Shown: piece by piece, positions 1-64,000 of the stretch
How positions within the stretch are numbered: the stretch's first letter is position 1
Layout: each line of letters starts with the position of its first letter
Program-made: the position numbers and the translations under genes
Notes under the pieces: generated by a model
Database searches by the model: none
Told to the model about the DNA's origin: nothing
Seen by the model: the letters and a program-made list of their open reading frames with translations, nothing else
Assembly: GCA_030144725.1 (NCBI GenBank)
Contig: JASKMD010000015.1
Coordinates: 70,481 to 134,480, forward strand
From: Haematococcus lacustris
Lineage: Eukaryota > Chlorophyta > Chlorophyceae > Chlamydomonadales > Haematococcaceae
Direction of reading: 5' to 3'
DNA: 64,000 nt

Positions 1-217
1 CCGGCCCTGCAGGTTAGCCACCACCTCAACAGACTGTCGTGCCAGCTACTAGCACTGCAGGCGACTGGGCCTGCACCCTACCGCCCTCACCCTCCCTCAC
101 CCTGGCACACTCGCTGCCCTCCCCCCTGCCAGCCTCATGCAGGGCAGCAGGAGCCAGGTCACGAGCACGCAGCCCCCCCTGCCATGCAGCCCCCCAGCAC
201 CCCCCATCACAGAGTAC

Positions 218-1952
218 CTATCAGGGCAGAGATGCCTGTGCCTGCCAGCGTGAAGAAGGGGATGCCCAGCTCCTCCAGCTGCTGCTGCACCAGGCCGCTG
301 CTGACATGCTCCTGGAACCCTAGCTCAGGCTCACGGTGGAGCTGGCGCCGCACAGCCACCTGCAGGGGCAGGGGTGAGGGCAGGGGTGAGGGCAGGAGGG
401 GCTCCCAGCTGTGGCCGCAGCTGCGCACCCCTGACCAGGTCACAGGCCCTGGCCGGCTCTAACCAGGGACCTCATGGCCAGGGTTGCTGCACAGCATCAA
501 AGGTTACAGGAGGCGGAGCAGAAAATACGGATTGGTGCCGCCTATTTTAGCTTTAGACCGAAAATTCGGATTACATATAACGCATCTCCTAGTAGTAGGG
601 AAACTATGCGCTGATCAATCATGGCTGTCACCCTGGCCACCTGGGATGCGGTGTGGGAGGTGTACCTGGACCCCAAGTGGGCACGGCAGCGGCTGAGGCT
701 GTACGGAGCCCAGGACCGGGCGTTGGAGCAGTTTTTCAAGAAGGTGAGGATGGGTGGGTGGGAGGGTTAGGCATGAAGTGATAGAGTAGTTGACTGTGTG
801 GGGTGCTGATGCGGTGTTGCGGGCCTGCTGCAAGGTGGTGTGCAGGCCCAGGGGCGCAGGCCAGCGGCGGGGCAGGGTGTGCTAGTGGATGAGCACCGCA
901 CCACCCGGGTCAGCTCAGCAGTGAATGGCAAGCAGCCATGTGAGGAGCAGCTGAACCAAGGGCTGCCCACCAGGCCTGCTGACTGGAAGCCCCCAGAAGG
1001 GCAGGTGGAACACCGCCTGGTGCGCCCAGCCTGGAGCCAGCAGCGTGACCAGCCAGTGCGGAGCCTGATGTGGTGCCCGGTAGTGGCCCCCCGCAAGCCC
1101 CCACAGGCCCCATGCAGCAGCCAGGCAGCCACACAGCCAGCAGCCTCAGAGCCAGGGCCCCAGTACTCCCCCGCCAGCCAAGCGCAGCAAGCGCACCAAG
1201 GCTGAACAGGGCAAGGCTGCCAAAGCCAAGCCAGCACCACAGCCAGGCAGGTGGCTGGACAGGGACTGAAATGCAGCGCTGCACATGCAGCGCATTGGGG
1301 AGAGTAGGTGGCGCCCGCTGGAGCTGTGCTACTGGCCAAACCAGACAATTCTGCCAGCCAAGGGCAAGGAGTACCCTGGCCTGGGGTACAAGCGGCTGCG
1401 AGACAAGCCACCCATGGCCAAGCAGCAGCAGCAGCCTGCTGTGGCACAGTAGTGTGCTCCCCTTTGTTGAGCTAATATCAGCTCACAACCAGCGCATGTT
1501 TTTCATGCCAATTCTACACAATAGCCCTTGCGGTCAGGCAATAGTGTAGGTGGTGGGCACTCATGCACCATGTCCATGTGCATTGGGTTTACTCCACACA
1601 GCCCATTAACAACAGTATGAGTCGGGCCAGTATTGGTCCCTAGTATATGCTGCTGGTCCGGCTCAAATGGAAGCCCTAGTGAGGGACAAGGGGGCTGTTG
1701 GGGCTTCTGGGGAATTCTTTTAGAGTCTATGAAGAGGGTTATGTGCCTGGTTTGATAGGCAAGTCAAGGGGGGGGTGCTAGAGCTGCGTCCTGCCTGCCA
1801 GCATTGCCCACCATGTACTGCTGCAGTTCAGGCGAGCGTGCCTCAGCCAGCAGCTCCTGGGCCCAGCTGTCAGGGGTGCCAGAAGCTGTCAGGGGTGCCA
1901 GGGCGATCAGCAGCAATAGCGCCAGGGCACAGCCGCATGTGGCATGTCGCAT
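218..1952 (-). CDS. ILR1-like IAA-amino acid amidohydrolase (M20 family), first two exons
   Basis: Two exons are visible. Exon 1 (1952 to 1812) encodes 47 residues: a hydrophobic secretory signal (ALALLLLIALAPLTA) followed by LLAEARSPELQQYM. It ends in a GTGGGC donor. Exon 2 (359 to 218) follows a CTGCAG acceptor in phase 0 and encodes RRQLHREPELGFQEH and GTGISALIG, the conserved N-terminal motifs of plant M20 amidohydrolases (RR-LH--PEL-FQE, then TG-A-IG). It ends in AG|GTACTC. The family hydrolyses amide-linked auxin conjugates, usually in the ER lumen; the signal peptide fits that. The metal-binding and catalytic residues lie beyond the left edge of the window. Intron 1 (360-1811, about 1.45 kb) holds an antisense Fanzor-like element. 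Family assignment is secure; substrate is inferred. Confidence 0.82.
621..1452 (+). pseudogene. Fanzor/TnpB-like RuvC endonuclease, broken copy 1
   Basis: A 5' exon (621-744, starting MAVTLATWDAVWEVYLD and ending in a GTGAGG donor) is followed after a short gap by the C-terminal region. Key motifs are VDEHRTTRVSS (about 886-916), resembling the [D/E]-x-x-x-TS segment before the zinc ribbon of TnpB/Fanzor, and WLDRD-stop-NAALHMQRI (about 1255-1295), resembling the RuvC-III DRD-NAA-N motif. Breaks visible: one G missing before LVDEHR compared with copy 2 (near 877), a TGC to TGA nonsense change inside DRDCN, and loss of the RuvC-I/II stretch present in copy 2. The last readable codons run to TAG at 1450-1452. 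It cannot encode an intact nuclease. Calling it Fanzor rests on motif order, not on a search. Confidence 0.6.
1453..1697 (+). other. Conserved 3' flank of Fanzor-like copy 1 (candidate guide-RNA/right-end region)
   Basis: About 245 noncoding bases after the stop are closely matched by 5256-5510 after copy 2. Conservation ends abruptly after GAGGGACAAGGGGGCTG in both. A 6-bp inverted repeat (GTCCCT at 1636-1641, AGGGAC at 1682-1687) near the right end is kept in both copies. In TnpB/Fanzor elements the guide RNA is made from the 3' end and adjacent flank, so position fits; transcription is not shown. Confidence 0.4.
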
Positions 1953-2766
1953 CTTCGCGATGGGTGGCGTCTGGGACGCGCAAGCAATGAAGACGGGGTC
2001 ACACCGCTGAATCGGTGTGAGAGAGTTTTCTGTGCCCCATCGCGGTCACGATAGAGCCTGTTGCAAGAGAGTGCATAGCCCGACCGCTCACGTACATTGC
2101 TCGTCGTCCCGTCGTGCTGTCGATAGAAGACTGGCGTGCTGTTTGCGGTAGCTACACAACTTCTACGCCCCTACCCTGCCCTAGTTGCGATACAAGAACA
2201 TCCCGCCGGATAAAGTTCTAGTTGAGTGGCTTCCGCTGTTGCTTGCAGGCTTGACATAAGCAGGATGGAGCCAGGTTGATGGACCACATTGCGGTAGCGG
2301 GGAATAGCTGGTACGACGCGTGCGATGCGGCGCGCTTCAGTAGCTTCTGCACTACCCCAGCATTAACCATAACAAAGCATCCTGCCGGATCGAGTGCTAA
2401 CCGGTGGCCATGGTTGCACATCGACACAGCTCGCAGGGTCGCCGTATGTTTACAGGACCCACGGCAGCCACTCCCGCGACAGCCTCTACAGAAGAAGACC
2501 ACTCCGGGATGCAAAGCAGAGTGTACTACGGGACACAGCCTCAACACACACCACACTACTAGGTCAGCGGCGCCAGGCCACCCTTGTCAGCTGCCGGGAC
2601 GCTGAACCCCTGCCCTGTATAGTTACACCAAACCCTGGAGCCAACCTTGGTACACGAGCAGTGCAGGACACAGTGCTAGGTCCCAGCATCAGGCTGCTGC
2701 CAGTAGTCGACACATCTCCAGCCACCCGGCACTGTAACTTAGCGGGGGAAGGGGGTCACACCTGCA
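1953..2766. other. Intergenic region between divergent ILR1-like promoter side and psaG 3' end
   Basis: No convincing gene found. Short open frames on both strands lack recognisable domains or splice context. The part next to 1952 should contain the promoter of the ILR1-like gene, but no element is identifiable by eye. Confidence 0.5.
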
Positions 2767-3832
2767 TCACACCAGCAGGCCAGCAGCTGGCTGAGCCTGG
2801 GGGGCTGTGGGTGCACCCAGCTGCCCGGTGCTTGCATTGCTACGTATCCCCCTGAGCAGTGGTGCCGCCCTACTCAGCTGGCCCGCGTGGCCTCCCCCAG
2901 CCTTCCTCCTGCAGCCCCCCCTGCTGCTCCGGCCTGGGTGCCCACCTGAGTCAGCCAGGCTGGAGGCGGCCAGCGCAGCAAAGCCCAGCACGTGGCCCAG
3001 GGCTCCCCAGCCCAGCACGTCAATGAAGCCCTGTGGGGTGAAGCAGCAGGGCAATGAGGTGGGACAGCTGAGGGGGCGGCCGTGGCAGGGGTGGGCTGAG
3101 TCGGGGCAAAGGAACGCAGGGCCCCAAGGCGGGGAGAGACAGCCATGCAACGCAGGCAGGCAGCTAGGGACCTGCTGGCTGGGTCAGGTCAGGTCGCGAC
3201 AGTGGCTCCAGCCCTAGTGAGGGCAGGCCAGGCGGAAGGTGGGCCCAGGCCTCCACCTGCCCTTCAGCAGGCCAGCTGCGCTCACCATGCTTGATGCTGC
3301 GAGATGCTGCTTGCCTGGTGACTTAGGCTGCGCTCTGCAGGCTACCTAGGTGGTGGGGCAGAACGCCATCTCGTGGCCGCTTTTGAACTTACAAACTTGG
3401 AGGGGTCCTTGGACTGCAGCGTAAAGGTGCTCTGCTGCTGCAGCTTGTCGAAGTAGGAGCTGCCCGTTGTCTTGGGCCCGGCGATTTCCTGCTGGTAGTC
3501 CAGCTCGCGGCGCTGGAACGGCAAGAACACGAACCGGCCCTGCAGCGTCGAACATCGCAGCGAGGGACAGCAGGCTGGTGACGATGATGTGCATGTTAGG
3601 ATAAAGAGATGTAGTCAATTGACGCGTATCTGAAACCCTGCATCGCTGCCAGGCCCTGGGCACCCTGTTCCGCGCTGCAATGCACAGGGCTGCTCACAAG
3701 GACCAGCATCGCACAGGTTGCTCCCCCGATTGCGACAGCCGGACTCAGCATGGCCTTCACAGGCTGCACAGCCCGAGCGGGTCGGGCAGACCGCATAGGG
3801 CGCACGGATGTCTGGCGGACGGATAGGGCCAT
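2767..3832 (-). CDS. psaG: Photosystem I reaction centre subunit V (PsaG)
   Basis: Three exons on the minus strand. Exon 1 (3832-3698, 45 codons) gives a basic, Ser/Arg-rich plastid transit peptide and the start of the first membrane helix (AVAIGGATCAMLVL), ending in GTGAGC. Exon 2 (3539-3393, 49 codons) begins GRFVFLPFQRREL and contains GPKTTGSSYFDKLQ, matching the signature of algal PsaG; it ends in GTAAGT. Exon 3 starts at 3030 with GFIDVLGWGALGHVLGF, the second helix. PsaG is a two-helix thylakoid protein at the edge of PSI near PsaB that stabilises LHCI binding. The C-terminus is uncertain: read straight through, exon 3 runs to 2767 and adds about 60 residues not expected for PsaG, so another splice or an earlier end near 2945 is likely. 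First two exons and frame are well supported. Confidence 0.9.
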
Positions 3833-4488
3833 GGCTGCTTGTAGTGTGTTACGTTGAAGCCCTGAACTGCGCTCCGCTGTGGTCGTGGATCTCTAACGGT
3901 GACTGTGTGACTTTTAGCTTGACCTGCTTGCTCAGGACGGCGCTCCTTGCCTGTTGTGCAGGACCGGCAGGGTGAGTGAGGCAATTCCAATCACGACAAC
4001 AGCTTGATGCTTGATGTTATGTCGTGCGCATCAAAACTCAGCCAAATCAAGCCACATGCTGATGTGCATGCCGAGCCCACATCTCGCTAAATGATTGATG
4101 ATGATGCAATGGGATCTTACGCAGTGATGCAGTGAGTACAGAGTTTACAAAAATACTTACTTACTTACGCCGTGTAACTACGTGATCATGTGTGTAATTA
4201 AATGTAATCTATATACACAAAAGAATTGGCTTGTAACTCCTACTCTTATGGTATTGAGCCTGCATGGGCACGCCTCAGTGTCCTCACAGGCAGCTAGCAC
4301 AAGCGCTGACTTTGCAATATGCTTAAAACTAGCAACAGCAGCCCTCACCAACAGCAGCCCCCCCGACTGCTCCCTGGTGAGTGTTGGGTGGGAAGGTGGG
4401 TAAGGGACTGTAAGGTGGTGAACTAGGCATGACGTTGACTGTGCCATACCTAACCTGATGCCACCATGTCAGCCACCATGAGTGTGCC
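3833..4488. other. psaG upstream region and AT-rich patch
   Basis: Holds the presumed psaG promoter. From about 4000 to 4330 the sequence is much richer in A and T than its surroundings. No gene was recognised. A possible exon fragment of the Fanzor-like element may end at the GTGAGT near 4377, by analogy with copy 1, but it has no identifiable motif. Confidence 0.45.
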
Positions 4489-5255
4489 TTGCGTGCATGG
4501 CTGCAGTTGGAGGCTGCAGTTGCATGGCGGAGGCGCCATAGGCATGCCAAGCAGCTGGTGGTGTTCTTTGGAGCAGCTAGCATTGGCACTGCGGGATGGT
4601 GGGGTGCTGATGCTGTGCTGCGTGCCTGCTGCAAGGTGGTGTGCAGGCCCAGGGGCGCAGGCCAGCGGCGGGGCAGGGTGGTGCTAGTGGATGAGCACCG
4701 CACCACCCGGGTCAGCTCCGCAGTGAATGGCAAGCAGCCATGTGAGGAGCAGCTGAACCAAGGGCTGCCCACCAGGCCTGCTGACTGGAAGCCCCCAGAA
4801 GGGCAGGTGGAACACCGCCTGGTGCGCCCAGCCTGGAGCCAGCAGCGTGACCAGCCAGTGAGGGGCCTGATGTGGTGCCCGGTAGTGGCCCCCGCAAGCC
4901 CCCACAGGCCCCACTTGGCAGCAGCCAGGCAGCAGCCAGGCAGCCACACAGCCAGCAGCCTCAGAGCCAGGGCCCAGCACTCCCCCGCCAGCCCAACGCA
5001 GCAAGCGCACCAAGGCTGAGCAGGGCAAGGCTGCCAAAGCCAGGCAGGTGGCTGGACAGAGACTGCAATGCAGCGCTGAACATGCAGCGCATTGGGGAGA
5101 GTAGTTGGCGCCCACTGGAGCTGTGCTACTGGCCAGACCAGACAGCTCTGCCAGCCAAGGGCAAGGAGTACCCTGGCCTGGGCTACAAGCGGCTGCGAGA
5201 CAAGCCACCCAAGGCCCAACAGCAGCAGCAGCAGCAGCCTGCTGTGGCACAGTAG
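4489..5255 (+). pseudogene. Fanzor/TnpB-like RuvC endonuclease, broken copy 2
   Basis: Better preserved than copy 1. One frame from about 4489 reads RHAKQLVVFFGAASIG, GADAVLRACCKVVCRP and VLVDEHRTTRVSSAV, then VRGLMWCPVVAP. Near 4888 one C is missing from a C-run relative to copy 1, shifting the frame; the other frame continues through WLDRDCNAALNMQRI and LPAKGKEYPGLGYKRLRDKP to TAG at 5253-5255. The DRDCNAALN motif is intact here. This order (beta-strand-rich RuvC segment, TS-like/zinc-ribbon segment with degraded cysteines, DRD-NAA-N) matches the C-terminal half of TnpB and its eukaryotic homologue Fanzor. The N-terminal half is missing or unrecognised. Inactive as it stands. Confidence 0.62.
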
Positions 5256-5510
5256 TGTGCCCCCTTTGTTGAGCTATTATCAGGTCACAACCAGCGCATG
5301 TTTTTCATGCCAATTCTACACGATAGCCCTCGCTGTCAGGCAATAGTGTAGGTGGTAGGCACTCATGCACCATGTCCATGTGCATTGGGTTTACTCCACA
5401 CAGCCCATTAACACCAGTATGACCCGGGCCAGTATTGGTCCCTAGTACATGCTGCTAGGGCCACTACTGGTCCGGCTCAGAGGAGGCCCTAGTGAGGGAC
5501 AAGGGGGCTG
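5256..5510 (+). other. Conserved 3' flank of Fanzor-like copy 2
   Basis: Matches 1453-1697 almost throughout, with an extra 18-20 bases near 5455. The terminal GTCCCT (5438-5443)/AGGGAC (5495-5500) pairing is kept, and this copy adds a nested CTAGGGCC...GGCCCTAG pairing (about 5455-5492). Such structure fits a guide-RNA scaffold or element end; function is inferred only. Confidence 0.4.
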
Positions 5511-6180
5511 CTCCCCATCCCTACTGACGCTTAAGTTACATGTTTCATAGCATCAAGTGGTTTAGGTGGCGGAGCAGGCGATGATTAGGTCAGGCGTGCA
5601 GTGAGGGGGTCTGTCGAGCCTGCAGAGCAGCAGGAGCCATGTCCACGCTGCGGATTGTCCCTGGGCAGCAGCTGCTGTGGGGCAGAGGCAGTGTAGCCCA
5701 CAAGGCCATTGCAGCTTGAGCCCAAGTGGTGTACGTTGGTCATGTTGCCCCAGCTGCTGCTGCCGCCCAGCAGCCACTGCGGTTGTGTTGTGAGATGGTG
5801 GTGCAGGGGGCAAGCTGAGGCTGCAGCTGCAGTGGAAGGCTTTCCGGGTCAGAGTGCTGTGCAGCCTAGGGAGAGGCAGCGCAGGAGGGGAGGCGACACT
5901 GCCGTTACGTTAGCTCCCTTTGCGGCCCTGTCTGTACCCTGCTTGCTGCGGCTGATGAAGGCACGGCTCCCCGTCCCCCATGAAGGCGCACAGCTGCTAT
6001 CAGCGCGAACAGGGCCTTCATCAAGGCATAGTACAGCGGGGGTAGAGCGGGGGTAGAGCTACAAAGCCGGCATGGGGTGCGGGCACGCAGGCAACAGAAG
6101 CGCGTGCCGCGCTGCATGTGCTTGCGCCATCACAACATTACAAAAGCGTCTGTCTCGAGGCAAGACAGCCTAAGCCCGCG
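5511..6180. other. Intergenic region upstream of the cyclophilin gene
   Basis: No gene recognised. Contains a short motif near 5548-5577 resembling 494-522 next to Fanzor-like copy 1, and the presumed promoter and 5' UTR of the gene starting at 6181. Confidence 0.45.
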
Positions 6181-7691
6181 ATGCTTGCCTCATGCTCGAC
6201 GCTTGCCATCTCTGATGCATCTCGATGCGCCCTCTTGCCCGGCACGCGGCGACATGCCTGCGCTGTGCTGCATGTGCGAGATGGACGCAAGCTGACCTGC
6301 TCATCAACACGGTGTCAACGGCGCCACGCTTTGGGGCGCCAGCAAACAGTTAGGCAGGCAGCCCACAGGGGTGATGTCTGTTCATATGCAAACCAACAGC
6401 AGCAGCAGCGGCAGCAGCAGCAGCAGGAGCAGCAGCAGCGGCGGCAGCAGCAGGGGCAGGGGCAGCCGCAGCAGCTGCAGCAGCAAGGGCAGGGGCAGCA
6501 TCAGAAGCTGCAGCAGCAAGGGCAGGGGCAGCAGCAGCAGCAGACATTGGTGTGTGGCCTATCTAGACGTCAGCAGCTGCTGGCGGTGAGTCTGCTCACA
6601 GCGCAGGCCAGCATGCTGCTACCCAGCTGTCAGCCCTTGAGGGCGGAGGTGCTGGATGTCAGCCGGCAGGGTGGGCTGCGTGAGGGCGAGCCAGACATCA
6701 CCCACAAGGTAGGCTAGGGTGCGGCCCCGCAGCTGCCAGGCCGCCGCCTCCCCCCCCACCGGCATGGCCCTGGCTCAGCCCTGACTAAGACCACTGGCTT
6801 CCAGCTCCCTCTGCCCCCCCATACCCCTGTCCCGCTCCGTCCCCCTCTCCCTCCCCCAGCCCTCCTCTCCCTCCCCCCGCCGCTGGCCCCGATCTGCCCC
6901 TCCCGCCCCCCTCCCCTTGTGCTGCCCCAGCCCCCGGCCCTGCCCTCTGGCCCCCAGGTGTTCCTGGACATTGCAGTGGCGCCGCGCTCCTTCAAGCGCG
7001 CCAGCGAGCGCACCCTAGGGGACGCCAGCGTGCTGCCACTGGAGGAGGCGCAGCCACTAGGGCGCATCGTGCTGGGTCAGTGGGGGCAGGGGGCAGGGGG
7101 CAGGGGGCAGGGGGCAGGGGGCAGGGGGCAGGGGGCAGGGGGCAGGGGGCAGGGGGCAGGGGGCAGGGGGACTACCAGGTAAAGGTCAGGCTTTTGCCAT
7201 GTGAGGGAGGTGGGGAAGCTGACCTCCCTCACAGCAGCATGTTGCAGCCTTCTGAACAGACCTGACCCTGACCCTGACCTCGCTCCCCCCCTCAGCCGCC
7301 CCTGCTGCTCTGCCCCTGCTGCGGCCCCCAGGGCTGTACGGGCGCAGCGCCCCCAGCACTGTGGCCAACTTCCTGCGCCTGGTGGCCTCAGGCGCCCTGG
7401 CTGACACAACCTTCTCCAGGGTGCTGCCGGGCGAGTACATCCAGGTCAGGGGAGGGGAGGGGGGCGGCAGGCTTGATTGAGAGGGGGGGGTAGCGGTGCT
7501 GGGGGAGAGGGCTAGGGGCTGAGGCTGGGAGGCGGAGGAGGGGGGGCAGGGACAAGGAGGTGGGGACAGAGGAGGGGGGAGGGCGCCATTGGCTTCACAC
7601 AGGCAGTGGTGAGGGGTGTCCTTGCTCTCTCCTGCCTAAGGCTCTTGCTGCGTGCCGCTGCCCCTGCCCCCGCTGCTGCTGCGCCCCTGTG

Positions 7692-7778
<87 letters not shown>

Positions 7779-9429
7779 CAGGTCAGCAGGGCGCACACCG
7801 GTTGGGGCAGGTGGACGCTGAGGCTGCTGACCTGCAGGTGGGGCTGGGCAGCGCTGGCCGAAACGGGTCAGGGTGAGGGCTGGGCCCAGGGCAGGGTGCG
7901 GCCTGGGCAAGATGGGGACTGGAGGGGTAGGGTAGAGGTAGGGCTGTGCAAACCCTGGCCTGGCTCTGGCGATGCCCTTGCCCTTGCCCTGGGCTGCGCA
8001 AGCCTGGCTGCCTGGGCTGGTGGGAGCAGGCCGCCCCCCACCTCCTCCCTTCATGCACGCCGGCTCGGCCGGAGTAGCCGTGTTCTTTTTCCTGGCTGTC
8101 TGGCCCCTCTGGTTCTGGCCGCCCCCCCGCCCCCCTGCCGCCTGGCCTGAGCCTGGCTGCCCCCCCCCCCCCTGGCCTGCGCAGCCCAACCCTGACATGC
8201 TGCGCTCCGCCGCCTTCCTGCCCCGCCACCTGCGCCCCGGCACCCTCAGCCTCAGCCTGGGGGCGGACAACGACGAGGATCCAGGCGTGCGGGCCAGGCC
8301 AGGCTACAGGCCCACTGAGTTCCTGATCACCACGGGTGGGGGGTGGGGGGGGGGTGAGGGGGGTGAGGGGGGGGGGGGAAGGAGGTGGGGAAGGAAGAAA
8401 AAAAGGGGGGAGGGGAGGAAAATGGGAGGGGGAGGGGGGGGAGGGAGGTCAAGGTTGGGAAAAGAGGCGTGGGGGAGGGAGGGAGCAAAGGTGTTGGGCT
8501 GCTGGCTGCCCCCTAGGCCAGCCGCCTCACCCCGCTGCTGCCTCCCCTTCCCCCTTCCCCCCGGGTGCCCGCCCTGGCGCCGCCCTGCCCTGATGGCCCC
8601 GCTGCAGGCCCTGGCCCAGTGCCCAGGCTGGACAACAGCAACCTGGTGTTTGGCAGGGTGCTGGAGGGCATGGCCACGGTGGCCAGCATCGCGCAGGTGG
8701 GGCCGCACAGGGGGCCAGGCAGGCGGTGGGGGCAAGGGGCAGGGGGCGGCAGGGGGGGACAGTGGGGCTGGTGCAGGGGCTGAGTACCTTGGGTGGGTCA
8801 GGCTGGGGTCAGAGCATCTGGATGACGTGAGGGGGGATGATGGGAGGTGGCTGGCCCTGCGCCTAGCTTCAGAGGCCTGCCGCCATGGTCCCTGCCCCGC
8901 AGCCCCTCCGGGTCCCCCTGCACCCCCCTGCCCCCCCTGCACCTACCCCCTGCACTCCCAAACTCCCCTGTCCTCCTGAATGAAAGCCGTCCCCGGCCCT
9001 AAACATCAAGGGGGTGCCGGGGCTTGCTCAGGGCCTGGCTGGGATGGCTCCGCTCAGTCTCGCTCAGCCTGCCTCTGCTGCCCCGGCCCTGTGCTGGCCT
9101 CAGGTGCCCACCTTCAAGCCCTCGGACCGCAGCAAGCAGATCAACATGTTCGCACAGAGGTGGGCGCGGCAGGGTACGGGGGGAGGGACACGCCGTGGAA
9201 GGGTGTAGCGCGGAGCGGGCACCATCCACTTCGTGCACTTGTTGCCGCCCGTCATCCTGGTGCCTGCAGTATCGGTGACGACCGCGCAGCGGGGGTGCGG
9301 CGCAAGTACGGCAAGCCGCTGAAGGCGGTTATCATCACGTCGGCCGGGGAGCTGCCGTTAGACGCGCCGCAAGAGCCGCCATTGACGGCACTGGTGTCCA
9401 GGGAGACCGCAAGCGCTGCGGTCGCATGA
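6181..9429 (+). CDS. Thylakoid-lumen cyclophilin-type peptidyl-prolyl isomerase (CYP26-2/CYP28-like)
   Basis: Eight exons join in frame to 424 residues: 6181-6708, 6958-7075, 7332-7444, 7778-7837, 8185-8335, 8608-8696, 9104-9159, 9270-9429; all introns are GT-AG. The ATG at 6181 opens a Ser/Ala/Arg-rich transit peptide. A twin-arginine lumen signal follows (SRRQQLLAVSLLTAQ, ending PLRA), so the product should cross the thylakoid by the Tat route. The cyclophilin fold runs from KVFLDIAVAP through GRIVLGLYGRSAP, STVANFLRLV, TEFLITT, DNSNLVFGRVLEGM and the C-terminal KYGKPLKAVIIT. The active-site Arg/Phe pattern of canonical PPIases is not clear, as in divergent lumenal members. A 50-residue Gln-rich tract (about 6397-6545) sits between transit peptide and Tat signal. 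Substrate unknown. Confidence 0.87.
7081..7171. repeat. GGGGGCA heptanucleotide tandem repeat in cyclophilin intron 2
   Basis: About 13 near-perfect copies of a 7-base G-rich unit starting five bases after the donor at 7076. G-runs of five make it a strong G-quadruplex candidate on the coding strand and in the pre-mRNA. Confidence 0.85.
7693..7773. repeat. (CTG)27 microsatellite at the intron 3 acceptor
   Basis: Twenty-seven uninterrupted CTG units, followed directly by CCAG, the 3' splice site of exon 4 at 7778. It replaces the usual polypyrimidine tract. Confidence 0.95.
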
Positions 9430-9860
9430 CGCGGCGGCCAAGGCGCTGGCGGCTATCAGGTTCTCCATCTGAGGGGTCCACTTTTGTCACACCCCTGCCG
9501 CCAGCAGGGGTGCCGGTGCCGGAGCAGGGGTGTCGGTGCCAGCGCAGCGCACCCCAGGTAGGCTCGTCACAGTGCCAACCAGTTTTGACCGTGGGTAGAA
9601 GGAGAGGGGTAATGTCGAAGCTTCAAACAATACCGGACATAGCTTGCTGTTGTGTGGCACAGTTGCACATGGATGCCTCAGGTTCAGTGCGTGACTCTGC
9701 AGTACACGCTCCAGAACAACGTAAACGCAGGGCTTGTGAAAAGTTGGCGTTTCTAACTTTTGGAACTGTTTCTGTGCGGCATGCATCATGCTGAGCGTGC
9801 AAGCCTGGGCTGCGTGCTGTGCCGTGCTATGTCGCCGTAGCCTGCTGGTCAGACTTTATC
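9430..9860. other. Cyclophilin 3' region and upstream region of next gene
   Basis: Between tandem plus-strand genes. No separate gene recognised; should contain the cyclophilin 3' UTR and the next promoter. Confidence 0.4.
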
Positions 9861-14198
<4,338 letters not shown>

Positions 14199-14566
14199 GC
14201 CCTCAGGTGGAATCGCCCTCAGGCCATCTCCCTGCAGGGGGGTGGGTCCTGGTCGCACCTGTTGCCGTACTGTCATTCAGGTGTCCCCAACATTCAAAAA
14301 ATGGCTGGAAATGATAGGAAACCGACCCCTGGTAATCAAAACGACGCCGCGTCTCAGCCACGTGGTTTCTATTTAGGTTTCGCACATCCCTGGATAGAGG
14401 ACTCTGTCAGCTATGCGGTGCAGCTTGTAACATTAAATACTGTGCACTGTGCTGAGTGCTATGGCGGCTCGAATCTTGACATTCAAATTCATGCCAGTTT
14501 TGCTCATGCGAGCCTCGCCGCGACCGACCGCCGCGACCGACGTGGCCCAGTAGCCTCTGCAAACAG
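14199..14566. other. Intergenic region between convergent genes
   Basis: Lower-GC stretch between the stops of two genes that face each other. No RNA gene or ORF with recognisable content; probably both 3' UTRs. Confidence 0.4.
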
Positions 14567-17290
14567 TCAGGGACAGTCGCCGCAGTCAAAACAATGCACA
14601 TGGCACGCAAAACCGATGTAACGACGCCCCTCCACCCATGCTCGGAAGTATACAACGCTGGTGCATTGCTTGACCGCTTCGTGAGTAGTACCTACTACCT
14701 GGCCACTCTGTAAGGCCACACAAGGTGTGTAGGCCATTGCTACGTTACCTTGCTCGACTTGTTGGGTCCGGTCCCTCCCGCCCGCCCTCCGCTTGCGTGT
14801 CGAGCTGGTGTCCAGCTCCGCCCTGACCCCCTGCTGCTCAGCTGGAGGGGTGGGCAGCCCAGGGGCAGCACCAGCACCTGCTGCCTGCTGCTGCCAGGGG
14901 GGTGCAGCAGGAGGGGGGGGCAGCCCAGGGGCAGCACCAGCACCAGCCGCCAGCTCCTGCCAGGGGGGTGCAGCAGGAGTGGGGGGCAGGTCAGGTGCGG
15001 CACCAACACCTGCTGCCTGCTCCTGCCAGGGGGGTGCAGCAGGAGGTGGTAGCAGGTCAGGGGCGGCACCAGCACCAGCTGCCTGCTGCTGCCAGGGGGG
15101 TGCAGCTGGAGTGGGGGGCAGGTCAGGTGCGGCACCAACACCTGCTGCCTGCTGCTGCCAGGGGGGTGCAGCAGGAGGGGGGGGCAGGTCAGGGGCGGCA
15201 CCAGCACCTGCTGCCTGCTGCTGCCATGGGGGTGCAGCAGGAGTGGGGGGCAGGTCAGGTGCGGCACCAACACCTGCTGCCTGCTGCTGCCAGGGGGGTG
15301 CAGCAGGAGGGGGGGGCAGGTCAGGGGCGGCACCAGCACCGGCACCTGCTGCTACCCCCAGCTCATCGCCATGCAGGGCGGCTACTGTGTTGCAGATATG
15401 GGCCATGACAAGACCCTTCAGCTTGGGCTTCAGCCACCCCTTCATAAGCTCCTGCTGGTGGAAGCGAAGGTAAGCTTGCAACTCCCTAACAGATAGCTTC
15501 TCAGCCTCTTCGACAGTGGTGTGGCTGTAATCGCGCCCATCATAGGTCAGAGAATATGCTGCTGACAGTCTATGCTGCCCCTCATGGTCCCCCACATCAA
15601 CCACCACCTGTCCCACTCTACGAGTTGCTGCTGCTGCTTTCATCTCCGCCTTTGCTATCCGTCGGGCCATAGCTGCTGCTGCCTCCTCACGCCGCACTTC
15701 CTTGCGTAGGTCTGGCAGCCGCTGTGCAAAGTCAGGCACGTCCACGCCGCCAATGGCATCGATGTGGGTACGCATGGACATGAGCTCAAGCAGAGCTGGT
15801 AGCTCCATGAACATGCCCGTCCCATGCTTGAGTAGCTGCAGCAGGGACTCCACAGGGGCATTGGATATTGGGCACGCAAGGTAGTACACCTCCAGATGCG
15901 ATTGAAGTTGTTGCTGGTCCTGCTCACTCAGCTCTTGCATGTCGGCCATGGCACAGATCTGCTTTTCATGCTTCTCCCATGTGCCATGCGCGTCCCACAC
16001 ACGAGGGTCACACATTGGCAGCCGCTGCCGTGTCCTCTTCTGTTGCTGGCCCTCCACTCCCTGCTGCTGCTGCTGGTCTTCCTGTTGTTGCTGCATCATC
16101 TCTGCATGGCTAACCACCTCTTGCGCTGCCTCCCAACGCGTTGTAGTGTCAGAGCTGCCAAGAGCTGCAAAGAGGCCAGGCAGGGCATTCTGCATCTGGA
16201 CGTGTTGTTCGTAGTAGCTTGACATGGCCTTGCAATGCACCTGCAGGTAGGTGAGCAGCTGATGCATGTGCAGCCATCAAACTGCACGTGGATCGCTTCG
16301 GCTCGTCGTAGCTGATCTGCATGCACAATGCATGGTCAACAATGCGCCTACCACCTTCCAATCCAGCCCAGCCCAGCCCAGCCCAGCCCAGCCCAGCCCA
16401 GCCCAGCCCAGCCCAGCCCAGCCCAGCCCAGCCCAGCCCAGCCCAGCCCAGCCCAGCCCAGCCCAGCCCAGCCCAGCCCTTACCTAGGGTTCGTTGCCGA
16501 ATGTATTTGCAGACCACACGCTGCTGCCGGCCCATAGTTGTGTGCTCGCCAGGCCGGTGAGTGTTGGCCACCACACACTGCTCTTTGATGAACAGCCGCC
16601 GGCATGTGGGACATGTGTCTTCAACATCAACTTGGCTGTGCTGAGGTAGTGCTGAGCTGTGAATGCTGCTGTCCTTGCTGCTGGCTTTCCAGGTGGGGCC
16701 TCTTGCGTGGGGATGAAGAAGTCAGAGGGCTCAGGTGGGCTCGGCCCCGGTGTGGGCTCAGGTGGGCTCGGCTCCGGTGTGGGCTGCACTGTTGTGCCAC
16801 CAGGTCTGCCATGGGTGTCAAGTCGGCTGCAGTTGCTGTCAGCCCACCGCCGCAGGACCTCAATAGAAACACCTGTTTGCTTTAAGATCTGTAGTTGCTG
16901 CCTCTGCTTGCGGGTTAGCTGGGGCCGGCGCTGATACTTGCGCAGCTGGGCCTCTAGGCGGTGCACATCACGCCTTGCAATTGTAATAGCCAGGTTGCAC
17001 TCCTCGATGACTGCCTCAAGAGACTCGTTATCCAATCTCAGCTGCCTGTGTGCTGCCTGTAGGTGCTGGTGCTTCTCCTCAAGGTCGTGCACTTTGGCAG
17101 CAAGGACCTCCTCAATAGCATGTAGCAACTGAGCCTCGGTCATCAGCAGCTCATTCTCTGCCTGCACCTCCTGGGCAATGTCGTTAGCCCTCCTTGCTGT
17201 AGCTTTTAGGCCATTAGGACTGTGCAGGTGGGCAGCCCTTGGTGACTTTACAAGTGCTGCAAGATGAGCACGCTGCCGGCTGGGACTCAT
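14567..17290 (-). CDS. Unknown protein with coiled coil, CxxC motif and 22-residue repeats
   Basis: The model combines two large open stretches. The 5' one starts [17 protein letters not shown] (17290) and has a long Leu/Glu/Arg coiled coil (about residues 30-130: [20 protein letters not shown] onward), a basic [18 protein letters not shown] segment, then a Pro-rich linker. Near 16620-16500 a second frame reads [16 protein letters not shown] and [15 protein letters not shown], so a splice or frameshift joins them. It ends at a GTAAGG donor before a pentanucleotide repeat intron. The 3' stretch (from about 16267) begins with helical, Gln-rich sequence, carries [20 protein letters not shown], and ends in eight 22-residue repeats and [14 protein letters not shown]. 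The CPTC and [11 protein letters not shown] clusters suggest zinc binding. Family not recognised; it may be a domesticated or still mobile transposon gene. Exon joins are uncertain. Confidence 0.5.
14830..15355. repeat. 66-bp coding tandem repeat (22 residues, 8 copies)
   Basis: Unit encodes [20 protein letters not shown] plus G and A/V. Copies alternate GAG...PPPP and GVG...PPTP, so the true unit is a 132-bp dimer. The length is a multiple of three, so the frame is kept. Confidence 0.9.
16364..16479. repeat. (AGCCC)n pentanucleotide repeat in an intron
   Basis: About 23 perfect units between the GTAAGG donor near 16490 and the next exon of the minus-strand gene. In the transcript it reads GGGCT. 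Confidence 0.95.
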
Positions 17291-17330
17291 GGGTTTGCGT
17301 CTTGCAATGACTTGCTAGGGCCAGGGGGCG

Positions 17331-17560
17331 ACATTGATAGGGGCTGGGAGGGGGTGGGAAGGGGTGGGCATGGGTGGGAGGGGGTGGGAGGGGGTGGCGG
17401 GGGTGGGAGGGGCTGGGAAGGGGTGGGAAGGGGTGGGAGGGGGTGGGAAGGGTTGGCGGGGCAGTGAGGGGGCAGTGCGGGGGCGGGAGGGGGTGGGAGG
17501 CTTCTGCGGGGCCTGGGAGGTGGTGGGGGTGGTGGGGCTGCAAGGGGGTGGTGGGGCTGC
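17331..17560. repeat. G-rich GGGGTGGGA-type imperfect repeat upstream of the 17290 gene
   Basis: Degenerate array of GGGGTGGGA, GGGGCTGGGA and related units, about 230 bases, just upstream of the start codon. The plus strand is strongly G4-prone. Confidence 0.8.
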
Positions 17561-18568
17561 AAGGGGGTGCGAGGTCCAGGCGGTCGGAGTAGGCTAGTCA
17601 ATTCTGCAAGGCAGAGTCGGGTCACGCCAAAGGGTGAGGAGGCGGGCCTGGTTGATGGATTGCCGTGCTTTCTATTCCAGCAGCTGTGTCGTAGAGTTAC
17701 GAACAGAGTAATGACTCGAAATTCTAATAACTCAGAGTGGTCAGCTCACAACATGCCGATTTGTGCAAGGGGGTCCCTTTTTCTGTGTGGCTGGCTAGAG
17801 AAACCTATATCCATTCGCACCTCGCTGCAATGTCGAGTCATTACTAGCCCCACGATGGCCCTCCAACACCGCCTGCACCAACAAAAGGCTCGCGGAGCGA
17901 GCCTGGCGGGCTGTGCTGTGATTGTACTTCCGGCTGGATGCCAGGCGGAGTTCGCTCATTGGTGCCATTACTCACCACTAGAACAATCGGTTGTGAGCAG
18001 CTGAGGTGTGTCCGTGCTCGCTTGCGCCGGCACGGACTCTGATGCAAGGATTAACGCGCCGCTTGCCAGTAGATGCGGAGTTATTCGCAGGTGCCAATGC
18101 AACAAACGCTACCGAAATCGGTGCACTTCGTAGCGAGTACTTGCATGAAGATTACCAACCCCATGTTGGGGACTGCTTACTGTCATACTGTTGCTGTTGC
18201 TATTATTGCATGGTCGCCATGCCGCAATTGTAGCCATTCTGCAATTGCGGCATTAGCAGGGGTGGAATGACGCGGCGCTATACGTTTTGTGATCAACTGA
18301 CCGTAGCAGTGTGAAGGGTGTAAGCAGGCTAGCATAGGTGGTCATCGTAATGGCGCAAGACTTGCTGTGACCCCTCATGCTTGCATGCAACTAGCAAGGA
18401 CAGCTGCCGTATTTGTGCGTGCGTAGCGGCAATGCACGACATCCTAAAGTGCTCAAACGCCATCAAATACCCATCCGCGCGTACTGCTAGCAGTCCGTTT
18501 CCAAGTATTTGAAGTGACTGCTTCGCCATGCGCTGCGCGTGGGCTGATTTGCGCGTTGCCTGGCTCAA
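17561..18568. other. Lower-GC region without a recognised gene
   Basis: Short ORFs on both strands show no domain. It may include the 3' flank of the LINE, whose end cannot be placed because of the nearby gap. Confidence 0.35.
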
Positions 18569-21500
18569 TCAACGCAGCTTCACTTCAATCACCTCCGTCG
18601 CAGCAGCGCAAGGTGACCACTGCGACAGCTGCATGCGAGGCCTGGGTGATGGCCCGGGCCGTAAGCAGGCCGTGCTGCTACTGCTGCAGCGCCTGTGGGT
18701 GCCTACACCCCCATCACCAAGGCGCTGTGGCTGGAGCGGCTGGCTGGCGGGCATGGCGCAGCNNNNNNNNNNNNNNNNNNNNNNNNNNNNNNNNNNNNNN
18801 NNNNNNNNNNNNNNNNNNNNNNNNNNNNNNNNNNNNNNNNNNNNNNNNNNNNNNNNNNNNNNNNNNNNNNNNNNNNNNNNNNNNNNNNNNNNNNNNNNNN
18901 NNNNNNNNNNNNNNNNNNNNNNNNNNNNNNNNNNNNNNNNNNNNNNNNNNNNNNNNNNNNNNNNNNNNNNNNNNNNNNNNNNNNNNNNNNNNNNNNNNNN
19001 NNNNNNNNNNNNNNNNNNNNNNNNNNNNNNNNNNNNNNNNNNNNNNNNNNNNNNNNNNNNNNNNNNNNNNNNNNNNNNNNNNNNNNNNNNNNNNNNNNNN
19101 NNNNNNNNNNNNNNNNNNNNNNNNNNNNNNNNNNNNNNNNNNNNNNNNNNNNNNNNNNNNNNNNNNNNNNNNNNNNNNNNNNNNNNNNNNNNNNNNNNNN
19201 NNNNNNNNNNNNNNNNNNNNNNNNNNNNNNNNNNNNNNNNNNNNNNNNNNNNNNNNNNNNNNGCCTTGACGGTGAGCACCAGGAGGGAGGTGTTGCCCAT
19301 GCCCCAAACCTGAGGGTCTAGCTGCACTTGGGACCAGGGTCCGAGCAGCCACTCCTCCCTAGGCCAGGAGGGGGGGGCCTCCCTGCCCGCTGAGCCTGCC
19401 CCCCGCTCCCCGCTGTGATCCCCATCCCTCCCACGACCCCTGCCCCCACCCCTACCCCTACTGCGCCCAATACCCTGTGCCCTTCCCCCCTCCGCTGTCT
19501 GCCCGTTGTCCCTACCCACACCCTCGTCCCCCACCTGCCCCCCCCTAGGCTCCAACGCTGCAGGGGCAGCTGCCCCCCCCCGCTGCTTCGGGAGCGGCCG
19601 CATGTGGGCGGCACGCTCCTCAGGGGACAGCCGATAGTGGGGCTTGTCCAGGAGCACCACTGCTGCAGCCTGCCACTCCTCCCCGGGGAGAACCCCTACA
19701 GCCCCCAAGGGACCCTGCCCTTGAGCGTCCAGGGCCACCAGCCTACCGCTAGGTAACACCCAGTGGGTCGGCCGCTGAGAGGGAACGCGACGCACCAGGA
19801 AGCCCGTCCCGCCCCACGCACACTCCCACTCCGGTGCTGGGAGCTGCCGAACATCCACCACCTGTTGCCACGGCTCCGGCAGGGTGGCCCGCGCCATGTC
19901 AGCCTCCCACCTCACGGCTGCCTGCTGCTCAGCTGAGACGAAGGCGGAGCGGGGTCGATGGAGGGCCTCGCGCACGTGCCGGACGTGGGTCCAGCGCAGG
20001 GCCTCAACTGCCAGGGGGTCACTGTCTGGCCTGCCCCGCAGTCCGACCAGAGCGTTGAAGCGCAGCGGCTCCGCGAGCACCGAAAAGTGAGATTGGGCGG
20101 CCGGGGCCACCACGCGGTGGAGCTTGAGCTGTGCAATGGCTGTGACGTGGGCCTGTAGGCGGGGGCTCAGGTTGGGCACGGGGGAGGCTGTGGGGTCCGT
20201 GACTACCCAGGTGCTAAGGCTGTGTTGGGGATCGGCGAGCAGGCTGTGCAACAGGGGCTGCCACTCCCGGACTCTGGGCGAGAAGAGCTGGGCCACAGTT
20301 TTGGCTAGCATGGCGGTGCTGGTGATCTCCAGGTCTGGCAGCCCCAGCCCACCCTCCCGTCGGGGCATCACACAAGTAGCGTCGTTGGGGTAGAGGCAGG
20401 CCATGTTGGGGCTACGCTCCTGGGGTAGGTCCGAGGCTGCCACAAAGTGCTTGACCGCCTTGCCCATCGCCACTCCGGCTGCAGCCAGGGGCTGCACGAA
20501 CGCCATCTGGTAAATGGCCTTTGACGCTAGGCATTGCTGCGCCACTTGCACCCGACCAAGCAGGTTGAGACCTTGCGGTCGCCAGGGAAGGGAGGCGGCC
20601 ACCATGACTGTTGCTGCCCTTCCAAAGGCAGCCTCGCTCATGGCGGAGTAGCTAGGTGCCCCGAGGGGCACCCCCAGGTGCCGGACGGGTACGCCCTGTG
20701 GCGAAGGGGGGATGGTCACGGCTCCAGCTCCGGTCCCTGGCCCTGCACCACCTTCACCCTCACCCGCCCCCTGGCCCTCCCAGACCTGGCCCCCCCGCTC
20801 CGCCCCGCCCTTGCCCCGGCCCCGCCCTCTGCTCCTAGCCACCCCCTCTCCCCCTGCCCCGCCACCTCCCCCCTCCACCTCAGTCCTACCACCCCCAGCT
20901 GAGGCAAGCTGGGAAGGGTTGGCGGCAACTGTTGAGGAAGGGGGCACCTGCCTGAGAGACCTGTGCTGCTGATGCTCCTGACCACCACCTCCCTCGTCCA
21001 GCCTCTCTCCTCCTCCGTCCTTGCTGCTGCCAGCCCCTCTGCCATGCCCCGCTCCTGTGCCTCTGCCCCTCTCTAGGCTCACCGTCCCGCTCTTGTCCCT
21101 CTGAGCCCTGTCCGCCCCCGTCCCACCCTCCCCGCTGCCCCCCACCCAACCTGTGACCCTGCCCTCCCCTGTGCTGGCCGCCCCTGCGTTGCCCTCCCCC
21201 CTTTGGCTGCCCGCCCCTGCTCTGCCCCCCTCCTGCCCCGCTGCCGAGACCTCTACCGGCTGACCACAAGAGAGCGCTGAGCTCTTGGCTACGCTGAGGG
21301 CCGGCCCCCCTGCAGCTTGGAACAGGCCAAGGGCCTCCAACACCACCGCCCCGTCCCTGACCCTGTCCAGCACCGCGATGGTGAGGTCGTCTGCATACTC
21401 CTTGGAGGGGAGGACTGGAAGGAGGGTGGGCTGACACATGGAGAGAGGGCTGTGGGGGATGGTGGGTGTGTTGATGCGGCCTGCCAACTGCAGGGAGCTG

Positions 21501-23743
21501 AGGTAGCTGACTAGGGGCTGGAGCGCGATGCACCAGTACAGCGGGGAAGCCCCGCTGCCCTGGAGTAGCCCTGAGGCTAGGGGGAAGCTGTCGGTGAGAC
21601 GGCCGTTAACCAACACCTGACTGCTCGCCCCTCGGTGCAACAGCTGGGCCCAACGCACATGCCCGTCCCGGCGGAAGCCCATGGCCTCCATGGTGTCTTG
21701 GAGCAAACCCCAAGACACGTTGTCGTAGGCCCCTGCCAGGTCCAGCAACAGGAGCCAGGCTGGGCTCCCACGCTGCTGCAGGTACTCTAGGAGGCTGAGG
21801 TGGAACTGCACGTTATCGCTGATGTCCCTCCCAAGGATGAAGGCCGACTGGGAGAGGGACACTAGCAGGTCCAGAGGTTGTTGCAGCCGGTCCTCCAGCG
21901 CCCTGGCCACCAACCGCACATCGCAGTTGAGAAGCGTGATGGGGCGGTAACCGGCCACCTGGTCCCTCGGCTTGCCAGCCTTGGGCACCAACGTGATGAC
22001 GCCGGTGAGGAACTCTGCCAGAGGGGCGGGGTCTGTCGTATCTGCCAGAGCCTCCCTTAACATGGCCCGCAACGGGCCCACCAGCTGGGGCCACAACCGG
22101 TCGTACACCTCCATAGGGAGGCCGTCCTTACCAGGGGCCTTGCTGTGGGCGCACCCCTGCAACGCGTGGCCCAACTCTTCCGCTGACAGCATGGGGTCTG
22201 TTCCGGGGCCCTCGCAGCTGTTCGCCTGGGCGGGGGTTAGGCGGGACGTGAGGCTGGCGAGGAGGGTGGCCCGAGCTGCTGGGTCGACCGGCTTGGCGGC
22301 GTACACCCCTGTGGGAGAGGAAGCCGAGAAGTGCTGCTCAAAGACACGGCAGGCTGCCAGGACGCCTGCAGGGCTGGAGAGGTCTGCTACCTGGCCCGGC
22401 TGGGTGGGGAGCTGCAGGGAGGAGATGAGAGTAGGGGTGTGCGCCGGCTGGTCGCGGTGGTAGAAGTAGAAAGAGGAGCGATCTCCATAGCACTGGTCCA
22501 GAACTGCACTGGCTTGCATGGAGCGCAGCGCCCCCTGCTCCCTGTCCTGCACCCCCGCCAGCGCTGCTACCTCCCCCAGCTGCACCGCCGCACGCAGGTC
22601 TGCGTCTCCGGGCTGACCCGCACGGCGAAGTTGTGACACCACATGAGCCCTCGCTGCGGTGGCTGCCTTCTCCCTACGGTGTTGCAGATCCCGCTGCTCC
22701 CTGCGTTGCGCTCTGATGGAGCGCTGGGCATAGAGAGCGAGGCCTTGCTTCACATGCGCCCACCTAGCCCGATGGACGTCACGCCGCTGCGGCCCCTGGG
22801 AGCTGGCAAGCTGGGCTGCGTGGTGAGCGGCTTCCAGACTTAGGAAGCCCGCCAGGCCGTCGAGTAAGGCTGGGTTATCGAGGTGGGCGGGGTGTAGCTG
22901 CCACGGGGCGCGGGCTGTGAGAGGCAGGTCTGGAGGGTACATGACCACGGACACTGGGAAGTGATCGGTGGAGACCGGCTTGAGGCCCTGGATGGAGCTG
23001 TCCAACTGCCACTCCGCCACGGAGGCTGAGACGTACCAGCGGTCAAGGCGGGCCCCTGTCTGCCAGCGGTTGCTGAGGTGCGTGAGGTCGCGGGAGGTGG
23101 GGCGCAAACGACGCCAGGCATCCACTAAGCCCCTCTCCTCCACCAACCGCTCCAGCTGCTCCGCCCCCACTCCCCTGCTACCCACCCAGTCCTCCGCGTG
23201 CTGGCTGGTCGCCCCCACGGGTGTGCCCACCTTGTCGTCCGGGGAGAGGATGCAGTTGAAATCCCCTCCCAAGAAGAGCATGCGGCGCTCTGTGGCGTGA
23301 GGGAGGCAAGCAGGCAGGCTGGCCCCGAAGAAAGCAGCCCGCTGTGCTGGCTGGGCTGGGGCGTACACACACACCAGCGATGCTGGCCTGCCCGCTAACT
23401 CTGCATCTACCCTCACCACCCTCCCCTGCGCCCCGTCTACCTGCAACTGCACCTGTGTGCAGCCCTGCAGGATGGTGGAGGGCTTGACTAGGACCAGGCA
23501 GCCCTGGGAGTGGCCGGTGCCTGGGCTGTAGAACCATTGGCCCCGCCACCCCGGCTTGGCACCTGTGGCTGCCTCTGCCCACTGCCAAAGGCACTCCGCC
23601 TGGTGGCACTCTTGGAAAAAGAATAACTGAGCGGTGCTGCTGGCAGCCCAATCCAGCAGGGCCTGGAGCTTGTGGGGCTGAGCTAGGCCCCTGACGTTGA
23701 GGGTGACTGCCTGGAAACTGGCAGCCACACCCGGACGCTGCAT
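18569..23743 (-). CDS. LINE ORF2: AP endonuclease and reverse transcriptase
   Basis: ATG at 23743 lies two bases after the ORF1 stop (TAGCCATG). The N-terminal endonuclease shows TLNVRGL, FFFQE, LFLGGDFNCIL and STDHFPV, the expected catalytic motifs. The RT follows: AGYRPITLLNCDVRL, LLLLDLAGAYDNVSW (first catalytic Asp), LASGLLQGSGASPLYW, YADDLTI (catalytic Asp pair, 21386-21397) and RHLGVPLG. Between YADD and HLGVPLG is a Gly/Arg/Glu-rich insertion of about 185 residues (about 20700-21258). A basic GRGRGR tract comes before the gap. The frame is open on both sides of the 500 N, but continuity across it is not established, so the C-terminus is uncertain. The protein would nick the target and prime cDNA from it. 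Confidence 0.88.
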   Translation of the reverse strand: MQRPGVAASFQAVTLNVRGLAQPHKLQALLDWAASSTAQLFFFQECHQAECLWQWAEAATGAKPGWRGQWFYSPGTGHSQGCLVLVKPSTILQGCTQVQLQVDGAQGRVVRVDAELAGRPASLVCVYAPAQPAQRAAFFGASLPACLPHATERRMLFLGGDFNCILSPDDKVGTPVGATSQHAEDWVGSRGVGAEQLERLVEERGLVDAWRRLRPTSRDLTHLSNRWQTGARLDRWYVSASVAEWQLDSSIQGLKPVSTDHFPVSVVMYPPDLPLTARAPWQLHPAHLDNPALLDGLAGFLSLEAAHHAAQLASSQGPQRRDVHRARWAHVKQGLALYAQRSIRAQRREQRDLQHRREKAATAARAHVVSQLRRAGQPGDADLRAAVQLGEVAALAGVQDREQGALRSMQASAVLDQCYGDRSSFYFYHRDQPAHTPTLISSLQLPTQPGQVADLSSPAGVLAACRVFEQHFSASSPTGVYAAKPVDPAARATLLASLTSRLTPAQANSCEGPGTDPMLSAEELGHALQGCAHSKAPGKDGLPMEVYDRLWPQLVGPLRAMLREALADTTDPAPLAEFLTGVITLVPKAGKPRDQVAGYRPITLLNCDVRLVARALEDRLQQPLDLLVSLSQSAFILGRDISDNVQFHLSLLEYLQQRGSPAWLLLLDLAGAYDNVSWGLLQDTMEAMGFRRDGHVRWAQLLHRGASSQVLVNGRLTDSFPLASGLLQGSGASPLYWCIALQPLVSYLSSLQLAGRINTPTIPHSPLSMCQPTLLPVLPSKEYADDLTIAVLDRVRDGAVVLEALGLFQAAGGPALSVAKSSALSCGQPVEVSAAGQEGGRAGAGSQRGEGNAGAASTGEGRVTGWVGGSGEGGTGADRAQRDKSGTVSLERGRGTGAGHGRGAGSSKDGGGERLDEGGGGQEHQQHRSLRQVPPSSTVAANPSQLASAGGGRTEVEGGGGGAGGEGVARSRGRGRGKGGAERGGQVWEGQGAGEGEGGAGPGTGAGAVTIPPSPQGVPVRHLGVPLGAPSYSAMSEAAFGRAATVMVAASLPWRPQGLNLLGRVQVAQQCLASKAIYQMAFVQPLAAAGVAMGKAVKHFVAASDLPQERSPNMACLYPNDATCVMPRREGGLGLPDLEITSTAMLAKTVAQLFSPRVREWQPLLHSLLADPQHSLSTWVVTDPTASPVPNLSPRLQAHVTAIAQLKLHRVVAPAAQSHFSVLAEPLRFNALVGLRGRPDSDPLAVEALRWTHVRHVREALHRPRSAFVSAEQQAAVRWEADMARATLPEPWQQVVDVRQLPAPEWECAWGGTGFLVRRVPSQRPTHWVLPSGRLVALDAQGQGPLGAVGVLPGEEWQAAAVVLLDKPHYRLSPEERAAHMRPLPKQRGGAAAPAALEPRGGQVGDEGVGRDNGQTAEGGRAQGIGRSRGRGGGRGRGRDGDHSGERGAGSAGREAPPSWPREEWLLGPWSQVQLDPQVWGMGNTSLLVLTVKXXXXXXXXXXXXXXXXXXXXXXXXXXXXXXXXXXXXXXXXXXXXXXXXXXXXXXXXXXXXXXXXXXXXXXXXXXXXXXXXXXXXXXXXXXXXXXXXXXXXXXXXXXXXXXXXXXXXXXXXXXXXXXXXXXXXXXXXXXXXXXXXXXXXXXXXXXXXXXXXXXXXXXXXCAMPASQPLQPQRLGDGGVGTHRRCSSSSTACLRPGPSPRPRMQLSQWSPCAAATEVIEVKLR
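18763..19262. other. Assembly gap (500 N)
   Basis: Exactly 500 undetermined bases, the usual placeholder length for a scaffold gap. It interrupts LINE ORF2; true size unknown. Confidence 0.99.
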
Positions 23744-23745
23744 GG

Positions 23746-26700
23746 CTAGACTTGGTGGGCCCCCGCGCGGGCTACGCGTGAACTGAACAGAGCGTGCGAG
23801 CCCTGAGGGGGAGGGGGTGGGAGTGGCGTCTCGACGCAAACCGCTTTCTTACGGCAGGGAGAGGGGACGGCGTGACGGGCTGTGCCCGGGAGAGCTAAAG
23901 GCGGGCGAGGTGGTAGGGGAAGGTAGAGGTCCAACCTCCGCTCCCGCCCTGACTCGTGCCCCACGCCGGCCTCTTGGCCCAAGCCTACAGCTGACACCGC
24001 CACTGGCCCCGCTGGCGCTCCTTCGGCCGAGCGAGCCTCACTAACCCTCCTACCTACTCCTGGACCCACCATCCAACCTGCTCCCAACCCAGGCCACCCT
24101 TGTAGACCCCCCTGACCTCCCCCTTCCCTACTCCCCCGCTGGCGCCCATGCTGGCCCCCCTGTAGGCCTCCCTGCTGGGCACCTTGGCCTCCCCCCTGAC
24201 CATCCCCCCCTAAAACCTCTGGCCCCCTAGCCCCTTGACGCGCTGGCCGAGACCTCTTCCTCGCACTGTACCCAGCTGCCCCCTGGCCTGCGGAGGAGCA
24301 CGCCCCTGGCATGAGAGGGGAGGGATAACGGCGCTGCCCGGCCTGCCCGGCGTGCTGCTCAGGCCCCAAGCTACCATCCTCGGACTCCAAATCTGAGAGC
24401 ACCCCATAGCGGACGCGAGGAGGGGAGATAGGTAGGACACTGTCCTCTGAGCTGTCACAGTCCATGACCCCGTACCTGACCATCTGTGGTGCCTCCGTGG
24501 GTGGACTGATGGCCATAAGGGGAGGGCAGAGATGAGCAGGTAGCGGGGCTGGGGTGGGCTGCGTTATACCAGCTCCGTGGGCTAGCTGGCACGGATCCCT
24601 GGGCCGGCGAGCCCGGTCAACTAGGTCCTGGAGCGTCCTAGCTGCACCCCGGACAAACCTCTCCATCCGCAGGACGGCTGTGCCCTTGACGATGGGGCGT
24701 TGAGTGGGGGGCCCGCCCAATGAGGGTCGCAGGGTGGGGGAGCTGAGCACGTTGGAAGGTGAGGGAGGGAGACGAGCCACATCCATGTCAACTGGGGTAG
24801 CAGTGCCCGCAACCACAGAGAACCCAACTGCAGGAACCATCGCCAGCTGTCCTGTCCCCGCCAACACCCGCGCTGCTGTGCCTGAGGCTGCACCAGCCCT
24901 TTCCTCTACCCACTGACTAGCCCTCCTGCCCAACCTAGTAAAAGCGCAGGTCTCCTTGCCAACTGTCCTAGGAACGAAGGCCAGCGGTGCATGAATTCTT
25001 GGGTGCCCAAAAAGGTTGGCCCGCTGTTGCTGCTGCGCAAGGGCACCCTTGAACTCCTTTCCTCCCTCGTACCCCGCCATGCCACCCCCTGCTGGGGCGA
25101 GCTGGGTGGGGGTGGCCATGACCGGCGCTGAGGGGGAGCCCTGGCCTGCTTGGCCAACCAGCTGCTCCCGAGCCTGGCTACCCTGACCCCCCTTCCCCCG
25201 CTCGTAACCCGCCATGCCACCCCCTGCTGGGGCGAGCTGGGTGGGGGTGGCCGTGACCGACGCCGAGGGGGAGCCCTGGCCTGCCTGGCCACCCAGCTGC
25301 TCCCGAGCCTGGCTACCCTGACCCCCCTTCCCCCCCTCGTCACCCGCCATGCCACCCCCTGCTGGGGCAAGCTGGGTGGGGGTGGCCGTGACCGGCGCTG
25401 AGGGGGAGTCCTGGCCTGCCTGGCCAACCAGCTGCTCCCGAGCCCGGCTACCCTGACCCCCCTTCCCCCCCTCATAACCCGCCATGCCACCCCCTGCTGG
25501 GGCGTGCTGGGTGGAGGTGGTCATGATCGGCAGGGCGGGGGGGCCCAGCGGCGACTGACTGGACCCTGCAAGAAAAGGACCCGCCGCTCCCCCCCTCCTA
25601 CTTACTGGCGGATGGTCGGTGCAGAGGTCGGTGTTGGGTGTACGTTGCGTGGTCAACGAGCGAGACGGACCCCACGAAGAGTCAAAGCGGGAGGGCTTGA
25701 AGATAGGGCCTGGAGCCAGGGCTTGAAGCTGCTGAGGCTTGGCGGAAGCTGTGGCTGGGTGAATCACCTTGGTACCACCCTTGGCAAGGCGGGTATACCG
25801 AGGGCGTAGGGAAACTGCCGGTGAGTCATCCTCTGATGTCGCATCGGGCAGAGGTAGCAGCATAGCTGCAGCAAACCCTGCAGTGCCACTCCCTGCTGGG
25901 GTGAGCTGGGTGGGAGGGGCAGCAGGTGTGGCTGGCGCGGGGCCCATGACGCCCTTGTCGGGCAGAGGCTGCAGCAGCTGGGCACGCTCAGGCTGGATGC
26001 CTGCAACACACACTGCAGGGCCACCCACTACTGGGGTGAGCTGGGTGGGAGGGGCAGCAGGTGTGGCTGGCGCGGGGCCCATGACGCCCTTGTCGGGCAG
26101 AGGCTGCAGCAGCTGGGCACGCTCAGGCTGGATGCCTGCAACACACACTGCAGGGCCACCCACTACTGGGGTGAGCTGGGTGGGAGGGGCAGCAGGTGTG
26201 GCTGGCGCGGGGCCCATGACGCCCTTGTCGGGCAGAGGCTGCAGCAGCTGGGCACGCTCAGGCTGGATGCCTGCAACACACACTGCAGGGCCACCCACTA
26301 CTGGGGTGAGCTGGGTGGGAGGGGCAGCAGGTGTGGCTGGCGCGGGGCCCATGACGCCCTTGTCGGGCAGAGGCTGCAGCAGCTGGGCACGCTCAGGCTG
26401 GATGCCTGCAACACACACTGCAGGGCCACCCACTACTGGGGTGAGCTGGGTGGGAGGGGCAGCAGGTGTGGCTGGCGCGGGGCCCATGACGCCCTTGTCG
26501 GGCAGAGGCTGCAGCAGCTGGGCACGCTCAGGCTGGATGCCTGCAACACACACTGCAGGGCCACCCACTACTGGGGTGAGCTGGGTGGGAGGGGCAGCAG
26601 GTGTGGCTGGCGCGGGGCCCATGACGCCCTTGTCGGGCAGAGGCTGCAGCAGCTGGGCACGCTCAGGCTGGATGCCTGCAACACACACTGCAGGGCCACC

Positions 26701-29700
26701 CACTACTGGGGTGAGCTGGGTGGGAGGGGCAGCAGGTGTGGCTGGCGCGGGGCCCATGACGCCCTTGTCGGGCAGAGGCTGCAGCAGCTGGGCACGCTCA
26801 GGCTGGATGCCTGCAACACACACTGCAGGGCCACCCACTACTGGGGTGAGCTGGGTGGGAGGGGCAGCAGGTGTGGCTGGCGCGGGGCCCATGACGCCCT
26901 TGTCGGGCAGAGGCTGCAGCAGCTGGGCACGCTCAGGCTGGATGCCTGCAACACACACTGCAGGGCCACCCACTACTGGGGTGAGCTGGGTGGGAGGGGC
27001 AGCAGGTGTGGCTGGCGCGGGGCCCATGACGCCCTTGCCGGGCAGAGGCTGCAGCAGCTGGGCACGCTCAGGCTGGGTGCCTGCAACACACACTGCAGGG
27101 CCACCCACTACTGGGGTGAGCTGGGTGGGAAGGGCAGCAGGTGTTGCTGGCGCGGGACTCATGACGCCCTTGTCGGGCAGAGGCTGCAGCAGCTGGGCAC
27201 GCTCAGGCTGGATGCCTGCAACACACACTGCAGGGCCACCCACTACTGGGGTGAGCTGGGTGGGAGGGGCAGCAGGTGTGGCTGGCGCGGGGCCCATGAC
27301 GCCCTTGTCGGGCAGAGGCTGCAGCAGCTGGGCACGCTCAGGCTGGATGCCTGCAACACACACTGCAGGGCCACCCACTACTGGGGTGAGCTGGGTGGGA
27401 GGGGCAGCAGGTGTGGCTGGCGCGGGGCCCATGACGCCCTTGTCGGGCAGAGGCTGCAGCAGCTGGGCACGCTCAGGCTGGATGCCTGCAACACACACTG
27501 CAGGGCCACCCACTACTGGGGTGAGCTGGGTGGGAGGGGCAGCAGGTGTGGCTGGCGCGGGGCCCATGACGCCCTTGTCGGGCAGAGGCTGCAGCAGCTG
27601 GGCACGCTCAGGCTGGATGCCTGCAACACACACTGCAGGGCCACCCACTACTGGGGTGAGCTGGGTGGGAGGGGCAGCAGGTGTGGCTGGCGCGGGGCCC
27701 ATGACGCCCTTGTCGGGCAGAGGCTGCAGCAGCTGGGCACGCTCAGGCTGGATGCCTGCAACACACACTGCAGGGCCACCCACTACTGGGGTGAGCTGGG
27801 TGGGAGGGGCAGCAGGTGTGGCTGGCGCGGGGCCCATGACGCCCTTGTCGGGCAGAGGCTGCAGCAGCTGGGCACGCTCAGGCTGGATGCCTGCAACACA
27901 CACTGCAGGGCCACCCACTACTGGGGTGAGCTGGGTGGGAGGGGCAGCAGGTGTGGCTGGCGCGGGGCCCATGACGCCCTTGTCGGGCAGAGGCTGCAGC
28001 AGCTGGGCACGCTCAGGCTGGATGCCTGCAACACACACTGCAGGGCCACCCACTACTGGGGTGAGCTGGGTGGGAGGGGCAGCAGGTGTGGCTGGCGCGG
28101 GGCCCATGACGCCCTTGTCGGGCAGAGGCTGCAGCAGCTGGGCACGCTCAGGCTGGATGCCTGCAACACACACTGCAGGGCCACCCACTACTGGGGTGAG
28201 CTGGGTGGGAGGGGCAGCAGGTGTGGCTGGCGCGGGGCCCATGACGCCCTTGTCGGGCAGAGGCTGCAGCAGCTGGGCACGCTCAGGCTGGATGCCTGCA
28301 ACACACACTGCAGGGCCACCCACTACTGGGGTGAGCTGGGTGGGAGGGGCAGCAGGTGTGGCTGGCGCGGGGCCCATGACGCCCTTGTCGGGCAGAGGCT
28401 GCAGCAGCTGGGCACGCTCAGGCTGGATGCCTGCAACACACACTGCAGGGCCACCCACTACTGGGGTGAGCTGGGTGGGAGGGGCAGCAGGTGTGGCTGG
28501 CGCGGGGCCCATGACGCCCTTGTCGGGCAGAGGCTGCAGCAGCTGGGCACGCTCAGGCTGGGTGCCTGCAACACACACTGCAGGGCCACCCCCTGCTGGG
28601 GTGAGCTGGGTGGGAAGGGCAGCAGGTGTTGCTGGCGCGGGACCCATGACGCCCTTGTCGGGCAGAGGCTGCAGCAGCTGGGCACACTCAGGCTGGGTGC
28701 CTGCAACACACACTGCAGGGCCACCCACTGCTGGGGTGAGCTGGGTGGGAAGGGCAGCAGGTGTTGCTGGCGCGGGACCCATGACGCCCTTGTCGGGCAG
28801 AGGCTGCAGCAGCTGGGCACACTCAGGCTGGGTGCCTGCAACACTCACTGCAGGGCCACCCACTGCTGGGGTGAGCTGGGTGGGGGGGGCAGCAGGTGTG
28901 GCAGGCCGGGGAGCCGCCACGCTCTCAACGGACCCAAACGGCAACAGCAGGCTACCCCTTGGCTGCATTCCCTCGAGCACCACAGCAGTGCTACCCCCTA
29001 CTGGGGCGTGCTGGGTGGGGGTAGCAACAACTGTAGTGTCAGGGGGAAGAGGGTGTACCTGCTGTTGCTGCCGCCGCCCTGGCAGCTGTGGAGCAGATGC
29101 CCCCAAGCCCTCTGTTTCCTTTCGTGCTAGGAGGCCAGCAGCAGCGCCGGTGCCAGGAGGGGGCTGGGAGGTGGTGGAAGGGACAAAGCAGGTCCAGCCA
29201 GGTAACCCCTCAACACTCGCCTGGGTGAGCAGGGTAGGAGCCGCGGCCTCTCCGGCATGCAAAGAAGCGCTCGTGGCTCCTGAGGCGTCCGCCATAGGCC
29301 CATCGGCTGGAGCATGCTGAAGGGTGGGCTGGGCAGGTGGGGAAGGTGAGCAGGGTGGTAGAGGTGAAGGGGGGGGGGCTGAGGGGGGATCAGGAGGAGG
29401 TGGAGGAGGAGGTTGGGGACCTGCAGGTCCCTCCGCGCCTTGCTGGAGAGGGGCCCCGTCCTCCCTAAAGACCTGGATACGCCCCCACCGCCCCATGGGG
29501 TTCTGCACACTCCTAGGCAGAAAGGCTAAGGAGGGGTCACCCGCTGGTGGGAACACCCAGGCCTCCACCACCCCACCATTCCCGCACTGTGTGCCTGCCA
29601 GGTAGCTGTACCGGGGGTGGTCACCCAGGCGCTCGTTGAACACGAAAGTGGAGGTGGGGTGTAAGACAGCAGGCAGCCCCTCCCCGCTGTACTCGCTGGC

Positions 29701-30225
29701 AGAGTACCCAGCGGCAGCAAGCACCGCTGCCGTGATGCCTCGCCGCGCTGCCTGCTGGTAGTGCAGGCTCAGCACCACCTTCACTGCACCTGGAGGGGGG
29801 AGGCTGGGCAGGGGTGTCATAGGCACACTGACGACCCGCCCCAGGTACTGCACCTCCCAGACAGACTGAGCCAGGAGGGAGGAGTGGAGAAGCCTGCCCT
29901 GTGCTGAGGCATGATCATGGAGGATGTGTAGGGCATGGTGGGGCTGGTCAGGTTGCAGGTGGGACTCTAACGAAACCAAAGCTGAGCCATGCTGCAAGGC
30001 ATAAAGCCGGACCTCTGTGGCACAGGCTTCGGCAAACCCTGCCACGAAGTCGGCTGCCGCGGCATGCAGGAGCTGGCTCTGCACCAAGTGCCGGGCTGTG
30101 GCCCCAACCTGCATGGCCCACACCACCTCCATGGTGAAAGGCTCCTTGGTCAGCCGGCGAGTGAGCCAGCCCCCGCTACGGGTAGAGGCAACCTGGGCAA
30201 TCGCTGCTGTAAGGCTGCTGTCCAT
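23746..30225 (-). CDS. LINE ORF1: giant repeat-containing protein
   Basis: Open from at least 30276; the likely ATG is 30225 (MDSSLTAAIAQVASTRSGG). The N-terminal 280 residues are globular and unique (WEVQYLGRVVSV, SAGYSASEYSGEGLPAV-like region, WGRIQVFREDG). Then come Pro-rich sequence, 23 copies of a 45-residue repeat, a diverged four-copy block of the same length, and a C-terminal Gly/Arg/Gln-rich basic region that could bind RNA. No CCHC knuckle or RRM was seen. At about 2160 residues it is several times longer than usual LINE ORF1 proteins, mainly from the repeats. It ends in TAG at 23746-23748, coupled to ORF2. ORF1 proteins normally coat the element RNA; here this is inferred from position. 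Confidence 0.8.
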   Translation of the reverse strand: MDSSLTAAIAQVASTRSGGWLTRRLTKEPFTMEVVWAMQVGATARHLVQSQLLHAAAADFVAGFAEACATEVRLYALQHGSALVSLESHLQPDQPHHALHILHDHASAQGRLLHSSLLAQSVWEVQYLGRVVSVPMTPLPSLPPPGAVKVVLSLHYQQAARRGITAAVLAAAGYSASEYSGEGLPAVLHPTSTFVFNERLGDHPRYSYLAGTQCGNGGVVEAWVFPPAGDPSLAFLPRSVQNPMGRWGRIQVFREDGAPLQQGAEGPAGPQPPPPPPPDPPSAPPPSPLPPCSPSPPAQPTLQHAPADGPMADASGATSASLHAGEAAAPTLLTQASVEGLPGWTCFVPSTTSQPPPGTGAAAGLLARKETEGLGASAPQLPGRRQQQQVHPLPPDTTVVATPTQHAPVGGSTAVVLEGMQPRGSLLLPFGSVESVAAPRPATPAAPPTQLTPAVGGPAVSVAGTQPECAQLLQPLPDKGVMGPAPATPAALPTQLTPAVGGPAVCVAGTQPECAQLLQPLPDKGVMGPAPATPAALPTQLTPAGGGPAVCVAGTQPERAQLLQPLPDKGVMGPAPATPAAPPTQLTPVVGGPAVCVAGIQPERAQLLQPLPDKGVMGPAPATPAAPPTQLTPVVGGPAVCVAGIQPERAQLLQPLPDKGVMGPAPATPAAPPTQLTPVVGGPAVCVAGIQPERAQLLQPLPDKGVMGPAPATPAAPPTQLTPVVGGPAVCVAGIQPERAQLLQPLPDKGVMGPAPATPAAPPTQLTPVVGGPAVCVAGIQPERAQLLQPLPDKGVMGPAPATPAAPPTQLTPVVGGPAVCVAGIQPERAQLLQPLPDKGVMGPAPATPAAPPTQLTPVVGGPAVCVAGIQPERAQLLQPLPDKGVMGPAPATPAAPPTQLTPVVGGPAVCVAGIQPERAQLLQPLPDKGVMGPAPATPAAPPTQLTPVVGGPAVCVAGIQPERAQLLQPLPDKGVMGPAPATPAAPPTQLTPVVGGPAVCVAGIQPERAQLLQPLPDKGVMSPAPATPAALPTQLTPVVGGPAVCVAGTQPERAQLLQPLPGKGVMGPAPATPAAPPTQLTPVVGGPAVCVAGIQPERAQLLQPLPDKGVMGPAPATPAAPPTQLTPVVGGPAVCVAGIQPERAQLLQPLPDKGVMGPAPATPAAPPTQLTPVVGGPAVCVAGIQPERAQLLQPLPDKGVMGPAPATPAAPPTQLTPVVGGPAVCVAGIQPERAQLLQPLPDKGVMGPAPATPAAPPTQLTPVVGGPAVCVAGIQPERAQLLQPLPDKGVMGPAPATPAAPPTQLTPVVGGPAVCVAGIQPERAQLLQPLPDKGVMGPAPATPAAPPTQLTPVVGGPAVCVAGIQPERAQLLQPLPDKGVMGPAPATPAAPPTQLTPVVGGPAVCVAGIQPERAQLLQPLPDKGVMGPAPATPAAPPTQLTPAGSGTAGFAAAMLLPLPDATSEDDSPAVSLRPRYTRLAKGGTKVIHPATASAKPQQLQALAPGPIFKPSRFDSSWGPSRSLTTQRTPNTDLCTDHPPVSRRGGAAGPFLAGSSQSPLGPPALPIMTTSTQHAPAGGGMAGYEGGKGGQGSRAREQLVGQAGQDSPSAPVTATPTQLAPAGGGMAGDEGGKGGQGSQAREQLGGQAGQGSPSASVTATPTQLAPAGGGMAGYERGKGGQGSQAREQLVGQAGQGSPSAPVMATPTQLAPAGGGMAGYEGGKEFKGALAQQQQRANLFGHPRIHAPLAFVPRTVGKETCAFTRLGRRASQWVEERAGAASGTAARVLAGTGQLAMVPAVGFSVVAGTATPVDMDVARLPPSPSNVLSSPTLRPSLGGPPTQRPIVKGTAVLRMERFVRGAARTLQDLVDRARRPRDPCQLAHGAGITQPTPAPLPAHLCPPLMAISPPTEAPQMVRYGVMDCDSSEDSVLPISPPRVRYGVLSDLESEDGSLGPEQHAGQAGQRRYPSPLMPGACSSAGQGAAGYSARKRSRPARQGARGPEVLGGDGQGGGQGAQQGGLQGGQHGRQRGSREGGGQGGLQGWPGLGAGWMVGPGVGRRVSEARSAEGAPAGPVAVSAVGLGQEAGVGHESGRERRLDLYLPLPPRPPLALPGTARHAVPSPCRKKAVCVETPLPPPPPQGSHALFSSRVARAGAHQV
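25077..25510. repeat. Diverged 135-bp repeat block in LINE ORF1
   Basis: GCCATGCCACCCCCTGCTGG recurs at 25076, 25211, 25346 and 25481, a period of 135 bases. The encoded unit has TPTQLAPAGGGMAG, related to PPTQLTPVVGGPAV of the main array. Confidence 0.88.
25870..28915. repeat. Main 135-bp tandem array in LINE ORF1 (23 units)
   Basis: GTGAGCTGGG recurs every 135 bases from 25901 to 28871, that is 23 units of 45 codons. Most central units look identical; the outer two or three on each side carry several differences. The unit encodes APATPAAPPTQLTPVVGG, then PAVCVAGIQPERAQLLQPLP and DKGVMGP. Confidence 0.97.
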
Positions 30226-30276
30226 GGTCAGGGGGTGACTGGACCTGGGGCTCAGGACGAGAAACAGCGTGAGCAA

Positions 30277-30862
30277 GGCACAAGGAAGGCAGCGAGCTCA
30301 CAAGGAGGGGACTTAGCTCAGCTGTCCCCCATTGACCCGGGGGCTGGGCTGGACAGATAAGGATGCCGGCTTGCACAGAGTGCAGCACACAAGGCGGGGT
30401 ATCTTCTGGTAGTCTTCTCCTTGTCGGTGGAGACTCCACTGCTGCTGCTGCTGCTGCTGCTGTTGCTGCGACTGTGCTTATGTCCTGCGCTGTAGAACTA
30501 GGCTGAACGCGCTGGGCTGCTGAGGAGCGATGCTGTGCTGCTACGCCCAAATGGCGATGCTGAAACGCGAGGCTGTGCTGCTGGGCTGCTGAGGAGCGAT
30601 GCTGTGCTGCTACGCCCAAATGGCGATGCTGAAACGCGAGGCTGTGCTGCTGGGCTGCTGAGGAGCGATGCTGTGCTGCTACGCCCAAATGGCGATGCTG
30701 AAACGCGAGGCTGTGCTGCTGGGCTGCTGAGGAGCGATGCTGTGCTGCTACGCCCAAATGGCGATGCTGAAACGCGAGGCTGTGCTGCTGGGCTGCTGAG
30801 GAGCGATGCTGTGCTGCTACGCCCAAACTGCTACGCCCAAACTGCGATAGCGAAACTCCCGG
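30277..30862 (-). promoter_or_regulatory. LINE 5' leader with 69-bp monomers
   Basis: GAGGAGCGATGCTGTGCTGC recurs at 30522, 30591, 30660, 30729 and 30798, a period of 69 bases (five starts, last unit partial). The array lies upstream of ORF1, where some LINEs (for example mouse L1) carry promoter monomers. Promoter activity is inferred only from position. Confidence 0.6.
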
Positions 30863-30867
30863 ACTAA

Positions 30868-30905
30868 GGCCCCGTTTCCAATGGCCCGGAGTTGGAGTTG
30901 GAGTT
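30868..30905 (+). repeat. Harbinger left TIR
   Basis: GGCCCCGTTTCCAATGG followed by GGAGTT hexamers; a second partial copy of the same motif lies at about 30927-30970. Confidence 0.88.
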
Positions 30906-31034
30906 GGCACTTTTTGGACTCCAACTCCGACCGTTTCCAATGCGGTTTGGCCCGGAGTTGGAGTTGGACATGTCTCGACTTAGACTTAGAGCCGCTGCTG
31001 ATTTGTGCTCCGCCCATTTGTGTTGCTAGCTGCG

Positions 31035-32068
31035 ATGGATGCGATTGAAGTGAATAACGCGAGGGACATGCGGCGCCGCACTGCCCGCCGACGATGGAAG
31101 CAAATCATCCTGCAAGTTCTTCTTAGCGTAGTGCAATGGGTCGTGGAGGAGGGGCTGGTCGTCAAGAGGCAAGCGATACATGTGGCTCACTGGTGCCATC
31201 CTCGCATCTTCGATGTTGTGGTTCTTCTTGGTCGCAGGCGCTACAACCGCGTCAGTGAGTATTGGAAGGAGCCCAGGAACTACAAAACGTTGTATCCCAA
31301 TGTCATCGAGGTGATGGGGCCCGTAGCCCGCGAAAAGGCATTCCTATCGAGGTTTCACATGTCAAGGTACTGCTGCTAGGTGTCTATTCATCACCCATAA
31401 TTGCACTAGCTTCATGACCCAACTTTGCAACTTGTCTACAATTTGATGTAGCCTGACATCGATTCTGCCTTGTAGTGAACTGTTCAAGAAGGTGTATACA
31501 GCCATCCTTGGCCATCCATTGCTGGAACGGAACTGCAAGCGCAAGGACTTCTTGACCATCGCGGAGCAGCTAGGAGTTTTCTGCACATTTGCAGCACAAG
31601 GTGGTAGCTACACTCAAGTGGCGTTGGCCATGGGGTGCAGCACCACATCTGTCATACCCAACACGGGAGCATATGTTGCCTGCATTCAAGAAAACAATTG
31701 CTGAGCTTGATCCAGACCGTGCACACTTTAATGAAATGCACAAGAAGGCACGCATCAGGGTTGAGCATTTCTGGGGTTGGCTAAAGCACAAATTTCGCTG
31801 CTGCAAGTGCATGACCCCACGGGTAGATGTTGCTGTCAAGGTTTTCATGGCGTGTTGCATTCTGTTGAACATGTGCATAGATGATGGGGAGGAAGTGCCA
31901 CCAGAAGTGGTGGCAGAAGCATGGTTGTTGTATGAGCAGCGAATGGCTGAAGATGAGGCTGCCATGGAGGGACTTGGTGAAGTTGCTGCCGTTCGTGGCC
32001 GACCAGCTGAGTTAGTGCGGGGTGAGAGCATCAGAGATGCGCATGTTCTGCTAGGTCAGCATCGTTGA
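31035..32068 (+). pseudogene. Harbinger transposase, catalytic core deleted
   Basis: Exon 1 (31035-31366, MDAIEVNNARDMRRRTARRR onward, with YWKEPRNYKTLYPNVIEVMG-like text) joins at AG|T to exon 2 (from 31476, ELFKKVYTAILGHPLLER). That frame covers the helix-turn-helix-like segment (YTQVALAMGCSTTSV) and stops at 31704. The C-terminal part is in another frame, 31689-32068: AFKKTIAELDPDRAHFNEMH and ARIRVEHFWGWLKHKFR, which holds the conserved RxxVE of DDE_Tnp_4 transposases. The segment with the first two catalytic Asp residues is absent between them, so an internal deletion and frameshift have killed it. The final coding part runs to TGA at 32068. Confidence 0.85.
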
Positions 32069-32180
32069 AGAGGGTCAACCCTTGATTGAGGCGGTCACGA
32101 TGTAACAATGATGTACCTGCCAGCTGCACTCTAGTCAACAATCGTCCAGAACCTACTCCAACTCTAGTCAACATGTTTAG

Positions 32181-33172
32181 CTACACATCTGATGATGGGT
32201 TAGACGGGAACAGGTGCTTCTCGATGTAAGCGAAGTCCGCCTGGGTGCCAGGTACATAGCCCTGTGAGAGGCTGGCTCCAGGGGTGATGGGAGCTAGAGG
32301 GCTCCCACCACTGGCCCCACCCAGGGAGCTCTGCATGTACCCCTGCCAGCTGACACCCAACCCATGTTCAGCCACACCCAGCTGAGTGGACCATGCTGAA
32401 GACATAGCCACTGCTGCAGCAGAAGCTTCGGCTTGGTTCCCAGCTCCAGGTGCAAACACCCGCAGTGGCAGTTGCTGGGGCTGCTGCTGGTGGGGCTGCT
32501 GATGCAGTTGCTGCCACAGGGGCTGTTGCGGCTGCAGCTGTGAGTGCTGCTGACCCATCTGAAGTTGCAACAGTGGCCCTTGCAGCCGGTCATTGTGCAG
32601 CTGTGTTTGTGTCCCATTGAGCCCAGCCAGTGCGGCAGCTGTGCGCTTGATTGCACCCTTGGCCTTGCCACCAACCCTCCCAGCAGCTGCGGGGTCTGCC
32701 CTCCCAGCTGCTGCAGTGTCTGCCCTCCCAGCTGCTGCAGGGGCTGCCCTTCCAGCAGCCGCCGTGTCTGCCCTCCCAGCTGCTGCAGGGGCTGCCCTCC
32801 CAGCAGCTGCAGTGTCTGCCCTCCCAGCTGCTGCAGGGGCTGCCCTCCCAGCAGCTGCAGTGTCTGCCCTCCCAGCTGCTGCAGGGGCTGCCCTCCCAGC
32901 AGCCGCAGGGGCTGCCCTCCCAGCTGCTGCAGGGGCTGCCCTCCCAGCTGCTGCAGGGTCTGCCCTCCCAGCTGCTGCAGGGGCTGCCCTCCCAGCAGCT
33001 GCAGGGGCTGCCCTGCCTCCAGCTGCAGGGTTAGCCTTGCCTCCAGACCTCCCAGGGGATGAAAATGGCTGTGTAGCTGGCTCCCGTGCCTCATCACGCT
33101 CCTTGATGGCCATCTGCAGCTCTGACTCTGCGTCCCGTGCCCAGGCTTGAGCTGTTGCTTTATCTTCTGGGC

Positions 33173-33225
<53 letters not shown>

Positions 33226-33800
33226 GGCCTACACACAACACACACACACACACAGGCCCATCACAGGTACTTTACCCCAACCATATATCCCTAACCCACA
33301 ACTAAGCTCACAACTCGCCTCGCGGGTGGGGGTCATCTTGTTTATGTTGCCCTTGGTACCGCCCCTGATGACAGTCAACTTGTCGTCCCTTGACAGATTG
33401 AAGAAGGCATAAGGCTCAGGACCACCTGGGTATTGCAACGACAAATGCCTTCACTTCATCAACACGTAAGCATTTGTACTATGCACGTGCTATGCCACTA
33501 CTTACTGAGCGCCTTGTGATACGCGTAGACGGCCTGACATCCCCGTTTCATGTAGTCAAGCCTGCCCAGTGCTTGCTGCGATGACATCGTGCGGCCCAGT
33601 GCCACACTATGCTTCTGGGCCTCCGCAACCAAGAGGTCCCCTAGGTTGAAGTTTGGCTTGCCAGCGCAATCGGCAACGCACTTGACAACGAGGGATGCGA
33701 AGATGTTGTCCTGCTGCGGTGTCCACCTTGAAGTACGCGTGCCGGAGCCAGAAGCTGCTGCTGCACCACCACCATCATCAGAGGAGCTAAGGATTTCCAT
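32181..33800 (-). CDS. Harbinger-associated Myb/SANT-like protein
   Basis: Three exons: 33800-33506, 33425 to about 33290, and 33172-32181. Exon 1 from MEILSSSDDGGGA encodes SRWTPQQDNIFASLVVKCV with LDYMKRGCQAVYAYHKAL, a trihelix/Myb-like DNA-binding domain ending in a GTAAGT donor. Exon 2 encodes GPEPYAFFNLSRDDKLTV. Exon 3 has a coiled-coil start (EDKATAQAWARDAESELQ), an 8-residue repeat GRAAPAAA in about 15 copies, and a Gln-rich tail. In Harbinger elements this partner protein brings the transposase to the nucleus and to the TIRs. It lies convergent to the transposase, 112 bases from its stop. It appears intact. Boundaries of exon 2 are less certain. Confidence 0.75.
32675..33035. repeat. 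24-bp coding repeat in the Myb-like gene
   Basis: About 15 copies of a CCCAGCTGCTGCAGGGGCTG-type unit, 24 bases each, encoding GRAAPAAA or GRADTAAA. Confidence 0.9.
33177..33222. repeat. (CA)n dinucleotide repeat at a splice acceptor
   Basis: About 23 CA units end next to the TAG acceptor of exon 3 of the Myb-like gene (33173). A second short run lies at 33233-33254. Confidence 0.95.
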
Positions 33801-34026
33801 GAAATGTCCGACTCCAACTCCAACTCCGCACTCCGGGGGGGGGGGGGGGCCTGGAGTCCTGGGGACTCCGCGGAGTCGATTTGGAGTCGATTTGGAGTCC
33901 CAACTCCGACTCCGGACTCCGCGGTTGGAAATGGCGGAGTTGGAGTCGGCGGTTGGGCTGGTGGTTAGTGCTGCTGGCGACTCCGCGAGGACTCCAACTC
34001 CAACTCCAAGCACTCCAACTCCAACT

Positions 34027-34064
34027 CCAACTCCAACTCCAACTCCGGTATTGGAAACGGGGCC
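34027..34064 (-). repeat. Harbinger right TIR
   Basis: Reverse complement of the left terminus, with AACTCC hexamers inward. Further GGAGTC/GGAGTT-type repeats extend to about 33800. Confidence 0.88.
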
Positions 34065-34777
34065 TCACCCTGCCACATCATGATAAGGAGAGTGAAAGGA
34101 GCAGTAGCTAGGGCCTTGGCCACGCCACCAGCAGCACTATATCTAGTCTATTTATAGTCTATTTTACGAACCTTAGATATGTGTGGGCAAGAGCTCAAGC
34201 TATCAATAGTTTAGTCTATTCCTGTGCCGAAATAACTAGTTGGCCGTAACCACAGCCGGAGCTTAGCCAGGCGCAACTAATCAGGCAGGATGGTTACTCG
34301 CCGTTGTATAGTCGGCCAAGGGCCACGCCCCATCGACCTGTGCAGATGGGAAGGCCGCCCAACCATGCCAAGGCTAGGTTTAGAAGCATTGTTACGAGAT
34401 ATAGCTTGAGCTGACACATTGTGTGCAGGTGGCCACGCCGTGGCCAGATCGGCATGCATGCAAGAATAAAGCAGGCAAAAAGGTTCAATCGCTCAATCAT
34501 TTTTAATCCCTACACATCGGCACCCAATCATGGGCTAGTTGCTGCGGCTGCCGGAATATGGCTTTGCCATGCGTCAGTGATAGGTTTGTGGACTGCACAA
34601 AGCCAGTGCCAGTTTGTGGCCAGCACACCGAGCAGCAGCAGCAAGTACCGCTGGCAAAGCCACAAGCATCAGGCACAGGCCAAGGCTGCCCAGCGGTGCA
34701 TAGTCGTCACACTGGCAACAGGCCCACGTGCATGGGGTGGTGTGATAACCAGTTGTTGCCTGCGTTGGTTGGCTAGC
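34065..34777. other. Intergenic region downstream of TM9SF gene
   Basis: Lower-GC sequence between the Harbinger right end and the TM9SF stop. No gene recognised; contains the TM9SF 3' UTR. Confidence 0.4.
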
Positions 34778-37700
34778 TCAATCAATCTTGACTGCGCTGT
34801 AGATCTTGCGCACAAAGATGTAGCAGGCATAGAAGCCAATGGTGCCTGTTAAGCAGAAGAATGCAAACGACACCATGAGCATGTAGCCGAAGTACATGAG
34901 CATGGGCACGGTCTTGGTGATGTCAAGCTTGGAGTAGAAGTAGAAGCCAGAGTAGGCGAACAGGTACAGGGCGGAGGCGCCTGAGGTGAAGTAGGCACGC
35001 CACCACCAGTGGTAGTCCTCTGAGCACAGCTGGAAGTAGCAGAGCACGATGGTGATCTCCGCGCAGGTGATGATGAGGATGAGGAACACCAGCGCCAGAA
35101 AGCCAAAGAGGTAGTAGAACTGCGGGCAACAGCAAGCAGGCTGCGTGGGCAACAGCAGCAGGCGCAGCCGCGGCATGGGCAGTGTCCCTGTGAACACTGA
35201 GCCTGGGGCCTGGTGCTGCAGCCATCTGCAGGACTTCACTACCGCCCAACTGCCTGGGATGGGACAGCTGCTCCGCTTGGCTGACTGTGCTGCCCTGCTC
35301 CCTGCCACCTGTGCATGCCAGGCTGGTCCAGAGCCGTGGCCACCGGCCTTGGTGCCATCCTTTTGTTGCATACAGGCTACGCTCGTCACATCATAGGGCC
35401 AGAGCCAGCTCAAATCAGTGACCACCAGCAGTGACCACCAACCAGGTCCATCCTTCTGTTGCAAGGAAGCCACTTGCAAACAGGTCGTATGATAGGAGGT
35501 ATGGGGGGACGGGCACTCAGCGGCTTTGTACAGCTGCTGCTGCTGCGCACCTGCTGTAGCCACATGGAGGTGAGAATGAAGAAGAGCTCGATGAAGACCG
35601 CGCCAAAGGGCAGCACACCCCCCACCAAGCAGGAGAACACTGGGTTCATATACCACGGCTGCTCTGGGATCTGGCGCGGGATCTTGTTGGTGCGCACGGG
35701 CTCCTCAGGGGCTGGCTTCTTGTAGCCAAAGTAGGATCCCACAAACACAAGGGGCACTGAGATGCCGAACCACAGGAAGCACAGGGCGAACAGGGTACCA
35801 AACGGCACTGCTCCAGACGACTTCTGGCCCCAAATCAGCATGTTCAAGAAGAAGAAGATGACAAAGCACACCCCTGCAGGAGCAGCAGCGTGAGCGGGTG
35901 TGGACACACCAGCTTCATGAGAGCCGCGTAAGAGCCACAGTACGCAGAACTACTACAGGACTATCAGTCAGTGCATGAGCAATAGTGCAGCAAACACCCT
36001 GCGGCTGCTGGGCTTCGACCAGCTTTGCTCGTGGGGCGCAGAAGCAAGGGGATCTGGGGAAGCTCACCAGGAAACAGCAGTGCCGTCCGCAGCGTGGTCT
36101 TCTTCCACTCCTCGCCCCTGAAGCTCTTGTAGAGCCGGGCAGAGAAGTAGCCAGCAAACATGCCCATGAACACAAACATCATGAGCATGGCTGTCATCAG
36201 CCCTCCCCGGTTGGCTGGGGACAGGAACCCTAGCAGAGCGAAAATCATGGTGACCAGCGCCATGCCAAACAGTTGCACTCCAGTGCCGACATAGGAGGCC
36301 AGGATGGAACCAGCTGCAGGGGGCCGGAAGACATCACCGTGCACCTGCAGCAATGTGATGAAACAAGCCACAGTATAGACACCTGCAGAGCATGGAAAAT
36401 GTTAAGCAGCGGACCTGTGCCTCCATCGCACCCAACAACATTTCTCAGGCTCCAGATTTGCCGCTTCAGCCCACTGACGCTGGCCTGCCCCTAATGTACA
36501 ACTGCCATGTTGCTCCAACTACACACCAGCTTCCACCCAGTCTCCTCCTGTGCATCCTCGCCAGACTCGAGCTGGTTGTAGTTTGAGATGTCACGCCGCA
36601 GCACCCGCAGCATGATGACAGCAACCATGCCCGTCAGGAAGAGCACAATCATGACGCTGTTGATGATGGAGAACCAGTGGATCTGGTCATCAATCATCAG
36701 CAGGTACGTGTCCCATCGAGAAGCCCATCTGATGTCGCTGGCCTGCGTGCAGAGCATAGTGGCTGATGAGATGCCTGAAACGGAGATTCAGCTCGTCGGC
36801 AAAGCTGCAAGCAAAGTCTGTAGGCATGCTACTGATTGCAGTTCTACCCACCACAAATCTAACATCGTAGGTGAAGATGGCCTCAGTGCCCTCCAGCACC
36901 GGCTGGGGAGGAGTGTCATGGGTCACAGAAATAGCTCGCCCAGGGTTGCATGTGTTGAGCACAGGGCTGGCTTTGTCCCAAGGGGCCTCGTACTCATGCT
37001 TCACACTGAAAGGCTCCACCTCAAATCCCACGATGCGTGCCAGGTCTGTCTGTGCATCTTTGTGGTAGAGGATGGTGAAGCGCAAGTGGTTATGGAGGAA
37101 GTATTTGATGTCACTCTGGCCCTGCAGTGTTCACAGCCAGCAGTCTGGGGAATGGCAGCTGCCTCTCAGGAAAAGGCATCCAGGTAGCTGAAGCCCCGGG
37201 ATTGCAGTAGCCCCCACCTCAAGGGAGGCTTTAAACCCGACGGGAAACCCGCGCTCGTATGTCTTTACAAGCGAATTGCTCTTGTCGTCTTTGCGCATTT
37301 TCACCATCGCGACAGGTAGGTTGTCCAGGATCCTGCGGACAGCGACAATGACAGCTGGGTTTTCTGTAGGGGATGGGGTAGCAGACGCAGAGCCTGCCTA
37401 CATGTTGACGCGGTAATCGTCCTCGATTTTAAGTCGAAATGCTTTTGCTTGCGCCGAGCTTAGCGAATCGATGCGACACAAAAACTTGCACTGCTCGTCT
37501 ACACGCATTTGGATCTGCAAGACAGCACGATGGCAAACTTTAGCCATTGCTGCTTGTCTCTGCGAGCTGTCCAGGGCTTGGACCTGGTAGAGCGAGTTCT
37601 CAATGCGATCGCCACGCAACACCTCGCCCAGGTTCTCCGCTGACTGCACGATCTTTTCAGGTCGACAGTAAGGCAAGCTGTAGTACTCATATGGTAGCTG

Positions 37701-37844
37701 ATTCTTGATGCTGCTGAGCTTGTTGACTTTGAGGTACATGACATCCTTCCGCTTGAAGTCCTGAGGAGCCACGCCTGGCAGATAGAAGGCATCTGCTGCA
37801 AAGACCAGCCCGAAGGCCAGCAGCGCAACTAGCATCTCTTTCAT
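34778..37844 (-). CDS. Transmembrane 9 superfamily protein (TM9SF/EMP70 nonaspanin)
   Basis: Eight exons join in frame to 638 residues: 37844-37584, 37514-37402, 37332-37218, 37121-36852, 36742-36527, 36344-36068, 35873-35551, 35119-34778. This equals the usual family length. The signal peptide ([19 protein letters not shown]) is followed by [11 protein letters not shown], the typical lumenal start, and [11 protein letters not shown]. The lumenal domain ends near [13 protein letters not shown]; the nine membrane segments start at [48 protein letters not shown] and FYFYSKLDI are family signatures. The C-terminus KIYSAVKID fits the KxD/COPI-type Golgi retention signal of nonaspanins. These proteins act in Golgi/endosome membrane sorting. 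The gene looks intact. Confidence 0.96.
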
Positions 37845-38140
37845 TAGCTGTGCGGGGCAGCGAGCTGCTTTGGACGAGTACTGCGAAAGTTAACCGCTGT
37901 TTTTAAACAGGCTCAACTGCCGCTGCCTCACGGGCAAGACGGCTTTGCATATGTGACAGGCGCACCTTCAAGCAGTAATGAACAGCCATGCCACCCTTAT
38001 TTAGCAATGCGCGCTGGCAAGTGCATATTGACGAGCCCCTTGTATACATGACTTAGTTCCCGTCTTTTCACTCCTGCATTCCTAGACTGCGCGACTCGTA
38101 ACACAGGATACACAATTGTCCCTACACATCCTCCCGCATC

Positions 38141-38290
38141 CATGGGGCACCCGACACACATTGTGGCAGCAGCCTTCAATAGCAGCAAGTCTGGAGCCTG
38201 GCAGCTATATGGCAACAAAGGCTCGGCATCGGGTCCTGGGCGTGATGGTCGCGTACTGGCGGCGTACTGTGCGGAAATTACGCAGTGACG
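38141..38290 (+). repeat. Dispersed repeat, left copy
   Basis: GTGGCAGCAGCCTTCAATAG and the following 80 bases resemble 44748-44852. In one frame it reads VAAAFNSSKSGAWQLYGNKG, then GRDGRVLAAYCAEITQ and stop; it may be a fragment of an unidentified gene family. Confidence 0.55.
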
Positions 38291-38466
38291 GGGCTAGTGG
38301 GCTGGCAGCAGCTGCTACCGCTCTTGCCAAGCAGCACAAGCAGCACCAACATGCAGGCTCAGAGGAAAGCTTGGGAAGAGGGGAGGCATGTCACACACAG
38401 CCGCAGATGGGCTGGCGGGGGTGCACTGGCGGGGAGATGTTCTGGTGATGTGTTTAAATTGATATT

Positions 38467-38900
38467 TGTAACGGAGCTGAGACCAGGGAGCCTGTGAGGG
38501 CGGGAGAGCGAGACAGGACCCGGGGTCAGATAGAGTTCTGAGCCAAGGTTACAACATAGCAGAGATGACCAACAGAGCACGGCTTACCTGTGAGGGCGGG
38601 AGAGCGAGACAGGACCCGGGGTCAGATAGAGTTCTGAGCCAAGGTACCTGTCTCTGTCCTCACAGAGCCTTAAATACTCAAAACCATTCACATTCTTAGT
38701 CATCCACGTGTAAAGGGAAAAGGTGTACGTAAACTGTGAACTTCTGTGCTCGGTGCATCCGCCTAGGTTCGGAGCACCTTGCACAGAGAACAACAGAAGC
38801 ATCCACTGATAGAAAAGAACAAGTACTCAGTTCGCTAAAGATCAGACATGCAAGTCAGTTTAAAAGATGCAAGCCGCCCATGCTGCGCATGTCCACTACA
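38467..38900 (-). repeat. Gypsy 3' LTR
   Basis: 434 bases. A 59-bp segment starting CCTGTGAGGGCGGGAGAGCG occurs twice within the LTR (about 38490 and 38588). Confidence 0.97.
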
Positions 38901-38917
38901 TTCACCCCCCCTGGAAA
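38901..38917 (-). other. Gypsy polypurine tract
   Basis: The minus strand reads CCAGGGGGGGTGAA directly before the 3' LTR, the expected place for plus-strand DNA priming. Confidence 0.65.
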
Positions 38918-38939
38918 AGATGTTTAGCCTCTAAACATG

Positions 38940-41900
38940 CTACCTGCGCTTCTTAGGAGCCTTAGCTTGCTTGCACTGATGACAGAGCCAGGCACCACGA
39001 GGCACAGAACGAAGTGGGGGTGACAGGCACGTGATGTGAAAACCCTTGTCGCATTGATCACAAAGCAACATCGGAGGCCGCGGTGAACGGCTGGCGCAGA
39101 CTTGGCAGGCAGGGTCGTCGTCAACCGGGGCATGATGGCGGGCGGTGTAGTCCCGGATTAAGGCGGCGACCGCGTCCTGCTGCGCGAGTGCTGGGCCCCA
39201 CTCCCAGGAGTTGAAGGAGTCATCGTAGCCAGCCCACTTGATGAGGTATTGAAAAGCGTGCTGCGCGTCGTTCCAGCGACGACCCAGGATGGCTTCCACC
39301 GTGAAGTACGCCTCGCCATCGATGATCACGGGCGAAGGCTGAAGCTCCACGGCGCGCTCAGGGAAAGAGGAGGAGGAAAGGTAGGGCCGTAGGCGGCTGA
39401 TGTGGAAGGTGGGGAGGATACGCATGGAGGAAGGGAGGTCGAGCTTGTAGGAGACTGGGGAGTGCTTGGCCAGGACCTTGAAGGGCCCCACAAAGCGAGG
39501 CTGGAGCTTGGCGCTGTTGACAGCAGTCTGCAGGTTCAGGTTGGCACAGCTGAGCAGCACCAGATCACCGACCTTAAACTCCTCATGGCGGCGGTGCTGG
39601 TCAGCATGCAGCTTCTGGGTGTCAATGGAGCGCTGCAAGGCTGAGCGGGCGGCGGTAAGGTTGTTGCGCATGGAGGTGACGAAGTCCTCCGCTGCCTGGC
39701 TGGGCACAAGGGTGGGAGGGGGGAGCAAGAGAGCAGAGGGTGTGGTGGGGTGTTGGCCGTAGTTGAGGTAGAAGGGGGTGAAGCTGGTGCCAACGTGCTC
39801 AGAGCTGTTGTAGGCAAACTCCACGGCTGCAAGGTGTTGGTCCCAGTCAGTCTTGTGGTCGTTGACGTAGGGCCGCAACATGTCCTCCACGGTGCGGTTG
39901 GCGCGCTCTGTCTGGCCGTCGGTCTGGGGGTGGTAGGCAGAGGAGAGGAGGAGCCGGGTGCCGGTGAGGTGGAAGAGGGAGGTCCAGAAGTCAGATGTGA
40001 ACTTAGGGTCACGGTCAGAGATGATGGCCACCGGCAGGCCGTGGTGCTTGAAGATGTGGTCAAAGAAGAGGCGGGCGGTGTCGTGAGAGGTGGCGGTGGT
40101 GGTGGTGGGGATGAGGTGGATCATCTTGCTGAGCTTGTCGACGACGGTGAAGATCATGGTGTGGCCGCGGGGAGTGGCTGGAAGGGGCCCAATGAAGTCC
40201 ATGCTGACCTGCTGCCAATTGCGGGAGGGGATGGGGAGGGGCTGTAGCAGGCCAGGGGGCAGCTGGTTGGTGGCCTTGTTGCGCTGGCACTTGTCGCATG
40301 TGCGCACGTACTCCTGGACGGTCTTGTGCATCTGCGGCCAATAGAAGTGACGTTGCAGCCGCTCCAGAGTCTTGGCACGCCCTAGGTGGGCAGCGGTGTG
40401 GGCGTCATGAGCTTCATGCAACAGCTGGGCGCGGAGAGGGGAGGAGGGGATGTAGAGGCGGGGAGGGGTGGAGGTGGTGTAGAGGCGACCTTCAATGACC
40501 TGCAGGTGGGTAGGGCTGGAGGGTGAAGGAGGGGAGAGGGCCTGGGACAGGGCTGCTTGGTAGGCCGGGTCTTCGGGCGCATGGCGGTCAAAGGTGGAGA
40601 AGAAGGAGGGGTCAGGGTCAACGATGGAGAGGGCGGTGAGTTGGTGGTCAGGGCGACGGGAGAGGGCGTCCGGCACGGTGTGGTGCTTGCCAGCCTTGTG
40701 CACAAAGGTGATGTCGAACTCCGCAAGGCGCTGGGTCCACCGCATCTGGCGCCCGGTGAGGTTGGACTGGGTGAGCACATGGGTGGTGGCGCTGTTGTCA
40801 GTCTCCACAATGAAGGGACGACCCAGTAGGTAGTGGCGCCAGGTGGTGAGGGCATGGAGCACAGCCAGGAGCTCACGCTCATGGGCTGGGTAGTTGACCT
40901 GAGCCGGGTTGAGCTTGCGGCTCTCGTAGGCCACCACGTACTCGGCCCCGGAGGAGTCCTGTTGGGTAAGCACGGCACCAATGGCAAAGAGGGAGGCATC
41001 AGTCTTGACAGTGAAGGGGAGGGAGAAGTCAGGGGGACGCACGACGGGGGAGCTGGCCATGGCTGCCTTGATGTCGGCAAAGGCACGCTGCTCAGCCTCG
41101 CCCCAACGCCATGGCTGCTCATCACGCAGCAGGTCGGTGAGAGGGAGAACACGGTGGGCATGGTGGTGTAGGAGACGCCGGTAGTAGTTGGCGGTGCCGA
41201 GGAACGACCGTAGCTGGTGCTTGTCCTGTGGGGCAGGCCAGTCCAGCACAGCCTTGACCTTGGTGGGGTCTGGCTGGATGCCGGCGGCGGAGACGATGTG
41301 GCCGAGGAAGTCCACGGTGTCCAGCCAGAATGCGCACTTGGCCAGGTTGGCGCACAGCTGGTGTTGCCGCAAGAGAGAGAGGGTAAGGTGGAGGTGGCGC
41401 TCGTGGTCAGCGGCTGACTTGGAGAACACAAGGATGTCGTCCAGGTAGACAAGCACAAAGTCATCCAGGTGGGGCTTGAAGACATCGTTCATCAGCTGCT
41501 GGAAGGTGGCTGGGGCATTGCAGAGGCCAAAGGGGAGGACAGTGAATTCATAGTGCCCGTACCGGGTGCGGAAGGCGGTCTTGGGGATGTCGTCCTCAGC
41601 CACCCTGATCTGGTGGTACCCAGACCGGAGGTCGATCTTGGAAAAGACCTGGGCACCTGACAGCTGGTCCAGCAGATCATCGATGCGGGGGAGGGGGTAA
41701 CGGTTCTTGAGGGTCTGCTGGTTGAGGGCACGGAAGTCCACACAGAGGCGCAGGCTGCCGTCCTTCTTGCGCACAAACAACACAGGGGCAGCAAAGGGGG
41801 AGGTGGATGGCCGGATGAAACCCTTGGCCAGGAGGTCGTCCAACTGCTTCTTCAGCTGGTCCAGCTCTGGCTGCGACATGCGGTAGATCGGACGGGGGGA

Positions 41901-43373
41901 GGGGGCAGGGCCGGTGAGATGGATGGTGTGGTCCACGGAGCGGCGGGGCATGTCCTGGACTGCAGGCAGCTCCTTGGGAAAGACAGTGGGGTACTGCTGC
42001 ACCAGTGCTGCCGCCTTGGGGTGGAGAGGGGGTGGATCAGGGGCAGGGGCGGAGGGAGAGGGTGAGGTAGAGGGATTGGGCTGCTGGGTGAGCAGGGCCA
42101 TGAAGACCTCATCATGCCGCGCTGCCCGGCGGAAGCGTGGCGCCGACAGCAGGTGCAGCTGATCCGCTTGGAGTGGGGTGGGTGGGGGTGGGGTCAGGGT
42201 GTGGGTGGAGCCGGCGTGATCCAGGCGTACGACGTTGTTGATCCAGTCCACACACGGGTTCTTGGCTGCCAGCCACGGCTTGCCGAGGACGATGTCAAAG
42301 GAGGGGTTGGGGATGTTTGCCATGGAGAGCTGTAAGCGATCGCGGTAGCTACCCATGCGGATGGAGCACGGTGGGAGGGTGTAGGTGGGTAGGGTAGTGT
42401 GTTTAGGGCCTGGGAGGAGGAGGCGACGGGGGGAGAGGGTGGTAGCCAAGTGCAGCCCATTGCGCATGAGGTACTGCTGGCTGACGATGTTACCGGTGGC
42501 GCCGCTGTCCACCATGAACCTGGCTGGGTGACCAGCAAAGGTGCCATGGAGGATGATCAGCTCTGAGGAGGGGCTGCTGCCACTGGCTGACAGGGAAGTG
42601 AGCACGATGGGGGAGGGCGCAGCGGCGGGGGAAGGGGTGGGGGTGGGGGTGGGAGTGGGCGGGGAGGTGTGGGAAGGACAAGGAGCAGGAGGGGGACACG
42701 GAGGGGTAGGGGGAGGAGGTAAGGACCGGGGAGCGAGAGAATCGGCCGGCGGCTGGTCCTGAGCAGCCAGCACTGCAAAAGAGTTGACATGGAGGAAGGC
42801 AGGTGCATCAGCATTGGCACGCTGCAACACAGCTGGGCGGGCTGTCCGGCCAGGCTGGGGAGGGCGAGGAGGGCTGCCACCTAGAGCTGCAGGTAGGGGC
42901 AGGGAGAACCGCACGACCTTACGAGGTCGTCCCGGTGGCGTGGAGCCAGCCACAGAAGGCTGCTTCAGAATGCTGCCAGCAGGTCTAACATGCTGCAGGG
43001 GTAAGGGCATGGATCTGACAACCTGCAGGGAGGGCCGGCCAGCAGTGTCCACCTTACCAGTGTACGGCTGGCAGGTGGAATGCAGACCAGGGTAGGAGGG
43101 TGCAGGGGCAGGGAGGAGGAAGTAAGGTGCGCGGTGGGGACGAGCGCACCGGGGAGGACAAGGAGAGGAGGTGGAAAAGCAGAGGGGCTGGGAGGGGGTG
43201 GTGAGAGGGGGTGGGAGGGGGTGGGAGGGGGTGGTGGAAGGGGGTGGTGGGAGGGTCCGGAAGGCGACGTCTAGCGGCGGTCCCCCTTCCGTGAGCCGCT
43301 GCTGACGTTTGGGCGGGGAGGGCGGATGGGGCAGTCCTTCATGGTGTGCCCCGCCTTGCGGCAGTAGAAGCAC
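38940..43373 (-). CDS. Gypsy Pol polyprotein with C-terminal chromodomain and PHD finger
   Basis: Open frame of 1477 codons, entered by -1 frameshift at 43307-43313, so its first residue is not an initiator. Domains in order: Pro-rich linker; aspartic protease ([12 protein letters not shown], near 42500); RT ([28 protein letters not shown] near 41435); RNase H ([16 protein letters not shown]); integrase with HHCC ([18 protein letters not shown]) and D-D-E ([30 protein letters not shown]); chromodomain ([25 protein letters not shown], about 39150-39310); and a C4HC3 PHD finger (CQVC, CDQC, GFHITC, CHQC, about 38950-39110). Chromodomains steer chromoviruses to marked chromatin; the PHD finger may read a second histone mark. 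All catalytic motifs look intact. Confidence 0.96.
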
Positions 43374-44200
43374 GCCTTGCTGTCCCGCAGAGCCGCACGC
43401 TGAGCATCGGAGAGACGAGTGCCACGGCTGCGGCTTGGGCTGGTGTGGAGCATGGCGTCCAGCTCCATGGGCACCGCGGCAGTCTCAGGGCGGGAAGGGC
43501 GGGGAGTGGAGGGAGGGCGATAGGAGGAGCGGGAGGCTGAGGTGGAATAGGAGATGGCGTCCACCCGATCCGCGATGGTGGAGGCTTCGGAGAAAGAGGT
43601 TGGCTCGCGCAGCTCCAGCTCACGCCGCACTGAGGGCTTGAGGCCCCGGATGAACCGGTCGAGCTGTTCGGCGGGCGAGAGGTCCGTGACCTCCAGGCAG
43701 AGCGCTGTGAACTCGCCAAGGTACCGCCGCACGGAGCTCGTTTGGGTGAGAGCTGCCAAGCGGTCCCTTGCATGGCGCAGCCGGTTGACAGGCGCGAACT
43801 GCCGCTCGAACGCAGCGACAAAACACGTCCAGGAGGTGAAAGAGCTGACGCTGCTGCGGTACCACAGGAGAGCATGGCCGGAGAGGAGGGTGGCGACGTA
43901 GACGATCCGTTGGGCGTCCGTCAGCTCGGAGATTGTGAAAAAGAGATCCACTGCGAATAGCCAAGCCGCCACGTCCGTGGTACGGCTTCCAGAGAAAGTG
44001 GCGGGTGGATTGGCACGGGGCATACGCTGCTGAGGGGCAGGAGCGGGAGTAGGAGGAGGAGCAGGAGCAGGAGCCGGCGCGGGCGCCGCCGGAGTGGTTT
44101 GCTGCAGGGACAGTTGCGCGAGCTGCTGTTCCAGCCGCTGGATTGTGGCCTGCTGCTCCGAAAATACGCGTTGCATCTGAGCGATCTCTTCCGCGTTCAT
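43271..44200 (-). CDS. Gypsy Gag with CCHC zinc knuckle
   Basis: 309 residues from ATG 44200 to TAG 43271. A coiled-coil start ([20 protein letters not shown]) is followed by a Pro/Ala linker and the retrotransposon gag domain ([56 protein letters not shown]). The C-terminus has the zinc knuckle [14 protein letters not shown] (CX2CX4HX4C). Gag forms the particle and packages element RNA. Its last 103 bases overlap pol. Confidence 0.96.
43273..43313 (-). promoter_or_regulatory. Programmed -1 frameshift site between gag and pol
   Basis: On the minus strand the heptamer C CCA AAC (43313-43307) lies in the gag zero frame and fits X XXY YYZ. Six bases later AGCGGC (43300-43295) can pair with GCCGCT (43278-43273), which overlaps the gag stop. 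Slipping back one base enters the pol frame at PKRQQRL. Spacing and frame are as expected for a -1 site; not tested. Confidence 0.72.
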
Positions 44201-44284
44201 GGCGGCGCGGGATTATCGGAGAGAATGCGGAGTGGGAGAGAGGAGCGGTGGAGTGGGAGAGACGAGGGAAGAACACTGCGGTTC

Positions 44285-44302
44285 CCGAGAGAGAAGGCAC
44301 CA
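44285..44302 (-). other. Gypsy primer-binding site
   Basis: The minus strand reads TGGTGCCTTCTCTC one base after the 5' LTR. TGG pairs with a tRNA CCA end; the tRNA was not identified. Confidence 0.55.
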
Positions 44303-44303
44303 A

Positions 44304-44737
44304 TGTAACGGAGCTGAGACCAGGGAGCCTGTGAGGGCGGGAGAGCGAGACAGGACCCGGGGTCAGATAGAGTTCTGAGCCAAGGTTACAACATAGCAGA
44401 GATGACCAACAGAGCACGGCTTACCTGTGAGGGCGGGAGAGCGAGACAGGACCCGGGGTCAGATAGAGTTCTGAGCCAAGGTACCTGTCTCTGCCCTCAC
44501 AGAGCCTTAAATACTCAAAACCATTCACATTCTTAGTCATCCACGTGTAAAGGGAAAAGGTGTACGTAAACTGTGAACTTCTGTGCTCGGTGCATCCGCC
44601 TAGGTTCGGAGCACCTTGCACAGAGAACAACAGAAGCATCCACTGATAGAAAAGAACAAGTACTCAGTTCGCTAAAGATCAGACATGCAAGTCAGTTTAA
44701 AAGATGCAAGCCGCCCATGCTGCGCATGTCCACTACA
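44304..44737 (-). repeat. Gypsy 5' LTR
   Basis: 434 bases, same as the 3' LTR but for C instead of T in CTCTG[C/T]CCTCAC. Carries the same internal 59-bp duplication. As the 5' LTR it should hold the promoter. Confidence 0.97.
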
Positions 44738-44747
44738 ATATTCTTGC

Positions 44748-44852
44748 CCGTGGCAGCAGCCTTCAATAGCAGCGAGCCTGGAGCCTGGCAGCTCCTTGGC
44801 AACAAAGGCATAGAGGCTGGCATCGGGATCCCTGTGTGTGATGGCCGCGGTG
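44748..44852 (+). repeat. Dispersed repeat, right copy
   Basis: Resembles 38160-38262 (GTGGCAGCAGCCTTCAATAG, then TGGAGCCTGGCAGCT and GGCAACAAAGGC). Begins six bases after the Gypsy target duplication. Confidence 0.55.
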
Positions 44853-45541
44853 GGCCCTAGAGTAGGGCGGTTCCCCCCCTTGCTAATATTAGTAATAGCA
44901 ATAATAGCAAGCCAAAACATAATAGCAAATATTAGCAGCCGATTCTTGTCGCGCCTTCGTCCGCTTCCTAGCGCGACGGCTGCGCATGGAGGCGCTGCGA
45001 CCCTACGCACCTGGTACGCCGTCGGAGGCCGCCTCCTGGACTCATGGGGCCCCATGCAAGTCTTTCAGTATTCTCTCAATACTGCATCGTTTTCGATAGC
45101 GTTCATCGTATTGGTAGCTGTGAATAACTGCGTGTCATCTGAACATCAGCGCAAGCCAATGCAGTCTTTGCTCGCGGGCTGCCCCATGTGACCGCGAATA
45201 AAGCACAGTCACGACCCCTTCACACTTGGACGGGGTAACAAATGGAATGACACAATGGGAAGGATGCGCCGTTACATTGGGCAGCTGGGAGTGGCTTAGT
45301 GCCGTAGTGACCGGTCACCCCTTTTGCGTTGTTTTCATAGTGTAAAGATAGCGATAACTCTGCATCTGGCAAGGATAGAACAATGTACCTCTCGATCCCC
45401 GACCGCCCGGCCGCCGCTTGAGCTAATATTAGCAATACTGCCGCTATTATGAGCTAATATTAGCAATTTGGCTCGGAGCTAATACGCTTGGCTATGCCCT
45501 ACCCTAGAGTATCTACTCCATGACTTGGTTGTTGCCAGCAT
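44853..45541. other. AT-rich intergenic region with AGCTAATATTAGCAAT repeats
   Basis: GCTAATATTAG-type near-palindromes occur around 44880, 45421 and 45450. No gene recognised. Confidence 0.45.
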
Positions 45542-46073
45542 GTGCCGACAATGGTTTCAAGGTGCGCTCACTTCCAGCTTCAAGCGATGCAGTTCCCCAC
45601 ACGCCTGCCAATGACGTCAAGAACACGGCCGTGCATCGCAACCACAACAGTGCGACCGCATTTCCCTCAGCCGCGCCTCAGTTATTTTGCTGTCAAGGCC
45701 CATCGCAACGAGGAACCAGACCCCAGCGTCACCGTCGAGTCACTAGCCATTAATGTTCTGGTTGCCATCGTTAGCGTGGGCCTTTCCGTCTTGGCCAGGC
45801 CTTACTTTGACCTACCACAGGATGTGGCAAGCGTTAAGCGTACAATTGAGCTGGCAGAGCTGAGTCTGTCAAACCAGATCAAAGCCCTTGATGTCAAGAT
45901 TGACAACAAGTTTGACACCCTACATGCTGATGCCAGGTATGCAAGGCTGCACAAGGAGTTGTCAGACATTGAGAGGCGAGTGAGTTCACCCGCCAACACG
46001 TCACAAATGCATGCATGCACCCTGCACAACAATGCCCTGAGCCTGTGTTTTGCATTGCGCATTGCAGAAGTAA
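45542..46073 (+). CDS. Unknown small protein with transit-like N-terminus, one membrane helix and coiled coil
   Basis: Exon 1 (45542-45979) encodes 146 residues and ends at a GTGAGT donor; the acceptor at 46067 gives AAG TAA, so the protein would end after one more codon. The N-terminus is Arg/Ser/Thr-rich without acids (plastid or mitochondrial targeting is possible). Then follow VTVESLAINVLVAIVSVGLS (membrane helix) and a heptad-rich tail (ELSLSNQIKALDVKIDNKFD; RLHKELSDIERR). A diverged second copy lies at 46180-46475. No known family recognised. The start codon is the first in frame; a later one is possible. Confidence 0.5.
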
Positions 46074-46179
46074 CCATATTACATGCTGGCCTTGGTGACG
46101 ATCAGCCTCTGGGCGATGGGGGTGTGGGTGCATCCACAGACAGTGCACCATGCAAGCACAATGGGGCATACGGCAAGGG

Positions 46180-46475
46180 GGGTAAGGCGAAACCCGAAAC
46201 CCAGCGTCGTCGTCGAGTCATTAACCAGGGGTGTCTTAGCTGTCATCATTGGCGTGGGCCTTTCCTTCATTGCAAAGCCTCCTTTTGACCTGGCAGTGGC
46301 AGAGCAGACCTGGCAGTGGCAGAGCTAAACTTGTCACACCAGATCAGGGCCCTTGATGCCAAGATTGACACCCTGCGCACTAAGTTCAACACCCTAGATG
46401 CCAGGCTGGCAAGGCTGCACAAGGACTTGTCAGATATGAAGGAGCGGGTGAGCGCACAAAGGTTTCTGCACGGTC
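46180..46475 (+). pseudogene. Decayed tandem copy of the 45542 gene
   Basis: Reads NPKPSVVVESLTRGVLAVII, GVGLSFIAKPPFDLAV, then a frame break inside a duplicated GGCAGTGGCAGAGC, then AELNLSHQIRALDAKID and LARLHKDLSDMKERVS before a GTGAGC donor. Same order as the upstream gene but with no N-terminal region and a frameshift. Confidence 0.6.
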
Positions 46476-47500
46476 ATTACCTGGCGGGCCCAATTGGCTT
46501 TGCAGTTGGTATGTGACCGCATGGACTCTAGCCTTAGCCATCAACACATATGTCCATGAGTTATTAATTACTAGCTGGCAGGGCTCAATGACTGGAGGAA
46601 GGACTGTTGTATGGGGTTGCTTGGGTGGTTGCGTGATGTTGTCCCTTCAACTGTTGCAAAGTTTTAGGGTAGTCGGGCCTATGATGGTTGTAGTTGCCTT
46701 ACACCGCTAAGCTGCTTTGGGGCATGGTCTAGATAGTTGTTCGCATCATGGCTGCATCAACATATCATAGTACACACAATCTGACATGTCCTACACACTC
46801 TTCCCGTGCAACTTGTGCCGGCATATGCCCCCCAGCAGCCGCCTGCCAAAGAGCAGGGCCAGAGCTGATGGGGCAAAGGCCCGGTGCAGTCCATGCCATC
46901 AGGTGTTCCGCCCCAGGCTGCATCACATGCTAGGACACGGGAGGGGGAGGGAGAGGGGTGGGGGACGGTGGATCACAGCTCAGCAGCTGTGGATGCTGGC
47001 ATGCAGGCCGCCATGCACCTAGAAAGGGTGCAGGCTGAGGAGGGCGGCAGGGGCAGTGTAACAGTTCACAGGCCTAGCTAGGATGCATGGATCAGGCTGC
47101 ATATTTTCATTGTAGGATCTCCATGCAGGATCTTGTGAGATTTGATTTTGCATCGTCTTGAGAGGAGTCCAGATGGTTTTTAACACTGGTTTACGGAGTT
47201 AACAACAGACCCACATTGTAAGCACAGTCATCTAACGCTGTCTCTACAGAACATCGAGTTGCAGCCTCCCGGCCGCCATCGCATCTGATCTTCCCTGGAC
47301 GAGTGTCGTTCACCGCGTCGCGTCTTTAAAGAGTACGCTACCAATAATAGTAGCCTAGCAATGCGTCAAATCAGCTACTGTTGTGCTGTCGCTGTAGTGC
47401 CGCCAGCCGTGCAAGCCGCTATTTAGCCATGCACCCAGCGACCCAGTAGCACTGTTACATTTGGTTTCCGACTGTTCGATCATCGTGACCTGTTTGCGCA
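46476..47500. other. Region without a recognised gene
   Basis: Mixed-GC sequence with a short GGGAGGGGGAGGGAG tract near 46940. ORFs are short and carry no recognisable domain. Confidence 0.35.
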
Positions 47501-47950
47501 GTGGCCCACAAGCGATCCAGAGACTGGACGGTCGACGACATCCTCAAGAGCGAGGACCCGGACGACCCAGCGGCCACCGCTGAGCCTGCTCCCAGAGCAG
47601 AGAAGCCTGCTCCTCGAGCAGAGAGGCGTCTCACGCCTATTCCCATCCCGCACTTCGCGGAGGCACCGCCGCAGGCAACTGCGAGACCTCCGCCCCGCAA
47701 GGAGCGAGACTTCATACCACCACGCCAAGAGCGAGGTACATCAAGTACGGCAGCCCAACCTCCAGCTTTACCACAGCCCTGCCACCACCCTAAACGTCAG
47801 TTCGAGCAAGACTGCCCGCGCTGCAAGCACTACAAGCAGACCGCTGACCAACTACACGCCGTCAACCGAGCTCTAGAGAAGGAGAAGGACAACCTATACG
47901 CTCTGCTCAAGCAACACACGACGCCTCAGAATCCAGGTGCTGCGGCATAG
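47501..47950 (+). pseudogene. Retroelement ORF fragment with CPRC motif, left arm
   Basis: 149 residues without a clear ATG at this point (opens at GTG). Pro/Arg-rich start, then CHHPKRQFEQDCPRCKHY and a coiled coil (LHAVNRALEKEKDNLYALL). An inverted, diverged copy lies at 48809-49170. It precedes a gag-like ORF in both arms, so it is part of the same element. Confidence 0.5.
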
Positions 47951-48043
47951 CCTATTGTCATCAACACACAGCCGCAGCCACACCCCAACACGGCATTTGT
48001 GGTAGCACGCAGAGCCTGTAAAGCAGCCAGAATCCAGCCATAG

Positions 48044-48256
48044 ATGGATACCCAACCTCAGGCTTATGACCAAGCAGCAACACCAGACATGTTAACGGTC
48101 ATGGCTGCCTTGAATGCGTTGCGGGCTGAGGTGCAAGTAGTGTCACAAAACAGTAGCACCGTGATGCAGGCATTACACTATCTTACCACTCCTGCCCCTG
48201 TCCCACCACCATCCTCCACCCCACCCCCACCCCCAGCTGTACACACTGCCTCATGA
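48044..48256 (+). pseudogene. Gag-like ORF fragment, left arm
   Basis: Starts MDTQPQAYDQAATPDMLTVM and stops after 70 residues, at a point where the right-arm copy continues into gag-type sequence. Truncated. Confidence 0.55.
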
Positions 48257-48321
48257 GTGCAAGGCATAAGTGGGAGGCATCATGCAGTTGGTCCCTAGCT
48301 TTAGCTACCTCAGACTTAGTC

Positions 48322-48714
48322 CTAAAACTGAACGGTACCACGCCTTAGCCAGGCCCAGGGGAGGAATCTTACACTGGTGTTCTGATCATCAGACAAACTG
48401 TGATACAAAGAAAAGATGTCCTCCACCTGGAAAAGGAAGCTGATCACATCACCCTTGCCATCAAACTCCCTCACTTCACTCAACTTGATCAGGCCTTGCA
48501 CTGATGTGGCAGTGTGTACAGCTGGGGGTGGGGGTGGGGTGGAGGATGGTGGTGGGACAGGGGCAGGAGTGGTAAGATAGTGTAATGCCTGCATCACGAT
48601 GCTATTGTTTTGTGACACTACTTGCACCTCAGCCCGCAACACATTCAAGGCAGCCATGACCATTAACATGTCTGGTGTTGCTGCTTGGTCATAAGCCTGA
48701 GGTTGGGTATCCAT
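48322..48714 (-). pseudogene. Gag-like ORF fragment, right arm
   Basis: Starts MDTQPQAYDQAATPDMLMVM and goes further than the left copy: EVREFDGKGDVISFLFQVED and IFSLYHSLSDDQNTS resemble the start of LTR-retrotransposon gag domains. It breaks off in unrelated sequence. No protease, RT or LTR is nearby. Confidence 0.6.
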
Positions 48715-48808
48715 CTATGGCTGGATTCTGGCTGCTTTACAGGCTCTGCGTGCTACCCACAAATGCCGTGTTGGGGTGTGGCTGCGGCTGTGTGTTGATG
48801 ACAATAGG

Positions 48809-49170
48809 CTATGCCGCAACACCTGGATTCTGAGGCGTCGTGTGTTGCTTGAGCAGAGCGTATAGGTTGTCCTTCTCCTTCTCTAGAGCTCGGTTGACGG
48901 CGTGTAGTTGGTCAGCGGTCTGCTTGTAGTGCTTGCAGCGCGGGCAGTCTTGCTCGAACTGACGTTTAGGGTGGTGGCAGGGCTGTGGTAAAGCTGGAGG
49001 TTGGGCTGCCGTACTTGATGTGCCTCGCTCTTGGCGTGGTGGTATGAAGTCTCGCTCCTTGCAGGGCGGAGGTCTCGCAGTTGCCTGCGGTGGTGCCTCC
49101 GTGAAGTGCGGGATGGGAATAGGCGTGAAACGCCTCTCTGCTGGGGCAGGGGCAGGGGCAGACGATGGCA
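48809..49170 (-). pseudogene. Retroelement ORF fragment with CPRC motif, right arm
   Basis: Inverted copy of 47590-47950 with a few substitutions (for example PHFTEAPPQ for PHFAEAPPQ). Upstream sequence differs, so the N-terminus is missing. Confidence 0.5.
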
Positions 49171-49911
49171 CAGGCACTGGCGACTGTATTAACCAGGTAG
49201 CGCTGCCAGACCAATTGTGAGACGGGACACAGCAGCGCATTGGTTCTCACATGCTTGCGCCACTACTCGCGTCCCGAGGAAAGACTGGCTGACTCATCCT
49301 CATCCTCACTCTTATCCAGACACGGAGATCCCCTACAAGCTGCAACCGCCACCGAGGGGCTCTGGACCCTGGATGCAGCCGCCGCCGAGCAGGCAGGCTG
49401 CTCTGGCTCCACACAACCATCATACTATTGTGTGTAGTGAGTGCAATGAAGGTACAACCGTCCTGCTACTTGGGGGCGCTTCCCTGTCAGTTTGTGGCGC
49501 CCAAGTACGAGCGCATCATGCCGATGCTGTGCCCTAGCCTCATGCTTGGTTTCTTCATGGCAAGTGCAAGAAAGATGATAGCATCGCAGCAGGTTCCTTC
49601 ATCCTCAACCGCCCAAAGTCTGGCAGCTGATGCCGTGATGGCCTGACCTGCCATGCCTCAGCCGTACAAGGCTGACAGGTGCGACAGAGTCCACCAAGGG
49701 TGTCACTAGGCCGCCTTGCCTGCCATCACTTGCCCTGTAACTCGACACGCATTGATTGTGCAGGACCTGACGCATGCATGCGCCATCATCATGTGCAGGC
49801 CCCTGTGGCCCCCCCGCTGCATGGCGGCTGGAGCGCGACTGGTTAAACTAACTTCCTGGCAGGGCTGACCAGCCTGCAACACCACGGCCCTCACCAGAGG
49901 CGCAAGGCAGT
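49171..49911. other. Region without a recognised gene
   Basis: Only short ORFs without domains or a coherent exon series. Confidence 0.35.
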
Positions 49912-50025
49912 GAAGCATGTCATGAGGAGCATCTCCTCGAAAGCCTCTAGGGAAGCATGTCATGAGGAGCATCTCCTCAAAAGCCTCTAGGGAAGCATGT
50001 CATGAGGAGCATCTCCTCAAAAGCA
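49912..50025. repeat. 40-bp direct repeat, about three copies
   Basis: GAAGCATGTCATGAGGAGCA starts at 49912, 49952 and 49992. Each unit contains the inverted pair AGGAG-CAT-CTCCT. Confidence 0.92.
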
Positions 50026-50127
50026 CTGCTCCGGCCCCCCTGAGCAGCCAGTGCTACTCCGCCCAAGAAGACCCGGGTTTAGAACGGCTGGGTGAGTTCA
50101 CGACAGAGTCCTGACTGGTGAGGAGCG

Positions 50128-64000
<13,873 letters not shown>

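Follow-up and report, generated by a model that had tools for sequence, protein, structure and literature searches.

Fanzor proteins are eukaryotic cousins of CRISPR nucleases and usually carry zinc-binding cysteines. According to a published comparison, a DPG motif and an alternative glutamate distinguish Fanzors from most TnpBs, in which D-hydrophobic-G and a glutamate located about 50 residues before the finger are typical; many Fanzors, not all, are said there to carry the finger (PMC10711439). Fanzor1 was listed from Chlamydomonas and Volvox by Bao and Jurka in 2013 (PMC3627910), and the most abundant repeat of Auxenochlorella, another green alga, encodes a Fanzor according to its description (PMC12633428).

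Analysis of a window of Haematococcus lacustris DNA (the whole stretch analysed, 64 kb) revealed two related repeat copies, as an earlier sequence-only reading had claimed. Within the window, blastn aligned 798-1697 with 4599-5510 at 90.8% identity over 933 columns. The copies are positioned 3.8 kb apart on the same strand, share one 3' end of homology (1697 and 5510, respectively), and are flanked by DNA that could not be aligned. VDEHRTTRVSS, named in that reading, and RDxNAA were present in order in both copies (DEHRTTRVSS, then RDxNAAL), and so were the copy-specific breaks that it had described, a stop and one-base differences. The frame is broken in both copies, with a stop codon in addition in copy 1. 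Beyond the one-base differences already described, pairwise alignment of copy 1 with copy 2 revealed seven length differences, three within the broken coding part (14, 1 and 17 bases) and four further 3' (6, 1, 12 and 1 bases). Judged from these breaks, both copies are presumably without any protein function. The DNA-level comparison covered these two copies; 15 differences between them fell at third (8), first (6) and second (1) codon positions, a sample too small to interpret. The copies are very likely defunct remnants, truncated at the 5' end, of a probably mobile element that is present in multiple copies in H. lacustris or a very close relative and encodes a Fanzor-like, probably RNA-guided RuvC nuclease. 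Their features are listed in the table.

Table. Features of the two element copies in the window.
Feature	Positions	Strand	Basis
Copy 1, family exon (MAVTLATWDAVWEVYLDPKW...QFFKK), corresponding to the relatives' stretch from RuvC-I to the glutamate motif	621..743	+	tblastn of relatives, frame 3
Copy 1, probable intron start (GTGAGG)	744..797	+	inferred; in relatives, LEE... directly follows ...FFKK/FFNK
Copy 1, broken C-terminal coding part	798..1452	+	glutamate motif VDEHRTTRVSS 885-917, frame 3; RuvC-III motif RDxNAA 1261, frame 1, in-frame stop; final stop 1450-1452
Copy 1, 3' non-coding segment, candidate guide RNA scaffold	1453..1697	+	end common to copy 2; fold z -2.27 (1450-1697)
Copy 2, probable 3' portion of the intron seen in copy 1, AG end	4426..4506	+	inferred; relatives' gene models read into it
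Copy 2, broken C-terminal coding part	4507..5255	+	VDEHRTTRVSS 4687, frame 1; DRDCNAALNM in another frame (RDCNAALN 5058, frame 3); final stop 5253-5255
Copy 2, 3' non-coding segment	5256..5510	+	fold z -3.63 (5253-5510)

When proteins of relatives were used as tblastn queries, family homology began at about 621 in copy 1 and at about 4426 in copy 2, there within the apparent intron. The RuvC-I segment is missing from both copies. Copy 1 lacks the remainder of the probable intron together with the beginning of the following exon. When all six frames of the 64 kb were scanned, the RDxNA pattern occurred solely at the two copies and the E-motif pattern at both copies and at one extra position (11081, minus strand), which was taken as chance. 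The G..DPG pattern gave zero matches in the same scan; the copies are 5'-truncated. With tblastn there was also a match at 16.3 kb, which proved to be a low-complexity PSPAQ repeat and no third copy. Two short matches, at 14.3 kb (to a tail that has no relation to the core) and at 14.6 kb, were single. Two copies were therefore counted in the window. No tRNA genes were found in the window, and Pfam searches of 10 nearby open frames (of 53 listed) revealed no recombinase or transposase domains. Visual inspection for a target duplication turned up nothing beyond a weak 5-bp candidate at copy 2, which was dropped.

Three protein searches, each represented by its best 120 matches (of 456, of 501 and of 736), revealed relatives that are, among the matches listed, Haematococcus lacustris proteins without a functional name. 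Motifs were counted over 352 family proteins. The relatives contain a RuvC-I motif with DPG (GVGIDPGVTQAVSAASG), an alternative glutamate (VDEHRTSRVS or VDEFRTSRVS) and RDxNAAxN in Fanzor-like order and spacing. Six residues separate the glutamate from the first cysteine position, as in the Fanzor criterion, and the RD of RuvC-III lies in DRDCNAALN. All three motifs (DPG, alternative glutamate and RDCNAALN) were found in one gene model in 56 of the 352 cases. DPG lay upstream of the E-motif in 90 cases, with a median D-to-E distance of 184 residues (n = 90). A composite motif pattern, composed with the family motifs already in mind, matched 63/352 real and 0/17,600 shuffled proteins. QPC, WCP, DRDC and LELC are present in both subfamilies; in subfamily I, E and the last D are separated by a long basic linker.

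The sequence-only reading had also noted degraded zinc-ribbon cysteines. Their absence was borne out, and their interpretation as decay was not. Among the 323 E-motif occurrences in the family proteins, the first zinc-ribbon cysteine position (E+7) was occupied by Cys in none and by Ser in 310, counted with a pattern that did not require Ser there. This result indicates a loss fixed across the clade and not local decay. The published CxxC...CxxC pattern was found in 0/352 family proteins and its relaxed E-CxxC form in 1/352. The strict 2013 Fanzor motif ([TS][TS]XX followed by a C4 zinc finger) was not found in the family; its TS/TT part is present (TS or TT at E+3,E+4 in 308/323 occurrences).

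Profile searches, proposed in the sequence-only reading as a check with TnpB models, gave weak matches to PF07282 for the relatives and none for the window pieces, which lacked any Pfam match (0/3 for PF07282) and any NCBIfam match. PF07282, the Pfam TnpB/Cas12f domain (Cas12f1-like_TNB), matched 13 of 45 chosen members at E <= 0.1 (best 2e-4) and led the Pfam families among them, the next family matching 3. An unrelated, spurious-looking NCBIfam TFIIB model equally matched 13/45 members (best 4e-4); the PF07282 support is no better than this match. The gathering cut-off of PF07282 (26.3) was exceeded by 3/8 proteins (P0237, P0293 and P0311, at 26.5, 29.8 and 27.6 bits), all multi-unit fusions in which the scores of the units sum. 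PF16786 stayed below its cut-off in two fusions. With hhalign, the last motif matched the mimivirus TnpB-like protein L79 over 18 columns (E 3e-4, with an HH-suite probability of just 39%), and none of 60 shuffles did equally well. Sequence searches of the PDB had as queries the window pieces, the RuvC-I piece, the core and profiles A1 and A3; none gave a significant match, and the only hits, with E between 0.048 and 1.7, were glucan-binding, O43_129 and CTPR chains. The RuvC fold expected from structure prediction was not demonstrated: two AlphaFold runs had low pLDDT (44.2 and 43.4), and Foldseek with these two poor models returned 0/262 and 0/12 matches at E <= 0.001. The claimed Fanzor/TnpB-like identity is thus supported through the relatives, by their three motifs, weak PF07282 scores and short L79 match, and not through the window pieces.

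The 3' segments were analysed by RNA folding. In addition to the full-length values in the table, the terminal 150 nt gave z -3.08 in copy 2 and z -1.06 in copy 1, the latter not significant (29/200 shuffles equally good). In the last-150-nt folds of both copies, the terminal GGGCUG is paired with an upstream CAGCCC; when the whole segment is folded, that end has other partners. Rfam on 1-8000 gave seven matches, all below gathering. A candidate for the guide RNA is this structured 3' segment, whose end coincides with the shared end of the element. Intact relatives would fold as a RuvC nuclease, and RNA made from the 3' segment would take its guide from the DNA just past the 3' end of the element. 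Matching DNA might then be cut, by analogy with Fanzor and TnpB, and cutting could help the element to be retained or copied through repair.

A repeat-encoded protein of another kind, in which a few short Fanzor-like motifs arose by chance or convergence, would fit the lack of a significant PDB match, PF07282 scores similar to the spurious-looking TFIIB match, the poor fold models and the absent zinc ribbon. Nevertheless, the correct order and spacing of three catalytic motifs, a nearly invariant glutamate, DEFRTS identical in a solved Fanzor1 and the 18-column match to L79 make such a protein improbable. Just two copies in 64 kb, close together on one strand, could also reflect an old segmental duplication of a host gene with no mobile element involved; the hundreds of protein clusters spread over many contigs, homology stopping at one shared 3' end and flanks that cannot be aligned leave this with hardly any probability.

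More weight, although clearly a minor share, is given to a family that descends from Fanzors with an inactive or repurposed nuclease throughout the clade and spreads as a passenger of another transposon; loss of the zinc ribbon would then mark loss of cutting. Ser at the first cysteine position agrees with this, as do the 296/352 gene models in which the pattern used misses at least one of the three motifs. However, among 119 relatives picked without regard to motif, the glutamate was retained in 118/119 (98th percentile of columns), the WCP cysteine in 101/102 and the RuvC-III aspartate in 78/81, the last at just the 77th percentile. Because the relatives are recent, this argument is only moderate. 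For alignments A2 and A3, in which many members were picked by motif, the invariance of E is in part a circular result. Remnants of an element encoding a Fanzor-like nuclease remain the preferred reading.

H. lacustris is an alga cultivated for astaxanthin. It is conceivable, though rather doubtful, that Haematococcus contains a greatly amplified, 3'-RNA-guided Fanzor-type clade working without the C4 zinc ribbon, perhaps with a rebuilt cysteine set (QPC, WCP, DRDC, LELC) and, in subfamily I, the basic linker instead. Such a clade would be a natural zinc-ribbon-free eukaryotic RNA-guided nuclease invisible to CxxC...CxxC searches. On the preferred reading, the family would be a large Fanzor expansion barely detected by family profiles and missed by cysteine-based patterns, and hundreds of annotated H. 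lacustris "hypothetical proteins" would be repeat proteins. The family would also be a natural experiment on whether RNA-guided cutting requires the zinc ribbon. Searches of other DNA gave no confirmed member: genome contigs searched with the motif pattern and viral contigs searched with motif patterns and the 3' pattern had zero matches, and of 19 viral stretches that matched a pattern in a search with a relative's protein, none was confirmed.

The DPG of RuvC-I and the RD of RuvC-III, as described in the literature, are common to the family and Fanzor1 (for example PpFz1 of Parasitella parasitica, GtFz1 of Guillardia theta and SpuFz1 of Spizellomyces). In PpFz1, whose solved structure contains LIDEFRTSSFCPKC, IDEFRTSSFC occupies the same place as VDEFRTSRVS of subfamily II; the synthetic query behind this match contained DEFRTS, which the PpFz1 chain itself also has. 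Unlike Fanzor1, the family is without the CxxC...CxxC zinc finger, and subfamily I has its long basic E-to-last-D linker. For Fanzor2 and mimivirus L79 (PDB 9b0l), VVNVNEYLTTKTC...DRDENAAKNI resembles VVLVDEHRTTRVS...DRDCNAALNM of the family when set by eye, whereas the C4 finger is kept in L79 and absent from the family; a further difference is that the 10 open frames analysed close to the copies showed no recombinase or transposase. Bacterial TnpB (IS200/IS605, IS607) and Cas12f share the RDxNAAxN tail of PF07282 with the family, whose relatives differ from canonical TnpB in having DPG and not D-hydrophobic-G. The Auxenochlorella Fanzor repeat is likewise abundant in a green alga, a likeness taken from its published description.

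Direct reading of window positions 1 to 7000 revealed two related repeats, copies 1 and 2, in direct orientation, with 90.8% identity over 933 alignment columns. Nine length differences separate the copies, which have a common 3' end, ...GTGAGGGACAAGGGGGCTG. Each carries the motifs VDEHRTTRVSS and RDxNAAL in different frames, and RDxNAAL of copy 1 is interrupted by an in-frame stop. The sequence-only reading of two related copies, each broken, was thus borne out. A six-frame scan of the window (GC content, 63.6%; N, 500) revealed the RDxNA pattern in these two copies alone. Both lack the N-terminal part with RuvC-I. An intron likely begins after the upstream exon of copy 1, and copy 2 starts inside this same likely intron.

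Features of the window and their positions
Feature	Position	Remarks
Copy 1, upstream exon	621-743	
Copy 1, aligned repeat	798-1697	
Open frame between the copies	2770-3150	minus strand
Copy 2, aligned repeat	4599-5510	
Piece resembling gene model P0077	14278-14394	QVSPTFKKWLEMIGNRPLVIKTTPRLSHVVSI
Low-complexity AGCCC run	16285-16623	encodes PSPAQ repeats
Run of N	18763-19262	exactly 500 N
Tandem repeat array	25722-29000	135-bp unit, ~23 copies; inner copies 93-98% alike
Large near-perfect inverted repeat	47610-49149	long foldback
Inverted repeat, arms	47610-48002/48757-49149	393 nt, 98%
Inverted repeat, continuation	48001-48265/48493-48757	265 nt, 98%

Of the 53 listed open frames in positions 1 to 8000, 10 were scanned, and none matched a transposase or recombinase. 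The open frame between the copies resembles photosystem I PsaG/PsaK (PF01241; 23.0 bits, cut-off 23.2), in keeping with a green-algal source, and is probably a host-gene exon. Elsewhere in the window, the piece with 90% identity to the C-terminal tail of P0077 is perhaps another dispersed repeat, gene model P0322 matches through the AGCCC run, and the run of N is probably an assembly gap.

The open piece of copy 2 (176 aa) matched 456 proteins at E <= 1, the best 120 of which were Haematococcus lacustris proteins annotated as hypothetical or uncharacterized. The RuvC-I part of the relative P0120 (501 matches at E <= 1) and the second-subfamily part of P0195 (736 at E <= 10) likewise gave only H. 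lacustris among the best 120 matches per query, to which the species statement refers, as the search prefilter and the list cap hide more distant relatives. In total, 352 distinct relatives were analyzed; the copy 2 piece reaches at most 88% identity to one of these (108 residues), which suggests that the window comes from this species or a close relative.

The relative P0123 (510 aa) contains the RuvC-I motif ...GVGIDPGVTQAVSAASG..., followed by VVFFGAASIG...VVLVDEHRTTRVSS, a stretch containing GLMWCP and a basic region rich in Pro and Lys, and lastly WLDRDCNAALNM. The two common subfamilies are I (VDEHR...), which includes the window copies, and II (VDEFR...); a third motif type, VDEIRTSRVSSSVH, was found in P0215. 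The distance from the glutamate to the last aspartate is about 130 residues in subfamily I, as in P0123, and 79 in P0250 of subfamily II (quartiles over 214 motif pairs, 79, 126, and 133). All three motifs occurred within a single model in 56/352 predicted proteins, these being gene models that may splice around lesions. Five annotated H. lacustris models (P0183, P0195, P0220, P0237, and P0311) join at least two family units, which points to insertions that are nested or in tandem, or to a merging of gene models.

The zinc-ribbon cysteines had been described as degraded. At E+7, the first-cysteine position of Fanzors, serine was present in 310 of 323 occurrences and cysteine in none. The published Fanzor search pattern was found in 0/352 relatives and a relaxed E-CxxC form in 1/352. 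Cysteines in QPC, WCP, DRDC, and LELC are present in both subfamilies. Conservation was determined in a set of 119 relatives chosen without regard to the motifs, namely the remaining listed matches from the search with copy 2, after alignment to P0003. Of these, 118 retained the glutamate; the WCP cysteine was retained in 101/102 and the RuvC-III aspartate in 78/81; because the median column is already 92% conserved, only the glutamate and the WCP cysteine stand out. The absence of the cysteines therefore holds, but not as decay of single copies: because E+7 cysteine is missing throughout while motif residues are kept, sequence comparison indicates ribbon loss as a feature of the clade.

The segment from the stop to the shared 3' end folded with a z of -2.27 in copy 1 (4/200 shuffles as good) and -3.63 in copy 2 (0/200). 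For the terminal 150-nt piece, z was -3.08 (copy 2) and only -1.06 (copy 1); the 150-nt pieces after the stop gave -1.23 and -1.09, and control pieces of this length (two flanks, two coding) -0.37 to +0.44. When only 150 nt are folded, the final GGGCUG of either copy pairs with an upstream CAGCCC, whereas in the full-length folds the 3' end pairs elsewhere. Gene models at other loci extend into the same 3' DNA (six at copy 1, including P0045, P0148, P0016, and P0082).

AlphaFold models of P0123 and P0250 reached pLDDT values of 44.2 and 43.4 from shallow alignments (52 and 66 rows), and Foldseek searches with these low-pLDDT models gave no match at E <= 0.001. This outcome neither supports nor refutes a predicted RuvC fold. 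PF07282, the Pfam TnpB/Cas12f domain, matched 13/45 chosen members at E <= 0.1 and exceeded the cut-off in 3/8 proteins tested, all three multi-unit. Its support is thin because an unrelated TFIIB model (NCBIfam) does nearly as well (13/45 members; best, 4e-4), and Pfam scores are inflated because gene models fuse at least two family units. When 64 short-linker units, out of 206 cut, were aligned as a local profile to the mimivirus TnpB-like protein L79, the match covered 18 columns (E 3e-4; probability, 38-39%), a score reached by 0/60 shuffles. A composite pattern, written with knowledge of the motifs, matched 63/352 real proteins versus 0/17,600 shuffles.

In the openly accessible literature on Fanzor and TnpB, no description of a Haematococcus Fanzor-like family was found, and the word Fanzor is absent from the main text of two Haematococcus genome papers (PMC7617258, PMC10400597). 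In Auxenochlorella, the most abundant repeat is a Fanzor, according to PMC12633428. DPG, together with a glutamate located six residues upstream of the zinc finger, separates Fanzors from most TnpBs (PMC10711439); DPG and the Fanzor-type glutamate were both found in the relatives. In the pattern D-X(125,275)-[TS][TS]-XX-[C4]-X(5,50)-RD, taken from PMC3627910, the first spacing, [TS][TS], and RD fit the Haematococcus family, but C4 does not. The Fanzor/TnpB-like assignment is thus supported and, because this C4 finger is lacking, the family is judged from its sequence to be Fanzor-like rather than a strict Fanzor member. Fanzor1 of Parasitella parasitica, PpFz1, reads LIDEFRTSSFCPKCESDLE, and its DEFRTS is identical to that of subfamily II, although it was displayed by a synthetic query containing these letters, with a match of only E 0.89. 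Guide RNAs of Fanzor and TnpB lie in the 3' segment of the element (PMC10711439), a position matching that of the structured 3' segment of the copies, a candidate guide RNA.
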